A stretch of DNA of 64,000 nt from Pseudonocardia hierapolitana (GTDB lineage Bacteria > Actinomycetota > Actinomycetes > Mycobacteriales > Pseudonocardiaceae), in NCBI RefSeq assembly GCF_007994075.1, contig NZ_VIWU01000001.1:5084001-5148000 (forward strand), given 5' to 3'. Shown piece by piece: positions 1 through 64,000 of the stretch. The notes beneath the pieces are model-generated. The model saw only the letters and a list, made by a program, of their open reading frames with translations, did not search any database and was not told the DNA's origin. Numbering within the stretch: position 1 is the stretch's first letter; the number at the start of each line of letters is the position of its first letter. The translations under genes and the position numbers were made by a program.

Positions 1-689
1 CCGTCCACCACAGCAAGCGTGTTCTTCCGCGGCGAGATCGTCGCGGCGCAGAACACCTGCGCCGCACCGTCGGTGCGTCGGACGTCGAAGAATGCATCGG
101 CGATGGGATTGTCGATGTTGTGCACCGCGCCGGTCGCGATACCGGTCAGCCGCTCACGCACGTACGGGCTGATGGAGATGATGTGCGGATAACGCGCCCA
201 CGCGCGCGTCTCGATCCGTTTCCAGAGAAGTGCGCGCGGACGGGCCAACGAGGTACCCGAGACCCGGGTGTCGGCATGGATGAAACCGTGAATCGTCAGT
301 ACGCGCGGCGTGCCGATCGGCTCCATCATGATCCCGTAGGTGTCGTGCGCGTGCACGACATCGGGGCGGAGACCGCTGACATATTCGCGCAGGCGGCGGG
401 CGTCGCGCCCGAGCACCCCCGAGAGCAGGCGCGGGGCGGTCCACGGCAACCGGTGAATGCGCGCCGCACCCCAGTCATCGACCTGCACCGCGTCGACGCC
501 CCCGGTCGTCACGATGTGGAGGTCGAGATCGCGACGATCCCGCAGAGCGCCGCAGAGCACCACGCTCACACCCTCGACACCGCCGCGCGGCGCGCCCGGA
601 TCGACCGGGAACGCCGTGACGAGTACCAGCCTCACGCGAGTCACCGTGGTCTTGCCCCGTCCGGGCTCACAGCTTACCGGCATCGTCAT
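1..689 (-). CDS. Glycosyltransferase family 4, 3' part beyond the window
   Basis: GT4 enzymes move a sugar from a nucleotide donor onto a lipid-linked glycan at the cytoplasmic face of the membrane. About 229 residues are visible; most of the donor-binding half lies beyond base 1. Seen are the first GT-B strand (VRLVLVTAFPVDPGAPRGG), the acceptor-domain pieces RPDVVHAHDTYG and IISISPYVRERL, and the linker into the donor domain (FCAATISPRKNTLAVV). The ATG at 689 has a purine-rich AGGAAAAGGGGG upstream; an in-frame ATG at 683 is possible. It follows the Wzx gene on the same strand after 153 bases, so the two are probably co-transcribed. Family is secure; donor and acceptor sugars are unknown. 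Confidence 0.85.
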   Translation of the reverse strand, partial: MTMPVSCEPGRGKTTVTRVRLVLVTAFPVDPGAPRGGVEGVSVVLCGALRDRRDLDLHIVTTGGVDAVQVDDWGAARIHRLPWTAPRLLSGVLGRDARRLREYVSGLRPDVVHAHDTYGIMMEPIGTPRVLTIHGFIHADTRVSGTSLARPRALLWKRIETRAWARYPHIISISPYVRERLTGIATGAVHNIDNPIADAFFDVRRTDGAAQVFCAATISPRKNTLAVVD

Positions 690-842
690 CCACGCCCCCT
701 TTTCCTGGTATCTCCACCGATTGCGCGCGATCTCCTTCGGCGAAATCGGCCGGCGCATGCACGCCTGCGTACGGGAAGTCGGCAACGCGATTCGGATCGT
801 CAGCGGCGCTGCCGAGCCTGGCCACGTCCGAGCCCGAGACAG

Positions 843-2357
843 TCAATTGGTGCCCGAGCGCTGAACCCGTCCGGCGAGCCGCCGCGACCGGGCAACACGA
901 CAGATCGTGACCGCCATCGACGGGGCGGCGGCGGCGAGCACCGCGAGGTACACCACCAGGAACGCCACGGCGTCGAGCACGAGGAAGGCCACGGCGACGA
1001 CGATGCCGCGGGTGTCGGAGTGCAGGACGAGCTGTTCGAGTGCGTAGGCGGTCGCCGTGGCAGCGAGGCTGGCCACCATCGAGGGCAGCGTCGCGCGGAC
1101 GATCTGCAGGGTATGCACGCCGAGCGCCGATCGCGCCAGCCCGAGGCAGAGGACACCGACGACGAGTGCCGACACCGAGATCGCCAGGCCGACTCCGGGC
1201 AGGCCGAACGGCACGATCAGGACCAGCAGGGACAGCCCGAGCGCGAACTCCACGGCGGTCGCGAAGTTGATCAACGCTGTGCGGCCGCAGCCCTTGATCG
1301 CCTCCTCGCTGACCGACGCGAACGCCTTGCCGATTCCCAGCCCTGCCATGGCGACGAGCACGACCCCGGCCTCCCGCCACGGCTCGCCCAGCACCACGAC
1401 GGCGGCGGGTTCCCCGATCGCGAGCATGAGGCCGGACACCGGCGCCGCGCAGAAGGTGACCCAGCGCAGTGCCTTCAGGTAGGTCTGGCGTAACCGGTCC
1501 GGATCCGCCGCGATGTGGGAGAAGGCCGGGAAGAGGGCGTACGCCACCACGCTGATCATGACGTTGACCGGCAGCCGGGCGATGCGCAGGCCGTAGCGGT
1601 AGAAGCCGAGCGCCGCGGTGTCGAGGAGCCGACCGATCACCACCGGCTCAGCGGTGGTGCGGACCTGGCTGGCGACGTGGTCGATCAGCAGCGGGTAGCC
1701 GTAGCGCGCGAGCTGGCGCCACAGCGCCACCGAGGCCTTCGCCCGCCCCGGGCGCCACGAGACCAGCACCCACACGCCGACCAGCAACGTCACCGACGAC
1801 GCGTACGTGCCGATCACGAGGCTCCACACGCCGAGTCCCAGCGCGGCGCAGACCACGGCCACGACGGCGAAGGAGATCGAGACGGCCGGGCCGAGGACGA
1901 TGTTGCGCGACACGCTGAACTCGCGCTGGAGGAGTGCCTCGGGCACGTTCGTCAGCGAGTGGAGGAGCAGTCCCCCCGCGGAGGCGGCCGCGACGAGCCC
2001 GACCGTCGAGTCGCTGAACACGAGGCCGATCAGGGGTGCCGCTGCGAGCGCCCCGACGCTGATGAGCACGCCGCTCACCAGCGTCGCCCAGAACACCGTC
2101 TCCGCCGCCGCCTCGACGTCGCGCTGCCGGTTCACCAGTGCCGCGCGCAGGCCGCCCTCGGAGAACTCGACGAGGAGCGCGGTGAGCACCGTGCCCGCCG
2201 CGAAGATGCCGACCTCGGCCGGGCTCAGCAGGCGTGCGAGCACGATGGTGTGCAGGAGTGAGACACCCTGTGTGATGAACTGCGCGCCCGCGGAGGCCGT
2301 CGCCACGCGGGTGAGCTTCTTCCGCAGCTGCGTGCTGCCCGGCTGCGGTGTGTCCAC
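843..2357 (-). CDS. Wzx-type polysaccharide flippase
   Basis: Expected to flip undecaprenyl-pyrophosphate-linked repeat units across the plasma membrane (MOP superfamily). The 504-residue protein opens with the family hallmark AQFITQGVSLLHTIVLARLL at about residues 25-45. It then shows the usual series of about 12-14 hydrophobic helices, with EVGIFAAGTVLTALLVEF as helix 2 and basic loops between. Length is normal. GTG start at 2357 is preceded by GAGGGAG. It is the first gene of a minus-strand pair with the GT4 at the window edge, divergent from the pyruvyl transferase. It is one of three flippase-like proteins in the window (also 18389-20044 and 54122-55402), so its substrate cannot be assigned by position alone. 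Confidence 0.88.
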   Translation of the reverse strand: MDTPQPGSTQLRKKLTRVATASAGAQFITQGVSLLHTIVLARLLSPAEVGIFAAGTVLTALLVEFSEGGLRAALVNRQRDVEAAAETVFWATLVSGVLISVGALAAAPLIGLVFSDSTVGLVAAASAGGLLLHSLTNVPEALLQREFSVSRNIVLGPAVSISFAVVAVVCAALGLGVWSLVIGTYASSVTLLVGVWVLVSWRPGRAKASVALWRQLARYGYPLLIDHVASQVRTTAEPVVIGRLLDTAALGFYRYGLRIARLPVNVMISVVAYALFPAFSHIAADPDRLRQTYLKALRWVTFCAAPVSGLMLAIGEPAAVVVLGEPWREAGVVLVAMAGLGIGKAFASVSEEAIKGCGRTALINFATAVEFALGLSLLVLIVPFGLPGVGLAISVSALVVGVLCLGLARSALGVHTLQIVRATLPSMVASLAATATAYALEQLVLHSDTRGIVVAVAFLVLDAVAFLVVYLAVLAAAAPSMAVTICRVARSRRLAGRVQRSGTN

Positions 2358-2553
2358 CTGCTCCCTCGGGGGGTCGTGGGGATGGGTCGGCGTGGCTCGC
2401 TACGAAGCTCGCTGCGGCGGCCCGCGGCGTTAACACCACCGCGAGTCGTAGGTCACTCGGGTTTCCGGCTAACCGCTGCCGGCCGGAGAACGAGTAACAG
2501 CGGTCCGGCGAGTTCGGACGGGCAGGCACTTGATTTTGTCCCGCGGGAGTCCG
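2358..2553. promoter_or_regulatory. Divergent promoter region, wzx / pyruvyl transferase
   Basis: These 196 bases separate the divergent flippase and pyruvyl transferase genes and must contain promoters for both. I see no clear sigma-70 hexamers. The right end holds the ribosome site CGGGAG before the ATG at 2554. Confidence 0.4.
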
Positions 2554-3897
2554 ATGACGAGAAATGTGGACAATTCACCCGTTCGGGTCGTGGTGCAGAA
2601 CGGCGAGCACTGGATGCGCAACATCGGCGACCTGGCGATGCTCTCCGTCGCGCTGCGCCGCATGCGGGAGCACTGGTCCGGCGCGTCGCTGCACGTGATG
2701 ACCAGTGCGCCGGCCCTGCTGCGCGCCTACCACCCCGACATCCAGCCGGTCTCCGACGGCCGGATGCCCCGGTTCCTCGGGGAGCCGCTCGCCGCCGCGG
2801 GATCGCGGCTCGGGCTGGTCGTCGCGGGGCTCGCATCGATGGGATCGCTCCGTGCTCGCGAGGGGCTGCTGGGAGTCGTCGAGCGATTGCGCAATGCGCC
2901 GCGGGCCGCCCCGGTGACAACGTCCGCCGAGGTGAGCGACTCGGACGGCGCCGGACCGGACATTTCGAGCCGTCCGGCGGTGGAAGCGGCATTTCGGGAA
3001 GCGTCGCTCGTGCTCGCGATCGGCGGCGGATACATGAACGACGTCGATCCGTGGCAGTTCCACCGCACGCTCGACCTGCTGCACCACGGAATGCAGCGTG
3101 GTGTTCCCACGGCGATGGTCGGGCAGGGCTTCGGCCCGCTGACCGAGCCTTCGCTGGTGGCTCGGGCCGCCGAGGTGCTCCCCGGGGTGGACCTGATCGC
3201 GCTGCGGGAGGACCGGGTGGGGCCCGACCTGTTGGCCGGCCTCGGCGTGCCCGCCGACCGCATCGTGGTCACCGGCGACGACGCGATCGAGCTCGCGTAC
3301 GCGGTCCGCCAGGACGAGCTGGGCACCGGCCTCGGCGTCTGTCTGCGCGTCGCCGGCTACTCGCCGGTCGCCGTGCGGGCCCAGGAAGCCGTCGGACGGG
3401 CAGTCCGTGCGGTGGCGGGCGGGTTCGGCGCGCGGCTGGTCCCGTTGGTCATCTCGGAGCAGGGCGCGGAGGACAGGCGGTCCACCCTGCCGCTGGTGGC
3501 CGAGTACCTCGACGTGGCGCCGGTGCAGGGGCGGTTCGTGACTCCCGTCGAGGTCGCGCGCCGGGTCGGCGGCTGCCGGCTGGTCGTGACCGGCGCGTAC
3601 CACCTGGCGGTGTTCGCGCTCGCGCAGGGCATTCCCGTGGTTGGGCTGTCGTCGTCCCGCTACTACGACGAGAAGCTCCTCGGACTCGACGCGATGTTCG
3701 GCGGGGAGGGGTTGCACCTCGTCCGGCTGGACGACCCCGATCTCGAGGACCGGGTCGCGTCCGCGGCGCGGTCGGCGTGGGAGCGGGCACCGGCGCTCCG
3801 GTCCGGGCTGCGTGAGCGGGCGAGTGCCCAGATCGAGCGCGGCAAGGCGGCGTACGAGCGCGTCTTCTCGCTCGTCGACGATCCGTCGATACGCTGA
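2554..3897 (+). CDS. Polysaccharide pyruvyl transferase family protein
   Basis: Members of the CsaB/WcaK family add a ketal-linked pyruvate from PEP to a sugar, giving the polymer a negative charge. The 447-residue product has the family's N-terminal signature NIGDLAMLSVALRRM (about 23-37), the central LAIGGGYMNDVD loop, GQGFGPL, the second-domain LREDRVGPDLL, GDDAIELA, and the conserved C-terminal GAYHLAVFALAQGIPVVGL. The ATG at 2554 is preferred over an in-frame TTG at 2530 because CGGGAG sits just before it. The glycosidase-like gene starts 5 bases after its stop, so the two form an operon. Pyruvylation is the usual activity; the acceptor sugar is unknown. Confidence 0.85.
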   Translation: MTRNVDNSPVRVVVQNGEHWMRNIGDLAMLSVALRRMREHWSGASLHVMTSAPALLRAYHPDIQPVSDGRMPRFLGEPLAAAGSRLGLVVAGLASMGSLRAREGLLGVVERLRNAPRAAPVTTSAEVSDSDGAGPDISSRPAVEAAFREASLVLAIGGGYMNDVDPWQFHRTLDLLHHGMQRGVPTAMVGQGFGPLTEPSLVARAAEVLPGVDLIALREDRVGPDLLAGLGVPADRIVVTGDDAIELAYAVRQDELGTGLGVCLRVAGYSPVAVRAQEAVGRAVRAVAGGFGARLVPLVISEQGAEDRRSTLPLVAEYLDVAPVQGRFVTPVEVARRVGGCRLVVTGAYHLAVFALAQGIPVVGLSSSRYYDEKLLGLDAMFGGEGLHLVRLDDPDLEDRVASAARSAWERAPALRSGLRERASAQIERGKAAYERVFSLVDDPSIR

Positions 3898-3902
3898 TCC
3901 GG

Positions 3903-5309
3903 GTGCGTCACGCGCTGGTGCTCGTCGGCCTGTCGCTGGTCGTCGGCGTCGGTGCAACGTGCGCGCCGGTGCCAACGCTCCCCGTGACGCGAGGGCAGGC
4001 GGCATGCGACGAGGCGAAGATGCAGGAGCACAGGTACGTCAGCGCGGTCGACCCGAGCGGCCGGTACTTCACCGACCAGCACGGCGCACCGCTCCTGGTG
4101 TTCGGTGATTCCCCGTGGGCCGGGATGGTGCGGTGGTCACCGCAGCAGGCGGAGCTGTACTTCGCCGACCGCGAGGCGCGTGGCTTCAACGCGTCGATCA
4201 TCTCGCTGATCGGTGCGAGCGCGAACGGCGGGCCAGATGACGACGGTCGCACCGTCGACGGCCTCCTGCCGTTCGACGGCGACGACGTCACCCGGTGGAA
4301 CGAGGCGTACTGGCAGCGGGTCGACGAGTACGCCCGGTCGGCGTGCTCCCACGGGAACACCTTGTTCCTGTACCCGATCGACGGCTGGACCGCCGGCAAC
4401 GCGTTCCGGAACGCGACGCGTGAGGACGCCCGACGCTACGGCGAGATGGTCGCGAGCCGGTACGCGCGCTTCCCGAACATCGTCTGGATGGCCGGTGGAG
4501 ATCACTTCCCGAGCGACCTCCCCGGCCGGAACGATTCGCCGCCGGTGCACGACGAGCTGTTCGACGAGGTGCTCTCGGGCATCCGGTCGACGGGTGACAC
4601 CCGGCCGTTCTCGATACAGCTCGGGTACCCGGCATCGATCTCGACGGACAGCCCGCAGTGGTCGCCGCACGTCGACTTCAACTTCGTCTACACCTACCTC
4701 CCGACGTACCGGGCGGTGCTGGACGCGTACCGGCGCAACCGCCTGCCCGCCCTGCTGTCCGAGGCGAACTACGAGGGCGAGAACAACCTGCCCGGCACGC
4801 CGGTCACGGGCGACGAGGTGCTGCGCAGGCAGATGGTGTGGGCGCTCACATCGGGCTCGCCGGGCTACTTCTACGGCTCCGACGACTGGGAGTTCCTCCC
4901 CGGCTGGGAGGGGCGGCTGGACACGCCGGCGGTCGCTCAGCTGAGCCGGCTGCGTGAATTCTTCGCGTCTCTCGACTGGTGGACGCTCGTGCCGGACGAG
5001 TCGGCCGAGGTCCTCGTCGGCGGCCGCGGCGAACCGGTCGGCCCCGGTGCCGTGGTCGGGATCATGGGCAGCGACTACGTCACCGCGGCCCGGGCGGGTG
5101 GCTCGCTGGTGGCCTACGTCCCGACCGCGCGCACGATCACCGTGGACCCGACGAAGCTCGCACGCCCCACGGCCCGCTGGGTCGATCCCGCGGACGCGAC
5201 GGCACCGCCGGTGGAGGCCGCGATCGGTCCCTCCGGCACGGTCCCCACGCCCGGCCGCAACTCGGCGGGCGGCGCGGACTGGCTGCTGGTGCTCCCGCTT
5301 CAGGCGTAG
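3903..5309 (+). CDS. Secreted apiosidase-like (DUF4038/GH140-type) glycoside hydrolase
   Basis: A probable exported glycan-cleaving enzyme. The 468-residue protein starts at GTG 3903 with a signal peptide (MRHALVLVGLSLVVGVGATC; a cysteine at its end could allow lipidation). The DUF4038 opening follows (GRYFTDQHGAPLLVFGDSPW), then a TIM-barrel with PNIVWMAGGDH and PALLSEANYEGENN carrying likely catalytic acids. A C-terminal beta-rich domain resembles the Collagen_bind_2 module usually fused to DUF4038. It lies 5 bases after the pyruvyl transferase and overlaps the convergent aminotransferase by 10 bases. A secreted glycosidase inside a biosynthetic cluster suggests trimming or release of the polymer. 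Family is fairly sure; specificity is unknown. Confidence 0.75.
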   Translation: MRHALVLVGLSLVVGVGATCAPVPTLPVTRGQAACDEAKMQEHRYVSAVDPSGRYFTDQHGAPLLVFGDSPWAGMVRWSPQQAELYFADREARGFNASIISLIGASANGGPDDDGRTVDGLLPFDGDDVTRWNEAYWQRVDEYARSACSHGNTLFLYPIDGWTAGNAFRNATREDARRYGEMVASRYARFPNIVWMAGGDHFPSDLPGRNDSPPVHDELFDEVLSGIRSTGDTRPFSIQLGYPASISTDSPQWSPHVDFNFVYTYLPTYRAVLDAYRRNRLPALLSEANYEGENNLPGTPVTGDEVLRRQMVWALTSGSPGYFYGSDDWEFLPGWEGRLDTPAVAQLSRLREFFASLDWWTLVPDESAEVLVGGRGEPVGPGAVVGIMGSDYVTAARAGGSLVAYVPTARTITVDPTKLARPTARWVDPADATAPPVEAAIGPSGTVPTPGRNSAGGADWLLVLPLQA

Positions 5310-6595
5310 CGGCGGAAGACCGGCTTGACGGGGCGGCCGCCCATCCAGGGTGTGGGGTCGCCCGCGTCGAGTGCCTTGCGGTAGACGGTGCACGCCTGGG
5401 CGACGACCTCGACGGTGCGGTCGATGTCGTCGTCGGTGAGTGCCGCGCTGACCACGAACGACGGCCCGATCACCCCGCCGCTGAGCAGCTGGCGCAGGAA
5501 GAGGGTGCGGTAGGGCTGGGAGGGTTTGCCGTCGGCGTCGAGGGTGGCGAAGACGAGGTTGGACGCTCGCCCGCGGACCTGCACGTGATCGGCCACGCCG
5601 ATCCCGGCGGCGACGTCGCGCACGCCGGCGGCGAGGCGCTCGCCGAGGGCGTGGAGCCGGTCGGTGATGCCTTCTTCGGCGTAGGTGTCCATGACGGCCA
5701 TGGCGGCGGCGAGGGCGTGGGTCTCGGCGCCGTGCGTCGTCGACAGGAGGAAGACGCGTTCGTGCCGGCTGCGCAGCCCGCCGCGTTCCATGAGTTCGCG
5801 TTTGCCGGCGAGGGCGGAGACGGCGAAGCCGTTGCCGATGGCTTTGCCGAAGGTGGACAGGTCGGGGGTGATGCCGTAGACGCCTTGGGCGCCGTGTTCG
5901 GACCAGCGGAAGCCGGTGATCATTTCGTCGAAGACGAGGACGGCGTCGTGGCGGGTGGCGAGCTCGCGGACGCCTTCGAGGTAGCCGGGCGGAGGTTCGG
6001 TCTGGGTGGCGGCCTCGAGGACCACGCAGGCGACCTCGTGCTGCTCCAGCACCGATGACAGGGCGTCGAGGTTGCCGTAGGGGAAGGTGACGACGTCCTG
6101 TTGCGGGATGCCCGCCGACATGGGGGTGCCGGCGATGAACCAGTCGTCGGTGGAGAAGAAGGGATGGTCGCGGCACAGCGCGATGCAGCTGCGACCGGTG
6201 GCCGCCCGCGCGAGCCGCACGGCTGCGGTGGTGGCGTCGGAGCCGTTCTTGGTGAACTTGACCATCTCCGCCGTGGGCACGGTGGCGAGGAACCGTTCTG
6301 CGGCCTCGACTTCGATGGCGGCGGGGCGGACGAAGTTGCTGCCCTTGTCCAGCTCGCCGCGGACGGCTTCGATGACGCGGGGGTGGGCGTGGCCGAGTGC
6401 GACGGCGCGTAGGCCGGAGCCGTACTCGATGTATTGGTTGCCGTCGGCGTCCCAGACGTGGGCGCCGCGGCCGTGGGAGATCACGGGCGCCATGTCCTCG
6501 GGGTACTGGTCGTCGCCCTTGGCGTAGGTGTGGGCACCGCCGGGCACCGCGGCGTGCAGCCGCTCGTTCAGGGCGGCGGACCGGGGGAGCGCCAT
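5300..6595 (-). CDS. Class III PLP aminotransferase (GSA-aminomutase fold), copy 1
   Basis: Related to glutamate-1-semialdehyde 2,1-aminomutase, but its setting beside a sugar C-methyltransferase and a sugar nucleotidyltransferase suggests it makes an aminosugar or amino-acyl precursor. The 431 residues include GGAHTYAKGDDQYP (19-32), the PLP-binding NGSDATTAAVRLAR (117-130), VFDEMITGFR with the ring-binding Asp at 223, and the Schiff-base lysine 251 in STFGKAIGNGF. The ATG at 6595 overlaps the methyltransferase stop (TGATG), so translation is coupled. It is closely similar to the copy at 35051-36355, including an 80-base identical stretch. Aminotransferase activity is likely; an aminomutase role in haem synthesis is less likely in this context. 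Confidence 0.85.
   Translation of the reverse strand: MALPRSAALNERLHAAVPGGAHTYAKGDDQYPEDMAPVISHGRGAHVWDADGNQYIEYGSGLRAVALGHAHPRVIEAVRGELDKGSNFVRPAAIEVEAAERFLATVPTAEMVKFTKNGSDATTAAVRLARAATGRSCIALCRDHPFFSTDDWFIAGTPMSAGIPQQDVVTFPYGNLDALSSVLEQHEVACVVLEAATQTEPPPGYLEGVRELATRHDAVLVFDEMITGFRWSEHGAQGVYGITPDLSTFGKAIGNGFAVSALAGKRELMERGGLRSRHERVFLLSTTHGAETHALAAAMAVMDTYAEEGITDRLHALGERLAAGVRDVAAGIGVADHVQVRGRASNLVFATLDADGKPSQPYRTLFLRQLLSGGVIGPSFVVSAALTDDDIDRTVEVVAQACTVYRKALDAGDPTPWMGGRPVKPVFRRYA
6411..6490. repeat. 80-base identical repeat shared by the two aminotransferase genes
   Basis: These 80 bases, coding for the VISHGRGAHVWDADGNQYIEYG region of copy 1, match 36162-36241 without a mismatch in the same orientation, while flanking sequence differs at wobble positions. 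This points to recent duplication or gene conversion. Confidence 0.85.
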
Positions 6596-7818
6596 CACAC
6601 GAACTCCAGACGGGGGATCGGTACCACCAGGCGAGCGCCCCACTCGCGCGTGTAGGCGATCTGCTGGGCGATCTCGGCGCGCAGGTTCCAGGGCAGGATC
6701 AGGATGTAGTCGGGCCGCACCTCGGCGAGCCGCTCCGGCGGGTGGACCGGGATGTGCGTGCCGGGCAGGTGCATCCCGTGCTTGTGCGGGTTGCGGTCCA
6801 CGGTGAACGGCAGCAGGTCCTCCCGCACCCCGCAGTGGTTCAACAGGGTGTTCCCCTTGCCCGGGGCGCCGTACCCGGCCACCGACCGGCCCTCGCGCGC
6901 CGCAGTCAACAGGAACTCGAGCAGGCCCGCCTTCACCTCGAAGACCTCCTGGGCGAACCCGGTGTGGCCCTCGACGGTGTGCAGCCCGGCGGCCCGCTCG
7001 TCGGCGAGGACCTTCTCCACCATCTCCGACGGCCGTTGCTCGCCGGGCCGGGCGAGCACGCGCAGGGAGCCGCCGTGGGTGGACAGCTCCTCGACGTCGA
7101 CGACCGCGAGGCCGGCCGCCGCGAGGGCGGCCGCGGCCGTGCGCAGCGTGAAGTACGAGTAGTGCTCGTGGTAGATCGTGTCGTACTGCCGGCCCTCGAT
7201 GAGCCGCAGCAGGTGGGGGAATTCGAGCGAGACCGTCCCACCGTCCGCGACGAGCGCCCGCAGTCCGCGGACGAAGTCGAGCAGGTCGGGCACGTGCGCG
7301 AGCACGTTGTTGGCCACGACGAGGTCGGCGGGCCCGTGGCGCTCGGCGATTTCGGTTCCGGTTCGCTCGCCGAGGAACACCGACTCGGTCGGCACGCCAA
7401 GTGCCCGCGCCGCGTCGGCGACACCCCCGCACGGCTCGACGCCGAGCACCCTGATCCCCCGCGCGACGGCGTGCTGCAGGAGGTAGCCGTCGTTGCTCGC
7501 CGCCTCGACGACGAAGCTCCCCGCGCCGAGGCCCAGCCGCGCCGCCATGTCGTCGACGAAGCGACCGGCGTGGGCGACCCAGCTGTCGGAGTAGGAGGAG
7601 AAGTAGGCGTAGTCGGCCGTGAAGATCTCCTCGGCCGCGACGTGGGCAGGCAGCTGCACGAGCAGGCAGCGCTCGCAGATCCGCACGTGGAGCGAGTAGG
7701 TGGTCTCGGGCTCGTCGAGCTGGTCGGGCCGCAGGTAGCTCTCGCAGGGTGGAGACATCCCGAGGTCGACGAATGTGCGCGTCAGCGGCGCGGCGCACAG
7801 GCGGCACGCAGGGTTCAA
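6595..7818 (-). CDS. Sugar C-methyltransferase (zinc-binding, TylCIII/TcaB9 type), copy 1
   Basis: Uses SAM to methylate a ring carbon of a keto-deoxysugar nucleotide. The 407 residues contain an N-terminal zinc knuckle (CRLC at 5-8 and CERC at 48-51), the SAM-binding VVEAASNDGYLLQH (103-116), and the putative catalytic set known from TcaB9-like enzymes: Tyr 70 or nearby in TADYAYF, His 175 in NNVLAHVPD and Glu-His 218-219 in YHEHYSYF. The C-terminal domain has GYGAPGKGNTLLNH. TTG 7818 is chosen because GAGGAG lies 8 bases upstream and the next residues lead directly into the zinc knuckle. It forms a coupled pair with the aminotransferase and diverges from the nucleotidyltransferase. Confidence 0.88.
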   Translation of the reverse strand: MNPACRLCAAPLTRTFVDLGMSPPCESYLRPDQLDEPETTYSLHVRICERCLLVQLPAHVAAEEIFTADYAYFSSYSDSWVAHAGRFVDDMAARLGLGAGSFVVEAASNDGYLLQHAVARGIRVLGVEPCGGVADAARALGVPTESVFLGERTGTEIAERHGPADLVVANNVLAHVPDLLDFVRGLRALVADGGTVSLEFPHLLRLIEGRQYDTIYHEHYSYFTLRTAAAALAAAGLAVVDVEELSTHGGSLRVLARPGEQRPSEMVEKVLADERAAGLHTVEGHTGFAQEVFEVKAGLLEFLLTAAREGRSVAGYGAPGKGNTLLNHCGVREDLLPFTVDRNPHKHGMHLPGTHIPVHPPERLAEVRPDYILILPWNLRAEIAQQIAYTREWGARLVVPIPRLEFV

Positions 7819-7867
7819 CAGATGTCTCCTCGTAGGGTGCGGACCGACGCGGTCAAGGGCGAACTCG

Positions 7868-7910
7868 GCCCTCCGCCGTACACCGTTACGCCGGAGGGCG
7901 CGTGTAACGG
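7868..7910. promoter_or_regulatory. Interleaved inverted repeats in a divergent promoter
   Basis: The 156-base gap between the divergent C-methyltransferase and nucleotidyltransferase genes contains GCCCTCCG (7868-7875) paired with CGGAGGGC (7892-7899), and CCGTTAC (7883-7889) paired with GTAACGG (7904-7910). The two perfect palindromes interlock, so they cannot both form one simple hairpin. This looks like an operator for a dimeric regulator, or two alternative RNA structures. Confidence 0.45.
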
Positions 7911-7974
7911 CCCTCGTCGGCGGCCCGACTAGTGCGTCGGATACGGACGGTCGCGACGTGCAGGAGGTACAGCG

Positions 7975-8793
7975 GTGAAGGTCGTGCTCTTCTGCGGCGG
8001 CTACGGGATGCGCATGCGGGACGGGAGTTCCGACACCCCGAAGCCCATGGTGCCGGTCGGGCCGCGGCCATTGCTCTGGCACGTCATGCGCTACTACGCC
8101 CACTACGGGCACAAGGACTTCATCCTCTGCCTGGGGTACGGCGGGCACCACATCAAGCAGTACTTCCTCGACTACCAGGAGACCGGCTCCAACGACTTCG
8201 TCCTCCAGGGCGGGGAGGTGCGGCTGCTCACCAGCGACATCGCCGACTGGACGATCACGTTCGTCGACACCGGCCTCGAGTCGCCGATCGGGGAGCGGCT
8301 GCGCCGGGTGCGGCGCCTGCTCGATGGCGAGGAGATGTTCCTCGCGAACTACGCCGACGTGCTCACCGACGCCCCCATCGACGCGATGGTCGACCAGTTC
8401 GCCGCCACGCCCGACGCGGTCGGGCAGCTCCTCGCGGTGCCGCCGCAGGCGGCGTTCCACGTCGTCGAGGTGAACGACGGCAACCGCATCGAGGCGATCA
8501 CCGCGCTGAAGGACATGCGGCTGCAGGAGAACGGCGGGTACCTCGTGCTGCGGCAGGAGGTCTTCGACTACCTGCCCGAGAACTGTGACCTCGTGGCCGA
8601 CGCCTGCGCGGTGCTGGCCAAGGAGGGCCGCCTTGCCGCGTACCCGTACAGCGGGTTCTGGCAGCCCGCCGACACGCTGAAGGAGCGGATCGCGCTCGAG
8701 GCCATGTACCAGGCCGGCCACACGCCGTGGATGCCGTGGCGTACTGACCTGCCGGAGGCCACGGCGTCGGTGCTGGGCGCGGCGGCCCACTGA
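7975..8793 (+). CDS. rfbF: Glucose-1-phosphate cytidylyltransferase-like nucleotidyltransferase
   Basis: Predicted to activate a hexose-1-phosphate with CTP, as RfbF does when making CDP-glucose for CDP-deoxysugars. The 272 residues follow RfbF end to end: the nucleotide loop CGGYGMRMRDG (7-17; RfbF has GGLGTRLSEE), TPKPMVPVGPRPLLWHVM, the metal site NYADVLTD, and the C-terminal GFWQPADTLKERI. GTG 7975 follows GGAGG at good spacing. No CDP-glucose 4,6-dehydratase is found in the window, so the later pathway steps must be elsewhere or the product may be used differently. Nucleotidyltransferase is certain; CTP preference is inferred from similarity to RfbF. Confidence 0.82.
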   Translation: MKVVLFCGGYGMRMRDGSSDTPKPMVPVGPRPLLWHVMRYYAHYGHKDFILCLGYGGHHIKQYFLDYQETGSNDFVLQGGEVRLLTSDIADWTITFVDTGLESPIGERLRRVRRLLDGEEMFLANYADVLTDAPIDAMVDQFAATPDAVGQLLAVPPQAAFHVVEVNDGNRIEAITALKDMRLQENGGYLVLRQEVFDYLPENCDLVADACAVLAKEGRLAAYPYSGFWQPADTLKERIALEAMYQAGHTPWMPWRTDLPEATASVLGAAAH

Positions 8794-8863
8794 CGGGGAT
8801 CGTCAGAAGTCCAGCTCGCCGCTCCCAGCCTCGTGCCGAGGTCGAGCTGAGGCGGGGTTGCCA

Positions 8864-9694
8864 TCAGGTGCAGGAGAGCCAGGGGGTGACCTGTGGCGTC
8901 ACAGCTCCACCGGCGGCGACCTGGCCGACTGTTCGCACCACGGTGCCGTTCGCAGCACGTGGGGCCAACCAGTCCAACAGGGCGGTGAACGTCGCCGTAG
9001 CCACCGAGAGGTCCGCGGTACACCCGTCGTCGCAGACGCCGTGGAACACGAGGATGGCCCATCCCCCGCCGTTCGTCTCCGCGTTGGTGATCACCGCCTG
9101 CAGATCGGCCAGTGTCGTCGCTGCCCGGGCCGGGAACGCCGTCTTGAGCTTGTACGGGTCCTCCGGCGGCATCGTCTCCGCGGCCGGACATTGCACGCAG
9201 TAACGATTGAACAGGCCGCCAACGCCTCGCCCCGTCGAGTAGCCGCACTCCTTGGCGAGCTCCTGGGTCACCGGGCTGAGCCCGGGACCGGGGTAGGCGA
9301 AGCCGCTGACGGGCGAGAAGCCCTGGTTCAAGAGCGTGTAGCGGTCGTCGCAAACCTCCCTCCGGACGGTCACCGCGTCCGCCGTGCTGAGGTCGGCGTG
9401 ATGCATGGTGTGCCCGCCGATCTCGCTGCCGGCTTCGGCGATGTTGTAGACCTGCCACCAGGGCATGTAGTAGGTACTGCTACCCATGAGACCGGAGCTG
9501 ATGTAAAACGTGCCGGCCAGGCCGCGGGCACGCATCTGCATGGCCGCTGCGTAGTGCGACGCGTGGCCATCGTCGAACGTCAGGCTGACGAACGTCTTCG
9601 GCGGGGGCGCAGCAGTAGAGACGGGCGTGGTCGTGCATCCGGAGACGAGTAGCGCGCAGGTGGCGACCAGGATCCGCACAACCGGTGCTCTCAT
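8864..9694 (-). CDS. Lipoprotein polysaccharide deacetylase (NodB/CE4)
   Basis: Probably removes N-acetyl groups from a surface polysaccharide outside the membrane. The 276 residues start at ATG 9694 with a lipoprotein signal peptide and lipobox LLVSGC. Next comes the CE4 core: motif 1 FVSLTFDDGHASH, the metal-binding GGHTMHHADLS, the GFAYPGPGLS motif and the late ILVFHGV histidine motif. Extra cysteine pairs (RYCVQC, GVCDDGC) suggest disulfide bonds, fitting an exported enzyme. It is monocistronic, on the minus strand, between the convergent rfbF-like gene and the phosphoglycosyl transferase. It would act late, after export. Deacetylase family is secure; substrate unknown. Confidence 0.87.
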   Translation of the reverse strand: MRAPVVRILVATCALLVSGCTTTPVSTAAPPPKTFVSLTFDDGHASHYAAAMQMRARGLAGTFYISSGLMGSSTYYMPWWQVYNIAEAGSEIGGHTMHHADLSTADAVTVRREVCDDRYTLLNQGFSPVSGFAYPGPGLSPVTQELAKECGYSTGRGVGGLFNRYCVQCPAAETMPPEDPYKLKTAFPARAATTLADLQAVITNAETNGGGWAILVFHGVCDDGCTADLSVATATFTALLDWLAPRAANGTVVRTVGQVAAGGAVTPQVTPWLSCT

Positions 9695-9912
9695 CGTGTT
9701 CCGACGGGCCGTCGTCGAAGGTCGTGGATGCGCATCACGCCGAAGCGGTGGCCGCCGAGGTTGGTGATGTGCCACTGGCGGTGCCGTGCATGCGGGCGGG
9801 ATGATCCTGCGAGAAGGACCCACACGGCCAGCACCAAGAGGATCGCGAGCCTCCTGATCATCTGACAGGCTAGGAACCAGCAGGCTCAAGGTCAGATGGT
9901 GAAAGTTTGTCC

Positions 9913-10569
9913 TCACCGGGCGCCCAGTCCCCTCAGCAATGCTGGGACGGTCAGCATGAGAATGCCGATGTCACGTCGAAGGCTGCGCTCTTCGACGTAC
10001 ACGAGATCGAGTCGAAGCATATCGAGGGTTCCGAGCGTGCTGCGTCCCGTGACCTGCCAAAGCCCGGTTATACCCGGGCGCACAGAAAAGCGTGCCTCGT
10101 ACTCCTCCGGAAACAGTTCAGCCTCCCACACCAAGCAGGGTCGGGGGCCGACGAGCGACATGGACCCGCGCACGACATTGATGAGCTGCGGCAGCTCGTC
10201 GAGACTGGTCCTGCGCAGCCATCGCCCGAGCGGCGTGATCCTCGGATCTGCATGCAATTTGCAGCTTCCGTCCACGGACGTGTCTTCGCCACGAAGCTCA
10301 CGCAGCATGAGGTCACGATGAGCTCGGTCATCGCCGTCGATCCGCATCGTGCGGTACTTGTACAGTGTGAACGGTTCGCGGCTGTAACCGACGCGTTCCT
10401 GACGGAACAACGCCGGACCCGGACTCGTCACGCGCACGCAGACGGCGATCACAAACATAGGTAGAGCAAGCACAGCCAGCGCGGTTGTCGCGATGATTAG
10501 ATCGGTGAGTCGTTGAAAGAACTCGTAGTCGCTACCCCGGGACGACCTGCGAGTAGTGCTCGCGCTCAT
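9913..10569 (-). CDS. Phosphoglycosyl transferase (short, PglC-like sugar transferase)
   Basis: Starts repeat-unit assembly by moving a sugar phosphate onto undecaprenyl phosphate. The 218 residues comprise one re-entrant membrane helix (LIIATTALAVLALPMFVIAV, 24-43) and the catalytic domain: GPALFRQERVG, LYKYRTM, the Asp-Glu dyad in SLDELPQLINVV and the uridine/phosphate motif SLVGPRP, then PGITGLWQV. It lacks the large N-terminal membrane domain of WbaP, unlike the second enzyme at 40956-42491. ATG 10569 follows TAGGAGAGCTC. Its 5' end overlaps the polymerase-like gene by 38 bases. It is the initiating enzyme of the first glycan system here. Confidence 0.9.
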   Translation of the reverse strand: MSASTTRRSSRGSDYEFFQRLTDLIIATTALAVLALPMFVIAVCVRVTSPGPALFRQERVGYSREPFTLYKYRTMRIDGDDRAHRDLMLRELRGEDTSVDGSCKLHADPRITPLGRWLRRTSLDELPQLINVVRGSMSLVGPRPCLVWEAELFPEEYEARFSVRPGITGLWQVTGRSTLGTLDMLRLDLVYVEERSLRRDIGILMLTVPALLRGLGAR

Positions 10570-11974
10570 GAGCTCTCCTAGTGCTGATGGCAATGAGGAT
10601 GAACAACAGATCCCCGACGCCGCGGAGGAAAAGGTGCGGATCGAGCACGGTGAGGACGAGTACGATCCACCAGATCACCTCGAGGCCCGCACAACAGACA
10701 CCGTACGGACCTGGTAAATCCCGGCTCTGTCCGGCCTGTCTGAGGATCTCTCGGGACAGCCAGAGGAAGGCGAGCAGGAGCGGGACGCCACCGATCCACA
10801 GGAACTGGACGTAGCCCGCCTCGAGGTAAATCGTCTGCCGCCACGTCTCGGGCGCCTCGATCACGGAATTCGGCGATACGCCGAGCAGTATGCTGTGCCC
10901 CGTCAGTTCCGGCAGGTAGAAGTGGGTCACGTTGTCCCAGCGGACCCGCCAGCTGACCGGAAGCTCACCGCTCTGGAAGTCCGCAAGCCGACCGAGGACT
11001 GCCGGAGCGCCCAGCACTGCGGCGTACGGCGCTAGTGGAACTAGTAGCGCAGCTTTCCGACGTGCTTCAGGGAAGCGCCAGAGCAGGACTGCCCCCGCGA
11101 TCCCTGCTGCCAGCCAGGACGAGAACTGCCCGGCAGCGAAAACGCCGACAGTCAGCAGGGCGCCGGGGATCAACCAGTATCGGCTCCGGAACATCCCTTT
11201 CAGTCGCCCGACGACGAGCAGGATCAGTCCGATAATGATGTAGTCTCCGGTCGCGATTGGGTGAGCGAGCGTGGTCGAGCCCCGCACGTTCTCGTCGAAG
11301 GACGTCGTCTTGGCGTTCCAGTAGGTTTCCAGCAGATCAAGCACAGGTCCGAACCTGAGTGTCTGCAGGACGGCGATGAGCGCAACTGCTGCGGCTGGGA
11401 GCACCACGAGCTGGAGGCAGCGTCTCATCTGTATGTCCGAGACCACGGTGGCGCGGACCAGCAGCAGGACCGCCATTTGCTTGCAGATGGGCAGGAGGGC
11501 AGCAAGATCCGCACCAACCGGCTGGACACCGCGCAGCAGCATGGATGTGATCGGCCAGAGAGTCGCGAGTACGAGGAACGCCACGAGTGATGCATCCAGC
11601 CGGTCTCGCCCGAATGGGATCGACTCTCCTCGCAGGAATCGCACGTAACCGCCGACCAGGGCTCCCGCGAGCAGTAGCACGAGCAACGCCTCGTTCGGCC
11701 GCACGAGCGGCAGGAGAGCCCCTCGTTCGATCCCCGCGAGAAACGGAAGCAACGCAAGGTAGATGTAGGTGGCCGCGATGGGGCGGTAGGCGGTCAGCGC
11801 AGCCACGCCGAGTGCAGCCACGCCCAGCACGACGTACCGCCCACCGATGGTGCCCGAGGCACTCGCCCCCAGCACGGCAAGCACAGAGGCAGTTGCCGCG
11901 GAGCCGGTCAATGCCAGCACGACAACGAGCCTCTCCGCGCTGTCGGCGCGGATCAGCTGACCCCTCCTGGTCAT
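10532..11974 (-). CDS. O-antigen ligase/polymerase-like membrane protein (Wzy/WaaL)
   Basis: Probably polymerises lipid-linked repeat units, or ligates polymer to a wall acceptor. The 480-residue protein has about 11-12 hydrophobic helices from residue 14 on. A large polar loop between late helices (about 300-400, including VRWDNVTHFYLPELTGHSILLG and WRQTIYLEAGYVQFLW) matches the periplasmic loop typical of the Wzy_C/O-antigen ligase superfamily. ATG 11974 follows GGGCGAGG. It lies between the Wzz-like gene and the phosphoglycosyl transferase, which it overlaps by 38 bases. The fold assignment is good; polymerase versus ligase cannot be told from sequence. Confidence 0.8.
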   Translation of the reverse strand: MTRRGQLIRADSAERLVVVLALTGSAATASVLAVLGASASGTIGGRYVVLGVAALGVAALTAYRPIAATYIYLALLPFLAGIERGALLPLVRPNEALLVLLLAGALVGGYVRFLRGESIPFGRDRLDASLVAFLVLATLWPITSMLLRGVQPVGADLAALLPICKQMAVLLLVRATVVSDIQMRRCLQLVVLPAAAVALIAVLQTLRFGPVLDLLETYWNAKTTSFDENVRGSTTLAHPIATGDYIIIGLILLVVGRLKGMFRSRYWLIPGALLTVGVFAAGQFSSWLAAGIAGAVLLWRFPEARRKAALLVPLAPYAAVLGAPAVLGRLADFQSGELPVSWRVRWDNVTHFYLPELTGHSILLGVSPNSVIEAPETWRQTIYLEAGYVQFLWIGGVPLLLAFLWLSREILRQAGQSRDLPGPYGVCCAGLEVIWWIVLVLTVLDPHLFLRGVGDLLFILIAISTRRAHEREHYSQVVPG

Positions 11975-12077
11975 GTGCCTCGCCCCTTTTTCGCCTACCC
12001 TGGGCGCCTCTCCTCGTCGCAAGCGTCCGCTGCATGATCAGAGGTCGCCCGGAGCCGGGCTTCGCCTCGAAGTGCGA

Positions 12078-12917
12078 TCAACGTCCGGCCCTGGAACGAA
12101 GCCGGGCCAGTACCGCAACGACCACGAGCGCGATCATCAGTCCGCTCAGAGCACCTGTGGCGACTGCCAGCATCGGACGCGGGGATACGGGGGATCCGAC
12201 GGAGTACGGCGGCATCACAACATCTGCTCGCGATGCCTCCGAAACACCGAGCCGGATCTCATCGAGCTGGCGCTTGACGTCCACCTCCCGAACAGCCAGC
12301 GCCGGGCGCTCGGCGGCCGTGACCGGAAGTTCGCTCAGCCGCCGTTTGATCTCCTGCAGCTCATTCTCGAAGTACTGCCGTAGCTCCGGCTGGTCCGGAA
12401 CCCCGACAGTCTCGAAGTACTGGTCACTGATTGCCTGTACCAACTGCAACCCGGTCGCCCGATCGGCGTTGCGCACTTGAACTTCTATGATCAGGCTGCC
12501 CTCCGCGATGTTCACGTCCACCTGCTCCGCGAGCTGCTCAACACCCATCCCGTGTGCAACGGCGACCGGCTCAAGCACTCTCTGGCTCTCCAGAAGCAAG
12601 GCCTGCGTGGTCAAGGTACGGTCCTCGCGCAGGAACCCGGTCGGCGACTCAGAGCTGATCCGGTAGAGCAGCTCCGTTCGCGCGGCGTATTGCGGCGGGA
12701 TGAACGAGGTCACGACCAGCGCCACGCCCACGCCCGTCATCGTGATCACGATGCCCAAGATGGCCAGCTTGATCACGTCTCGCACCGAGAGGCGCGCCTG
12801 CAGCGACTTGCCAGTCGTCTCGTCGGACGAGAGTTCTCGCGCATTCTGCCCGTCGCGAACGTCTTCCTGGGACAATGGCGATGACGCAGGGTCAAAGTCA
12901 GAGGCCGGCGTCTTCAT
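12078..12917 (-). CDS. Chain-length determinant (Wzz-like), without kinase domain
   Basis: A polysaccharide co-polymerase expected to set polymer length. The 279 residues show the two-helix layout: TM1 at about 51-73 (LAILGIVITMTGVGVALVV), an extracellular coiled-coil-rich domain (NELQEIKRRLSELP and VKRQLDEIRLGV), and TM2 at about 248-270 (AVATGALSGLMIALVVV). It ends in a short basic tail with no BY-kinase domain, unlike 59226-60764. A hydrophilic N-terminal 45 residues precede TM1. ATG 12917 overlaps the DegT stop by 4 bases (ATGA), coupling translation. With the neighbouring polymerase it forms the length-control pair of the first system. Confidence 0.82.
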   Translation of the reverse strand: MKTPASDFDPASSPLSQEDVRDGQNARELSSDETTGKSLQARLSVRDVIKLAILGIVITMTGVGVALVVTSFIPPQYAARTELLYRISSESPTGFLREDRTLTTQALLLESQRVLEPVAVAHGMGVEQLAEQVDVNIAEGSLIIEVQVRNADRATGLQLVQAISDQYFETVGVPDQPELRQYFENELQEIKRRLSELPVTAAERPALAVREVDVKRQLDEIRLGVSEASRADVVMPPYSVGSPVSPRPMLAVATGALSGLMIALVVVAVLARLRSRAGR

Positions 12918-14011
12918 AACTGGATCCTCGCTAGGGCGTCGCACACTCGTTCGATTTCTTCCCCGCGCATCCCCGGTGAGAGTGGAAGCGACATGACCGC
13001 TTCTGCGGCCGCTTCGGCGACCGGCAGTTCTTCGACGAACTCCGCGTACGCAGGTTGCCGATGGCAAGGGATTGGGTAGTGAACGCCCCAGCCGATGTGA
13101 GCGTCGGTGAGAGACTTGCCGACGACGGCACGGTTCGGCACTTGCACCACTGCGAGGTGGTGCACGGGCTCCGCTTTTCGATGGGTCTGGACGAGCTCGC
13201 ACCAACTTGGCAGCTGTCGCGCGTATCGACGCATTGCAGCCCGGCGTGCCTCGTTTTCCTCGTCGAGGTGACCCAGCTTGATCGCAAGAGCGGCTGCTTG
13301 GATCGAATCGAGGCGGCTGTTGCGACCGCGCTCGTCGTGCCGATGCCGCTCCACAGCCGATCGGCCGTGGTTGGCGAGGCACCGGACACGCCCGATGAGC
13401 TCGCAGTCGTTCGACACGACCGCGCCTCCGTCCCCCAGTGCCCCCAGGTTCTTTCCGGGATAGAAGCTGAACGCCGCTGCGGCGCCCACACTGCCTGCCC
13501 GCTGGCCGCCGAACCGCGCGCCATGTGCCTGAGCAGCGTCCTCGATGAGCGCCAGCCCGTGTCGATCCGTGATTGAGGAGAGCCCATCGACGTCGACCAT
13601 CTGGCCGAACAGGTGCACGCCGACGATCGCCGCCGTGCGGCAGTTCACCGCGGCAGCCGCCGAATCCGGGTCGATCAGCAGCGTGTCCGGGAGCACATCG
13701 ACGAATCGGGGGCGCGCCCCGGCGGCGACGACGGCCTCCGCTGTCGCGACGAAGGTGTTGGCCGGGACGATCACCTCATCGCCCGCTCCGATGCCGAGCG
13801 CGGCGAAGATCAGCTCTAGCGCATCGGTGCCGTTCGCGACGCCGACGCAGCCGTCGGCACCGCAGTAGGCAGCAAACTCGCTCTCGAACGCCGCGACTTC
13901 CGGCCCACCGACGAACTTGCAGTGCTGCAGGACCGATTTCCATGCCAGGTCGAGATCCTCGCGAACCCTGCCGTTGATGGCTGTAAGATCGAAGAACGGC
14001 ACTGCGGTCAT
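12914..14011 (-). CDS. DegT/DnrJ/EryC1 sugar aminotransferase
   Basis: PLP enzyme that aminates a keto-sugar nucleotide, typically at C3 or C4. The 365 residues begin at VPFFDLTAINGRVREDL, with ANGTDALELIFAALGIGAGD for cofactor phosphate binding, ALIEDAAQAHGA with the ring-stacking Asp, and the Schiff-base lysine 187 in FSFYPGKNLGALGDGG. The late GVHYPIPCH loop is also typical. ATG 14011 is chosen because translation upstream of it is not conserved-looking and the family starts here. It heads the minus-strand run DegT, Wzz, polymerase, phosphoglycosyl transferase. The keto-sugar producer is not in this run. Family very sure; sugar unknown. Confidence 0.9.
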   Translation of the reverse strand: MTAVPFFDLTAINGRVREDLDLAWKSVLQHCKFVGGPEVAAFESEFAAYCGADGCVGVANGTDALELIFAALGIGAGDEVIVPANTFVATAEAVVAAGARPRFVDVLPDTLLIDPDSAAAAVNCRTAAIVGVHLFGQMVDVDGLSSITDRHGLALIEDAAQAHGARFGGQRAGSVGAAAAFSFYPGKNLGALGDGGAVVSNDCELIGRVRCLANHGRSAVERHRHDERGRNSRLDSIQAAALAIKLGHLDEENEARRAAMRRYARQLPSWCELVQTHRKAEPVHHLAVVQVPNRAVVGKSLTDAHIGWGVHYPIPCHRQPAYAEFVEELPVAEAAAEAVMSLPLSPGMRGEEIERVCDALARIQL

Positions 14012-14601
14012 GGGAGTCGCCCCTGTGTTCCGCAGACGGAGCCCCATGGGCGGACGAGCCGCGTGCCGAGCTCCGGGCGGCTGGTGAGCCATTTCGATCC
14101 GGTCCGTGGTGGCCGGAGCAGGATGATCCGTGCTGTTGGGACCTGCTTGATCCATGCCAATTTGATCTGAGTCAACGTGCTCCCCGATCGTCCAAACAGG
14201 AGGTCGCTGCTCGCCGCGGACCTCCAGTTGCCCCGGTCGCTCGATGGCGTGGCGGGCACTGTTACGGCCTCGGTGATACTCGATCTCCGCCTTCGCCGGA
14301 GGTTCACTCGTCTGGTCGCCTATATCGCTATCAGGTCAGGGCTGCATGGCGTAGGCGTCGCGGCCCTGTGGGGGACAAGAGGTGATGGATTCTTGATCGG
14401 GCCGAATCTTGATCGGTCGTGGCAGGGTCGATCACTCTCCAGCATCTCTTGATCACCTTTTGCGGAGCCAACTGATCACCTTTGGCGGAGTCGTTCTCTG
14501 ATCAAGGTTCTGCGTGTAACGCTCTTGCGGCCAGTCGCCGAGCATCCGTGCATGCTGCTCAAGCAGTGATCTGATTGGGCCACCCGTGCGCGGAGGTGAC
14601 C
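14012..14601. other. 590-base divergent intergenic region
   Basis: Lies between the DegT gene (minus) and the oxidoreductase gene (plus). I see no coding frame with family character. The right half has repeated TGATC-containing words: TTCTTGATCGG at 14390-14400, ATCTTGATCGG at 14406-14416, and a longer direct repeat listed separately. Promoters for both flanking genes must be here; CGGAGG before 14602 is the ribosome site. Confidence 0.5.
14450..14490. repeat. 18-base direct repeat, possible IS21-type end or binding sites
   Basis: TGATCACCTTTTGCGGAG (14450-14467) is followed by TGATCACCTTTGGCGGAG (14473-14490), with one mismatch and a 23-base period. Tandem copies of such words occur at the ends of IS21-family elements, but no istA/istB genes are nearby. 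It may be an element remnant or a pair of protein-binding sites. Confidence 0.4.
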
Positions 14602-15690
14602 ATGAGAAGTGGATCGATCCGGATCGCGGTCGTTGGTAACGGCTACTGGGGATCAAAGCACGTACGCGTTCTCAGTAGTCTTCCCGATGTTGATGTGACC
14701 GTTGTGGACGTAGTTGACGAGCGGCTCGCAGAAGCCGCGGCCTACTACCCCGCTGCACGATTCGCACGCTCCCTCGAGGATGTGCTCGATGACATCGATG
14801 CGGTCGTCGTCGCCACTCCGCCGGCGGAGCATTGTGTCCTGACCGCGTTGGCCAGCGAGGCGGGAAAGCCTACTCTTGTCGAAAAGCCGCTGACGACGTC
14901 GGTCGAGGAGGCCGAAATTCTAGTCGAATCAGCCGAGCGCAACGGTACCGTGCTCATGGTCGGGCACACCTTCGAGTACAACCCAGCTGTGTGGAAGCTC
15001 AAGGAAATAATTCAGGCGGGGAGCTTGGGGAGGATCCTCTACATCAATGCGCAGCGCCTGAGCCTCGGCCGTTACCAGCGTGACGTCAACGTGGTGTGGG
15101 ATCTCGCCCCGCATGACCTCTCGATCGTCTCCTACCTGCTCGACGACATCCCGAGCGCCGCAGCCGTCTGGGCCGACCGCAACATCGGGATCCGCCATGC
15201 TGACGTCGCCTACCTGCGGCTCGACTTCGAGCGCGCCGCCACACACGCATTTATCCACGTCAGCTGGCTGAACCCGAACAAGGTGCGCCAGGTTACTGTG
15301 GTCGGAGAGCGGAAGATGGCTGTCTACGACGATCTTTCGGACAACGAGCGCATCCGCGTCTACGACATCGGGGTGGATCCTCGAGACGTCGACGAACCGG
15401 GCGCGAGTCACGCGATGCCTGTCTCGTACCGCACCGGTGACATCACATCCCCTTACATCCAGTTCCAGGAACCGCTCTTACTGCAGGACCGGCACTTCGT
15501 GGAGTGTGCGCGGACAGGGACGCAGCCCAACACACCCGGACAGCGGGGGCTCGATATCGTACGGGTCCTCGCCGCGAGCGATGTCGCCCTCGCTACTGGC
15601 CGGAGGGTAGACATTCATCACAACCGACCTAGCATGTCCCTTCTGCCTATCGTCGGCCACGCCGATGCGCGGGAGCCCCACCCCGCGTGA
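14602..15690 (+). CDS. Gfo/Idh/MocA-family sugar oxidoreductase
   Basis: NAD(P)-dependent dehydrogenase or reductase acting on a sugar or sugar nucleotide. The 362 residues have the Rossmann loop VVGNGYWGSKHVRVL (8-22), VVVATPPAEH, the catalytic-lysine motif VEKPLTTS, GHTFEYNPAVWKLKE, and WDLAPHDLSIVSYLL with the conserved His/Asp region. GGAGGTGACC precedes ATG 14602. The next plus-strand gene is 150 bases downstream. The DegT aminotransferase lies divergently upstream; such enzymes often act in sequence (oxidise, then aminate), as WbpB and WbpE do, so they may serve one pathway. Exact substrate unknown. Confidence 0.85.
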   Translation: MRSGSIRIAVVGNGYWGSKHVRVLSSLPDVDVTVVDVVDERLAEAAAYYPAARFARSLEDVLDDIDAVVVATPPAEHCVLTALASEAGKPTLVEKPLTTSVEEAEILVESAERNGTVLMVGHTFEYNPAVWKLKEIIQAGSLGRILYINAQRLSLGRYQRDVNVVWDLAPHDLSIVSYLLDDIPSAAAVWADRNIGIRHADVAYLRLDFERAATHAFIHVSWLNPNKVRQVTVVGERKMAVYDDLSDNERIRVYDIGVDPRDVDEPGASHAMPVSYRTGDITSPYIQFQEPLLLQDRHFVECARTGTQPNTPGQRGLDIVRVLAASDVALATGRRVDIHHNRPSMSLLPIVGHADAREPHPA

Positions 15691-15840
15691 ATTGAAGGTC
15701 CGCTGTCCGCATCAATCGATATTCGGAGATCGGCTCGCCGAACTTCTCGCGCATGCTGAGCACGACAGTTATGTCCCGCCTACTCGCGTAGCGACCCAGT
15801 CCAACGACAGAGGGCGATATGACGTGATGATCGATACTCG

Positions 15841-16926
15841 ATGGTGTCGCCTCCCGTGACGACGACGAGACAATGCCACCCCGGCGCGGATTCGATCCAC
15901 GTGGTCGATCCGAGGTATGACGGGCGCTGGGAGCAGCTCACAAGGAGCACGACCGGCAGCATCTTCACGAGCTCGCCGTGGATCCGTGCGGTCTGCGACA
16001 CCTACGGATTCGAACCACGAGGAACGGTGGCGACGGACGTGGCAGGGGAGCCGATCGCCGGATTGGCAGACGTCGAGATCCGCGATTTCCGCGGCGTGCG
16101 AATTTCGAGCCTGCCGTTCAGCGATCGAGCCGATCCGGTGCTGCGCAGCTCCAAAGCCTGGATCCCACTCGCCTCCGGCCTCGTCTGGAGCGACGCGCCG
16201 TTCACGCTCCGCTGCCTCGACGGCACGCCGCCGGCGGTCGACCCGATGTTCCGGACGGAGCACCGGGCGGCGTGGCACGGGACTTCCCTGACCGGCTCAC
16301 CCGCCGATCTCTTCGGTCGCCTCCATCCCAGCGCGCGTCGCAACGTCCGAGTCGCGGGCCGGAATGGCGTCGAGATCTCGGTGAGCGCCACTCTCGAGGC
16401 GGTGCGGGAGTTCCACGCGCTGCATCTCGACTTGCGGAAGCGGAAGTACCGGCTGCTTGCGCAGCCGGTGGAGTTCTTCGAGCGGATCTGGACGGAGTTC
16501 CACCGCGAGGACGGCATCGTGACCATGCTGGCGTTCATCGACGGGCAGCCCGTTGCCGGTGCGCTGTTCCTCGTCTGGCAGGACGTCGCGTACTACAAGT
16601 TCGGTGCCTCCTTGGCCTCCCACCTCGCGGCTCGCCCGAACGACGCCTTGTTCTGGACGGCGATGCAATGGGCGAGTTCGCGCGGGTTGTCATCGATCGA
16701 CTGGGGCCTCTCGGAGCTCGACCAGCCCGGTCTCGTCGCATACAAGCGCAAATGGGCGAGCGTGGAGCGCCAGATCCTGACGATCCGCTCCGGAAACCAG
16801 TTGTCCGACGAGGGCGCCGACGTCACACGGCTGCTGACCGAACTGACCCGTCTGCTCACCCAGGACGACGTGCCGAGCCGCGTCACGGCTATGGCCGGAG
16901 CGTTGCTCTACCGCTACTTCTGTTGA
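15841..16926 (+). CDS. FemAB-like / GNAT-fold acyltransferase 1
   Basis: Resembles lipid II:glycine glycyltransferases and FemAB-like GNATs of exopolysaccharide loci, which add an amino acid or acyl group to a glycan. The 361 residues have an N-terminal half with SIFTSSPWIRAVCDTYGF, the RRNVRVAGRNGVEI segment, and a C-terminal GNAT half with GQPVAGALFLVWQDVAYYKFGA, NDALFWTAMQWA and IDWGLSELDQPGLVAYKRKW. ATG 15841 has no clear ribosome site; GTG 15856 is an alternative start. Four proteins of this type occur in the window. Fold is fairly sure; donor (aminoacyl-tRNA or acyl-CoA) unknown. Confidence 0.75.
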   Translation: MVSPPVTTTRQCHPGADSIHVVDPRYDGRWEQLTRSTTGSIFTSSPWIRAVCDTYGFEPRGTVATDVAGEPIAGLADVEIRDFRGVRISSLPFSDRADPVLRSSKAWIPLASGLVWSDAPFTLRCLDGTPPAVDPMFRTEHRAAWHGTSLTGSPADLFGRLHPSARRNVRVAGRNGVEISVSATLEAVREFHALHLDLRKRKYRLLAQPVEFFERIWTEFHREDGIVTMLAFIDGQPVAGALFLVWQDVAYYKFGASLASHLAARPNDALFWTAMQWASSRGLSSIDWGLSELDQPGLVAYKRKWASVERQILTIRSGNQLSDEGADVTRLLTELTRLLTQDDVPSRVTAMAGALLYRYFC

Positions 16927-16997
16927 TCCAATCCCTGCTCGTGCACAGGAGGCCCACCTGATGTCGACACACATGATGAACGAATGAAGGCGGGATC

Positions 16998-18215
16998 GTG
17001 GCTCGGATCTGTGTGGTTAGATGCCACCTCTACCGCGATAGCCGCGTGATGAGGGAGGTGGCCACCCTCATCGAGGCCGGCCACGAAGTCGTCGTGGTCT
17101 GCGAGCGTGACCTCGACGAACCGCGCCTTGAGCGCGGAAAGTCCCTGATCATCCACCGGTTGCCGCTGCGGCACGTCGCCGGCGCCGGAGCCCTGCGGTT
17201 GCTCGCTGAGTACACGGGCTTCTTCGTGCTCGCCGCGGTGCTGGTGACCGCGTCGCACCTGCGCCGACGCTTCGCCGTCGTGCAAGTCAACTCGGTGCCC
17301 GATGTGCTGGTCTTCGTCGCGACCGTACCGCGGTTGACCGGGGCACGCGTGCTGCTGGATCTCCAGGAGCCCATGCCCGAGTTCTTCATGACAAAGTTCG
17401 GGGTCGGTGCTCGAAACCCGTTGGTGCGCGTCGTCGCCGTCGCGGAGCAGTTGAGCATCCGGTTCGCGGACGTTGCGATCACCGTCACCGACGCGATGCG
17501 GCGACGGTTTATCGAGCGTGGTGCACCTGCCGAACGGGTGAACGTCGTGATGGACGGTGCCGACGAGTCGGTTTTCGATCGCGAGCGGCGGTTGGCGGAG
17601 TACGTTCCCAGCGCTGACCGGTTCGTCATGATCAGTCATGGAACGATAGAGCCCCAGTACGGCCTTGACACGGTGATCGAGGCGATCGCGCTGCTCGCGC
17701 CGGAGTGGCCGGGGCTTCAGCTGCAGATCTTCGGCGACGGTAGCCAGCGTGCAGAGCTGCGACGGCTCGCGCGGCTGAAGGGGGTCGGTGACCGCGTTTG
17801 GTTCAGCGAGGGGTTCGTGCCTATCGAGGAGTTGGTGTCGGCGCTCGCTTCGGCTGACGTGGGTGTCGTCGCGATGCGCCGTGATCCGTTCCGTGATCTG
17901 ACGGTTGCCGGGAAGATGTTCGATTTCGTCGTCATGGGCATCCCGATGATCGTGGCGACAACCCGTTCCGTCGAGGAGACATTCGGGGCGGGCTGTTTCG
18001 AGGAGTTCCGCTCGGGCGACGCAAATGATCTCGCACGGGCGATCCAGCGATTGCGGGACGAGCCCGAGCGGGCCCGGAAGTACGTCGAGCGGGCGACCGA
18101 AGTCGTCGACGAGATCGCGTGGAGGATCCAGCGGCGGCGTTACCGGGCCCTGGTGGCGGACCTGGTCTTCGGGGCAAAGAGTCCGGTAACCGCAGTTCGT
18201 CGTCCGGCCGACTAG
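16998..18215 (+). CDS. Glycosyltransferase family 4
   Basis: Cytoplasmic sugar transferase for repeat-unit assembly. The 405 residues form a full GT-B enzyme: VVRCHLYRDSRVMREVATL at the N-terminus, FAVVQVNSVPDVLVF, LLDLQEPMPEFF (a DxxE variant seen in GT4), the donor domain opening FVMISHGTIEPQYGLDTVIE, LQIFGDGSQRAELRR, and the donor-phosphate motif VAGKMFDFVVMGIPMI ahead of the conserved Glu region (SVEETFG). GTG 16998 is preceded by GAAGGCGGG. It sits between the FemAB-like gene and the MurJ-like gene on the same strand. Family very sure; sugar unknown. Confidence 0.9.
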   Translation: MARICVVRCHLYRDSRVMREVATLIEAGHEVVVVCERDLDEPRLERGKSLIIHRLPLRHVAGAGALRLLAEYTGFFVLAAVLVTASHLRRRFAVVQVNSVPDVLVFVATVPRLTGARVLLDLQEPMPEFFMTKFGVGARNPLVRVVAVAEQLSIRFADVAITVTDAMRRRFIERGAPAERVNVVMDGADESVFDRERRLAEYVPSADRFVMISHGTIEPQYGLDTVIEAIALLAPEWPGLQLQIFGDGSQRAELRRLARLKGVGDRVWFSEGFVPIEELVSALASADVGVVAMRRDPFRDLTVAGKMFDFVVMGIPMIVATTRSVEETFGAGCFEEFRSGDANDLARAIQRLRDEPERARKYVERATEVVDEIAWRIQRRRYRALVADLVFGAKSPVTAVRRPAD

Positions 18216-18388
18216 CAGTGGACGACAAGGGGCGGCGGAGATGGCCGCGACGACGGAACAAGATCCTTCCCCCGTCCGGCCGGGGAGGGCGATCAGGTGC
18301 GGCTGATCAGACTGGTCGATCTCGTCGCGGGCCAGCACAACGAGCCGGTCCGGGGCCTGCGGGTGACTGGCGCGCTGCTGAGGAAGGC

Positions 18389-20044
18389 ATGAGCACGTGG
18401 CCGCCCACTGCTGGCGTGAGCGAGGTTCGGATGAGCACTGCACGCGGGTCGGTGACCGTCGCGATCTGGACGCTGGTGAGCCGGATCACCGGCGTCCTCC
18501 GGGTAGTCGTGATCGGGGCGGTGCTTGGCCCAACCTTCTTCGCGAACATCTTCGTGTCGGCAAACACGATTGCGGGGATCACCTTCACCGCGGTCGTGGG
18601 TACGGTCTTGTCCCCCGTCATAGTCCCGGCCGTCGTACGAGCCCTGAGGGACCGCGGGCAGCCGGGTACGGCCGAGCTGATCGGCCGCGTGACCGGCTTC
18701 CTGCTGGCAGGTTCGGCCGCTGTCGCAGCCGTGCTCATGCTGGCATCTCCCGTCCTCGCCTACACGCTCACCGTCGGCGTTCCACAGGCAGAACGTTCGC
18801 AGGCGCGCACGTTGACCATGCTGATGGTGGTTCTCGTCGCACCGCAGGTCGTGCTCTACACCATGGCCACGCTGGGTGCCGCGGTGCAGCAGGCGCGCGA
18901 TCGCTTCGCCCTGGCGTCGGCCGCACCCGCCCTCGAGAACCTTGGCTTGGTGGCAACGATGGTCGCCGTCGCCCTGCTCTACGAACCTGGGCTGGAGATC
19001 GGCGAGGTTCCGCTCGGTCTGGTGGTGCTGCTCGGAGGCGGCGCGACCGGGTCAGCCGTCCTGCACGCCACGGTGCAACTGTACGGGGCGGCTCGCGTGG
19101 GAATCACTGTGCGTCCTCGACTCGGCTGGCGGTCGGAGCCGGCCACTTGGGATCTCGTGCGACGGCTGCGGGCCTCCGTCTCCGTCGCAGCCTTCCCCTC
19201 CCTCAGCGTCTATGCGCTGCTGATGGTGGCGGCGACGCTGCCCGGTGGAGTGCTCGTCATGCAGCTCTCCTACCAGCTCTACCAAGCAACAATCGCGCTG
19301 GGCGCCAGGGCCGTGTCCACCGCGGCGCTCCCTGGACTCTCGATAGCCGCCGCGCGCGGCGATGCGCAGTGGTTCGGGAAGGCCTGGCGTCAGGTCTTCT
19401 ACTACGTTGTTCTCGTCGGCCTGCCGCCACCGTTGCTCTTGATCGCCTTTGCGCCCGCGATCGCCGAGACGCTCGCGCACGGTGAGTTGAGCAAGCGCGA
19501 GCTGATCGTCGCGCTCGCGACGTGCATCGCCGTGCTCGCAGTGGCGCAGCTCCCGGCAGCCGTGCACGAGGTCGGCCGGCAGACTCTGTTTGCCCGGCTG
19601 GATGTGCGGGGGCCGTGCGTGGCCGCGGCCACCTCTTTCGCGGTGACGGTCGTCGTTGGGTTCTTAGCCGCTTGGTTGGCTGATGGCAATGCACGGCTCC
19701 TCGGCATAGCGCTCGCCACTCTGATGGCCGAGGCCGTTGCTGCCGCGCTGGTCCTGTGGCGGGTGCGACGCACGATTCAGCCCGAGCGCTTGATCGATGC
19801 GAGGCAGCTCGCAACCGCAGGTCTCGCGGGGCTGACGATGCTCCCCGTGGTCGGCGCTGGATGGATCCTTGTCGGTAGGACGGGGTACGAGCCGCTCGTC
19901 GACGTGCCGCTGGCGCTCATGTTCGGTGCCGTGGCGGTCGCGCTCTTCGCGCTCTCGGTGACCGCGCTCAACCACCGCCTCGGAGGCAGCTCCGACACGA
20001 CGACGGTGCGGTCTGACGCGAGGTCGGTCACGACCAGGAACTGA
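18389..20044 (+). CDS. MurJ/MviN-like lipid flippase
   Basis: A MOP-superfamily flippase closer to MurJ (lipid II) than to Wzx. The 551 residues contain about 14 hydrophobic helices, starting TLVSRITGVLRVVVIGAVLG, with the family's FFANIFVSANTIAGI and an internal VVGTVLSPVIVPAVV. ATG 18389 follows GAGGAAGGC; a second good start is ATG 18431 (GAGGTTCGG upstream). It begins 173 bases after the GT4 gene. Because a housekeeping MurJ would normally sit near the origin, this copy probably serves the glycan locus or a lipid-linked precursor modified by the FemAB-like enzymes. Function by family; substrate inferred. Confidence 0.82.
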   Translation: MSTWPPTAGVSEVRMSTARGSVTVAIWTLVSRITGVLRVVVIGAVLGPTFFANIFVSANTIAGITFTAVVGTVLSPVIVPAVVRALRDRGQPGTAELIGRVTGFLLAGSAAVAAVLMLASPVLAYTLTVGVPQAERSQARTLTMLMVVLVAPQVVLYTMATLGAAVQQARDRFALASAAPALENLGLVATMVAVALLYEPGLEIGEVPLGLVVLLGGGATGSAVLHATVQLYGAARVGITVRPRLGWRSEPATWDLVRRLRASVSVAAFPSLSVYALLMVAATLPGGVLVMQLSYQLYQATIALGARAVSTAALPGLSIAAARGDAQWFGKAWRQVFYYVVLVGLPPPLLLIAFAPAIAETLAHGELSKRELIVALATCIAVLAVAQLPAAVHEVGRQTLFARLDVRGPCVAAATSFAVTVVVGFLAAWLADGNARLLGIALATLMAEAVAAALVLWRVRRTIQPERLIDARQLATAGLAGLTMLPVVGAGWILVGRTGYEPLVDVPLALMFGAVAVALFALSVTALNHRLGGSSDTTTVRSDARSVTTRN

Positions 20045-20152
20045 TGCACGAGGGGGTAAGTACCTCTGGACCAGCACGTCTTGGATTTTCGGCTTCTACA
20101 CGTCGCGCAACATCATCCTGGCTCCCGCCGGGACTATGGGAGGAGCGTGAAG

Positions 20153-20965
20153 GTGCGGTTGGCTAGGCAACGAGGAAGCGGTGCGGGCAAATTAGGAACG
20201 GTGTCAGGCTTGCGGGACGTTGCGGCCTTGGCGGTACGAAGCGTCTTTGGCTTCCTGATCAAGCCACCGTATGTGAAGGTCCGGGGGTGGATCACCGCGC
20301 TCGTCTTCGAGCAGCGCTATGGTGTTGATACGGACGGCCGAATTCCGCTATCGGACCTGGGCATCGACGATGAACATCGCAGCGATTACCTCCCGAGCGG
20401 CTGGCTGAGCATGCGGAGAGTGCTCCCTCGAAGCTCTGTAGGGTCAGACGACGTCTTTCTCGACATTGGATCAGGTAAGGGGCGGATCGTACTTGTTGCG
20501 GCCACCTATCCGTTTCGTCGTGTCATCGGCGTGGAGCTCTCCCGCGAGCTTCACGAAATCGCCGTCGCAAACCTCGCCCAGAATCACAGGCGTCTTCGGT
20601 GTAAGAACGTGACGCTTGTATGCGCTGATGCGGTCGAATATGATATTCCGGCGGAGGTGACAGTCGTCTTCCTCTATAATCCATTCAGGGGACCGGTGTT
20701 CGACCGGGTGATCGATAATTTAGTGAGTTCCGTGGACCGGAACCCTCGGGTAGTGCGTCTCATCTACGCAAACCCAGAAGAGGAGGCAGCGCTACTGGCG
20801 ACCGGTCGGGCCCGCCTCGTGAAAGCGTCTAGGGGCATGAGGCCCACCAGGGCGTGGTCCCGCTCCAATGCTGTTCGGCTATACGAGATCTCCCCGCGGG
20901 GACAGGCGTTGCCTCTTCGAGGTCAACGGTTGGCTGCTGCGGGGCGGCGATTGAGGAGGTGCTGA
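20153..20965 (+). CDS. Class I SAM-dependent methyltransferase
   Basis: The 270 residues contain a class I SAM-binding fold: motif I VFLDIGSGKGRIVLVAA, then VIGVELSRELHEIAVANL with an acidic end to strand 2, VTLVCADAVEYDIP, and a motif IV-like VVFLYNPFRGPVFDRVI. NPF here resembles the NPPF/NPPY-like catalytic loop of N- or O-methyltransferases but lacks the second proline. GTG 20153 is placed 7 bases after AGGAG; GTG 20147 is too close to it. Base composition is AT-richer than neighbours (codons such as AAT, TTA, ATA), a sign of transfer. Methyltransferase is likely; target unknown. Confidence 0.78.
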   Translation: MRLARQRGSGAGKLGTVSGLRDVAALAVRSVFGFLIKPPYVKVRGWITALVFEQRYGVDTDGRIPLSDLGIDDEHRSDYLPSGWLSMRRVLPRSSVGSDDVFLDIGSGKGRIVLVAATYPFRRVIGVELSRELHEIAVANLAQNHRRLRCKNVTLVCADAVEYDIPAEVTVVFLYNPFRGPVFDRVIDNLVSSVDRNPRVVRLIYANPEEEAALLATGRARLVKASRGMRPTRAWSRSNAVRLYEISPRGQALPLRGQRLAAAGRRLRRC

Positions 20966-21304
20966 ACGGCCGGTGTCGGGCAGTGCTGGTCGGGGCGGGG
21001 CGCCGGGCGCGAAAGACCGACCGGCGTGGGGGATGCCGAAACGTGCTATGCGAGCAGCTGGGTGCCGGCAGCTTCAGGCTTGTCCGACGATGCCGGCCAC
21101 GTGATCGCAGAGCGGATCAGCTGGAGGCGCGAGTTGATCCTGCTCAAGGAGCAAGCCTGCCAGTTCCCGTCGACGTATCGGCCGCTGAACTCGGCGGGTG
21201 CCCGCACACCAGTCCTCGGGTTCATCCCGCCGCGCAATCGCATCTTGCGATGTAACGATGACCCTCGGGGCAGCGACCTCAGACGCACGCCGAATCCCAC
21301 CACA
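20966..21304. other. Gene-poor stretch before the methyltransferase pseudogene
   Basis: No recognisable gene. Open frames exist but show no family motifs. The last 35 bases or so begin to match the leader of the C-methyltransferase gene at 33717, so this is probably debris of the duplicated segment. Confidence 0.4.
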
Positions 21305-21575
21305 ACGCGGGGGAGGGGCGCCATGACTGCCGTGGCTGTCGCTGCGCCGGGTGGCCGCACCGGCCTCCCGCGGCGCCTGGCCGAGCGCACGTGCTGGCTG
21401 CGCGAGTCACACGGGCTGCGCAGGTTCATAGACCTCGGGCTCTTCCGACGCTGCGACCTGTCCTCACACCCGGGGCAGAGGCAGCCGGCGTCGCCTCTCC
21501 CGCTGCATGTGTCGTGTGTGAGATGTATTTGCGTCTGCAGCTACCGCCGTTGATCAGTTCGGAGGAGAGGTTCTC
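21305..21575 (+). pseudogene. Decayed 5' fragment of a sugar C-methyltransferase
   Basis: A third, broken copy of the zinc-binding C-methyltransferase gene. The leader and start (21305-21325) are identical over 21 bases to 33699-33719. From ATG 21323 the frame reads MTAVAVAAPGGRTG, then LRRFIDLGLFRRCDL, parallel to LRRFLDLGVVPRCEL of the intact copy. One base is missing near 21460. In the next frame the match continues as CVVCEMYLRLQLPP then LISSEERFS, against CERCLLVQLPPLFTPEETFT. Only about 85 of 440 codons remain. The second zinc cysteine of the first knuckle is lost (CWLR for CRLC). The FemAB-like gene starts directly at its broken end, whose GGAGGAGAGG now serves as that gene's ribosome site. 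Confidence 0.82.
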
Positions 21576-22772
21576 GTGAGGCGACGCATGACCGGCCCCC
21601 ACGTGAGGCACGAAAGCCCCGAACTCGATGTCCAGATCGACATCGGGGAGCCGGGCGGCCGGCCGGTCGTACTGACCGCTGGCGCCAACCCTGGCCGCGC
21701 CGCTGTGCAGGAATGGGACCGGCTGGTTGATCGCACACCCGGAAGTGACGTTGCTCAGCTGTCCGCCTGGGCCCGCATCCGTCGGGCTGCCGGCTTCCGC
21801 CCGCTGTACGTCTTCGCGCGCCAGGAAGGTCGGCTCGTGGGAGGTGCGCTGGTGCTGGAGCGCCGACTGCCTCTAATCGGCCCTATCGGCTATGTCTCGA
21901 ACGGCCCGGTCGTGGCCGCGGGCGTTCCTCGCGGCCCGGTGGTGGACGTACTCGCTGCAGCACTGGACAGCCTTGCGCGCACGCGGTTGCGTGTGCTATT
22001 CGTACAACCGCCCGTCGGCGCGAGCGACGTCAGCGCCGAGCTGCTCACACGGGGGTTTCGGCATAGCGAGTCGGGAATCGCTCCCGCCGCATCTATCCGG
22101 ATAGATCTGACTCGCGACATCGAAGATCTCCGTAGCGGCTTGAGTAGATCCAACCGGCGTCGGTCACGCATCTGGGCCGAGCGTGGCGTTACCGTCCGAG
22201 TGGGCTCAGTGGACGACGTTCCAGTCGTTGCCGAGCTCATAGCCCGTACGTCCGAGCACCAGCATTTCGAGCCCCTGTCACTGGACTACATCCGAACCTT
22301 GTACCGGGAACTGGACGACGACCAGCACGTCGCTGTGTTCGTCGCAGAGATCGACGGCACGCCGGCCGCGGCCCTCCTCTGCACCCCGTGCCATGATGTG
22401 CTGAGGGAGCGTCTGAGGGGGATGGACCGGTCGGACCGGGCGCGCAAGGAAGGGGTCAGCGCGGCGACCGTATGGCACGCGATGTTGTGGGCCAAGGCCA
22501 ACGGCTACCACACGTACGACGTGGGCGGCATCACCGCGGACGCGGCGCGAATCCTCATGGACGGGAATTCTGACCCCACCTCTCACCTGACCGGGGCCCA
22601 GCTGTTCAAGACGAGCTTCGGCGGCGAGGTGTTCCTGTACACCGAGCAGGTCGAACGCATCTCACCCGCGCTGCTGCGCCTCGCGTACGACTTCATGAAG
22701 CGGTCGCGGACCGGAGGCCGGTTCCTCGAGATCGTCAAACGGACGCTGCGCGGCGGACGCGCAAAGGGCTAG
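21576..22772 (+). CDS. FemAB-like / GNAT-fold acyltransferase 2 (peptidoglycan-bridge type)
   Basis: Similar to lipid II:glycine glycyltransferase-like proteins. The 398 residues hold the two GNAT halves: SDVAQLSAWARIRRAAGFRP with LVGGALVLERRLPLIG, then LRSGLSRSNRRRSRIWAERG, DDQHVAVFVAEIDGTPAAALL and the late GYHTYDVGGITADA with HLTGAQLFKTSFGGEV, the part most like FemX enzymes. GTG 21576 lies 5 bases after GGAGGAGAGG; ATG 21588 is an alternative. The start abuts the methyltransferase remnant, so the gene appears to have been inserted there or left after a deletion. Fold sure; amino-acyl transfer to glycan or lipid-linked precursor inferred. Confidence 0.8.
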   Translation: MRRRMTGPHVRHESPELDVQIDIGEPGGRPVVLTAGANPGRAAVQEWDRLVDRTPGSDVAQLSAWARIRRAAGFRPLYVFARQEGRLVGGALVLERRLPLIGPIGYVSNGPVVAAGVPRGPVVDVLAAALDSLARTRLRVLFVQPPVGASDVSAELLTRGFRHSESGIAPAASIRIDLTRDIEDLRSGLSRSNRRRSRIWAERGVTVRVGSVDDVPVVAELIARTSEHQHFEPLSLDYIRTLYRELDDDQHVAVFVAEIDGTPAAALLCTPCHDVLRERLRGMDRSDRARKEGVSAATVWHAMLWAKANGYHTYDVGGITADAARILMDGNSDPTSHLTGAQLFKTSFGGEVFLYTEQVERISPALLRLAYDFMKRSRTGGRFLEIVKRTLRGGRAKG

Positions 22773-22817
22773 GTGTACTGCCCTCGACGTCAAGTGATGC
22801 TATGGAGGTCTAACCCG

Positions 22818-23978
22818 ATGCAGAAGCGTTTGAGCGAGCATGCGATCTCCTACCTGAAGCCGATAAGTCTCGGTCCTCTTCCGGGCAATCCGTTGGTCTC
22901 TGTAATCATGGCTAACTACAACTACGAGCGCTACCTGCGGCAGTCAATAGAAAGCGTCCTGAGTCAGACTTACGGCCACTTCGAGCTGATCGTCTGTGAC
23001 GATGGATCCACCGACAATTCCGATGCGGTCATCTCACGCTTTGCTCGGAGCGACTCCCGCGTGAAGCATATACGAAAGCAGAACGGTGGGATGGCCTCGG
23101 CTTGGAATGCGGCGCACTCCGAGAGCAGCGGGCACATCTACTGCACGTTGGACGCCGACGACACCTTCGTGCCAGACAAGCTGGAAACGATTGTGCGACA
23201 CTTTGCCCACGCTCCTGGAAGCGGATTCGCGGTCCATCCAATGACCCTGATTGATGCCACCGGCCAAGAGATTGACGTGTGGCCGCACGACCGCAAGTTC
23301 GAGGAAGGATGGATTGCCGAGAACGTCATAAGAAGGGGTGGCCGATGGCGCGCGATGATCACAAGTGCGATGTGTTTCCGGGCAGAATTAACGAGATACG
23401 TGTTCCCCGTACCTGAGGAAATCTTTCGACCCAACGCTGATGCTCTGGTGTTTACGTTGGCTCCACTCCTCACCCAGGTCAGCGCCGTCGACAAGGCCCT
23501 TTCCTGCTACCGGATCCACGGTGCGAACAACTTTGGAACGCTCGTGCCTGATCCGGATACGGATCGGAAGCTGATGGACTTGATAAGTCGGACTGTTGTC
23601 GGAGTGAACCAGCGGCTATCTGAGTTGCGACTCGACCAACAGCAGCTGGACCTAGAACGCAACCTGCGGTACCTCCAAGCGAGATTCCGGATCTCCCTTT
23701 TTGAGGGCAAATCACGCGGAGACCTCTGTAGGATGTACGCCTCCCTTGCCCGAGCGATGCTTGGTGACGATCTCTATTCGTCGCTTTTTAAGGCGACCGG
23801 CTTGCTTGTTTACGGTATAGCGATTCCGCTGCCCATCAGACTGAGGCCGCTCTGGTGGGCCAAAGTCAAGAGAGGGCAGTACCTCGCTCATCGGATCAGG
23901 GACAAGTTGAGGGACATCCTTCCTCTGTGCGGAGCTGTGAACACGCGGATCCCGGCCAGCAGCAGGCCGGTGACGTAG
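22818..23978 (+). CDS. Glycosyltransferase family 2
   Basis: GT-A inverting transferase. The 386 residues start with the family opening NPLVSVIMANYNYERYLRQS and show VLSQTYGHFELIVCDDGSTD, KQNGGMASAWNAA, the metal-binding DADDTFVPDKLE (DxD) and a later acceptor region around FRPNADALVFTLAPLLTQ. The C-terminal 120 residues are helical and basic with a possible membrane-associated segment (ATGLLVYGIAIPLPIRL). ATG 22818 follows GGAGG by 9 bases; upstream GTG 22773 abuts the previous stop. Composition is AT-richer than the core loci. Downstream is a gene-less gap. Family very sure; sugar unknown. Confidence 0.88.
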   Translation: MQKRLSEHAISYLKPISLGPLPGNPLVSVIMANYNYERYLRQSIESVLSQTYGHFELIVCDDGSTDNSDAVISRFARSDSRVKHIRKQNGGMASAWNAAHSESSGHIYCTLDADDTFVPDKLETIVRHFAHAPGSGFAVHPMTLIDATGQEIDVWPHDRKFEEGWIAENVIRRGGRWRAMITSAMCFRAELTRYVFPVPEEIFRPNADALVFTLAPLLTQVSAVDKALSCYRIHGANNFGTLVPDPDTDRKLMDLISRTVVGVNQRLSELRLDQQQLDLERNLRYLQARFRISLFEGKSRGDLCRMYASLARAMLGDDLYSSLFKATGLLVYGIAIPLPIRLRPLWWAKVKRGQYLAHRIRDKLRDILPLCGAVNTRIPASSRPVT

Positions 23979-24234
23979 GTGTGCCGGCTCCTCGCCGAGT
24001 TTGCAGCGGACCAACCGCCCAGGTCGAGTCGCCGATCCCGCCGCTGCACAGAACCACCGCCGTGACCCGCCGTCACCTTCCCGTAGCGGCGCAGCCTGCG
24101 GATGCCTGATGAAGACAGATCGACGAGATAAATCTGGCGGGACACCGGAGGCTTTGATCCCGAGATGGAAAGGAGTACGATTGATATCGTGAGTCAGTGA
24201 TTAGAACGCCGCCTGGATCTCGAAGGTCAATCCG

Positions 24235-25713
24235 ATGGGCCGACTCTCTCGTCGCCAGGTGCTCGCCGCTGGCGGCCTCGGAATATTCGTACTCGCGACC
24301 GAGGGGCTGAGTGCGGCGCGAGTTCGTGCCGTCCCGCGCTTCGATTCAGATCCCTTCACTCTTGGCGTTGCCTCCGGCGAACCAACCGTTGATGGCATCG
24401 TGCTTTGGACGAGGCTGGCGCCGGCGCCCCTCGCCCCAGATGGACTTGGTGGAATGCCCCCGGTGACGGTGCCAATGGAGTGGGAGCTTGCAACAGATGA
24501 CCGTGTGCGGAACGTCGTGCGCAGAGGCTGCGCGTATGCTGTACCGGAACTAGCGCATTCTGTGCACGTCGAGGTCCAGGGTCTTGATTCCGGGCGCGAG
24601 TACTTCTACCGATTCCGTGCTGGCGACGCACAAAGCCCCGTCGGTCGGACGGTGACTATGCCTGTCGCTCCGGCACGCATTCGGTTTGCACTCGCTTCCT
24701 GCCAAGTGTGGGTTGGTGGTCGATATGCGAGTTACCGAACCATGGCCATGGAGGACCTCGATCTGGTAGTCCATGTCGGCGACTACATCTATGAGGAGGA
24801 CGCGACAGAGAGCCTCGCCGACTATCGAGTACTGCATGCTAAGTATAAGACGTCCCCCGATCTGCAACTCGCACATCGCCAGTTCCCTTTCGTCTCGACC
24901 TTTGATGATCACGAGGTTCAGAACGACTGGGCGGCTGCATACCCGTCATCCGGTTACGACAACAACGATCAGCGGCGTTTTGCACAAATACGTCGTGCCG
25001 CCTTTCAGGCGTACTACGAACACCTCCCTCTCCGCCTGTCGGCTCGCCCGGATGGCCAGGGGATGCGGGCATATCGTCGATTGCGTTTCGGTGAGTTGCT
25101 CGAACTCAGCGTCCTCGACACGCGCCAGTACCGCTCGGATCCGCGACTCCCTGACTCTGCAGCTAGTATGCTCGGTCCGGTGCAGGAGCACTGGCTGCTC
25201 GACGGGCTCGCGCGGAGTCCCACTACATGGAACGCCATCGCTCAACAGACAATGATGGCGAGGTTCGATTATGATATCGAATCGGGAGAAAGATTGAATA
25301 AAGATCAATGGGACGGTTTTCAAATCGCGCGCGACAGGCTGCTGAGAGGTATCGCAGACCGGCATGTCGTCAACCCAGTCGTTCTTTCCGGCGATTGGCA
25401 TTCGAGTTGGGTCAACGAGCTGAAGATCGATTGGATGAATCCAGACTCGCCCACCGTCGCCACTGAGTTCGTGGGACCCTCGATTTCGTCAGGTTGCCCG
25501 TGGGCGGCGGATGTCACTCTTGCACTTCCATCGAATCCGCACGTGCGATTCTTCGACGGGGAGCACCGTGGATGGGTTAGATGCACCGTGACACCGAGCG
25601 CGTGGCGCTCAGACTACCGCAGCGTCGCCTCGGCTGATGACACCGCTCAACCCGCCGAAACGCTGACCAGCTGGACGGTCGAGAACCGCGGCCCAGGTGT
25701 CGAGCCCTCCTGA
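24235..25713 (+). CDS. phoD: TAT-exported PhoD-like phosphatase/phosphodiesterase
   Basis: Calcium/iron-dependent alkaline phosphatase D family; the Bacillus enzyme is a phosphodiesterase that can trim wall teichoic acid. The 492 residues start with a twin-arginine signal (SRRQVLAAGGLGIFVLA) typical of PhoD. Next come the N-terminal Fn3-like domain (FTLGVASGEPTVDGIVLWTR) and the catalytic domain: RFALASCQVW (metal Cys), VVHVGDYIYEED, FVSTFDDHEVQNDW, SVLDTRQYRSDP and VLSGDWHSSWV. ATG 24235 follows CGAAGG. It stands alone between two gene-less gaps in the AT-richer island. Family very sure; whether it acts on local phosphorylated glycan is a guess. Confidence 0.9.
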   Translation: MGRLSRRQVLAAGGLGIFVLATEGLSAARVRAVPRFDSDPFTLGVASGEPTVDGIVLWTRLAPAPLAPDGLGGMPPVTVPMEWELATDDRVRNVVRRGCAYAVPELAHSVHVEVQGLDSGREYFYRFRAGDAQSPVGRTVTMPVAPARIRFALASCQVWVGGRYASYRTMAMEDLDLVVHVGDYIYEEDATESLADYRVLHAKYKTSPDLQLAHRQFPFVSTFDDHEVQNDWAAAYPSSGYDNNDQRRFAQIRRAAFQAYYEHLPLRLSARPDGQGMRAYRRLRFGELLELSVLDTRQYRSDPRLPDSAASMLGPVQEHWLLDGLARSPTTWNAIAQQTMMARFDYDIESGERLNKDQWDGFQIARDRLLRGIADRHVVNPVVLSGDWHSSWVNELKIDWMNPDSPTVATEFVGPSISSGCPWAADVTLALPSNPHVRFFDGEHRGWVRCTVTPSAWRSDYRSVASADDTAQPAETLTSWTVENRGPGVEPS

Positions 25714-26090
25714 CGGCAGTTGCCCGAGGGCTTCCGTGCGCCCACCAGAATGGAAGTAGGCGGTGTTGATCTGGTCGCATGCTCGTCGCCGCTCGCCGGT
25801 GGAAGCCCGCTCCGGGTAGCCGCCAGTAGGCCCGACAACAGGCTTGCAGCTCGATCCGGGAGGGAGTCGAAAGCGTCGTACTACCGATCGAGCCGAGCGG
25901 ACAGCACAACCGCCGTCAGGGAAGGACCACTGCTTCGTCGGTGCGCTTGTTCTGACAAGGAGCGCCGCAATCCGGCCATCCGCAGAACGTAGAGAGGCGA
26001 CGGTACTCCGTGTTCTGACAACGTGGCACAGATCGGGCCGAACCCCCGAAACCGCCGGATATGTACTCGCAGATTGCCGGAGTCGGCGGT
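25714..26090. other. Gene-less stretch before the IS4-type element
   Basis: No frame with recognisable family features on either strand over 377 bases. It ends exactly at the left inverted repeat of the insertion sequence. Confidence 0.5.
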
Positions 26091-27620
26091 CTAGTACCAA
26101 GGCCGTGTAGTTGAGGGGTGTGTGGGGTTGTCAACCCCTGGAAACAAGCAACGGAGTTCCTGCTAGAACGGTGTCGACCAAGATCACCAGAAGCAAGAAC
26201 TCCGTTGGACACCAAGTCTGTCATCACTCGCACCACGACCGTGGCCGGGGGCCGGTTCGCTCCCGGCCATCTCGGCGAGCTCACCCAGCAGGTTCCGTTC
26301 GAGATGGTCGATGAGGCCCTGAGCGCCACCCGTACCACGCAGTCGCGGCTGCGGGACCTGCCATCCCGGGTCGTGGTCTATCTACTACTGGCCGCCTGCC
26401 TGTTCCCCGAGGTCGGGTATCTGGGCGTGTGGCGCAAGCTGGTCGCCGGGCTGGAGGGCATCACCACCGCCACGCCGAGCGGCGCCGGGTTGGCCCAGGC
26501 CCGCCGCCGCATCGGCGCGGCACCGCTGCGGTGGCTGTTCGACCTGCTGCGCGGCCCCGCGGCCAGCACCCCGACGGCCAGTTCCCGCCAGCCCGGAACG
26601 TGGTGGCGCGGCCTGCTGGTCTGCGCGATCGACGGCACCACCCTGACCGTGCCCGACAGCCCCGCGATGTTGACCCGCTTCACCAAGCAGCGCGGCAACC
26701 ACGGAGGCGGCGGCTATCCGCAGATCCGCCTGGTCGCACTGGTGGCCTGCGGCACCCGCACCCTCATCGACGCCGTGTTCGGCCCCACCACCGCGGGGGA
26801 GACCACCTACACGCCCCGCCTGCTGGCCAGCCTGCGCGCCGGGATGATCCTTCTGGCCGACCGCAACTTCGCCGCGGCCGGGCTACTGGCCCAGATCGCA
26901 GCGACCGGAGCCCAGGTGCTGGTGCGGCTGAAGAACAGCCGCACCATGCCGGTCCTGGCCCGCTACCCCGACGGCTCCTACCTGTCCACCCTCGCTGCCC
27001 TACCCGTGCGCGTGATCGAGGCCGAGATCACCATCACCACCACAGCGGGCCGGCACACCGGTGTCTACCGGCTCGCCACCACCCTGCTCGATCACCGCCG
27101 CTACCCCGCCAGCGACCTGATCACCCTGTATCACCAGCGGTGGGAGATCGAAACCGCCTACCTGGAACTCAAATCCAGCATCCTCGGCGGACGCGTGCTG
27201 CGCGCCCGCACCCCGACCGGCGTCGAGCAAGAGGTCTACGCCCTGCTGGTGGTCTACCAACTACTGCGCACCGCCATCGCCGACGCCACCAGCACCCGAC
27301 CCGACACCGACCCCGACCGCGCCAGCTTCACCATCGCCTGGCACACCGCCCGGACCAACTCATCCAGGCCGCCGATGTCATCGCCGGCACAGTCATCGAC
27401 CTGATCGGCACAATCGGCCGCCACGTCCTGGCCAACCTCATGCCCACCCGCCGACTACGGGTGTGTCCCCGCATCGTCAAACGGGCCATCTCCAAATACC
27501 AAGCCCGAGGCCCAGCGATCGACCGGACCAGCTACGAAGCCACCACGGCCATCAACATCCTGGCAGCGACAGACCCTTGACGATCACAACAACCGACTAA
27601 CTACACGGCCTTGGGACTAG
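26091..27620 (+). mobile_element. IS4-family insertion sequence with intact ends
   Basis: About 1.53 kb bounded by a 22-base inverted repeat: CTAGTACCAAGGCCGTGTAG with TT at the left (26091-26112), and its reverse complement at 27599-27620 with one mismatch. The outer CTAG on both sides may be a target-site duplication rather than part of the repeat; because CTAG is palindromic the two cases cannot be told apart here. A single IS4-type transposase frame, now broken, fills the element. Confidence 0.85.
26118..27580 (+). pseudogene. IS4-family transposase, frameshifted
   Basis: DDE transposase with the IS4 N-terminal domain (LGELTQQVPFEMVDEALSA, then LPSRVVVYLLLAACLFPEVG). The DDE core has the first Asp in VCAIDGTTLTVPDS, the second in ILLADRNFAA and the YREK-type glutamate in YHQRWEIETAYLELKS. 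The first frame runs to a stop at 27404, but from about 27350 the family sequence continues in another frame (QLIQAADVIAGTVIDLIG, to AATTAINILAATDP-like end at 27580). One base was lost near 27350 in the run ACCGCCCGGACC. The full-length enzyme can therefore not be made without frameshifting. The true start may be a TTG near 26200. Confidence 0.85.
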
Positions 27621-28493
27621 CCCCGCCTGGACCGGACGGATCCATATACGCCGCCGCCCGGTCCGCCCGCCATCCCGGCTCGCGCTGCGTGATCCGGCAG
27701 GCAACACTGCCACGTAGCGGCCCTCGACGACGTCCAGCAGTGAGCGGCGGCGCCCGGCCGACGGGTCAGGCCACGATCCCGGTCACGAACTCGGTCGTGC
27801 CGGTGGTCGTGTCCGCGCTGAACGCGATCTCGTCCACCCTCGTTGCTGCGATCCAGTCGAGCTGGCCGGGATCCTCTGTCAGCGCGTCCGTGGGTCGCGC
27901 ACCGCGAACATCAACGAAGCCATGATTTGCGCGCCAGTCGGCCGGAAACGGCGGGCCCCCGCGGCCGCGAACTCCTTCCCGCGGCCGACCCGCAACGCGG
28001 CCGCGGCCCGGGTGCGCTCGGTCAACGACGCCTGTGCTGCGATCGGCCACGACGTCTCCGGCCAGGTCACGACGTGGCACTGCTGCTGGCGTCGGTGCCA
28101 GACCCGCTTGATCCGTTGGCCTTTACGCCACCGATCATTTGCCGGGCGCGCTTGATGACTTCGCTGCCTTCGTCCGCCGGGCCGCAGCATCTGGTGTCCT
28201 GCCCAGCGCATCCAACTGGCAGTCCCAACCGATCGAGGTGGCGGAACGATGGTCAACAGCGCCAGCTCGGCAGCGGCCATGCGCGGACAGGGACGTTGCC
28301 CGGCACGAGTTGCTAAATCGCATCACCACTGCCTCTGGCGGTAAGGTCAATCGCCCGCTGATCACGCATACAGTCCGATCTTGGCCTCTTGATGTCAAGC
28401 TCTGTAACGGCCAAGCGGCGGGGGACGAGTACAGCACCATTCTCGTCTCGTGGCCGAGCGGGCGCATCCGCGGAAAGTGGAAGAAGGGCGACA
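27621..28493. other. 873-base scar without a recognisable gene
   Basis: Between the IS4-type element and the methyltransferase. Short frames exist on both strands; a minus-strand frame ending at 27766 has a coding-like tail (ATRVDEIAFSADTTTGTTEF) but no family I recognise, and it is interrupted upstream. Probably remains of genes damaged around the insertion. Confidence 0.4.
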
Positions 28494-29210
28494 ATGGAGT
28501 ACTCCAACCAGCAGCACTGGGACCGCGTAGGCAGCACGTATAGCGACAACTGGTCTCATCCCGCGCGAAGCGGCGTAAGCAGGCTAGAACTTGCATTCAT
28601 TGACCGTCATATTCCTAGCCGTCGCGGCCTGACCGTTCTTGACGTGGGCATCGGCAACGGCCGCATCAGCGAGCACCTCCTCTGCTGTGAAAACGTCAGT
28701 CAGTTAGTCGGTCTCGACATCTCACCGAAAATGATCGAGATTTGCCGAAAGAAGTTCGGAGGCCACCCCAAGGTGGCGGCTCTGCACGTGTGTGACCTCT
28801 CTATCGAAGACCCTCCGGTGGAAGCTGCTTACGACGTGGTGACTGCCATTCGAATGTTGAAGTACAGTCGCAACTGGTCCGAAATTCTGATCAAATTGGC
28901 CGCTCGTCTTCGTCCGGGCGGAGTGATTATTCTTAGCATGTGCAACGATCGATCCATCAGCCACCTCTCGCGTGGCTACTCGATCACCTACTTCGGCACA
29001 ACACGATCCGAGCTAGTGCAGTTGGTCACGAGTCTTGAGTGCGACCTCTTGGAGGTGTCAGGCTCCAACAAGAGTCCTGATATTGTGTATAGGGCAGCGT
29101 CGCGACCGGTCCTCGCTCGGTCACTCCTTGTCGCAGAGCGGGCCCTCGACGCTGTCCTCGGCCGAGCCACGCTCGCTCGTGAGCTGTTCGTGGCTGCCCG
29201 CCGGCAGTGA
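28494..29210 (+). CDS. SAM-dependent methyltransferase, translationally coupled to a kinase
   Basis: The 238 residues form a class I methyltransferase of the Methyltransf_11/25 type: motif I LTVLDVGIGNGRISEHLL, acidic strand-2 end LVGLDISPKMIEIC, VAALHVCDLSIEDPP, then YDVVTAIRMLKYSRNW and LRPGGVIILSM. ATG 28494 is preceded by GGAAGAAGGGCGAC. Its stop overlaps the kinase start by 4 bases (GTGA). In WbdD of E. coli O8/O9a a methyltransferase and a kinase are joined in one protein that caps O-chains; this pair may be the separate-gene version. Methyltransferase fold is sure; capping role is inference. Composition is AT-richer than the core loci. Confidence 0.82.
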   Translation: MEYSNQQHWDRVGSTYSDNWSHPARSGVSRLELAFIDRHIPSRRGLTVLDVGIGNGRISEHLLCCENVSQLVGLDISPKMIEICRKKFGGHPKVAALHVCDLSIEDPPVEAAYDVVTAIRMLKYSRNWSEILIKLAARLRPGGVIILSMCNDRSISHLSRGYSITYFGTTRSELVQLVTSLECDLLEVSGSNKSPDIVYRAASRPVLARSLLVAERALDAVLGRATLARELFVAARRQ

Positions 29211-30013
29211 CCGTTATGGATGAAGTGCTTCAGTGCGAGCCTGGCAGAGTTGTCACTCTAGAGGCCGACAATGCTACAGTCAGGAAGACCTTCACCGGCC
29301 CGGACCTGATTGCCGAGCGGTACGCTGCCGAGCGCGAATTTGACCATCTGTCTCGGTACCGCACGGCCCTGTCAACATATGCACTGGCTACTTGCCCAAA
29401 GGCCATAGAAGTAAACCTGATAGGCCCTCCCTTCGTCCGCATGGAACGGGCAGTAGGCGCGCCGCTTACGAGCCATCTCGCGGGAGTACTTCTTACTGAG
29501 CGACAGTTCGACCAACTTGCTGCGGTAATCGTCGACGCCTTGCGTATATATGTCCTGACGTTCTCCGAGCCGTACTACGACCTCCATCTCCGCAACATGG
29601 CTGTTGAGGTGCCGTCAGGGCTAGTTACATTCTTCGACTTTGGCGTTCCTGATATCTTTGATCCTGTTGTTGTGAAAAGCTTGAACGATCTGCCGCCACT
29701 TGACGTCAGCCTGGGAAACCTCCTCGGTTCGACCGCGTTTGAGGCCGCCCGCCCTAAGACGCTGCATTGCAGGCTCCGACATCAGCAGTCTGTTCGGCTC
29801 GTGGAAAAGGTGCTTCGGCTTTCTAGACGGATAGACATCGACAACCAGCCTGCGGTCGATTTGGAGGTCATCCACTGGACTGCCGTAGCCGCGCTCCGCG
29901 CCTCGACGACAAGGCGGGGAGGGCTGCTCCGCACCGTTTGGTACGGTTCCGCAGCACGATTCATCGCCCAGCCTGAGCGCCTCCTCGGCAAATTGATCAC
30001 GAGGGCACGGTGA
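29207..30013 (+). CDS. Protein-kinase-fold small-molecule or glycan kinase
   Basis: The 268 residues carry a compact kinase fold like APH or LPS-core kinases. A candidate ATP lysine is at 27 (ATVRKTF), with a helix-C glutamate at 42 or 44. The hinge is PFVRMERAVGAPL, the catalytic loop YYDLHLRNM has Asp 125 and Asn 130, and the metal motif FFDFG has Asp 144. It lacks signal peptides or membrane helices, so it acts in the cytoplasm or at the membrane surface. GTG 29207 overlaps the methyltransferase stop by 4 bases. Most likely substrates are a sugar or the non-reducing end of a glycan; protein targets are less likely given its small size. Confidence 0.72.
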   Translation: MTVMDEVLQCEPGRVVTLEADNATVRKTFTGPDLIAERYAAEREFDHLSRYRTALSTYALATCPKAIEVNLIGPPFVRMERAVGAPLTSHLAGVLLTERQFDQLAAVIVDALRIYVLTFSEPYYDLHLRNMAVEVPSGLVTFFDFGVPDIFDPVVVKSLNDLPPLDVSLGNLLGSTAFEAARPKTLHCRLRHQQSVRLVEKVLRLSRRIDIDNQPAVDLEVIHWTAVAALRASTTRRGGLLRTVWYGSAARFIAQPERLLGKLITRAR

Positions 30014-30699
30014 AGGTAAAGAATGGAGTCGCCCCGTACTCCTGCTCTGACCCGTCTCCATTCGCATCGCCGACTTCGCCGTCCGGCACGGCTCCCAGCG
30101 GTCGCCGAGGATGACGACTGCGTTGTTCGGGTAGGTTGCGGCGGATTCCACATGTCGGCGCCGGCTGGCGGCGCTCGGTGAGCGCGAGCTACCCGCGATC
30201 GCAGGCGCGGGAGAGCGTGAGCTGGTTGTTCGCGATCATCATCGCGGTCAGCCGCTTTGTGATCAGCCCCGGGCGGTTGAACCCGCGGCGCCGAGGCACC
30301 GGTAGAACGGCAGGCCGACCAATCTGGCCCGCTCCGTCACCGGGAAGAAGATCAGCAGTTGCTCAGTTAGAGATCATCAGTGAGACCACTTGCCTGTCCA
30401 CCTCGGCGGCCACGGATACGGCATGGGCCGGCACCACCTGGGAGGACATCTCGTCTGCGCGCGCAGCAGTCGGGGTGCCGGTCGAGTTCGAGCACGATGG
30501 GATCGACCTCGCGGCGGAGCTGCAAGCGGCTGTCGCCGCAGCACCGCTTGGTTCGAGAACGCAGACAGGTAGACTCGGGTTGACGCCGTCGACCTCGCCA
30601 TCGCTGGGGTCGAGGCGCGACCCTCGTCGCGTTGCAAGCCGGCTATGATGTTGAATCCGCCGGCATGGCCAGCCATCGTGTCGTTTCGAGCGAGCGCAG
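30014..30699. other. 686-base stretch without a recognisable gene
   Basis: A frame is open on the plus strand from 30136 to 30648 but has no start context, no family motif and irregular composition; I do not call it a gene. The promoter of the lysozyme-like gene should lie in the right part. Confidence 0.4.
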
Positions 30700-31491
30700 A
30701 TGCACCAATCGACGCACATCAGACGGACTGTGCTGGTGGTCGTGGCAGCCCTCGCAGTGCTGATCGCGGCGATCGTCGAGGATCTCATCGAGGACCGGAG
30801 TGGGGCTCCGGCCTTCACCCTCAACGACGCCGACCCCCAGTTCCCGACCTTGCCGGTAGGCGCGGAACTCCCCTCCGACAAGGAGTGCGCTGAGCGCGTG
30901 AGTGCAGCCGGGCTCGAACGCGAGGTGCGGCCGGAGAACACAGCCCCCAACAACTCGACCCCCGGCGGGCTCACGCTGCCAGCGTGGCCGAGCTTTTGGG
31001 CACAGCAGGTGAACGAGGAGTACGTACCGCGGATAAATGGTCAGTTCACCGGTAGCACGAATGAGATCATCGCGTGGGGCTCCTGCAAGTGGGGCATCGA
31101 CGCCAACGTCGTGCGGGCGATGGCGGTGTCCGAGACATTCTGGCGGCAATCGTTCGTCGGGGACCTGGTGGATGACCCTGCGCTGTGTCTCGGCGATTAC
31201 GAGGTGCCATGCCCTACGAGTTTCGGCCTCCTCCAGCTGAAGTACACGACCCGTCCGGGATCGTGGCCGGGTTCGCGCGACCATACGGCCTTCAACGTCG
31301 ACTACTCGCTGGCGGTCCTGCGCGGCTGCTTCGAGGGCTACATCACCTACCTCGATTCCAGTTACGCGGCAGGTGATTTATGGGGATGCGCTGGCTGGCA
31401 TTACTCAGGTGAATGGTACAACGATGCGGCTAGGCAATACATTGACTTAACGCAGTGGCATTACCGGTATCGGGAGTGGCTGCGGTGGTGA
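30700..31491 (+). CDS. Membrane-anchored transglycosylase SLT/lysozyme-like protein
   Basis: Probably cleaves or remodels peptidoglycan outside the membrane. The 263 residues have an N-terminal anchor or signal (TVLVVVAALAVLIAAIV, 10-26) and a linker. The lysozyme-like domain follows, with candidate catalytic Glu 145 in VVRAMAVSETFWRQ, then SFGLLQLKYTTRPGSWP and HTAFNVDYSLAVLRGCF. Two cysteine pairs (CLGDYEVPC and others) suggest disulfides. ATG 30700 is not strongly supported by a ribosome site. It stands alone between two gene-less gaps, just left of the IS1380-type element. Wall opening may help the polymer to be exported or attached; this is inference. Confidence 0.75.
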   Translation: MHQSTHIRRTVLVVVAALAVLIAAIVEDLIEDRSGAPAFTLNDADPQFPTLPVGAELPSDKECAERVSAAGLEREVRPENTAPNNSTPGGLTLPAWPSFWAQQVNEEYVPRINGQFTGSTNEIIAWGSCKWGIDANVVRAMAVSETFWRQSFVGDLVDDPALCLGDYEVPCPTSFGLLQLKYTTRPGSWPGSRDHTAFNVDYSLAVLRGCFEGYITYLDSSYAAGDLWGCAGWHYSGEWYNDAARQYIDLTQWHYRYREWLRW

Positions 31492-31957
31492 GCGTTGATC
31501 ATCACGTCCGCCCGCCCTCGCAGCGCTCGCTTCACCGTTGTGACGAGTCGTCGCCCACCCGAGTCCGGCGCGAGAGGACGTAGCCGCGCCGTAGCGGGTG
31601 AGCGATGAGTTCCATCAGCCGTGGGCACAGCAACGCGCTCGGAGGAATTGAACAGGTCGGTCCTGGTCAAACGGGCTGCCGACCCGGGGTAGCCGAAGAG
31701 GAGCGCGCGGGCTCCGTCGATTCTCATGCCACCGAGATCGTGAGGCTCGTAGCCCTCCCCCCTTTGCCCAGAGGATCGCTTGCCACCCCGTTGCGGCCGC
31801 GACCCCTCCCTACGTGCCCGCTCGGAATGGCCAAGGGTCGACAGTCCTCACTGACCGCGGCTGCGCAGGCGCCAGGTGCCGAGGAGCCCGGCGAATCGGA
31901 TGCGATCAACGCCAGCTGGTAGGATCACGTCGCGAGGCCACTCCCGTCGCGGAATCG
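31492..31957. other. 466-base gene-less stretch before the IS1380-type element
   Basis: No convincing reading frame or RNA gene on either strand. It ends at the left inverted repeat of the insertion element. Confidence 0.5.
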
Positions 31958-33652
31958 CGTTAACCCGGACTCTTCATGGCGGGCTCCGCGGTAGGTGACC
32001 CCCGAAAGAAGAAAGTGCCTCGTGACCAGGTAAGACAGGGCTTGCTGAGGGCCATGTCCGCCGCGGTTGAGGAGGCACTTTCCGAGTGCAGGCTACAACC
32101 ACCCGTCCGAAGATCATCGTGATCGCCGACGGGAGCGGGGTGGTGTCGCACGCCGGGTCGCGCCTGCCGGCCGACGTCGCCGACCGGACCACCCTGACCG
32201 GCGAGTTGTCGCAGGCCCTGGACCCGTTGCGACCGGCGCGGGCGTGCCATGACCCGGGCCGCGTGTTGGTGGACCTCGCCGTCGCGGTCGCCGGCGGCGC
32301 GACGACGATCTCGGAGATCGCGGTGCCGGGCGAGCAGGCGGAGCTGTTCGGCCAGGTGGCGTCGGACTCGACGTGCTGGCGGCTGCTCGATCGCCTCGAC
32401 GGCAGCGTGCTCGCGGCAGTGGCGGCGGCTCGCGCCCGAGCGCGGGAGGTCGTCTGGGACCAGCACGCCGAACACCGTGGGCGAGCGTTCCCGCCGGCCC
32501 GGGTCGCTGGACACGAGCTCAACCTGCTCGTCATCGACCTGGACGCGACGATCGTGATCTGCCACTCGGAGAAGTAACAGGCCGCGCCGACGTGGAAGCG
32601 AACCCTTCGGCTATCACCCGCTGCTCGCGTTCTGCGACAACACCTCCGAGTTCCTCGCTGGCGTGCTACGCCGCGGCAACGCGGGCGCGAACACCTCCGC
32701 CGACCACATCCAGGTCCTCGACCAAGCCCTCGCCCAGATCCCCGACCCACACCGCCACGGCCGCCCGATTCTGATCCGCGCCGACATCGCGGGCTGCACG
32801 AAAGCCTTCCTCGCCCACGCCCACGCCCACGGCCGCGACCAGCAGGCCAAGGCGGTCGCCGTGGAGTTCTCCGTCGGCTGGGCCATCACCGACCGCGAAC
32901 GCGCCGCGATCGCCGCGGTCCCGAACAAGGTGTGGGCTGATGCGGTCGAGGCCGACGGCAGTCACCGTGACGGCGCCGGGCTCGCCGAGCTCACCGGGCT
33001 GCTCCCCGCCGCCTCGCTGGACGGCTACCCAAGGGGCACAAGGGTCATCGTCCGCCGCGAGCGCCCGCACCCGGGCGCACAGCTGGACCTGATGGAAACC
33101 CGCGACGGCTGGCGCTACACCTGCTTCGCCACCGACACCCCCGCCGGACAGTCGGCGTTCCTCGAAGCCCGCCACCGCGCTTACGCCCGCGTCGAGGACC
33201 GCATCCGCACCGCGAAGGACACCGGACTGAACCACTTCCCCTCCCGCACCCTCGCGATCAACTCGGCCTGGCTGACGGTGGTGATGCTCGCTGTTGATCT
33301 GATCTCCTGGACCCGGCACCTGCTCCTCGACGGCGCCCTCGCGAAGGCCGAGCCCAAGACGTTGCGCTACCGGCTGCTGCACGTCGCCGCCCGCATCACC
33401 CGAGGTCAGCGCCGCACCTTCGCCAGGATCCAGGGGATCTGGCCCTGGGCGATCGACCTCACGTCCGCGTTCGCCCGCCTCCACGCCCTGCCCGTCCCTG
33501 CCGGCTGAACTCCACTCCCGATCGACACGAACGGCACAAGGCACCCGGCAGAACGGCAGGCCGGATGCTTCCGCACGATCCCACCCGGAAAGCCGGAGAT
33601 GATCACGAGGCCGAGGCTGGCACCGGGGCCTCATGAATCACCGGGGCTAACG
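31958..33652 (+). mobile_element. IS1380-family insertion sequence
   Basis: About 1.7 kb. The left end CGTTAACCCGGACTCTTCAT (from 31958) matches, imperfectly, the reverse complement of the right end, CGTTAGCCCCGGTGATTCAT (read back from 33652). Inside the left end is a perfect 11-base inverted repeat, GAAAGTGCCTC (32011-32021) and GAGGCACTTTC (32072-32082). The only gene is a broken IS1380-type transposase. The right end stops a few bases before the leader of the C-methyltransferase gene. Confidence 0.72.
32086..33508 (+). pseudogene. IS1380-family transposase with stop codon and frameshift
   Basis: First part (from 32086) reads VIADGSGVVSHAGSRL, then the family's DSTCWRLLDRL and LLVIDLDATIVICHSEK. 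A TAA at 32575-32577 replaces the codon after HSEK, where relatives continue HSEKEQA. Shortly after, near 32605, an extra C in AACCCTTC shifts the frame. The rest continues as FGYHPLLAFCDNTSEFLAGV, RPILIRADIAGCTKAFLAHA and a C-terminal DDE domain ending at 33508. Two independent lesions make this a true pseudogene. The protein would be about 470 residues if repaired, normal for the family. Confidence 0.85.
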
Positions 33653-33698
33653 AAGGTGCCCGAGGTGGCGACGTCAGACCCACGCCGAAACCATGACG

Positions 33699-33719
33699 AC
33701 GCGGGGGAGGGGCGCCATG
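33699..33719 (+). repeat. 21-base leader identical to the pseudogene leader
   Basis: ACGCGGGGGAGGGGCGCCAT plus G (33699-33719) is identical to 21305-21325 and includes the ribosome site GGGGGAGGGG and the start codon. Weaker similarity extends about 40 bases further upstream in both places. Confidence 0.85.
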
Positions 33720-35042
33720 TCCGCTGCGGCTGTTGCCGAGCAGGACGGTCGCACCGGACCGCTGGAGCGTCCCGCCGGGCGCACCTGCCGATTGTGCGGC
33801 TCGAACCAGCTGCGCAGGTTCCTCGACCTCGGGGTCGTACCCCGGTGCGAGCTGTTCCTCACTCCCGAGGCGGTGGCTGCCCCCGACGTGTCTTACCCGC
33901 TCCAGGTGTGGGTGTGCGAACGCTGCCTGCTGGTGCAGCTGCCGCCGTTGTTCACGCCGGAGGAGACGTTCACCGACTACCCCTACTTCTCCTCGTACTC
34001 GACGTCACGGGTGGAGCAGGCCCGCACCTTGGTCGAGGACGCGGTCCGGCGGCTCGGGCTGGGGCTCGACTCGTTCGTGGTCGAGGTGGGCAGCAACGAC
34101 GGCTACCTGCTGCAGCACCTGGTGCGCCGATGGATCCGGTGCCTGGGGATCGAGCCGTCGGTGAACGTGGGGGAGACAGCGCGGGAGAAGGGGGCGCCGA
34201 CGTTCACCGAGTTCCTCACGGCGGAGACCGGTGCTCTGGTGCGGGCGATCCACGGTCCGGCCGACTTGGTGATTGCGAACTACGTGTACGGCGACGTCCC
34301 GGACGTAACCGACTTCACGCGGGGGCTGCGGTCGCTGGTGGCCGACGACGGGTGGGCGTCGATCGAGGTGCAGCACCTGTTGACCCTGGTGGAGCGCACC
34401 GAGTTCGACACGATCTACCACGAGCATTTCCAGTACTTCACGCTGCTGACCGGGCAGCGGGCGCTGGCCACGGGTGGGTTGTCGGTCGTGGACGTCGAGT
34501 TGGTCGACATCCGCGGTGGGGCGATCCGGATCTGGGCGCGGCCGACCGAGTGCGCCATGGAGCCGAGCGTGAGGGTGACCGAGGTGCTGGCCGCGGAGGA
34601 GGCCGCAGGACTACACGTGGCGCGTGGGCACGACGGCTTCGCCGAGGCGGTGTCGCGGGTTCGCGACGATCTGGTGTCGTTCTTGATCGAGGCACGGCGG
34701 GCCGGGAAGAAGGTCGTTGGGTACGGGGCGTCAGGCAACGGCAACACGCTGTTGAACTATTGCGGCGTCCGGCCGGATCTTCTGGCATACACGGTGGACC
34801 GCAACCCGTACAAGCACGGGCGATACACCCCGGGCACGCGGATCCCGGTGCACGCGCCGGAGCGGATCGCGGCTGATCGTCCGGACTACGTGCTGGTGTT
34901 GCCGTGGAACCTGCGCGCCGAGCTGCTCGACCAGCTGTCCTACGTGCGCGAGTGGGGCGGCAAGCTGGTGTTCCCGATTCCGGAACTCGAGGTGGTGTCG
35001 CCCGCGCCGGCTGATCGTCCGCTCGAACACCCGGTGTTCTGA
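33717..35042 (+). CDS. Sugar C-methyltransferase (zinc-binding type), copy 2
   Basis: Same family as 6595-7818. The 441 residues show the zinc knuckle (CRLC at 24-27 and CERC at 67-70), the SAM loop VVEVGSNDGYLLQH (121-134), DYPYFSSYS, and YHEHFQYF with Glu-His 236-237, then GYGASGNGNTLLNYC. A key difference: where copy 1 has NNVLAHVPD, copy 2 has NYVYGDVPD, so the His believed catalytic in TcaB9-like enzymes is Asp 193. ATG 33717 follows GGGGGAGGGGCGCC. It converges on the second aminotransferase, whereas copy 1 is co-directional with the first. Probably a methyltransferase with changed chemistry or specificity. Confidence 0.86.
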   Translation: MSAAAVAEQDGRTGPLERPAGRTCRLCGSNQLRRFLDLGVVPRCELFLTPEAVAAPDVSYPLQVWVCERCLLVQLPPLFTPEETFTDYPYFSSYSTSRVEQARTLVEDAVRRLGLGLDSFVVEVGSNDGYLLQHLVRRWIRCLGIEPSVNVGETAREKGAPTFTEFLTAETGALVRAIHGPADLVIANYVYGDVPDVTDFTRGLRSLVADDGWASIEVQHLLTLVERTEFDTIYHEHFQYFTLLTGQRALATGGLSVVDVELVDIRGGAIRIWARPTECAMEPSVRVTEVLAAEEAAGLHVARGHDGFAEAVSRVRDDLVSFLIEARRAGKKVVGYGASGNGNTLLNYCGVRPDLLAYTVDRNPYKHGRYTPGTRIPVHAPERIAADRPDYVLVLPWNLRAELLDQLSYVREWGGKLVFPIPELEVVSPAPADRPLEHPVF

Positions 35043-35050
35043 TCAGTCGG

Positions 35051-36355
35051 TCACGCGTAGCGGCGGAACACCGGCTTGACCGGCCGGCCGCCCAGCCAGG
35101 GGCTGGGATCGCCGTTGTCGAGCGCCTCGCGGTACACGGCGCAGGCCTGGGCGACGACGTCGATGGTGCGGTCGATGTCCTCGTCGCTGAGCGCGGCGCT
35201 GACCACGAAGGACGGACCGATCACGCCGCCGGTGATGAGCTGGCGCAGGAACAGCGTGCGGTAGTCCTGCGACGACTCGCCGTCGGCGTCGAGGGTGGCG
35301 AAGACGAGGTTGCTGGCCCGGCCGCGGACGACGACGTGGTCGGCGACGCCTGCATTCGCGGCGACCTTGCGGACCCCGGCGGCGAGTCGGTCGCCGAGGT
35401 AGTGCAGCTGATCGGCGATGCCCTCTTCGGCGTAGGTGTCCATCACGGCGATGGCGGCGGCGAGGGAGTGGGTTTCTGCGCCGTGGGTGGTGGAGAGAAG
35501 GAACACGCGTTCCTCGTCGGTGCGTAGCCCGCCGCGTCCCATGAGCTCGCGCTTGCCGGCGAGGGCGGAGACGGCGAAGCCGTTGCCCAGTGCCTTGCCG
35601 AAGGTGGACAGGTCGGGGGTGACCCCGTAGACGCCCTGTGCGCCGTGCTCGCTCCAGCGGAAGCCGGTGATCATCTCGTCGAAGACGAGGATGGCGCCGT
35701 GGCGGGTGGCGAGGTCGCGGACACCGTCGAGGTAGCCGGGCGGCGGCTCGGTCTGGGTGGCGGCTTCGAGGAAGATCGCGGCGATCTCGTGCTGTTCCAG
35801 GACCGAGGAGAGGGCGTCGAGGTCGCCGTAGGGGAAGGTGACGGTGGCCTGGTCTGGGATGCCGGCGGACATGGGGGTGCCGCCGATGAACCAGTCGTCG
35901 GTGGAGAAGAAGGGGTGGTCGCGGCACAGGGCGATGAGGGTGCGGCCGGTGGCGGCGCGGGCAAGCCGGACGGCGGCGGTGGTGGCGTCGGAGCCGTTCT
36001 TGGTGAACTTGACCATGTCGGCGGTGGGAACGTTCTGCAGGAACCGTTCGGCGGCCTCGACCTCGATGACCGCGGGACGGACGAAGTTGCTGCCCTTGTC
36101 GAGCTCGCGGCGGACGGTCTCGACGACGCGGGGGTGGGCGTGTCCGAGGGAGACGGCGCGCAGGCCGGAGCCGTACTCGATGTATTGGTTGCCGTCGGCG
36201 TCCCAGACGTGGGCGCCGCGGCCGTGGGAGATCACGGGCGCGAGGTTCTCGGGGTACTGGTCGTCGCCCTTGGCGTAGGTGTGGGCGCCGCCGGGCACCG
36301 CGGCGTGCAGGCGGGCGTTCAGCGCCGCCGACTTCGGCAGGGACGGGTCCGTCAT
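35051..36355 (-). CDS. Class III PLP aminotransferase (GSA-aminomutase fold), copy 2
   Basis: 434 residues, a close paralogue of 5300-6595 over its whole length, including the C-terminus VKPVFRRYA. The Schiff-base lysine is 254 in STFGKALGNGF; VFDEMITGFR and NGSDATTAAVRLAR are intact, so it should be active. ATG 36355 has GAAGG upstream. It converges with the C-methyltransferase copy 2 with only 8 bases between the stops, whereas in copy 1 both genes lie on one strand; so the pair was rearranged after duplication. Most likely it makes the same or a related aminosugar intermediate. A housekeeping aminomutase is unlikely here. Confidence 0.85.
   Translation of the reverse strand: MTDPSLPKSAALNARLHAAVPGGAHTYAKGDDQYPENLAPVISHGRGAHVWDADGNQYIEYGSGLRAVSLGHAHPRVVETVRRELDKGSNFVRPAVIEVEAAERFLQNVPTADMVKFTKNGSDATTAAVRLARAATGRTLIALCRDHPFFSTDDWFIGGTPMSAGIPDQATVTFPYGDLDALSSVLEQHEIAAIFLEAATQTEPPPGYLDGVRDLATRHGAILVFDEMITGFRWSEHGAQGVYGVTPDLSTFGKALGNGFAVSALAGKRELMGRGGLRTDEERVFLLSTTHGAETHSLAAAIAVMDTYAEEGIADQLHYLGDRLAAGVRKVAANAGVADHVVVRGRASNLVFATLDADGESSQDYRTLFLRQLITGGVIGPSFVVSAALSDEDIDRTIDVVAQACAVYREALDNGDPSPWLGGRPVKPVFRRYA
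36162..36241. repeat. 80-base identical repeat, second copy
   Basis: Matches 6411-6490 without mismatch in the same orientation, inside the second aminotransferase gene. Could support recombination that would delete or duplicate the 30 kb between. Confidence 0.85.
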
Positions 36356-36404
36356 GCGTGCACCTTCGTCGTCATGGATCACCACAGCCATGATGGACCG
36401 AGGG

Positions 36405-37067
36405 CTATCGCGCTCCCCATCGAGGTAACTCGCGGGGCCATCGCTCGATGACCAACGCGCTGGTGAGCACCACCGCGACCGCCACGCAGAACCCGCCGAG
36501 GGTGTCGGTGGCGTAGTGGGCCCGGCCGGCGACGAGCGCGAGTGCCATCGTGCCTCCGAAGAGCACCGCACCTGTCACGATGAGGACGGCGCTTGCACCG
36601 GTTGGGGTGCGCAGTACAACGATGAGCAGCATCGCGGCGACCACGCCGAGCGCGGTGGCCCCGCCGGTGTGGCCGCTCGGGAAGGCGAACTCCCCGTCGA
36701 TCGTCCGTCCGATGATCGGTTTGAGCGTCGTGGTCGCGACGCCGGTCAGCCCCGGCCCGACGATCGCCAGCACGGCCAGCTTGCGGTGGCCGAGCGCGAG
36801 CGCGATGCCGCAGAGCACCACCGCGAGCACGACGGTCCCATCCAGGCCGCCGGAGGCGATCACGATGTCGGGCAGCGACGGTGTGGTGTCCGGGTAGCCG
36901 ACGAGCCGCTGGACGCGCCGGTCGAGCCGGCCTGCGGTGGAGTCGTCCGCGTACCGCGCGGCGAACACGCCGAAGACGAGGAGCGCTAGCACCGAGACGG
37001 CCGCGGCCGGTGCGTGCAGCCCGGGCGGGAGGATCGCCCGATCCGGGCGGGGAGCGATGGCCGACAC
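36405..37067 (-). CDS. PAP2-family membrane phosphatase
   Basis: Likely dephosphorylates a polyprenyl or phospholipid phosphate, for example recycling undecaprenyl pyrophosphate after polymer assembly. The 220 residues have about six helices (AAAVSVLALLVFGVFAARY first). The PAP2 motifs are KPIIGRTIDGEFAFPSGHTG, with the phosphate-binding PSGH, and the late AGRAHYATDTLGG with the catalytic His and Asp. GTG 37067 is the only start fitting before TM1; GATGAGG overlaps it. It is divergent from the STAND regulator with 37 bases between. It resembles the second PAP2 at 60948-61628. Confidence 0.82.
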   Translation of the reverse strand: MSAIAPRPDRAILPPGLHAPAAAVSVLALLVFGVFAARYADDSTAGRLDRRVQRLVGYPDTTPSLPDIVIASGGLDGTVVLAVVLCGIALALGHRKLAVLAIVGPGLTGVATTTLKPIIGRTIDGEFAFPSGHTGGATALGVVAAMLLIVVLRTPTGASAVLIVTGAVLFGGTMALALVAGRAHYATDTLGGFCVAVAVVLTSALVIERWPRELPRWGAR

Positions 37068-37104
37068 CTCATCGAAGCTACCGCGCGTCGGCGAAAATAG
37101 ACCG

Positions 37105-39765
37105 ATGGCGAATCCCGTCGAGGTCTCCGGCCGAGAGGCCGAGGTTCTCGCGGCTGTGGGCGCGCACCTGAGCAACGCGCAGATCGCCGGCAGGCTGCAC
37201 CTGTCGGTGCGCACGGTCGAGGGGCATGTCTCGTCGTTGCTGCGCAAGTACGGGGTGGCCGACCGCCGGGAGCTGGCTGCGCTGGTGGGTCCGGAGGCCG
37301 GCCCGGCGCCGCCACCGGGCGGGGTGGCGGGGCTGCCTGCGGCGCGGACGTCGTTCGTCGGGCGGGCCGCCGAGCAGGCCGCGGTGCTCGCCGCGCTGGC
37401 CGAGCACCGGCTGGTGACGCTGTCCGGGCCGGGTGGCGTGGGCAAGACACGACTTGCGGTGGTGGCGGCCGCTGCCGCGGCGTTCCCGTTCGGCGGCGCG
37501 TTCGTCGACCTGGTGCCGGCCCGCGGCGACTCGGTGCCGCAGGCGGTGGCGGCCGCGCTCGGCGTGGCCGAGGGACCGCAGCAGCCGCTCGAGGCCGCGA
37601 TCGGCGGGAGGTTGAGCCGGGGCCGCTCGCTGCTCGTGCTGGACAACTGCGAGCACGTCGTCGACGCGGTGGCCGGGTTCGTCGAGCGCCTGCTCGCCGC
37701 CTGTCCCACGGTCACGGTGCTCGCCACCAGCCGGGAGCGGCTCGCGGTCCCGGGGGAGCGGGTGGTGGCGGTCGGCCCCCTTCCGCTGGGGTCGGACGCC
37801 GAGCGGCTCTTCGCCGACCGCGCGGTGGCACCCATCGATCCCGGCGCCGTCACGGACCTCTGCGCCCGCCTCGACGGGCTCCCACTCGCCATCGAGCTCG
37901 CGGCGGCCCGCAGCGCGGCGCTGGGAGCACCCGGCCTGCTCACCGGCCTCGGCGACTACCTGCGGCTCCTCGCCGGGGGCCGCGGCCAGGAGGTGCGGCA
38001 CCGGTCGCTGCGCGCGGTGATCGGTTGGAGCCACGACCTGCTCGACGACGAGGAGCGCGCCCTGTTCCGCCGGCTCGCCGCCTTCGCAGGCGGGTTCGAC
38101 CTGCCGGCCGCGGCGGCCGTCGGCGGGGTCGAACTCCCGGTGGCCGCAGACGTGCTCGGCCGGCTCGTGGACAAGAGCCTCGTGGTGCACGAGCAGGGTC
38201 GGTGGCGGCTGCTCGCCACGATCCGGGCCGTGGCCGCGGACAAGCTGCGGGAGGCGGGGGAGACCGCGGACGTGCAACACCGGTACCGGGTGTGGGCGGT
38301 CGATCGAGCCGCGGCGCTCACCAAGCCGAGCCGCGCGGAGGTGGACCTCGTGCTCGACGACCTGCGCGACGCGCTCGCGTCCTACCCGCCGGAGCCCGAC
38401 CCGGAGGCACACGCACTGGCGCGCTCGCTCGGGCGGATCACCCACGCGCGCGGGTTCCTGCAGGAGGCGCGCTCGCGCTACGAGCAGGCGGCGGCGCACG
38501 CCGGGACTCCCGACGAGCAGGCTCGCGACCTGCGCTCGGCCGCGGAGTGCGCAGAGGTGGGCCACGACACCGGCGGCGCGTACGACCTGCTCGTCGAGGC
38601 CGGCCGGGTCGCCGCCGACGGGAACGCGAAGGCGACGGCGTTGGCGCTGGCGGTCGACCTGGCGTGCCGCTGCCCCGCCACGTTCGCCGTCGAGGTGCCC
38701 TACGAGCGGTTGCGCGGGCTGCTCGCGGAGGCGACCGGCGCCGCTGATGGGGCGGACCCGGTTGCCGCCACGCGGCTCGCGATCGCGGCGGCGTGGAACG
38801 CGGGGGCGGAGAAGCTCTCGCCCGACCGCGCGCTCGCCGAGGAGGCCGTCACCGCAGCCCGGCGCACCGGCGACCCGTTGCTGCTGAGCGCCGCGCTCGG
38901 AGCGCTCCGCGGCGCCACGGTCGTCGACGGCCGTCTCCAGGACGCGCACCGGCTCTCCACCGAGCGGCTCGCGCTCGTGCCGGCGCTCGACCCCACCGCC
39001 CCCGAGGGTGCGGCCGAGATCGAGGACGTGCTCGCGGTCGCGTGCGCCGACGCGGTGGCGGCCGGGGAGATCGCGGCCGCTCTCGAGGTCGCCGGCCGAA
39101 TCCTCGACGGCGATGTGCACGGCGACTCCCCGCACCTGTCGGTGAGCACGGTGCTGCCGGCGCTCGTGCTGGCCGGGGACCTCGGGTGGGCGCGCCCCCG
39201 GGCACCGGCTATGTGGGAGGGCTGGGAGCGGGCCGGGCGCCCGCCCGCGGTGTGGCTGCCCGGATCGGCCCAGTTCACGGCGCTCGCGTGGGGGCTGTCC
39301 GGCGACGCAGAGGAGGCCGCGCGGTGGAACGCCCGCGCGGCGGAGGCCGGGACCGGGAACGTCTTCCACCTCCAGCACGCCCCGCTCGGCGTGTTCACGG
39401 CGGCGCGGACCGCCGTGCACGTCGGGTTCGCCGCCGGCGTTCCCGAGCCGGCGGCCCGCACCCCCGGAGCTCGCTACCACGCGTACGCGGTCGCCGCGCA
39501 CGCCGAGCTGGCCGTGGTCGCCGGCCGGCCCGACGCCGCCGACCGGCTGGCGGCGGCCGAGGCCGTGACGGCCGGACACCCCTGGGCCGCTGCCTGCCTC
39601 GCCCGCGCCGCGGGCCGGTTGCGCGGCGACGACGACGCGCTCGCCGCCGCCGTCGCCGGTTTCGAGCGGATCGGCGCCGCGTTCGAGCGCGCCGCCACCC
39701 TCCTGCTCCTGCCCGACCGCGCCGCAGAGGGGTGGGCCGAGCTGGAGCACGTGACGTCCGCGTGA
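37105..39765 (+). CDS. Large STAND regulator with N-terminal LuxR-type HTH
   Basis: A transcriptional regulator. The 886 residues carry a LuxR-type HTH at the N-terminus (VSGREAEVLAAVGAHLSNAQ, then IAGRLHLSVRTVEGHVSSLL; about 7-60), and an NB-ARC-like ATPase with Walker A LSGPGGVGKTRLA and Walker B LLVLDNCEHVVDAV, sensor region LATSRERLAVPGE and LDGLPLAIELAAAR. A long helical TPR-like C-terminus completes it. In most family members the HTH is C-terminal (MalT, LAL) or of SARP type, so this order is less common though known in actinobacteria. ATG 37105 lies only 37 bases from the divergent PAP2 start. Its target is unknown; the neighbouring PAP2 or VOC gene is possible. Confidence 0.88.
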   Translation: MANPVEVSGREAEVLAAVGAHLSNAQIAGRLHLSVRTVEGHVSSLLRKYGVADRRELAALVGPEAGPAPPPGGVAGLPAARTSFVGRAAEQAAVLAALAEHRLVTLSGPGGVGKTRLAVVAAAAAAFPFGGAFVDLVPARGDSVPQAVAAALGVAEGPQQPLEAAIGGRLSRGRSLLVLDNCEHVVDAVAGFVERLLAACPTVTVLATSRERLAVPGERVVAVGPLPLGSDAERLFADRAVAPIDPGAVTDLCARLDGLPLAIELAAARSAALGAPGLLTGLGDYLRLLAGGRGQEVRHRSLRAVIGWSHDLLDDEERALFRRLAAFAGGFDLPAAAAVGGVELPVAADVLGRLVDKSLVVHEQGRWRLLATIRAVAADKLREAGETADVQHRYRVWAVDRAAALTKPSRAEVDLVLDDLRDALASYPPEPDPEAHALARSLGRITHARGFLQEARSRYEQAAAHAGTPDEQARDLRSAAECAEVGHDTGGAYDLLVEAGRVAADGNAKATALALAVDLACRCPATFAVEVPYERLRGLLAEATGAADGADPVAATRLAIAAAWNAGAEKLSPDRALAEEAVTAARRTGDPLLLSAALGALRGATVVDGRLQDAHRLSTERLALVPALDPTAPEGAAEIEDVLAVACADAVAAGEIAAALEVAGRILDGDVHGDSPHLSVSTVLPALVLAGDLGWARPRAPAMWEGWERAGRPPAVWLPGSAQFTALAWGLSGDAEEAARWNARAAEAGTGNVFHLQHAPLGVFTAARTAVHVGFAAGVPEPAARTPGARYHAYAVAAHAELAVVAGRPDAADRLAAAEAVTAGHPWAAACLARAAGRLRGDDDALAAAVAGFERIGAAFERAATLLLLPDRAAEGWAELEHVTSA

Positions 39766-39844
39766 CGGTCGCGTGGTCGCCACGGATCCGGTGGCCAGGC
39801 CCGCGGCGGCACGCTTCCCGGGAGGAGAACCGAGGAGGCAGACG

Positions 39845-40750
39845 ATGCAGTGGACGCTCGAGGTGGTGCAGGTCCCGGTGGCGGACGTGGACCGGGCGAA
39901 GGCCTTCTACGCCGAGCAGCTCGGGTTCGCGGTCGACTTCGACGTGCGGGCCGACGAGGAGCACCGGTTCGTCCAGCTGACCCCACCGGGCTCGGGCTGT
40001 TCGATCCAGCTTGCGGCGGGTTACTTCGACGACATGGTGCCGGGGTCGCTGCGCGGCCTGGTCCTGGTCGTCCCGGACATCCGCGCCGCGCGCGCCGAGC
40101 TGGTGGAGCGCGGGGTGGACAACGGCGGGGTGGTCGTCACGGAGGACGGCACGTCCTTCCGGCCGGCCCGTGACGGGGACGCGCTCGACAACGTCGGCTT
40201 CGTGCACTTCAGCGACCCGGACGGCAACCAGTGGTCGCTGCAGCAGATCAGCAGCCGCGGTCCCGCAACGCACGACCTCGCCGCCACCCGGGTTCTCGAC
40301 GCCCCGCTCGAGGAGGCGTGGAAGGCGTGGACCGAGCCCGAGTACGTCATGCGCTGGTGGGGGCCCACCGGCTTCACGTCGCCGCTGGCGGAGATGGACG
40401 TGCGGGAGGGCGGCACCTCGCTCGTCTGCATGCGCGCCCCAGCCGAGTACGGCGGACAGGACATGTACAACACGTGGACCTACCAGGAGGTCCGGGCTCC
40501 TGAGCGGCTCGAGTTCGTGCTCGACTTCACCGACGCGGACCGGGCGTTGCTGCCGGACGAGGCCATCCCGCCGGGCGTGCCGCGCGCGGTCCGGCACGTG
40601 GTCACCCTCCGCCCGGCCGAGGGTGGGCGCACCGAGCTGACCGTACGGGAGTTCGGCTACGGCACCCCCGACGCCCGCGACATCTCCCGGGCCGGCCTGG
40701 AGCAGTGCCTAGACAAGATGGAGGCCCTCTTCCGGCGAACGGCCGACTAG
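39845..40750 (+). CDS. VOC (glyoxalase-fold) and SRPBCC/AHSA1 fusion protein
   Basis: 301 residues in two domains. Residues 1-140 form a VOC-like half (VPVADVDRAKAFYAEQLGFA, then VGFVHFSDPDGNQWSLQQI), of the kind found in resistance or glyoxalase proteins. Residues 145-300 form an SRPBCC/AHSA1 half (TRVLDAPLEEAWKAWTEPEY, WWGPTGFTSP, RHVVTLRPAEGGRTELTV). ATG 39845 follows GAGGAGG. It begins 79 bases after the regulator and may be in its operon. Both domains bind small hydrophobic ligands; no direct tie to the polysaccharide genes. Function unknown. Confidence 0.8.
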   Translation: MQWTLEVVQVPVADVDRAKAFYAEQLGFAVDFDVRADEEHRFVQLTPPGSGCSIQLAAGYFDDMVPGSLRGLVLVVPDIRAARAELVERGVDNGGVVVTEDGTSFRPARDGDALDNVGFVHFSDPDGNQWSLQQISSRGPATHDLAATRVLDAPLEEAWKAWTEPEYVMRWWGPTGFTSPLAEMDVREGGTSLVCMRAPAEYGGQDMYNTWTYQEVRAPERLEFVLDFTDADRALLPDEAIPPGVPRAVRHVVTLRPAEGGRTELTVREFGYGTPDARDISRAGLEQCLDKMEALFRRTAD

Positions 40751-40955
40751 AGCCTCACGCACTGTAGGCCACTTGCCGATAATCGCCGGTGCATCACTCG
40801 ATCCTGTGAAAACCCTGAAGATGATCGACTACTCAAGGGTGCGCGTTCGCCCCAAGATCTGCATGATGTGAGCTCTGTAACACTCCACCGGGTGGGATCG
40901 CTAAGCGGGAGTGGGGGCAGCGCGCAAGAACTGAGAGTCGACATTGTGAGGATTC
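40751..40955. promoter_or_regulatory. Leader of the second polysaccharide operon
   Basis: The 205 bases upstream of the full-length phosphoglycosyl transferase are AT-richer than their surroundings and must hold the promoter of a run of co-directional genes reaching to 48776. A weak inverted repeat, CACTCC (40881-40886) and GGAGTG (40908-40913), with a nested CCACC/GGTGG, might be an operator or leader hairpin. Confidence 0.35.
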
Positions 40956-42491
40956 ATGGGGGAGTCGGCTGAGCAACAGGGGAGTGTTCAGGGGACGAGG
41001 GGGGTCGTCGCAGGAACATCGACCGACCGAACGGTCGTAATGGGGGGATTTGGCGGGGCCGGGTGGCCGTACCGCTCGGGGGGCTGGCGAGTTCGCCGCC
41101 TGTTGCTCGTGGGTTGGGACGCCATCGGATGGGCGATCGCGCTGACCCTGGCGTTGGCGCTGCGGTACGAGTTCGATCTCGATGCCCGCGACGTCTCGGG
41201 GATCGTGCAGCTGATCGCCGTCGCCGTCGTCGCCCAGGTCCTCATCGGGGTGGCCCTGCAGGTATACCGCGGTCGACATTGCATCGGGAGCGTCGACAAC
41301 ATCGTCGACACGTCGGCGGCGATCGCTCTCAGCGGTTTCGTCGTGTTCGTGGCCAACGTCGTATCGGTCGCCGAGTGGATCCCGCGATCGGTCGCGATCA
41401 TCGGCACTCCGATCATGCTTTTGATCGCTGTCGGATCCCGCATCGGGGTGGGGTTGTATCGCGACCGCAGGTCACGGCCCGATCACAGCACCGCGCAACG
41501 TGTGATCATTTTCGGGGCGGGGGTCGAGGGCCAGCAGCTCTCGTGGTCGATGTTCACCGACCCGGATGCCCGTTACCTGCCGGTCGCGTTCCTCGACGAC
41601 GACCCGCGACGGCGCGCACTCAGGGTGTCCGGTGTCGGCGTGCAGGGCACGAGCGCCGACGTCGCCGAGGTGGCTGCCCGTTCCCAGGCCGATCTCCTCG
41701 CGATCACGGGCCACCACGTCGACGACGTCGCGATCCGCGAGATCACGCGCGTCGCCGCGGACGCCGGCCTCGAGGTGAAGGTCGTCGCGCCGTTGGCCGA
41801 GTTGCTCAAGCCCGTGCCGGCCGCGCTGCTGATCCCGTCGCAGGCAGGCTCGGCGGGGGGCGGCGGCCGCGCGGTGACGCGCCTCCCGGCGGCGGTCGAG
41901 AGCAGGGCCAAGCGCGTCGTGGACATCACGCTCTCCCTGATCGCGTTGATCGTCTTCCTCCCGGCCTTCGTCGTCATCCCTCTGGTGCTGATGCTCACCA
42001 GCGGTGAGGTCGTCTACCGGGCGAAGCGCGTGGGGCTGGGCGGCGAGATCTTCACGATGTTCAAGTTCACGACCATGGCGCCCGGTGACGGCGGGCCACG
42101 CCTCACCCGAGCCGGCGACCCGCGCATCACACGGTTCGGCCGCTGGCTGCGCGTGACCAAGTTGAACGAGCTGCCTCAGCTCGTCAACGTGGTCAAGGGC
42201 GAGATGAGCCTCGTCGGCCCGCGTCCGGAGGATCCGCGCTACGCCGCCTACTACTCGGCCGAGCAGCGGAAGGTGCTCGCCGTGCGACCCGGCCTGGCCA
42301 GCCTCGCGTTTCTCAGGTTCGGCGACGAGGAGGCGTACATCGAGCGGATCAACCCGCCAGACATCGAGACCTACTACCTGAACGAGCTCCTGCCGGAGAA
42401 GCTCGCCATCGAGCTCCGGTACGTCAGGAACTGGACGTTGCGAGGTGACTTCCGGATCCTCGCACGCACCCTGACAGGGCTCCTCAGGTGA
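40956..42491 (+). CDS. Full-length phosphoglycosyl transferase (WbaP/WcaJ type)
   Basis: Initiates the second glycan by placing a sugar phosphate on undecaprenyl phosphate. The 511 residues show a membrane half with four helices (about 49-165), a CoA-binding-like Rossmann domain (RVIIFGAGVEGQQL, 182-195), and the catalytic half: re-entrant helix about 322-346, VVYRAKRVGLGGEIFTMFKF, ITRFGRWLRVTKLNELPQLV and SLVGPRPEDPRY. The usual Asp-Glu dyad reads Asn 404-Glu 405; the short enzyme at 9913-10569 has Asp-Glu. ATG 40956 follows GAGG closely. It overlaps the next gene by 4 bases (GTGA), coupling translation. Confidence 0.88.
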   Translation: MGESAEQQGSVQGTRGVVAGTSTDRTVVMGGFGGAGWPYRSGGWRVRRLLLVGWDAIGWAIALTLALALRYEFDLDARDVSGIVQLIAVAVVAQVLIGVALQVYRGRHCIGSVDNIVDTSAAIALSGFVVFVANVVSVAEWIPRSVAIIGTPIMLLIAVGSRIGVGLYRDRRSRPDHSTAQRVIIFGAGVEGQQLSWSMFTDPDARYLPVAFLDDDPRRRALRVSGVGVQGTSADVAEVAARSQADLLAITGHHVDDVAIREITRVAADAGLEVKVVAPLAELLKPVPAALLIPSQAGSAGGGGRAVTRLPAAVESRAKRVVDITLSLIALIVFLPAFVVIPLVLMLTSGEVVYRAKRVGLGGEIFTMFKFTTMAPGDGGPRLTRAGDPRITRFGRWLRVTKLNELPQLVNVVKGEMSLVGPRPEDPRYAAYYSAEQRKVLAVRPGLASLAFLRFGDEEAYIERINPPDIETYYLNELLPEKLAIELRYVRNWTLRGDFRILARTLTGLLR

Positions 42492-43099
42492 CGGCGGAGC
42501 CGGACACCCACCAGGTGGCTGCCACGGCCGACGTCGCCGGCACCGCGCGAATCGGCCCCGGCACCCGTATCTGGCACCTGGCCCAGGTCGAGGACGGTGC
42601 GAGCCTCGGTCGTTCGTGCACCGTCGGGCGGGGGGCCTGCATCGGTCCCGGCGTCACGATCGGCGACCACGTCAAGATCCAGAACTACGCGCTCGTGTAC
42701 GCGCCGGCATCGCTCGGGCACGGGGTCTTCGTCGGGCCGGCGGCTGTGCTGACCAACGATCTCCACCCGCGCGCGGTCGACAGCGCCGGCCGGCTCAAGT
42801 CCGGCGACGACTGGACGCCCGTCGGTGTGGCCGTGCGCGAGGGCGCGTCGCTCGGTGCCCGCTCCGTCTGCGTCGCGCCCGTCGTCATCGGACGGTGGGC
42901 GATGGTCGGTGCCGGCGCCGTCGTCGTGTCGGATGTCCCCGATTTCGCGCTTGTCGTCGGGGTGCCGGCGCGCCGGATCGGGTGGGTCGGGCGGGCGGGC
43001 GTGCCGTTGCGGCAGGGGGACGACGGTCTGTGGAGCTGTCCGCAGACCGGAGAGCGTTACCACGAAGTGGACGGTAACTTGGATGACTTCCGCACCTGA
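42488..43099 (+). CDS. wbpD: Sugar N-acetyltransferase (WbpD-like left-handed beta-helix)
   Basis: Expected to acetylate the 3-amino group of UDP-2-acetamido-3-amino-2,3-dideoxy-glucuronate. The 203 residues are built of hexapeptide repeats (GTARIGPGTRIWHLAQVEDG, then SCTVGRGACIGPGVTIGD) with the WbpD/WlbB-type loop VFVGPAAVLTNDLHPRAV, where Asn-Asp-His bind substrate. GTG 42488 overlaps the upstream stop by 4 bases. The four genes from here to 46488 correspond to WbpD, WbpE, WbpB and WbpA, so the assignment is strengthened by context. The final ~30 residues (GDDGLWSCPQTGERY) form an extra tail also seen in many homologues. Confidence 0.88.
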   Translation: MTAEPDTHQVAATADVAGTARIGPGTRIWHLAQVEDGASLGRSCTVGRGACIGPGVTIGDHVKIQNYALVYAPASLGHGVFVGPAAVLTNDLHPRAVDSAGRLKSGDDWTPVGVAVREGASLGARSVCVAPVVIGRWAMVGAGAVVVSDVPDFALVVGVPARRIGWVGRAGVPLRQGDDGLWSCPQTGERYHEVDGNLDDFRT

Positions 43100-44198
43100 G
43101 AAGATCGGGATCGAGCCGATCCCGGCGAGTGGCCTCCAGCTCGGCGACGGTGAGCGGGCGGCGATCGAACGGGTTCTCGCATCGGGGATGCTGGCCCAGG
43201 GCCCGGAGGTCGCGGCGTTCGAGGCGGAGTTCGCCGAGCACGTGGCCGGGCGACCTTGTGTCGCGGTGAGCTCCGGCACGAGCGCGCTCCTGCTCGGATT
43301 GCTCGCGCTCGGCATCGGACCGGGCGACGAGGTCGTCGTGCCGTCGTTCAGTTTCGCCGCCACCGCGAACACCGTCGTTCTGGCCGGGGCGCGCCCGGTG
43401 TTCGTCGACATCGAGCCGCGCCACTTCGATCTCGATCCCGATGCCGTGCGCGCGGCGATCACCGAGCGGACGGCGGCGATCGTCGCCGTGCACCTCTACG
43501 GCCACCCCGCCGCGATGGCGCTGCTCACCGAGATCGCGGACGCCCATGGGCTCGCCATCGTGGAGGACGCGGCTCAAGCGCATCTCGCCCGGCTGGCGGG
43601 CCGGCCGGTGGGCACCTTCGGACCGGTTGCGGCCTTCAGCTTCTACCCGACCAAGAACATGACCACCGGCGAGGGCGGCATGGTGGTGTGCGCGGACGAC
43701 GCCACGGCGCGGCGCGTCCGGCTCCTCCGCAACCAGGGCATGGAGAAGCGGTACGCCAACGAAGTGGTCGGTTACAACGCCCGCATGACGGACCTCCAGG
43801 CGGCGATCGGTCGGGTGCAGCTGAGCCGTCTTCCGGAATGGACGAACACCCGGCGGCGCAATGCGGCGTTCCTGACCGAGGCCCTCGGCGCGGTGGCGGC
43901 ACGCTCGGGTCTCGTGCTGCCCTCGGTCGCACCTGCGGCGGAGCCGGTGTGGCACCAGTACACCGTCCGTGCGCCACGCCGCGACGACGTCGTGGCGCGG
44001 CTGTCGGAACTCGGCGTGCCGACCGGGGTCTACTACCCGACCCCGATCCACCGGCTCCCGGCCTACGACCTCGATCTCGACCTACCCCGAACGGCTGAGG
44101 CGGCCAGGCAGGTCCTTTCCCTGCCGGTCCACCCCAACCTGTCGGCGGCGCAACTCGACCACATCATCGACGCGGTGGAGAGGGCGGTGTCCTCGTGA
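43083..44198 (+). CDS. wbpE: DegT-family 3-aminotransferase (WbpE-like)
   Basis: PLP aminotransferase predicted to convert UDP-3-keto-GlcNAcA to the 3-amino sugar, with glutamate as donor. The 371 residues have SSGTSALLLGLLALGIGPGD, PSFSFAATANTVVLAGA, AIVEDAAQAHLAR and the Schiff-base lysine 191 in FSFYPTKNMTTGEGG, the sequence typical of WbpE. GVYYPTPIHRLPAY is the late substrate loop. ATG 43083 lies inside the preceding gene (17-base overlap), and the family starts here (IEPIPASGLQLGDGE). Its stop overlaps the next start (GTGA). Reaction inferred from family plus the complete set of partner genes. Confidence 0.9.
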   Translation: MTSAPEKIGIEPIPASGLQLGDGERAAIERVLASGMLAQGPEVAAFEAEFAEHVAGRPCVAVSSGTSALLLGLLALGIGPGDEVVVPSFSFAATANTVVLAGARPVFVDIEPRHFDLDPDAVRAAITERTAAIVAVHLYGHPAAMALLTEIADAHGLAIVEDAAQAHLARLAGRPVGTFGPVAAFSFYPTKNMTTGEGGMVVCADDATARRVRLLRNQGMEKRYANEVVGYNARMTDLQAAIGRVQLSRLPEWTNTRRRNAAFLTEALGAVAARSGLVLPSVAPAAEPVWHQYTVRAPRRDDVVARLSELGVPTGVYYPTPIHRLPAYDLDLDLPRTAEAARQVLSLPVHPNLSAAQLDHIIDAVERAVSS

Positions 44199-45196
44199 AC
44201 GGCATCCTGCGCGCGGGGCTTGTCGGCCTCGGTCATATGGGCCGCCATCACGTGCGTGTGCTCCGGAGCCTGCCGGGCGTCGAGTTCGTCGCGGCGGTCG
44301 ACGCGCGCGAGGACGTGCGGCAGCGTGGCGCCGCGACCGGTCTCGAGGTGGTGGAGTCGGTATCGGAGCTCGTCCGGCGGGGGATCGACCTGTGTGTGGT
44401 GTCCTCACCGACCGGCACCCACGAGGAGATCGCGCTCGAGCTCGCCGAGGCCGGCGTCGCCACGCTCATCGAGAAGCCCGTCTCGCACAGCTCGAAGTCG
44501 GCGCAGAAGATCCTCGAGGCCTTCCAGCGGTCCGGAGTGGTCGGCTGCGTCGGGCACATCGAGCGGTACAACCCGGCCCTGCAGCAGATGCGCCTACGGC
44601 TCGACCACGGAGAGCTCGGCGAGCTCTACCAGGTTTTCACCCGGCGCCAGGGACCCTTCCCCGCGCGCATCGCCGACTCCGGTGTGATCATGGACCTGGC
44701 CAGTCACGACATCGACCTGACGGCGTGGGTGACCCGATCGTCGTACCGTTCGATCGCGGCGCGCACCGCTCACCGGAGCGGGCGCGAGCACGAGGACCTC
44801 GTGAGCACCGTCGCCGAGCTGGAGAACGGCGTGGTGGTGACGCACCTGGTCAATTGGCTGTCGCCGCTCAAAGAACGGGTGACGACCGTGACGGGCGAGC
44901 GCGGGTGCTTCACCGCCGACACGGTCACGGCCGACCTGACCTTCTTCAAGAACGGGTCCGAGCCGGTGCAGTGGGACCGGGTGGCGTCCTTCCGCGGGGT
45001 GACCGAGGGCGACATGATCAGGTACGCGATCCCCAAACCTGAACCGCTGTCCACGGAACTGTCGAACTTCGTGGCAGCCGTCCGTGGTGAGGCCGCGGAG
45101 GTCGTATCCCTGGAGGAGGGGCTCGTCACCGTGCGGGTGGCCGAGCTGATGCGCGAGTCCGCCAGGGCGGGCCGCACCGTCGAGGTCGTCCTGTGA
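44195..45196 (+). CDS. wbpB: UDP-GlcNAcA 3-dehydrogenase-like oxidoreductase (WbpB/WlbA)
   Basis: Gfo/Idh/MocA enzyme; WbpB oxidises C3 of UDP-N-acetyl-glucosaminuronate so that the partner aminotransferase can act. The 333 residues contain the Rossmann loop AGLVGLGHMGRHHVRVL (7-23), VVSSPTGTHEE, the lysine motif LIEKPVSHSS, GCVGHIERYNPALQQM and MDLASHDIDLTAWV with the catalytic His. GTG 44195 overlaps the aminotransferase stop by 4 bases and its own stop overlaps the next start. WbpB-type enzymes are known to recycle cofactor with 2-oxoglutarate, linking them to the WbpE step. Confident by family and context. Confidence 0.88.
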   Translation: MNGILRAGLVGLGHMGRHHVRVLRSLPGVEFVAAVDAREDVRQRGAATGLEVVESVSELVRRGIDLCVVSSPTGTHEEIALELAEAGVATLIEKPVSHSSKSAQKILEAFQRSGVVGCVGHIERYNPALQQMRLRLDHGELGELYQVFTRRQGPFPARIADSGVIMDLASHDIDLTAWVTRSSYRSIAARTAHRSGREHEDLVSTVAELENGVVVTHLVNWLSPLKERVTTVTGERGCFTADTVTADLTFFKNGSEPVQWDRVASFRGVTEGDMIRYAIPKPEPLSTELSNFVAAVRGEAAEVVSLEEGLVTVRVAELMRESARAGRTVEVVL

Positions 45197-46488
45197 GAGT
45201 CACCGTCGTGGGCCTGGGCAAGATCGGGCTCCCGCTCGCCGTGCAGTTCGCCGGACGGGGCCATCACACCGTCGGGGCGGACATCGACGAGTCCGTGATC
45301 CGGGCCGTCGAGGACGCGCGACCCCCCTTCCCCAACGAGGCCGATCTCGACGAGCGACTCGCCAAGGTCGTCGCGGACGGGTTTCTCGAGGCGACGACGG
45401 ACACCGCCGCCGCGGTCGCGGCCGGCGAGGTCGTCGTCGTGGTGGTCCCGTTGTACGTCGATGCCCGTGGGGAGCCGGAGTTCTCCGCGATCGACGCGGC
45501 AACCCGGGACATCGGCCGTGGCCTGCGGCCGGGCACGCTGGTCACGTACGAGACGACACTCCCGGTCGGTACGACGCGCAACCGGATCGCCGCTCGGCTC
45601 GGGGAGGCGAGCGGGCTGCGTGCCGGAGGGGACTACTTCCTGGCGTTCAGCCCGGAGCGCGTGTCGTCCGGCCGCGTGTTCCGTGACCTCGCCCGGTACC
45701 CCAAGCTCGTCGGCGGTATCGACGACGAGAGCGGCCGGCGCGCCGTCGACTTCTACAACAGCGCGCTCGACTTCGAGGAACGCGACGACCTCCCGCGGCG
45801 GAACGGGGCATGGGACCTGGGGTCGGCGGAAGCCGCCGAGCTGGCCAAGCTGGCGGAGACGACCTATCGCGACGTGAACATCGGCCTCGCGAACCAGTTC
45901 GCGCTGTACGCGGAGAGCATCGGCGTCGACTTCCTCGAGGTCGCCGCGGCCTGCAACTCGCAACCGTTCAGCCACCTGCACCGTCCCGGTATCGCGGTCG
46001 GCGGCCACTGCATCCCGGTGTACCCGTGGTTCTACCTGGGTGGTGACCCGGCGGCGACGATCGTGCGTGCTGCTCGCGAGGCGAATCGGGCGATGCCGGA
46101 ACGCTGTGTGGACATGCTGGCCGAGCGGTACGGCGACCTGACCGGAGCGGTCGTCGTGGTGCTCGGCGCGTGCTACCGGGGCGGGGTGAAGGAGACGGCG
46201 TTCTCGGGGGTCTTCGCGACGGTCGACGCGTTGCGCCGGCGCGGAGCACGGCCCCAGGTCGAGGATCCCCTGCTGACCGCGGAGGAGCTCTCCGGTCTCG
46301 GCCTGGAGCCGTACCGCTCCGGCACGGTCGTCGACGCCGCTGTGCTGCAGGCCGACCACGTCGAGTACCAGGAGTTGACGCCGAGCGACCTACCCGGGGT
46401 GAAGGTGGTTCTCGACGGACGGGGGGTCCTGGACCCCGCGCGGTGGCCCGGAGTACCGGTCTTGCGCCTGGGTCGCGGCAGCAGATGA
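45193..46488 (+). CDS. wbpA: UDP-GlcNAc/ManNAc 6-dehydrogenase (WbpA/WecC-like)
   Basis: NAD-dependent enzyme oxidising C6 of a UDP-N-acetylhexosamine to the uronate, the first step of the sugar made by this operon. The 431 residues show VVGLGKIGLPLAVQFA (5-20), VPLYVD, TTLPVGTTRNR, AFSPERVSSGRVF, KLAETTYRDVNIGLANQFA and catalytic Cys 273 in GIAVGGHCIPVYPWF. The C-terminal UDP-binding domain has GACYRGGVKETAFS. GTG 45193 overlaps the previous stop by 4 bases. It is distinct from the UDP-glucose dehydrogenase at 49829-51145. The choice between GlcNAc and ManNAc rests on the WbpB/E/D partners, which favour GlcNAc. Confidence 0.87.
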   Translation: MRVTVVGLGKIGLPLAVQFAGRGHHTVGADIDESVIRAVEDARPPFPNEADLDERLAKVVADGFLEATTDTAAAVAAGEVVVVVVPLYVDARGEPEFSAIDAATRDIGRGLRPGTLVTYETTLPVGTTRNRIAARLGEASGLRAGGDYFLAFSPERVSSGRVFRDLARYPKLVGGIDDESGRRAVDFYNSALDFEERDDLPRRNGAWDLGSAEAAELAKLAETTYRDVNIGLANQFALYAESIGVDFLEVAAACNSQPFSHLHRPGIAVGGHCIPVYPWFYLGGDPAATIVRAAREANRAMPERCVDMLAERYGDLTGAVVVVLGACYRGGVKETAFSGVFATVDALRRRGARPQVEDPLLTAEELSGLGLEPYRSGTVVDAAVLQADHVEYQELTPSDLPGVKVVLDGRGVLDPARWPGVPVLRLGRGSR

Positions 46489-46583
46489 GGCCTGCAGCTG
46501 TCGAGCCGGGTCTCGGGCGGTGCACGTCAGCTGGCTGGGGCAGATACTGGGCGACTCACAGTTCGCGAGCCCAGGGGGCCGGG

Positions 46584-47423
46584 ATGGTCGCGAGAACCGA
46601 GATCCGCGCGGTGCCGCGCCGAGGCGCCGCGTCAGCGTTGGTGCTTCTGCTGGCCGTGGTCACATCCGCATGTGGCGGGGGAGGAACGGGCCCGGGCCCG
46701 AACGCACCGGTTCCGCCGACCGGGCAGGGGCTGCCCGCGGAGACGGCCGGGTTCTGCACCGCTGCGGTCGACCTCGCGGCGGTGGTGAACGACGGCCCCG
46801 ACGTCCCCAACCCGCCACCTCCCCCGGAGGACGTGGCGGCCGCCTTCGACGAGTACCAGGCGCGGCTGGAGCCGCCGCTGACGGCGATGGAGCAGTCGGT
46901 GCCCCCCGCCCTGCAGCAGGACATCGCCACGATCGCTCGGCAGGCGCGCTATGCCGTCGCCACCAACGACGAGGCACCGCTCAACACTCCCGAATACGAC
47001 ACCGCGGCGAGCAGGCTGCGCGCGTTCATGATCACCGAGTGCCGGTTCGAACAGGTCCGGGTCACTGCCGTCGAGTACCGGTTCGACGGCATCCCTCCGG
47101 CACTTCCGGCGGGCACCGTCGCGTTCACGATGTCCAACCAGGGTGCGGAGACGCACGAGCTGGACGTGTACCGGATCAACGAGGGCGTTCCACAGCCCTT
47201 CCCGGAGCTCGTCCTGCTGCCGGACGACCAGAGGGATGTCGTGCTCACCTCGGTCGGAGAGATCAGTGCCAGCCCGGGCGCCGCCGATACCGAGTTCATG
47301 ACCCTCATCCCCGGCCGGTACGGGGTTGCGTGCCCCGTCCCGCAGGGAACGACGCCGACGGCGGACGGCACGGGCCCTCCGCATGCCGCTCTCGGGATGG
47401 TCGCGGAGTTCGCCGTCAACTGA
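46584..47423 (+). CDS. Lipoprotein with cupredoxin-like C-terminal domain
   Basis: Exported lipoprotein: 279 residues with signal peptide and lipobox VVTSAC (Cys 30), then a Gly/Pro-rich linker. A helical region (55-160) follows. The C-terminal domain (about 160-279) looks like a cupredoxin: VAFTMSNQGAETHELDVYRI, then PGRYGVACPVP and PPHAALGMVAEF. His 191, Cys 250, His 267 and Met 272 give the four ligand types of blue copper sites, though the Cys-His spacing is long. ATG 46584 follows AGGGGGCC. It lies 95 bases after the dehydrogenase and 25 before the PIG-L gene. A copper role is inference; lipoprotein is sure. Confidence 0.68.
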   Translation: MVARTEIRAVPRRGAASALVLLLAVVTSACGGGGTGPGPNAPVPPTGQGLPAETAGFCTAAVDLAAVVNDGPDVPNPPPPPEDVAAAFDEYQARLEPPLTAMEQSVPPALQQDIATIARQARYAVATNDEAPLNTPEYDTAASRLRAFMITECRFEQVRVTAVEYRFDGIPPALPAGTVAFTMSNQGAETHELDVYRINEGVPQPFPELVLLPDDQRDVVLTSVGEISASPGAADTEFMTLIPGRYGVACPVPQGTTPTADGTGPPHAALGMVAEFAVN

Positions 47424-47448
47424 AACGGACGAAGGGGGGAGCCACGTC

Positions 47449-48087
47449 GTGATCACGCCGAAGAGAGTTCTCGTCCTGTCCCCGCACACGGACGACGCGG
47501 AGCTGGGCTGCGGGGGCACGATGGCCCGTTGGATCGACGAGGGCGCGGAGATGTTCACGGCCGCGTTCTCGACCGCCGAGAAATCCTTGCCTCCGGGCTC
47601 CAAGGAGTACCGCCTGAAGGACGAGTGCCACCTGGCGCTCGACGAGATCGGCGTCCCACGGGCGAACCGGTTCATCTTCGACTACCCGGTCCGGGAGCTC
47701 GGCTACCACCGTCAGGAGGTGCTCGAGCAGATGGTCCGTCTCAACCGGGAGCTCGAGCCCGAGGTCATCCTCTCGCCGTCCGGAACCGACCTGCACCAGG
47801 ACCACGCCGTGGTCCACAACGAGTGCGTCCGGGTGTTCCGACATCTGACGATCATGGGCTACGAGCTGCCGTGGAACCACATCACGTTCCCGACTCAGGC
47901 GTTCGTGGTGCTCCAGGAGGAGCACCTCCGCCGGAAGTGGGCCGCCTTGACGAAGTACGAGAGCCAGCTCGAGATGGCCAGGCCGTACTTCCGCTACGAC
48001 TTCATCGAGTCGATGGCGAGGGTCCGCGGCGTGCAGGTGAAGACCGAGTTCGCCGAGGCGTACGAGATGATCAGGATCCGTCTGTGA
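47449..48087 (+). CDS. PIG-L/LmbE-family deacetylase
   Basis: Zinc N-deacetylase of the type acting on GlcNAc-containing small molecules or lipids. The 212 residues have the metal motif LSPHTDDAELGCGGT (His 13, Asp 16), DECHLALDEIGV, and the second motif SPSGTDLHQDHAVVHNECVR with the third metal His. No signal peptide, so it acts in the cytoplasm on a precursor. GTG 47449 follows GAAGGGGGGA. Its stop overlaps the WbqC start (GTGA), so the two are made together. PIG-L and WbqC neighbours often occur in O-antigen loci, where they may modify an amino sugar before a further group is added. Confidence 0.87.
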   Translation: MITPKRVLVLSPHTDDAELGCGGTMARWIDEGAEMFTAAFSTAEKSLPPGSKEYRLKDECHLALDEIGVPRANRFIFDYPVRELGYHRQEVLEQMVRLNRELEPEVILSPSGTDLHQDHAVVHNECVRVFRHLTIMGYELPWNHITFPTQAFVVLQEEHLRRKWAALTKYESQLEMARPYFRYDFIESMARVRGVQVKTEFAEAYEMIRIRL

Positions 48088-48776
48088 TCGTCTCGGTGCA
48101 CCAACCGAACTTCGCACCGTGGCTCGGGTTCTTCGACAAGATGGTGCACTCCGACGTCATGGTCCTGCTGGACTCGGTCCAGTTCATCAAGCGTGGGTAC
48201 CAGAACCGGGCGAAGATCAAAGGGACTGGCGGGCCGCAGTGGCTGACGATCCCCGTCATCTCGAAGGGACGGTACGACCAGCTCACCCGTGACGTCGAGA
48301 TCGACGAAAGCCGCGGCTGGCGGAGCGTGCACCTCCGGACGCTGCAGAGCGTGCTCGCCAAGGCTCCGCACCGCGACGAGGTGCTGGACTTCCTCGATCC
48401 GATCTACGCCAAGGAGGAGCTGCACAACCTCGCGGACTTCAACACCGCGCTGATCCGCGGCGTCGTCGAGCGCCTCGGTATCACGACGCAGCTGCTCATG
48501 GCGTCGGAACTCGGCTGTCAAGGCAGCTCGTCGCGGCTCATGCTGAACCTGACCAAAGCGGTCGGCGGCGAGACGTACCTGTCCGGTCCCAGCGGCAGCA
48601 ACTACCTCGAGCCGGAGATGTTCCCCGCCGAAGGAGTGAAGCTGCAGTACCACCGTTTCGAGCCGTTCGAGTACCCGCAAGCGTTCCCGCCGTTCGCCCC
48701 AGGGCTCAGTTGCCTCGACTACCTCGCGAACGTCGGGTTCCGTCTCTGGGGCGGGTCCACCGCGTGCGGAACTTGA
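48084..48776 (+). CDS. wbqC: WbqC-like family protein
   Basis: WbqC-like proteins occur in amino-sugar and O-antigen loci; their chemistry is not well established. The 230 residues start with the signature VSVHQPNFAPWLGFFDKMV and contain VLLDSVQFIKRGYQNRAKIK, WLTIPV, and LGCQGSSSRLMLNLTKAVGG, all conserved in the family. Then come SGPSGSNYL and YPQAFPPFAPGLSCLDYLAN near the C-terminus. GTG 48084 overlaps the PIG-L stop by 4 bases. The last 71 bases overlap the convergent GT2 gene, unusual among these genes, and the final residues (RLWGGSTACGT) look less family-like. Family sure; function unknown. Confidence 0.82.
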   Translation: MIVSVHQPNFAPWLGFFDKMVHSDVMVLLDSVQFIKRGYQNRAKIKGTGGPQWLTIPVISKGRYDQLTRDVEIDESRGWRSVHLRTLQSVLAKAPHRDEVLDFLDPIYAKEELHNLADFNTALIRGVVERLGITTQLLMASELGCQGSSSRLMLNLTKAVGGETYLSGPSGSNYLEPEMFPAEGVKLQYHRFEPFEYPQAFPPFAPGLSCLDYLANVGFRLWGGSTACGT

Positions 48777-49761
48777 CGAGCCCGCCGAGGAAACCCATGC
48801 CGTAGCCGACATGCAGCGCCGCGAACACGGCTGGTAGCACCGGCAGGTGTCGCCAGCCGTGTTCGCGGGCGATCGAGACCGACGCCGCCCCTGCGGCGAG
48901 TCCGTAGGCGACGATGGTGGCGAGCAGTCCTCGTCGCGCCGCACCGCTGGCCGGGGTGAGCACCGTGCCGGCCAGCAGCGTCGCGGCGAACGCGGGGGGC
49001 ACGAACTGGCGTGCACTCATCTGCCGAGGGTGCTTCTGCAGCACCCGGACCTTCCACATGCCGTACTGCCGGTACTGCCGGAAGACCGTCCGCAATGAGC
49101 TGCGACTGTAGTAGACCGACCGGATCCTGTCCGTGAGGAGAATCCGCCCACCCTCGGACCTCAGGCGGTAGTTGAACTCGTCGTCCTGGTTGCGGACCAA
49201 CTCGGCGTCGAATGGTCCGATGCGGTCGAACACAGATCGGGGCCAGGCACCCATGTACACCGTGTCCACCCACTTCTCACCCCGGACGTAGTGGAAGTGG
49301 GAGTTGCCCACGCCGAAGGGCGATGAGGTCGCCAGGGCGATCGCCTGGGCGACGAGGCCGTCGCCAACCGCCGCCATCCGCCCACCGACGTTGTCTGCGC
49401 CGGACCGATCGAGCGCTCGGACGCACTCGGCGACGTAGTCGGGCTCGATGACGGTGTGACCGTCGACACGAACGATGACGTCGCCGTCGGCGAGCGCGAG
49501 TGCGGCGTTGAACCCGGTTGGGACGATGCGTCCAGGATTGTCCACGATCCGAACCACGTGTTGCGGATGCGTCCTTGCCAGGTCCTCGACGACAGCGCGG
49601 GTGGAGTCCTCGGACATCCCGTCGGCGACGAGCACCTGCATCCGGTCCGGCGGGTAGTGCTGGCCCAGCACGGCGCCGAGGCTGCGCGCGATGAACCGCT
49701 CCTCGTTGCGGATGGGCATGATCACCGTTACGTGAGGTTTTCCGATGACATCGTTCGACAC
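48706..49761 (-). CDS. Glycosyltransferase family 2 with C-terminal membrane helices
   Basis: Resembles ExoA-type (succinoglycan) transferases. The 351 residues have the GT-A domain HVTVIMPIRNEERFIARSLG, VLVADGMSEDSTRAVV, NPGRIVPTGFNAALALADGD, DGHTVIEPDYV (DxH in place of the usual DxD), RNQDDEFNYRLRSEGG with the catalytic region, and RQYGMWKV. Two or three hydrophobic helices follow (PPAFAATLLAGTVL, LLATIVAYGLAAGAASV, VLPAVFAALHVGYGMGFLGG). GTG 49761 has CGAGG upstream. It overlaps the WbqC 3' end by 71 bases. It may act at the membrane on a lipid-linked acceptor. Confidence 0.86.
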   Translation of the reverse strand: MSNDVIGKPHVTVIMPIRNEERFIARSLGAVLGQHYPPDRMQVLVADGMSEDSTRAVVEDLARTHPQHVVRIVDNPGRIVPTGFNAALALADGDVIVRVDGHTVIEPDYVAECVRALDRSGADNVGGRMAAVGDGLVAQAIALATSSPFGVGNSHFHYVRGEKWVDTVYMGAWPRSVFDRIGPFDAELVRNQDDEFNYRLRSEGGRILLTDRIRSVYYSRSSLRTVFRQYRQYGMWKVRVLQKHPRQMSARQFVPPAFAATLLAGTVLTPASGAARRGLLATIVAYGLAAGAASVSIAREHGWRHLPVLPAVFAALHVGYGMGFLGGLVKFRTRWTRPRDGTRRSRGSRGN

Positions 49762-49828
49762 GGGGGCCTCGGTTTCTGGTCGGAATTCCTTTGCCTGGTC
49801 GCCTTTTGGGTCGCGGCCACGCCGCGGC

Positions 49829-51145
49829 TCAGCGTCGGCCGAGTGAGTGGTAGGTGAATCCGGCGCGCCGCATCACATCGGGGTCGAGCAGGTTGCGGGT
49901 GTCGATGACGATCGGCCGACGGACGACGGTCGCGAGCTCGGACCAGTCGAGGCTGCGGAACTCCGGCCAGTCGGTGAGTAGGACGAGCGCGTCGGCGTCC
50001 TTTGCGCTCGCCGCGGGGTCGTCGACCACGGTGATCGATGCCAACTCGGACGAGCTCGCGGACGCGGGCACAACGGGGTCGTAGCCGAGGAGCTCCGCAC
50101 CGGCCTGCCGGAGCATAGCCGCCACCGCGAGTGCCGGTGAGTCGCGGAGGTCGTCGGTGCCTGCCTTGAAGGTCAGTCCGAGCACCCCGAGTCGGGTCCG
50201 CGACAGCGTTCCGGTGCGGGAGCCCGTCACAGCGAGCCGAACCTTCTCGACCATGCGCTGGCGTTGCCGAGTGTTCGTCTCGATGGCGGCGCGCAGCAGC
50301 CGGAACTCGAAGTCGGCGGAGTCGGCGACCTGCAGCATCGCGTGGGTGTCCTTGGGGAGGCAGGATCCGCCCCAGCCGGGTCCCGGGCTGAGGAACGCCT
50401 GTCCGATCCGGTGGTCGTAGCCCATTCCCTCGGTTACGTCGACGATGTCGGCGCCGAGTCGCTCACACAACTCCGCCAGCGAGTTGACGTAGGACAGCTT
50501 CATGGCGAGGAAGCAGTTGGCCGCGTACTTGACCATCTCCGCGCTCGCGGCGTCAGTGAGCACCGTCGGCCCGCCGAGCCGCGCATAGAGCGCCGCGACC
50601 CGTTCGGCGGCGTTCTGTGTGTCGCAACCGACCACGATCCGGTCGGGGTTGAGGAAGTCGCGGACGGCCGACCCCTCGCGCAGGAACTCCGGGTTGCTCA
50701 CGACGGCGACCTCGTCGCGGTCGAGCAGCTCTACGGTCCTGGTCGCGGTGCCCACCGGGACGGTCGACTTGTTGACAACGACGCAGCCGGGTGGGAGTGC
50801 ATCGCGGATCTCGTCGATCACGGCCTCGACAGCGGTGAGGTCGGCGATGCCGCCTACCCCCATCGGGGTCGGGACGCAGAGGAAGACGACATCGACGGGC
50901 CCGGCCGGTCCGGACATCGCCGCACGCGCGCCGACGACGAAGGAGAGCCGACCTGCTGCAACCCCTTCGGTCACCAGATCCGGCAAGCCGGGCTCCCGGA
51001 TGTCCACCTGCCCCTGCTGGAGCCGATCCACCTTCGCGGCATCGACATCGGCGCACACGACACTGTGCCCGAGTGAGGCGAGACACGCCCCAGTCGTCAG
51101 TCCGACGTAGCCGGCGCCGATGACCGCGATGCGCCTCGCGAACAT
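49829..51145 (-). CDS. ugd: UDP-glucose 6-dehydrogenase
   Basis: NAD-dependent oxidation of UDP-glucose to UDP-glucuronate, a precursor of acidic polymers. The 438 residues show AVIGAGYVGLTTGACLASLG (7-26), FLCVPTPMGVGGIADL, VVNKSTVPVGTATR, NPEFLREGSAV, SAEMVKYAANCFLAMKLSYV and catalytic Cys 262 in GPGWGGSCLPKDTHAM. GLTFKAGTDDLRDSPA marks the UDP domain. ATG 51145 follows GAGCGAGGC. It is followed by the GT2 gene on the same strand after 67 bases, so the two probably share an operon. Highly confident; GDP-mannose dehydrogenase is unlikely from the motifs. Confidence 0.93.
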   Translation of the reverse strand: MFARRIAVIGAGYVGLTTGACLASLGHSVVCADVDAAKVDRLQQGQVDIREPGLPDLVTEGVAAGRLSFVVGARAAMSGPAGPVDVVFLCVPTPMGVGGIADLTAVEAVIDEIRDALPPGCVVVNKSTVPVGTATRTVELLDRDEVAVVSNPEFLREGSAVRDFLNPDRIVVGCDTQNAAERVAALYARLGGPTVLTDAASAEMVKYAANCFLAMKLSYVNSLAELCERLGADIVDVTEGMGYDHRIGQAFLSPGPGWGGSCLPKDTHAMLQVADSADFEFRLLRAAIETNTRQRQRMVEKVRLAVTGSRTGTLSRTRLGVLGLTFKAGTDDLRDSPALAVAAMLRQAGAELLGYDPVVPASASSSELASITVVDDPAASAKDADALVLLTDWPEFRSLDWSELATVVRRPIVIDTRNLLDPDVMRRAGFTYHSLGRR

Positions 51146-51470
51146 GCCTCGCTCCTCTCCGTTGTTCAGGCCCTCGTGCAGGTCAGGGGCCTGCCGCCGC
51201 ACCTGCGCTCAGGCGGATGGCTGAGTGACGTCGATCCGGGGGCGTCGGGCAGGAACCGACCGGTGGTCGCCCGGCGAGATGAAGGCAAGCAGAAGGCGGA
51301 TCCATCCAGTGGACCGATTTCTTCGGGCTTCGGCCGGCATTCCGCCCGCGGTCCACCGCTCCCCGGCTGTCGCGGGCTTGCGGCGAACGTGGCACCCGGG
51401 CGTTCTCGCTGATGACCTCAGCTCCCCCTCAGTCGCCGACCGACATCTGATCACGATCTACCGCTGGAAT
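51146..51470. other. 325-base intergenic region upstream of ugd
   Basis: No gene recognised. Both neighbours are on the minus strand, so it should contain the terminator of the deacetylase operon and the promoter of ugd. No strong hairpin with a T-run is visible. Confidence 0.4.
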
Positions 51471-52895
51471 TCAGAGAGCGGCGACAGTCGCGATCAACTC
51501 CTCGTACCAGTGCTTCTCCCGCGCGGTGCGTAGTACCTCGTCATTGTGCCAGAGGATGCCGATGGTGCCGCCGTATCGTCGGCACTGCTGGGCGATGCGC
51601 AGCGTCGCGCGGGCGGCGTCGTCCGGGACGAGAGACATATGGCCGAAAAGGGACACGTCCATCACCTGGAACGGCTTCTCGACGAGGTCCAGCGGTGTGC
51701 GCGCCAGCAGATCGAATACGGGGAATTCACGACTCGTGCCCGTCCGGAAGCCCACGGCTTCACTGAAGGCGACCGAGCAGTCGTACTTGAGCCCTGCTGC
51801 ACCCCAGTTCCGCCATGTGTGCGGATTCCTCCACTGCAGGTAGTGCTGCCGGCCGCCCCAGGACTCCTGAGCGATGCCCTGACCCTCGGCCGCGGTGCGC
51901 AGGCGGTCGAACTCCTCCGCCGTGGCCGCAGCGTCGCGATACGTGCCGAACCCCGCGTGCAATCCGATCTCGTGACCGCGCCGATGGACGCGTCTCATCA
52001 GGTCCTGGACCCAGGGATGATCGAACAACTGGTAGCGCGGAGCTGCCGGATCCGCGTCGCCTCGGGCGAGGAAGTAGAAGGAACTGCGCAAGGAGTGACG
52101 CTCGCTGACGTCCATGAGGAACTCGAAAGTGTTGTTCGGGTCGGTGTCGTAGCGCCCGCGGCGTGCGTCGACGACCGCACGCACCCGACGCAGCGCGAGC
52201 CCGACGTCTCGGCGCCGGACCAGGTCGCCCGCAAACTGACGGGCCAGCATGCGGGGGCGGCGTCCTACGGTCGACAACGGGTCGTCCACGTCGTGGGTCA
52301 ACATCACCTGGTATCGGTGGCGCCGGAACTCCATGCGCGGCCACACCCTGCCGAGGGCCGCGGCGAGCAGTGCGACGTACGCGTCGACCACTGGTGACTC
52401 CACGAAGCCCTCGGCGAACGCGAGCGTCGATGCCAGGGGGAAGCGGTCGTAGGTGTCGCGCGCAGCAGCCATGACGACTTCCTCGTACCTCGTGAGCATC
52501 GCGAATGCGCTGCCGAACACGTCGACGTCGAGGCGCACACCCTGCTCGCACTGCTCGGCGAGGTTGGCCGACGGGGGCGAGGAACCGCCGTAGAGGACGG
52601 GCAGTTGCTCCTCGGCATCCAGCACCCCGGCCGCGGCCTGACCCACTCGCCGTCTCGGCAGCGGTCTCGACGGCAGCGCGGAGTCGGTCAACCACTGGTC
52701 GGGCGCAGTGCTGAAGAGGGCATCCGGCGTCGTCACGGCTGCACCGTCCGGATCCTCGGCGAGGCCGATCCTGACGTCCGGACGCTCGTGCGTCACGAGG
52801 CTCCAGTCGAGCCCCAGCCAGTCGCCGAGAACGACGCCCAGGACGTAGCGGCGCTCCTCCTGGTATCCAGCTGGAGCCGAGACGAGGAGGGTCAT
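51471..52895 (-). CDS. Polysaccharide deacetylase-like protein (NodB domain, large N-terminal domain)
   Basis: 474 residues without a signal peptide. The first half (LGDWLGLDWSLVTHERPDVR, then EQLPVLYGGSSPP) resembles the DUF7033-type domain found before such deacetylases. The second half is NodB-like: YQVMLTHDVDDPLSTVG as motif 1, SSFYFLARGDADP, RRGHEIGLHAGFGTYRDA (metal His region), GGRQHYLQWRNPHTWRNW and GTIGILWHND. The motif-1 T-H-D-V-D-D departs from the usual TFDDG, a known variant in this subfamily. ATG 52895 is 7 bases after the upstream stop, so it is in an operon with the beta-helix lipoprotein. Cytoplasmic deacetylase of a glycan precursor or an unrelated hydrolase are both possible. 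Confidence 0.75.
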   Translation of the reverse strand: MTLLVSAPAGYQEERRYVLGVVLGDWLGLDWSLVTHERPDVRIGLAEDPDGAAVTTPDALFSTAPDQWLTDSALPSRPLPRRRVGQAAAGVLDAEEQLPVLYGGSSPPSANLAEQCEQGVRLDVDVFGSAFAMLTRYEEVVMAAARDTYDRFPLASTLAFAEGFVESPVVDAYVALLAAALGRVWPRMEFRRHRYQVMLTHDVDDPLSTVGRRPRMLARQFAGDLVRRRDVGLALRRVRAVVDARRGRYDTDPNNTFEFLMDVSERHSLRSSFYFLARGDADPAAPRYQLFDHPWVQDLMRRVHRRGHEIGLHAGFGTYRDAAATAEEFDRLRTAAEGQGIAQESWGGRQHYLQWRNPHTWRNWGAAGLKYDCSVAFSEAVGFRTGTSREFPVFDLLARTPLDLVEKPFQVMDVSLFGHMSLVPDDAARATLRIAQQCRRYGGTIGILWHNDEVLRTAREKHWYEELIATVAAL

Positions 52896-52902
52896 CCGCT
52901 GC

Positions 52903-54018
52903 TTACTGTTCGTACGGCCCGACGTCGAACCCCTGAGACTGGGGCCGCGGCGCACGGTCGAATGCGAATCGCAGGGCTACCTCCGGCTCCCCGGTGTCGA
53001 TGGCCGGGCTGGTCGGCGCGAGCCGGTAGTCGCCCGATCCGTCCGCCGCGAAGTTCACGAACTGCGGGTCCGCGACGATCGTGCCCGCCTCGTCGCCGCC
53101 GTTGATCTGGATGGCGTCCCGGTCGTTGCCCCACAGGAGGTTGTTCACGAACCGGTTGCCGTCGCCCGACTCCCCGGTCTCCCGGATACCCTCGCGACCG
53201 TTGTCGACCACGATGTTGTTGGCGATCAGGGAGTTGCCGGTCTCGTACTCGTCGTCATCCGCGCCGACGACGATCCCGCCCTCCGGGTTGTTGAACACGA
53301 GGTTGTTCACGATCGCGAGACTGTTGCAGGCGTGCCAGCACTGGATGCCGTAACCGGTGTTGCCGTAGGAGATGTTGTTGGCCACCCGGCCACCCCGGTG
53401 GGTGACGTAGATGCCGTGGTCGAGCTTGTCCTCCCCACAGTCGAACGTGACGTTGCTGAGCACATCGACGTCGGTGACGCTGTAGTCCTCGTTCTGCACG
53501 TAGATGCAGTTGCCGGCGATGCCGTGCACCCGGTTCCTCATCAGCCGCGCCTGCGAACCCTTGTTGTACAGCCCGTCCGCGTTCGGTCCCGTGATGTCGA
53601 ACCCCACGATGTCGACGTAGGCGCCCTCGTTCTCCCAGGCTCCGTCCGTGCCTCCGACGCCGACGATCCGGGTGTCGGGCGACTCGGCGATGAACGTGAT
53701 GCGTTGGCTCTCGGTGCCGCTGGCCGCCGTGCGGACGTCGCCCTCGTAGGTGCCGGCCCGGACGAGGATCGTGTCCCCGGGTTGGGCGCGCCCCGCGGCC
53801 GCGTCGATCGTGCGCAGCGGCGCGGCGGCCGTGCCCTCCGCGGCGTCGTCACCGTCGAGAGCGACGACGAGCGCGGCGGCGTCGAGGGCTGGTGCCGTCG
53901 GCGGCGCCGGGTAGACGCTGTTGGGTGGCCTCTGCGGTGATGGCTCGGGGGATTCCTGGGCGCACGCCGCCAGGGCCGCCACGACCAGTGCCGCGGTGAT
54001 CGTCCGCCCGTACCTCAT
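52903..54018 (-). CDS. Lipoprotein with right-handed parallel beta-helix
   Basis: Surface-attached protein probably binding or cleaving a polysaccharide. The 371 residues have a signal peptide and lipobox ALAAC (MRYGRTITAALVVAALAAC), a Pro-rich linker, then a parallel beta-helix: LRTIDAAAGRAQPGDTILVR as opening cap followed by rungs such as RLMRNRVHGIAGNCIYV, NNISYGNTGYGIQCWHAC, IVNNLVFNNPEGGIVVG and NRFVNNLLWGNDRDAIQI. PQSQGFDVGPYEQ is the common C-terminal motif. Such folds occur in polysaccharide lyases and epimerases, but no catalytic set can be named. ATG 54018 is chosen as the signal-peptide start. Operon with the deacetylase. Confidence 0.8.
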   Translation of the reverse strand: MRYGRTITAALVVAALAACAQESPEPSPQRPPNSVYPAPPTAPALDAAALVVALDGDDAAEGTAAAPLRTIDAAAGRAQPGDTILVRAGTYEGDVRTAASGTESQRITFIAESPDTRIVGVGGTDGAWENEGAYVDIVGFDITGPNADGLYNKGSQARLMRNRVHGIAGNCIYVQNEDYSVTDVDVLSNVTFDCGEDKLDHGIYVTHRGGRVANNISYGNTGYGIQCWHACNSLAIVNNLVFNNPEGGIVVGADDDEYETGNSLIANNIVVDNGREGIRETGESGDGNRFVNNLLWGNDRDAIQINGGDEAGTIVADPQFVNFAADGSGDYRLAPTSPAIDTGEPEVALRFAFDRAPRPQSQGFDVGPYEQ

Positions 54019-54121
54019 CCGGCTCCGTCCCGTCGGGATGGCTACCTGCAGCGCCGGGGAGCCCCAGCGCACGCCCAGTTACCCGACCATGCTATAGACG
54101 AACCATCTGATCGTCGTGAGG

Positions 54122-55402
54122 TCACGAAGACCCCGCGCGGAAGCGCCGGTCGGCGTCGTCCGCGGCTCGGATGCACAACAGGTACAGCAGGACGTAGGAC
54201 AGAGCGTGCCCGGCCGCCAGTGCCGCGATCGCCGTGGTGACGGGAGCGCCGGCGATCCCGCACACGAGGGGGCCGCCCGCCGTGAGCAGCAACCGGAGCA
54301 CCACCCAGGCCAGCTCGTGGTGCTGCCGCTCCAGCAGGAAGAGCGTCGAGGAGACCGGGACCACGGCGAGCTGACCCAGGTAGGCGAGCGCCAGCAGGCG
54401 GGCGTACTCGCCGGCCTCGGTCCATTCCTGGCCGAACACGACGCCGAACAATGCCGGGCCGGCGGCGAGAAGAACGGCGGCCGGAACTGCTCCCACGAGC
54501 AGGAGCCGGCGCACCGACGTCCGAACGATCCGGCCGAGCGTGCCGTTCGGCGTGCGGATCGCCGCGCTGGACTCGCCCGCGAACACCTGGTTGACGGCCT
54601 GGCCGATCACGGTGAACGGTCCGGAGATGACCCGGACGGTCAGGCCGAGGAATCCCGCGCGCACGTCGCCGTACAGGGCGGCGACCAGGAGCAGAGGAAC
54701 CTCGAGCCCCGCGGAGTTGACGAGAGCGGACGGCATGGCGATCAGGGGGAACCGGCGGTAGCGCCGCACGGCGGCCCGGATCGCGGCCACGGTCGGCCGT
54801 GGCTGGCGCAGCAGTCCTCTCCGGGAGACCAGGCCCCCGAGCGCGATGACACGGCCGACGCCGAGGCCCATCAGGAGCCCGACGGGCCGCACGCCGGCGA
54901 GTCCGAGGCCGAGCTGCGTGCCGACCTGACCGATGCCCTGCAGCAGGTTCCGCCTGCCCAGCGCACCGTAGCTCCGGTCGCGGACCATCCAGTCCGACAG
55001 CACGAGGTAGGTCCCGAAGGCGAGCACGGTGAGCACGACCAGCCACCAGTACCCGGCGAGCCGGGGCGCGCCGAGCAACGCGGCCAGCGGCGCCGCCGCC
55101 ACGGCGCCGACCAGCGCCGTGACCAGGCCCGTTGCCGCCACGAAAGCAAGGGCCGCCCAGGCCACGGCCGCGGCGTCCCGGTCGTCGACCGGCAGCGGGA
55201 CCGCGGACTCGAGCGAGGCGGTGCTCGCGACGGCGATCATGCTCACCACGGAGGCGAACACGGTGAACAGGCCGAAGTCGCCGGGATCGTAGAGCCTGGT
55301 CAGCAGCGGGTAGGTGAGGATCACGACGGCCTGTCCGGCGACGCTGCCGCTGACGATGCTGGCGACCCCACGCAGTGGCCCGCTGAGGCGCAATGCTCCC
55401 AT
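54122..55402 (-). CDS. Wzx-type oligosaccharide flippase
   Basis: Flips lipid-linked repeat units; the 426 residues show about 12 hydrophobic helices beginning IVSGSVAGQAVVILTYPLLT and PGDFGLFTVFASVVSMIAV, matching the Polysacc_synt/MOP N-terminus (TRLYDPGDFGLF is a family marker). Later segments include NQVFAGESSAAI and VVFGQEWTEAGEYARLLA, both typical. ATG 55402 has AGAGGGAG directly before it, closer than ideal; TTG 55393 is an alternative start. It is 103 bases upstream of the beta-helix gene on the same strand. This would be the flippase of the second polysaccharide system. Family sure. Confidence 0.88.
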   Translation of the reverse strand: MGALRLSGPLRGVASIVSGSVAGQAVVILTYPLLTRLYDPGDFGLFTVFASVVSMIAVASTASLESAVPLPVDDRDAAAVAWAALAFVAATGLVTALVGAVAAAPLAALLGAPRLAGYWWLVVLTVLAFGTYLVLSDWMVRDRSYGALGRRNLLQGIGQVGTQLGLGLAGVRPVGLLMGLGVGRVIALGGLVSRRGLLRQPRPTVAAIRAAVRRYRRFPLIAMPSALVNSAGLEVPLLLVAALYGDVRAGFLGLTVRVISGPFTVIGQAVNQVFAGESSAAIRTPNGTLGRIVRTSVRRLLLVGAVPAAVLLAAGPALFGVVFGQEWTEAGEYARLLALAYLGQLAVVPVSSTLFLLERQHHELAWVVLRLLLTAGGPLVCGIAGAPVTTAIAALAAGHALSYVLLYLLCIRAADDADRRFRAGSS

Positions 55403-55519
55403 CTCCCTCTATGGGTGCGTGATCGATGCCGCAACCGAGGAATCTCTCCGCATCGTGCCACGTGCTCCGGATGGACTTGACCACGGCGGTGTCGATGAGC
55501 CGTTCGGCGTGAATCCGCG

Positions 55520-56635
55520 ATGCCCTGTAACGTCTGCACTCGGGGCAACGCGTTAGCGTATGTGGAGCAAGCGAGCTCGGTCCGGAGTGACGCAGGTGGC
55601 ACAACGTCGGCGGCAGACGAGCTCGTGACCGGAGCCGGCGTCACCGACGAGATCCCGTGGGCGCACACCCCGTTCGAGCAGCGGTGGTGGTTGGAGGCCG
55701 TGGCCCCCGGTCAGTGGGGGGAGACGCTCGTCGAGCGGCAGGGGAAGATCGTGGCCAGGCTTCCCTGGGTGCGCCGCCGCAAGCTCGGAGTCACCGTGCT
55801 CACGCAGCCGCCGCTGACCCGGTTCGTCGGTCCGTGGATCCAGACCGGGGAGGGCAAGTACGAGACCCGGCTCGTCGCCGAGCACGAACTGATGGCGGAG
55901 CTGATCGCGAGGCTGCCGAGGTTCGACTCGTACCGCGCATCCTTGGCCCCGGCGATCACGAACTGGTTGCCGTTCTACTGGGCGGGGTTCGACGCGACGG
56001 TGCGCTACACCTACCGCCTCGACGATCTCAGCGATCCCGACCGGGTGTGGAACGGTCTCCGCTCGAACATCCGCAACCACGTCCGTCGCGCGAGCCGGCA
56101 GTTGGAGGTGCGCACCGACCTGGGCGTCGACGAGGTCTTGACGATCAACCGGAAGGTCTTCGCCCGGCAGGGGCTGCCGGTGTCCTTCAGCGACGCGCTG
56201 GCACACCGGCTCGACCACGCATGCCGGGCGCGGAGGGCGCGGAGCGTCCTGGCCGCGGTCGACGCCGACGGCCGGGTCCACGCCGCCTGGTTCTTCGTGC
56301 ATGATGCGACGACGACCTATCTGCTGTTCGGTGGCGGCGATCCGGAGTTGCGCTCGAGTGGCGCGAACAGCCTCGTCGTCTGGGAGGCGATCCGCAGGGC
56401 CTGTGAGACGTCGCAGAGTTTCGACTTCCTCGGCTCGATGATCGAGCCCATCGAGCGGTTCAACCGCGCCTTCGGCGCCCGTCAGGTGCCGTACTTCTTC
56501 GTTTCGCGTACTCGGCCGCACGCGCGGCTGCTGTTCGGGGCCCGCGACGCCGCACGCCTCGCGCGCGCACTGACCGACGCCCGTCGCCGTGGAGGCGAGG
56601 AGTCGACCCCGACGGGGGAAGGCACGTCTGGCTGA
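55520..56635 (+). CDS. FemAB-like / GNAT-fold acyltransferase 3 (tandem copy A)
   Basis: The 371 residues belong to the FemAB-like GNAT group of exopolysaccharide loci: IPWAHTPFEQRWWLEAVAPG, GKIVARLPWVRRRKLGVTVL, PPLTRFVGPWI, NIRNHVRRASRQLEV, the motif FARQGLPVSFSDALAHRLDH, HAAWFFVHDATTTYLLFGG, LRSSGANSLVVWEAI and FDFLGSMIEPIERFNRAFGA. The last two are the substrate-binding C-half motifs. The start is uncertain: ATG 55520 or GTG 55562, neither with a clear ribosome site. A close paralogue begins 23 bases downstream. Expected to add an amino acid or acyl group to a lipid-linked sugar. Donor unknown. Confidence 0.78.
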   Translation: MPCNVCTRGNALAYVEQASSVRSDAGGTTSAADELVTGAGVTDEIPWAHTPFEQRWWLEAVAPGQWGETLVERQGKIVARLPWVRRRKLGVTVLTQPPLTRFVGPWIQTGEGKYETRLVAEHELMAELIARLPRFDSYRASLAPAITNWLPFYWAGFDATVRYTYRLDDLSDPDRVWNGLRSNIRNHVRRASRQLEVRTDLGVDEVLTINRKVFARQGLPVSFSDALAHRLDHACRARRARSVLAAVDADGRVHAAWFFVHDATTTYLLFGGGDPELRSSGANSLVVWEAIRRACETSQSFDFLGSMIEPIERFNRAFGARQVPYFFVSRTRPHARLLFGARDAARLARALTDARRRGGEESTPTGEGTSG

Positions 56636-56658
56636 GCGCACTTCGCAGGTGAGCTCGC

Positions 56659-57729
56659 GTGGCGGTTGTGTCTGCGCTGCGTCCGATGACACCATGCCCG
56701 TTTGCCGATGAGCTACCGAGCGAAGCTGGCGTGATCGACGAGATCCCCTGGGCGCACACCCCGTTCGAGCAGCGGTGGTGGTTGGAGGCCGTGGCCCCCG
56801 GCCAGTGGGGGGAGACGCTCGTCGAGCGCCAGGGGAAGATCGTGGCCAGGCTTCCCTGGGTGCGCCGCGGTCGGCTGGGTGTCACCGTGCTCAGCCAGCC
56901 GCCGCTGACCCGCTTCTTCGGTCCGTGGCTTCATGCCTCGGCAAGCAGGTACGAGGCTCGGCTCAGGAACGAGCGCGATCTGATGACCGAGCTGATCGCG
57001 AAGCTGCCGAGGTTCGATGCGTACCGCGCGAGCTTCGCCCCGACTGTCACGAACTGGTTGCCGTTCTACTGGGCCGGCTTCGACGCCACGGTGCGGTACA
57101 CCTACCGGCTCGACGATCTCAGCGATCCCGACCGCCTGTGGGACGGCGTCGGCAAGAACGTCCGCAACCACGTCCGCCGCGCGAGCCGGCTGCTGGAGGT
57201 GCGTACCGACCTGGGCGTCGACGACGTCCTTCGGATCAACCGGAAGGTCTTCGCCCGGCAGGGACTGCCGGTGTCCTTCAGCGACGCGCTGGCACACCGG
57301 CTCGACCGCGCTTGCCAGGCGCGGGGGGTGCGGAGCGTTCTGGCCGCGGTCGACGCTCGCGAGCGGGTCCACGCCGCCCAGTTCTTCGTGCGGGACGCGA
57401 CGACGACCTACTCGCTCTTCGGCGGCGCCGATCCGGAGTTGCGCTCCAGCGGTGCGCACAGCCTCGTCGTCTGGGAGGCGATCCGCAGGGCCTGTGAGAC
57501 GTCGCAGAGTTTCGACTTCCTCGGCTCGATGATCGAGTCCGTCGAGCGGTTCAACCGTGCCTTCGGAGCGCGCCAGGTGCCGTACTTCTTCGTTTCACGT
57601 ACTCGGCCGCACGTGCGGCCGATGCTCGCCGCCCGCAGTGCTGCGACACGCCTCGCGCGCGCAGCGGCCGACGCTCGTCGGGCCAGGGGTGGGGAATCAG
57701 GCCCGACCGGGGAAGACGGGCCTGGTTAG
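56659..57729 (+). CDS. FemAB-like / GNAT-fold acyltransferase 4 (tandem copy B)
   Basis: 356 residues, aligned to the preceding protein from IDEIPWAHTPFEQRWWLEAV to the end, with long stretches of identical DNA (for example the segment coding for WAHTPFEQRWWLEAVAPG). All motifs of copy A are kept (FARQGLPVSFSDALAHRLDR, FDFLGSMIESVERFNRAFGA). The variable part is the region around FGPWLHASASRYEARLRNER, which may change acceptor choice. GTG 56659 follows AGGTGAGC. Tandem duplication with both copies intact suggests two successive additions or two acceptors, as with FemA and FemB. Convergent with the formyltransferase fusion (33-base overlap). Confidence 0.8.
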   Translation: MAVVSALRPMTPCPFADELPSEAGVIDEIPWAHTPFEQRWWLEAVAPGQWGETLVERQGKIVARLPWVRRGRLGVTVLSQPPLTRFFGPWLHASASRYEARLRNERDLMTELIAKLPRFDAYRASFAPTVTNWLPFYWAGFDATVRYTYRLDDLSDPDRLWDGVGKNVRNHVRRASRLLEVRTDLGVDDVLRINRKVFARQGLPVSFSDALAHRLDRACQARGVRSVLAAVDARERVHAAQFFVRDATTTYSLFGGADPELRSSGAHSLVVWEAIRRACETSQSFDFLGSMIESVERFNRAFGARQVPYFFVSRTRPHVRPMLAARSAATRLARAAADARRARGGESGPTGEDGPG

Positions 57730-59217
57730 CCGTTCGCGCACCGACACGAAGCCCTCGGCGAGCATGTACCCGGAGTGTCCACCGCGGACTCTCGCCAGGG
57801 CCTCGATGTACTCGAAGCTGCGCGGGTGCCGCCCTCCGATCATCTCGGTGGGATAGCACTCCAGCGCCTTGACCTTGCGGTCCCACACGGACTCGACATC
57901 GATGTACGTGGTGGGGTTGAAGACGTAGTCTCCGACCTGTGGCGCCTGGTCGGTGGACGACGGTGTCTCGAACGTCAGGAAGCGGCTGACGGTCGATCCC
58001 AGCGGGGTCATCGGCCTGCTGGCCGCGTAGACCGCCTTGAAGACCACCTGGTGGTCCGTGTTCGCGTCGCCGCCGTGGTGGGTGTAGATGACGGTCGGAC
58101 GGTGCGTCCCGATTGCCGCCTCGACCGTCTTGATCAGCTCGATGAAGGGGACCGAGTCCAACCGTTGGTCGGGGAAGTCGTGGAACTCCACCGTCGCGAT
58201 GCCCAGTTCCTCGGCCGCGGCGAGGGCACATTCACGGCGTGTCTCGCACCGGGGGGTGTGCGCGAGCTTCTCCTCCTCGCCCTCCGACATGATCACGACC
58301 GTGACCTCGCTGCCGGCCTCGGCGTGCAGCGCGAGCGTGCCGCCGACCCCGAGCGTCTCGTCGTCGGGATGGGCCACGACGCAGAGCACCTGTTGGTACA
58401 TCGGGTCGTGCTGGAGCCGCCGCGGCGGCGGGAGCTGCAGCTCGGGGGCTGCGCGCGCCTTCTCGATCAGCACCGGTACGCCGTCGCCGGCGTAGGTGTG
58501 GGCCACCGGGTACGGCGGCGCGAGTGCCCGGATCAGGTTGACGACCTCGTGGGCAGGCCTGGTCCAGTCGATCTCGCCGTCGGCGGGCGTGCGCCTGCGG
58601 GTGTACGTGCCAGCGCCCTCCGGCTGCGGGGTGCGTGGTGCCGTGCCGTCGAGGACGGCGTCGAGATGCCTCTCGAGCAGGCGGACAGTGGCGTCGTCGG
58701 CCTTGCGCAGCACGTCCGCGGCGTCGTCGTCCTCCTCGATGGCGAACCGCTCGACCGCGATGACGTCGCCGGTGTCGATCCCCTCGTCCATGTAGAACAT
58801 CGAGATGCCGGTCTCGGTCAGCCCGTCGACCATGGCCCAGATGAGCGGCGAGCAGCCGCGGCGGCCCGGCAGCACGGCCGAATGGAAGCCGATGACCCCG
58901 CCGGGCGGGACGTCGAGGATCGCCGGCGGGATGACCTGGGAGAAGCCGACGACGATGATCACATCCGGGGCGAGCTCCCGGATCTCGTCGACGTGGTGCT
59001 TGATGCGCCTGATCTTGCGCAGCCGACCGGGCTCGACCAGGTCGTCGAATGCGCGGAAGCCCGAGACCCGCGACGCCTCGGAATCGTCGAGGACGAAGGC
59101 GGCGACCAGGTCGGCCCGCGGGTGCCGGAGGAGGACCTCGACGGCGCGGCGACCGTCGTCGAGCCCTCCGATGAACACCACCCGCGGTGCCGGTCCGGCG
59201 GTCGTCTCTGCGGACAT
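57697..59217 (-). CDS. Bifunctional formyltransferase-PIG-L deacetylase fusion
   Basis: One 506-residue chain with two opposing chemistries. Residues 10-255 are a 10-formyl-THF-dependent formyltransferase: VVFIGGLDDGRRAVEVLL, GVIGFHSAVLPGRRGCSPL with His 112, MDEGIDTGDVIAVE with Asp 148 and the C-terminal GEIDWTRPAHEVVNLIRAL. The usual Asn of the N-x-H triad is Gly 110, as in a 'GFH' subgroup. Residues 275-506 are a PIG-L deacetylase: VLCVVAHPDDETLGVGGTLA (His 283, Asp 286) and YTHHGGDANTDHQVVFKAVY. ATG 59217 follows GAGGGGGCAG; the upstream gene ends 8 bases before, giving an operon. A simple reading is deacetylation of an N-acetyl sugar followed by N-formylation. Strong domain evidence; coupling inferred. 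Confidence 0.85.
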   Translation of the reverse strand: MSAETTAGPAPRVVFIGGLDDGRRAVEVLLRHPRADLVAAFVLDDSEASRVSGFRAFDDLVEPGRLRKIRRIKHHVDEIRELAPDVIIVVGFSQVIPPAILDVPPGGVIGFHSAVLPGRRGCSPLIWAMVDGLTETGISMFYMDEGIDTGDVIAVERFAIEEDDDAADVLRKADDATVRLLERHLDAVLDGTAPRTPQPEGAGTYTRRRTPADGEIDWTRPAHEVVNLIRALAPPYPVAHTYAGDGVPVLIEKARAAPELQLPPPRRLQHDPMYQQVLCVVAHPDDETLGVGGTLALHAEAGSEVTVVIMSEGEEEKLAHTPRCETRRECALAAAEELGIATVEFHDFPDQRLDSVPFIELIKTVEAAIGTHRPTVIYTHHGGDANTDHQVVFKAVYAASRPMTPLGSTVSRFLTFETPSSTDQAPQVGDYVFNPTTYIDVESVWDRKVKALECYPTEMIGGRHPRSFEYIEALARVRGGHSGYMLAEGFVSVRERLTRPVFPGRA

Positions 59218-59225
59218 CTGCCCCC

Positions 59226-60764
59226 TCATCCCCCTTCAGGCCGTGGACGCGGTCGCGGCGACGGGCGCTGCGCGGTGGCGGCGAGCACCGCCTCGGATGG
59301 CGGATGTGCCACCGGTGCCGGTGCCTGCGGCGGCGGGGGCGGACCGTCGCGCCCTCCCGGCACCGGCGATGAGGAGCCGGGCGACACAGACCACGGCCCG
59401 ACGGCGTACTGGGTGCCGACGCTGCTGGCGAGGTACGCGTCGTCCCCGCCGTCGTTCTTGCCCTGAACCATCGTCAGCACCGAGCCGAGCAGCCGTGCGG
59501 ACACCGTGCGGAGGGCAAGCGTCGCTTCCTCGGCCGCCGACGTCGTCGTCTTCCCCCAGCGCACCACCAGCACGACACCGTCCACCCGCGGAGCGAGGAC
59601 GGATGCGTCCGACACGGCGCCCAGAGGTGGCGAATCGATGATCACGACGTCGTACCGGGCGCGCACGTCAGCGAGGAGCCGGTCCATCGTCGGCTGGCTG
59701 AGCAGCTCGCTGGGGTTCGGTGGCAGCGGCCCGCTGGGCAGGACGTCGACGGCGTCGTGCCACCGGTGCACGGCCGGCATCCAGTTCACGCGGCTGGCGA
59801 GGACATTGGTCAACCCGACGGTGCGGTCGATCCCGAACAGGTCCGCGGCGCGGGGGTGGCGGAAGTCGGCCTCGATCACCAGCACGCGTTTGCCCGCGTC
59901 GGCCATCGCCAGGGCGAGGTTGCACACCGTCGTCGTCGTGCCCTCGTCCGGGCCGGCGCTCGTGAGCAGGATCGTCCGGTGGGCGTCGTGCACGTTGATG
60001 GACTGCAGGTTGGCGCGCAGCTGCCGGAACGCCTCGGCCACCCGGCCCCTGGGGCGCTCGCGGAAGGCGAGGCGGTGCGCCCGGACGTCGTTGTCGTCGG
60101 CGATCACCCCCAGCACCGGGGCGTCGACGGCGCGGCGCAGCTGATCGCGGGACTTGACGGACCGGTCGAGGGCGTTGCGCAACAGCGCGTAGCCGATTCC
60201 GGCGAGGAGCCCGAGAACGAGACCGAGCGCGATGTTCAGCAGCGGCCGCGGCTGTGTCGGCGATGTCGGTGGGACGGCCGACTCGAACGTCCGGGCGGTG
60301 ACCACCGGTGGGGTCTGCGGGTCCGGCTGCTCCAGCTCTGCGACGTTGGCGTTGAACCTCTCGGCCAGGGTGTTCGCGATGTCCGCGGCCCGCTGCGGCG
60401 ACTCGTCCTCGACGGTCGCGGTGAGCAACAGGGTGTCCGGTGTGGTGCTCGCGCTGATCTTGTCCAGCACCTCGTCGGCGGTGATCCCGCCCCCCATCCG
60501 CTCCGCCACCTGCGAGGCGACCCGTTGGCTGCGCAGCACCTCGAGGTAGGTGGCCATCCGCTGAGCGGACAGGTCACCGCCCTCAACGGCCGCGGCCACG
60601 TCACCACCGGGAGATCGCGCGGAGACGAAGATGGTGACCGAAGCCGCGTACGTCGGCGGCACGAGCACGGTGACACCAACGGCGACGAGCAGGCCCAGCA
60701 GAAGCCCGGCTATGACGGACCGCCATCGAGCGCCGAGTACGTCCAGACACTCCCGCGGTGTCAC
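59226..60764 (-). CDS. Wzz/BY-kinase-type chain-length protein, Walker A lysine missing
   Basis: Polysaccharide co-polymerase fused to a BY-kinase-like ATPase. The 512 residues have TM1 about 17-37 (VIAGLLLGLLVAVGVTVLV), an outside domain, TM2 about 174-196 and a cytoplasmic ATPase half: SAGPDEGTTTTVCNLALAMA (269-288), Walker A' VLVIEADFRHP (294-304) and Walker B VVIIDSPPLG (373-382). The usual GEGKST is DEGTTT, so the phosphate-binding lysine is Thr 276. The tail is Pro-rich with few tyrosines. GTG 60764 leads directly into TPRECLDVLGARWRS; an ATG at 60827 is less likely. It is upstream of the fusion gene in one operon. It should still regulate length; kinase activity is doubtful. Confidence 0.85.
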   Translation of the reverse strand: MTPRECLDVLGARWRSVIAGLLLGLLVAVGVTVLVPPTYAASVTIFVSARSPGGDVAAAVEGGDLSAQRMATYLEVLRSQRVASQVAERMGGGITADEVLDKISASTTPDTLLLTATVEDESPQRAADIANTLAERFNANVAELEQPDPQTPPVVTARTFESAVPPTSPTQPRPLLNIALGLVLGLLAGIGYALLRNALDRSVKSRDQLRRAVDAPVLGVIADDNDVRAHRLAFRERPRGRVAEAFRQLRANLQSINVHDAHRTILLTSAGPDEGTTTTVCNLALAMADAGKRVLVIEADFRHPRAADLFGIDRTVGLTNVLASRVNWMPAVHRWHDAVDVLPSGPLPPNPSELLSQPTMDRLLADVRARYDVVIIDSPPLGAVSDASVLAPRVDGVVLVVRWGKTTTSAAEEATLALRTVSARLLGSVLTMVQGKNDGGDDAYLASSVGTQYAVGPWSVSPGSSSPVPGGRDGPPPPPQAPAPVAHPPSEAVLAATAQRPSPRPRPRPEGG

Positions 60765-60947
60765 ACGCAACCCCCGTCTCCCGGGCGCCAGCGCCCAGGA
60801 TCTGTTGGCAATCTCACAACTCCCCATACAGGTCGTCGCGCTCGAGGCCCAACCGTTACTCGCTCGGGGAAGCACTTTCCACCTCAGTTCGTCCCGGTTC
60901 TCAGCGGGTTTTCAGGTTCCGGCGGGTCCTGCGCGCTGATCGGTAGC
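60765..60947. promoter_or_regulatory. Divergent promoter region, Wzz/BY-kinase and PAP2
   Basis: These 183 bases separate two divergent genes and are somewhat AT-richer than the flanks. No clear operator or consensus promoter could be picked out by eye. Confidence 0.35.
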
Positions 60948-61628
60948 GTGGACGAGGTGGTGGGTGATCGCGTCGAGCCGCCCCTTCTCCCGACGGCCCT
61001 GCGGCGCCGGACCACCGTGGTCGTGGTGGTCGCCGTCGTCGTCTTCGCCCTGCTGGCCGCGCGGTACGCGGGCGGGTCGAGTGCCCGCTGGCTCGACCAC
61101 CGCACCGAGAAACTGGTCGACGAGCTCACGCCGCGCAGCCGCTGGATCGTCCTGCTGATCGAGGTCGGCAGCCCGCTGGTCGTCGTCGTCACCGCCTTCC
61201 TGACCGCGCTCGTGTGCCTGCTGCTCCGGCGTCGCCGGCTGGCGCTGCTCGCGGTCCTCGGGCCCGGCGCGGCCGGCGCGTGCGCGATGCTGTTCCAACC
61301 GCTGGTCGGCCGCACCATCGAGGGCGACTGGGCCTACCCCAGCGGTCACACCGCCGGGGCGACGTCACTCGCCCTCCTCGCGGCGTTCGTGCTGGCCGCG
61401 TTGCTGCGGCCCGACCCGCCGCGGGCGGCCGCGCTCATCGCCGGGATCGGCGCGCTGGCCGGCACCTCGATGACCGTGCTGCTCGTCGCCGCCGGCTGGC
61501 ACTACGCGACCGACGCCGTCGGCGGTTTCCTCGTCGCGGTCGCCGCCGTGCTCGGCGTCGCCCTGCTGATCGACGCACTGGCCGACCGCCGCCGCGAGCC
61601 GGACACCGTCTACACGAGACGCGGGTAG
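60948..61628 (+). CDS. PAP2-family membrane phosphatase, second copy
   Basis: Lipid or polyprenyl phosphatase, similar to 36405-37067. The 226 residues have about six helices (TTVVVVVAVVVFALLAARY first), and the motifs FQPLVGRTIEGDWAYPSGHT and AAGWHYATDAVGGFLV with the catalytic His and Asp. The conserved first-motif lysine (KxxxxxxRP) is not obvious: FQPLVGR stands where the other copy has KPIIGR. GTG 60948 precedes the helices; GTG 60957 and 60960 are alternatives and no strong ribosome site decides. It overlaps the convergent GT4 gene by 19 bases. A carrier-lipid recycling role in the second system is plausible. Confidence 0.82.
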   Translation: MDEVVGDRVEPPLLPTALRRRTTVVVVVAVVVFALLAARYAGGSSARWLDHRTEKLVDELTPRSRWIVLLIEVGSPLVVVVTAFLTALVCLLLRRRRLALLAVLGPGAAGACAMLFQPLVGRTIEGDWAYPSGHTAGATSLALLAAFVLAALLRPDPPRAAALIAGIGALAGTSMTVLLVAAGWHYATDAVGGFLVAVAAVLGVALLIDALADRRREPDTVYTRRG

Positions 61629-62731
61629 AGCGCGTCGAGCTTCGCGAACTCGGTCTCCCAGTTGTAGCGCTCGAGGATCGCGCGGCGGCCGTTGGCGCCC
61701 AGCCTGCGTGCCTCGTCCGGATCCGTGAGCAGCTTCTCGATCGCCGCGGCGGCCGCGCGCGGATCCATCGGGTCGACCGTGATCCCGCAGTCGGCGTCGC
61801 CGACGAGCCGGACCCACAGCGGGAAGTCCGAGCACACCACCGGCACGGCGCAAGCCATGTACTCGAACATCTTGGTCGAGTAGGAGTCGAGGTAGTTGCT
61901 GATGGGGTGGTCGACGACGATCCCGCACACCGCGTCGCGGATCGCCTCGATCGCACGCTCGTGGGCGACGCCGCCGAGGTAGTCCACCCGCGGCCAGCCC
62001 TCGCTCGACCGCGCGTCGCGCTCCACGGCCTCGTCGTCGAACCAGCCCGCGACGACCGCCCTCGCCCCTTCGGGTAGCGCCGCGGCGACCTCCGGGATCT
62101 CCCGAGCGCCCTGGACGGCCTTGAGCCCGCCCACGTATGCGAACGCGTACCGGCGTTCCTCCACGGGCACCGGCTCCGGTCGCTGCGCGATCTCGGCCTC
62201 CGGGAAATTCTGGACCACCACCGTCTTCGCCACCGGGAACTTCTCGGCGATCGTCGGCGTGGCGGCGACGATCGCGTCGAAGGCCCTGCCACCGATCCAC
62301 TCGGCCACGGCGGCACCCCAGGCCAGGAACCGCCGCGCGTACCACGGGATCCACCACTTGTTCATGATCTGCAGCGGGACGTCCTCGTGAACGTCGTAGA
62401 CCACGCGGCAGCCGAGGAGCTTGAGCAGCAGACCGACCCAGATCAGCTCGGGGTCGTGGAAATGGCAGATGTCGGCGCGCTCGCGCCGCGCGGCCCGGAA
62501 CACCCGCCACGACAGGCGGAACGCCCGGTCGATGCGGTTGCGCGGCAGCCCTACCCCGACGACCCGCACCCCGGCCAGGGGTTCGCGGGCCGGCCGGCCG
62601 GCGATCAGCGCGACGTCGTGGCCCGCCCGCACCAGGCTCGCGCATTCCCGGTGCAGGATCCGCGTGTCCTCCACGCGGTGCACCGAGGTCAGGTGCCGGA
62701 TCCTCGGACGGACATGTGCGATGTCGTTCAC
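61610..62731 (-). CDS. Glycosyltransferase family 4
   Basis: The 373 residues form a complete GT-B enzyme: HLTSVHRVEDTRILHRECAS (13-32), ADICHFHDPELIWVGLLLKL, VVYDVHEDVPLQI, YAFAYVGGLKAVQGAREIPE as donor-domain opening, HPISNYLDSYSTKMFEYMAC and AVPVVCSDFPLWVRLV with the region holding the donor-phosphate residues. It starts at ATG 62731 and diverges from the polymerase-like gene with 140 bases between. DVHEDVPLQIMNKWWIPW is typical of GT4 enzymes acting early on lipid-linked sugars. It overlaps the PAP2 stop by 19 bases. Family very sure; sugar unknown. Confidence 0.9.
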   Translation of the reverse strand: MNDIAHVRPRIRHLTSVHRVEDTRILHRECASLVRAGHDVALIAGRPAREPLAGVRVVGVGLPRNRIDRAFRLSWRVFRAARRERADICHFHDPELIWVGLLLKLLGCRVVYDVHEDVPLQIMNKWWIPWYARRFLAWGAAVAEWIGGRAFDAIVAATPTIAEKFPVAKTVVVQNFPEAEIAQRPEPVPVEERRYAFAYVGGLKAVQGAREIPEVAAALPEGARAVVAGWFDDEAVERDARSSEGWPRVDYLGGVAHERAIEAIRDAVCGIVVDHPISNYLDSYSTKMFEYMACAVPVVCSDFPLWVRLVGDADCGITVDPMDPRAAAAAIEKLLTDPDEARRLGANGRRAILERYNWETEFAKLDALYPRLV

Positions 62732-62871
62732 GTGCGGTTGCTCCCCACGACCGGGCGCCCCCGGTGCCTCCGCGATGTGACTTCGGTCGACGAGCCCACG
62801 TGGACGGGATCGCCCGGGACGCCCTCCACGTTAGCCGCCGGTCACAGGCTCGAATTGCTACTGTCCGAGGC

Positions 62872-64000
62872 GTGCCGCCGACGGCCGTAGCTCCGGCCCG
62901 GCGACCGGTGCTCGGGCGCGCACCGGTCGCCGTGCTCGTCGTTCTCGGCTACGTCGCGATCCTGCACTACGCCTACGCCAACCACATCGCGCCGATCTTC
63001 ACGTACCTGCAGTTCGGCTACCGCAGTCCGGATCCGTTCGGTTACGCCGTGGCGATCGCCCTCGTCGTCGCCATCGCACTGGTGCTCCCGCGGCAGATCG
63101 CGCGGCCCTCGCACCTGATCGCATGGGTGCTGTTCCTCATCGCGGTGCTGCCGAGCCTCGTCGTGCCGCAGTACGCGCCCGCCCTGAGCAGGCCGGCGGC
63201 GTTGGAGCTTGCGCTGTGGGGCGGCGGGTGCTTCCTGCTGGTCGCGGTCATCGGAACCCGCCAGCCGCTGCGCGGCTTCGTCCCGCTCATGCCGCTGCGG
63301 CCGCGGACGTGGTGGGCGCTCATCGCGCTGCTGTTCGTGGTTCTGAACTGCTACGTCCTGCTCGCCATCGGGGTGAACTGGACGCTGCCGTCGTTCAACG
63401 ACGTCTACGGCGTGCGCGGCGAGTTCCGGATCGAAGAGGCGGAGTTCCCCGCCTTGGGCTACGTCGTGCCGATGCTCGACAAGATCGTCAACCCGCTCAT
63501 GATCGTGCGTGGCCTGTTCACCCGGCGCTGGGGCTGGGCCTTGGCCGGGACGGTCGGAGAGCTGTACCTGTACGCCGAGCAGGGCAACAAGACTGCGTCC
63601 CTCGCCCCGATCGCCCTGGTCGCGGCCTTCCTGTTCCTGCGCATGCGCCGGCCGACCGGCAGCACGGTGCTGGTGGCCGCCTCGATCGGGTCGGTCGTCG
63701 TGATGACGGTGGACTGGCTGCTCGCGTCCAACGACCTGACGTCGCTGTTCATCCGGCGGACGCTGGTGCTGCCCGGCCTGACGACGGCCGGTTACGTCCA
63801 GGTCTTCGACGACGCCCCGAAGGCTCAGCTCGGCCACTCGGTCCTGTCGTCGTACGTCCACTACCCGTACGACAAGGAGCCGCCGGACCTCGTCGGTGCG
63901 GGATTCTTCGGCAACCCGGACACGCACGCCAACGGGAACTGGCTCGCCGACGGCTACGCGAACTTCGGCTATCTCGGGATGCTCGCCGCCACGATCGTGC
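62872..64000 (+). CDS. Polymerase-like (Wzy-type) membrane protein, 3' end beyond the window
   Basis: About 376 residues are visible before the window ends. From GTG 62872 the frame shows a basic N-terminus then helices APVAVLVVLGYVAILHYAYA, YAVAIALVVAIALVLP, LIAWVLFLIAVLPSLVV and others, about 8 in view, with polar loops. A large loop begins around FNDVYGVRGEFRIEEAEFPA and continues VFDDAPKAQLGHSVLSSYVH and ADGYANFGYLGMLAA, the DGYxNFGY part being like O-antigen or oligosaccharide-repeat polymerases. GAGG lies one base before the start codon, too close to be a good ribosome site. It would be the polymerase of the second system. Assignment is by topology and these motifs only. Confidence 0.72.
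   Translation, partial: MPPTAVAPARRPVLGRAPVAVLVVLGYVAILHYAYANHIAPIFTYLQFGYRSPDPFGYAVAIALVVAIALVLPRQIARPSHLIAWVLFLIAVLPSLVVPQYAPALSRPAALELALWGGGCFLLVAVIGTRQPLRGFVPLMPLRPRTWWALIALLFVVLNCYVLLAIGVNWTLPSFNDVYGVRGEFRIEEAEFPALGYVVPMLDKIVNPLMIVRGLFTRRWGWALAGTVGELYLYAEQGNKTASLAPIALVAAFLFLRMRRPTGSTVLVAASIGSVVVMTVDWLLASNDLTSLFIRRTLVLPGLTTAGYVQVFDDAPKAQLGHSVLSSYVHYPYDKEPPDLVGAGFFGNPDTHANGNWLADGYANFGYLGMLAATIV

Follow-up and report, generated by a model that had tools for sequence, protein, structure and literature searches.

A conserved fusion of an Asn-less formyltransferase with a PIG-L deacetylase domain in Pseudonocardia hierapolitana, and its probable part in sugar N-acyl exchange

The characterised sugar N-formyltransferases ArnA, VioF, FdtF, and WbkC act on amines made by aminotransferases, and in the ArnA/ArnD pathway the formyl group is transient. 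Nonulosonic acids derive one of their nitrogens from GlcNAc (C2, later C5); another is introduced by an aminotransferase (C4, later C7) and has an acyltransferase of its own. N5 of 5-N-formyl-legionaminic acid starts as the GlcNAc N-acetyl group (Kandiba in 2012 reportedly studied the structure of the formyl sugar). Since UDP-GlcNAc-derived sugars begin with an N-acetyl at C2, a formyl group at C2 must replace an acetyl. No enzyme pair for such a replacement was found in the literature searched, mostly by title and the start of the abstract; further papers on nonulosonic acids, searched by term, gave neither "formyl" nor "deacetyl," and papers on flagellin glycosylation mentioned formyltransferases and no deacetylase.

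Halorubrum sp. PV6 makes 5-N-formyl-legionaminic acid with the formyl group reported at N5, not N7 (PMC6137143). In the same paper, genes 1046-1051 are reported to be co-transcribed, gene 1050 is a possible N-formyltransferase in the authors' view, and the published products of genes 1046-1051 and 1053 measure 1139, 1025, 722, 1163, 953, 629, and 1053 bp (PMC6137143); the main text makes no mention of gene 1052. Another report (PMC4388273) describes a catalytic Asn as crucial for FMT, ArnA, and GART; in it, the corresponding FDH hydrolase residues of interest here are Ser87, Ile104, and Phe135; about 50% of the hydrolase activity is kept in I104A and less than 10% in I104N. As the FDH hydrolase is active without the Asn, an Asn-less site can act on 10-formyl-THF, which is no proof of amine transfer.

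The window analysed here, a stretch of 64,000 nucleotides from Pseudonocardia hierapolitana, encodes both kinds of domain in one protein:

57697..59217, minus strand: fused formyltransferase (FT)-PIG-L protein (P0001), 506 aa (ORF, Pfam, relatives, predicted structure)
58444..59187, minus strand: FT half, about residues 11-258, a Rossmann part and a shortened C-terminal part (Pfam, structure match over 11-269, alignments)
57715..58395, minus strand: PIG-L half, about residues 275-501 (Pfam, structure match over 274-500, invariant columns)

An FT followed by a PIG-L domain in a single polypeptide was what the initial annotation had read here, and this was confirmed at complement(57697..59217), with an ArnA-like FT first. 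Formyl_trans_N (residues 74-181), Formyl_trans_C (210-258), and PIG-L (278-399) all score above their Pfam cut-offs; no NCBIfam model reaches its cut-off on the 506-aa protein, and the PIG-L half scores below those for BshB and MshB. The predicted structure has a mean pLDDT of 90.9 and a pTM of 0.69, the latter making the relative placement of the two halves uncertain. By structure, the first half matches ArnA transformylase and the second BshB deacetylase; among the sugar N-formyltransferases matched by the FT half (ArnA, VioF, FdtF, and WbkC), ArnA is the closest. As a sugar N-formyltransferase, P0001 has the Formyl_trans_N domain and fold and the catalytic His and Asp (H112 and D148, by alignment), and lacks the Asn of the Asn-His-Asp set, having Gly110 there. 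As a PIG-L/LmbE deacetylase, it has the domain, the AHPDDE motif, and the distal His (H283, D285, D286, E287, D388, and H389 being the motif residues of this half).

The fusion is real and conserved. Both PF00551 and PF02585 are found in 109 of the 120 relatives listed (178 found), the query included, at 34-100% identity; the same two-domain order, which the initial annotation had proposed to look for, therefore exists elsewhere, and an artefactual fusion was rejected on this ground. Sources of these relatives include Pseudonocardia and records labelled Saccharibacteria, Tectomicrobia, and Actinomycetota, and several JGI names give both halves, so that the FT-PIG-L architecture is already in databases. 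In 50 sequences, His112 and Asp148 of the FT and H283, D285, D286, E287, H380, D384, N386, D388, and H389 of the PIG-L half are invariant. Among the genomes searched the full fusion is rare, the window's own being the only one (1 of 62 in the genus, 1 of 390 in a family sample, 1 of 396 in a phylum sample). Separate FT and PIG-L genes are present in two genomes of the genus (G477 and G013) and one of the order (G039). The initial annotation had regarded such separation in relatives as a possible mark of an artefact; it is read here as favouring a functional linkage instead.

In a tree of FT domains, 13 of the 14 sampled fusions form one clade (support 0.97), the deeper order being weakly supported, while the fusion P0120 groups with the separate FTs of two loci (L071 and L076) and is perhaps a second fusion event. 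Two other proteins (P0099 and P0118) have an FT domain 70-71% identical to that of the fusion, joined to methyltransferase or GT2 glycosyltransferase domains and not to PIG-L. A plasmid or phage origin was rejected: no record covers 80% of the query, and the partial matches are to 207 plasmid and 25 phage records.

As separate genes, FT and PIG-L are a recurrent pair in sugar-biosynthesis clusters across many phyla, in bacteria and some archaea. The scan for split relatives covered many phyla and kept the best 80 of 391; this sample is not random, being chosen by score and with the ETPSSTDQ segment as one of its two search patterns (L017-L019 were left out of the counts). Counts over these loci are uncorrected for relatedness. 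An FT domain lies at most 250 bp from the PIG-L gene in 36 of these best 80 and at most 1.2 kb away in 43; in the other 37 there is no FT over that distance, and PIG-L of this type must therefore also function unaccompanied by an FT. In five loci (L038, L042, L043, L057, and L074) the FT is one gene further, with NeuB between it and PIG-L. NeuB is present in 55 of the best 80, and over 83 loci from the best-scoring relatives the commonest neighbour clusters are NeuB/PseI (49), DegT/PseC (45), PseG (40), and PseB (31), with PseB PseC PseF PseG FT PIG-L NeuB as a recurring gene order. The short FT of the split pair has an uncharacterised relative with a solved structure (1zgh). The P. hierapolitana genome has ten other PIG-L genes, and these served as a small control: no FT is found within 10 kb of any of them.

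FTs abutting PIG-L are Asn-less. The catalytic Asn is present in 0 of 36 of them and in 7 of 20 other FTs (Fisher p 3e-4, best-scoring loci), a pattern rather than a count of independent events, since the sequences are related; three FT domains with unreadable motifs (L032, L036, and L041) were left out. In its place the 36 have C (14), G (11), V (5), I (4), L (1), and S (1). Most of the 13 non-abutting Asn-less FTs are the five FT-NeuB-PIG-L cases and FTs with an HES motif; an FT thus need not abut PIG-L to lack the Asn. The P. hierapolitana genome encodes six further FTs, all with the Asn. Among database relatives of more than 400 aa, the position is Gly in 102 of 104, with one Ser and one gap (P0097, P0098, P0099, P0117, and P0118 were left out of this count). 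The initial annotation took Gly for Asn as the sign of a specialised site; it does mark a different site, but one that is family-wide and not special to P0001. Of 76 FTs compared, 65 are Asn-less and 11 Asn-bearing. Position 93 is Ser in 54 of the former and in none of the latter; at position 141, 58 of the Asn-less sequences have Phe or Leu and 10 of the Asn-bearing ones have His. All 14 fusions sampled have Ser93-Gly110-Phe141. In alignment, the FDH hydrolase numbering differs from that of P0001 by a constant offset of six.

Archaea were searched in 392 genomes from the phylum of a Methanoregula genome (L041); 40 had a match at 1e-30, and four strong matches (L144-L147) were examined. L144 has the order DegT, PseB-like, PseF-like, NeuC, FT, NeuD, then PIG-L and NeuB on the opposite strand, so that FT and PIG-L are on opposite strands with NeuD between. 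Its seven ORFs besides PIG-L are, stop codons included, 1140, 1026, 723, 1164, 954, 630, and 1059 bp long, and the cluster matches the published one of PV6 in gene order and ORF lengths; the PIG-L gene occupies the place of PV6 gene 1052. The genome is probably that of Halorubrum sp. PV6 or a sister species. Its FT has Ser93, Gly110, and Phe141, and no second FT was found within the 19.5 kb stretch examined. L146 has PIG-L, NeuB, and an FT with Gly110 but Arg93 and Tyr141; L147 has PIG-L with WbqC; and in L145, which has PIG-L and NeuB, the stretch examined gave no FT.

The following features of the window may bear on the substrate of the fusion:

59226..60875, minus strand: chain-length protein with a tyrosine-autokinase domain (Wzz/BY-kinase; domain matches), directly upstream of the fusion gene
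40956..42491, plus strand: polyprenyl-phosphate sugar transferase (TIGR03025, 246 bits, below the cut-off of 296)
42488..43099, plus strand: WbpD-like hexapeptide acetyltransferase, 203 aa (sequence reading; 70% identical to L109:4601-5260)
42825..44198, plus strand: WbpE-like DegT aminotransferase, homology from about 43100 (PF01041, 409 bits; PseC model below its cut-off)
44195..45196, plus strand: WbpB-like Gfo/Idh oxidoreductase (PF01408; NF040723, UDP-GlcNAc 3-dehydrogenase, 201 bits, below the cut-off of 450)
45193..46488, plus strand: WbpA-like nucleotide sugar dehydrogenase (TIGR03026, 277 bits, above the cut-off of 190)

The stop codon of the Wzz/BY-kinase gene lies inside the ribosome-binding region of the fusion gene, so the two are probably translated together. 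The link to Wzz/BY-kinase genes proposed in the initial annotation is a weaker point: such a gene adjoins the fusion here, but the split relatives are more often found with NeuB or with a polyprenyl-phosphate sugar transferase, the latter directly following PIG-L in 8 of 17 loci examined, and do not support Wzz/BY-kinase as a defining partner. The sugar transferase of the window is a possible user of the edited sugar.

WbpD/E/B/A form the route to UDP-GlcNAc3NAcA, and the run at 42488-46488 may be read as its likeness, the dehydrogenase alone passing an NCBIfam cut-off, at subfamily level; the L109 homologue of the WbpD-like gene matches TIGR03570 below its cut-off. In G477, a run 65-77% identical to that of the window adjoins the split FT/PIG-L pair, in a locus that also has a PseB-like gene, a second DegT gene, and a sugar transferase. 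Given the run in both places, the substrate of the fusion could be UDP-GlcNAc3NAcA or a bacillosamine-type sugar. Among the 62 genomes of the genus, 5 have a WbpA-like gene, 3 have FT/PIG-L relatives, and 2 have both (hypergeometric p 0.015), a suggestive link from a single test; in the other three of the five with a WbpA-like gene, the cut-off used gave no FT/PIG-L relative. A nonulosonic acid role in the Pseudonocardia host was rejected, its genome having no match to the NeuB-type synthase model (PF03102), which was positive in 9 of 14 control genomes.

A second PIG-L gene in the window overlaps a WbqC-family gene (47326-48776, plus strand; PF02585 63 bits, PF08889 225 bits). WbqC and PIG-L occur together, 1-6 genes apart, at 7 of the loci from the best 80 of 391 relatives, and also in archaeal L147; they may be another N-acyl editing pair. 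A DUF7033 protein (51471-52955, minus strand) is a distant relative (148 bits, cut-off 440) of VimE, a UDP-2,3-diacetamido-glucuronate deacetylase; it shares the locus with WbpA-like genes and is possibly its third deacetylase. Two similar FemAB-type GNAT genes lie in tandem at 55520-56635 and 56659-57729 (plus strand), the second and the fusion gene, which is on the opposite strand, overlapping by 33 bases at the latter's 3' end. Two similar sets, at 5300-7807 (minus strand) and 33693-36571 (both strands), each have a glutamate-1-semialdehyde-aminotransferase-like gene adjoining a C-methyltransferase-type gene, which suggests a duplicated sugar module.

With moderate confidence, P0001 is proposed to be a bifunctional enzyme that acts on a nucleotide-activated sugar of the exopolysaccharide and exchanges its N-acetyl group for N-formyl. 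The PIG-L half, presumably a zinc enzyme, would deacetylate a nucleotide-activated amino sugar at its N-acetyl group, and the Asn-less FT half would then transfer a formyl group from 10-formyl-THF onto the freed amine. The position edited would most likely be the C2 amine inherited from UDP-GlcNAc, and a candidate substrate is UDP-GlcNAc3NAcA or its 3-amino precursor, from the WbpD/E/B/A-like genes of the locus; we infer both activities, their order, the position, and the substrate. Acetyl-to-formyl exchange had been suggested in the initial annotation, along with channelling of the free amine and action on the polymer's building block; the exchange itself is supported by the recurrent FT/PIG-L pair and by the archaeal cluster matching that of a formyl-sugar producer, the latter being the strongest clue. 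The archaeal case serves as an analogy from a different sugar, NeuB being absent from the Pseudonocardia host. Also telling against exchange are the role of the Asn in FMT, ArnA, and GART, the opposite strands of FT and PIG-L in L144, Arg93 and Tyr141 in the FT of L146, L145 with no FT found nearby, the 37 of the best 80 loci with no FT near PIG-L, the 8 of 30 paired NeuB loci discussed below, and the three genomes of the genus with a WbpA-like gene and no FT/PIG-L relative at that cut-off.

A rather unlikely alternative, the best of those considered, is that one sugar undergoes two independent edits. The FT would formylate the aminotransferase-made amine (C3 or C4), in the role of PseH, PglD, or WbpD, and PIG-L would expose the C2 amine, to be left free or re-acylated by, e.g., WbqC or a FemAB-type GNAT. 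The characterised FTs that the fusion matches (ArnA, VioF, FdtF, and WbkC) do act on such amines, DegT genes lie beside the pair in G477 and other non-NeuB loci, and PIG-L is often without an FT and, in the window, beside WbqC. The 30 NeuB loci with a paired Asn-less FT (from the best 80 of 391 relatives) divide on this question: 8 have no second acyltransferase, as two edits would allow, but 22 have a GNAT, a NeuD-like gene, or a second FT. GNATs are found in 16 of these 30 and in 9 of 25 unpaired NeuB loci (p 0.28). As they are not depleted in paired loci, and 22 of 30 have another acyltransferase candidate, the FT seems not to replace the acyltransferase of the other amine. The GNAT profile of these loci is only PseH-like (52 bits, cut-off 93); a second FT lies 0.7-0.8 kb away in L034, L045, L047, L061, and L081, Asn-bearing in three and of the Asn-less HES type in two. 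Also against two edits, the window already encodes a WbpD-like acetyltransferase to act on the C3 amine, and the PV6-like cluster has NeuD, with the formyl group reported at N5 and not N7 (PMC6137143).

More doubtful still is a reading in which only the PIG-L half edits the sugar, the FT half either hydrolysing 10-formyl-THF or being degenerate and serving to bind substrate. The Asn is lost, the three positions (Ser, non-Asn, Phe) are like those of the FDH hydrolase domain, the best studied Asn-less relative being a hydrolase, and one relative (P0097) keeps PIG-L without a recognised FT domain; however, the FT is kept beside PIG-L across phyla with His112 and Asp148 invariant in the 50 sequences, and the PV6-like cluster, of the formyl-sugar producer type, has no other FT in the 19.5 kb examined. 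Transient protection, in which PIG-L would later remove the formyl group added by the FT, recalls ArnA, the closest match of the FT half, and the transient formyl of its pathway, but is very improbable: unless the two reactions took place at different times, a single chain with both halves would run a futile cycle, and the archaeal product retains its formyl group.

Exchange of N-acetyl for N-formyl by P0001 could extend to its relatives. It is plausible, if tentative, that FT and PIG-L constitute an undescribed and widespread N-acyl exchange module with an FDH-like Asn-less FT, which would convert the C2 N-acetyl of UDP-GlcNAc-derived sugars to N-formyl in bacteria and archaea, and would supply the missing deacetylation step (HrrPV6_1052) for 5-N-formyl nonulosonic acids. 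If so, 2-N-formyl sugars are predicted in actinobacterial exopolysaccharide, and N-formyl sugars become predictable from genomes; clusters that now bear the labels "Met-tRNA formyltransferase" and "LmbE family" would be open to a new reading, and the gap in the archaeal legionaminic acid pathway becomes directly testable. The Asn-less site would then also be a test of how much of the textbook catalytic set is required for formyl transfer to an amine.

Compared with ArnA transformylase and the sugar N-formyltransferases WbkC, VioF, FdtF, and Rv3404c, the FT of P0001 is without the catalytic Asn; it is fused to PIG-L and not, as in ArnA, to a UDP-GlcA oxidase/decarboxylase (PRK08125, 140 bits, cut-off 777), and the amine it uses is probably another one. 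Unlike the PIG-L/LmbE deacetylases BshB, MshB, and chitobiose deacetylase, its PIG-L half is fused to an FT, and relatives of that half are recurrently paired with FTs. It resembles the hydrolase domain of FDH (ALDH1L1) in having a non-Asn residue at the same place and Ser and Phe at two further positions, but has no Pfam match to the carrier and aldehyde dehydrogenase domains of FDH. The cluster with the order and lengths of that for 5-N-formyl-legionaminic acid in PV6 likewise holds an Asn-less FT and a PIG-L gene; there the genes are separate, NeuB is present, and the sugar has nine carbons, whereas P0001 is fused and its host has no NeuB. With the folds of sugar N-formyltransferases and PIG-L deacetylases but without the Asn of the former, P0001 is neither ArnA nor FDH. 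It is a conserved fused version of the widespread FT/PIG-L pair, and most likely exchanges N-acetyl for N-formyl.
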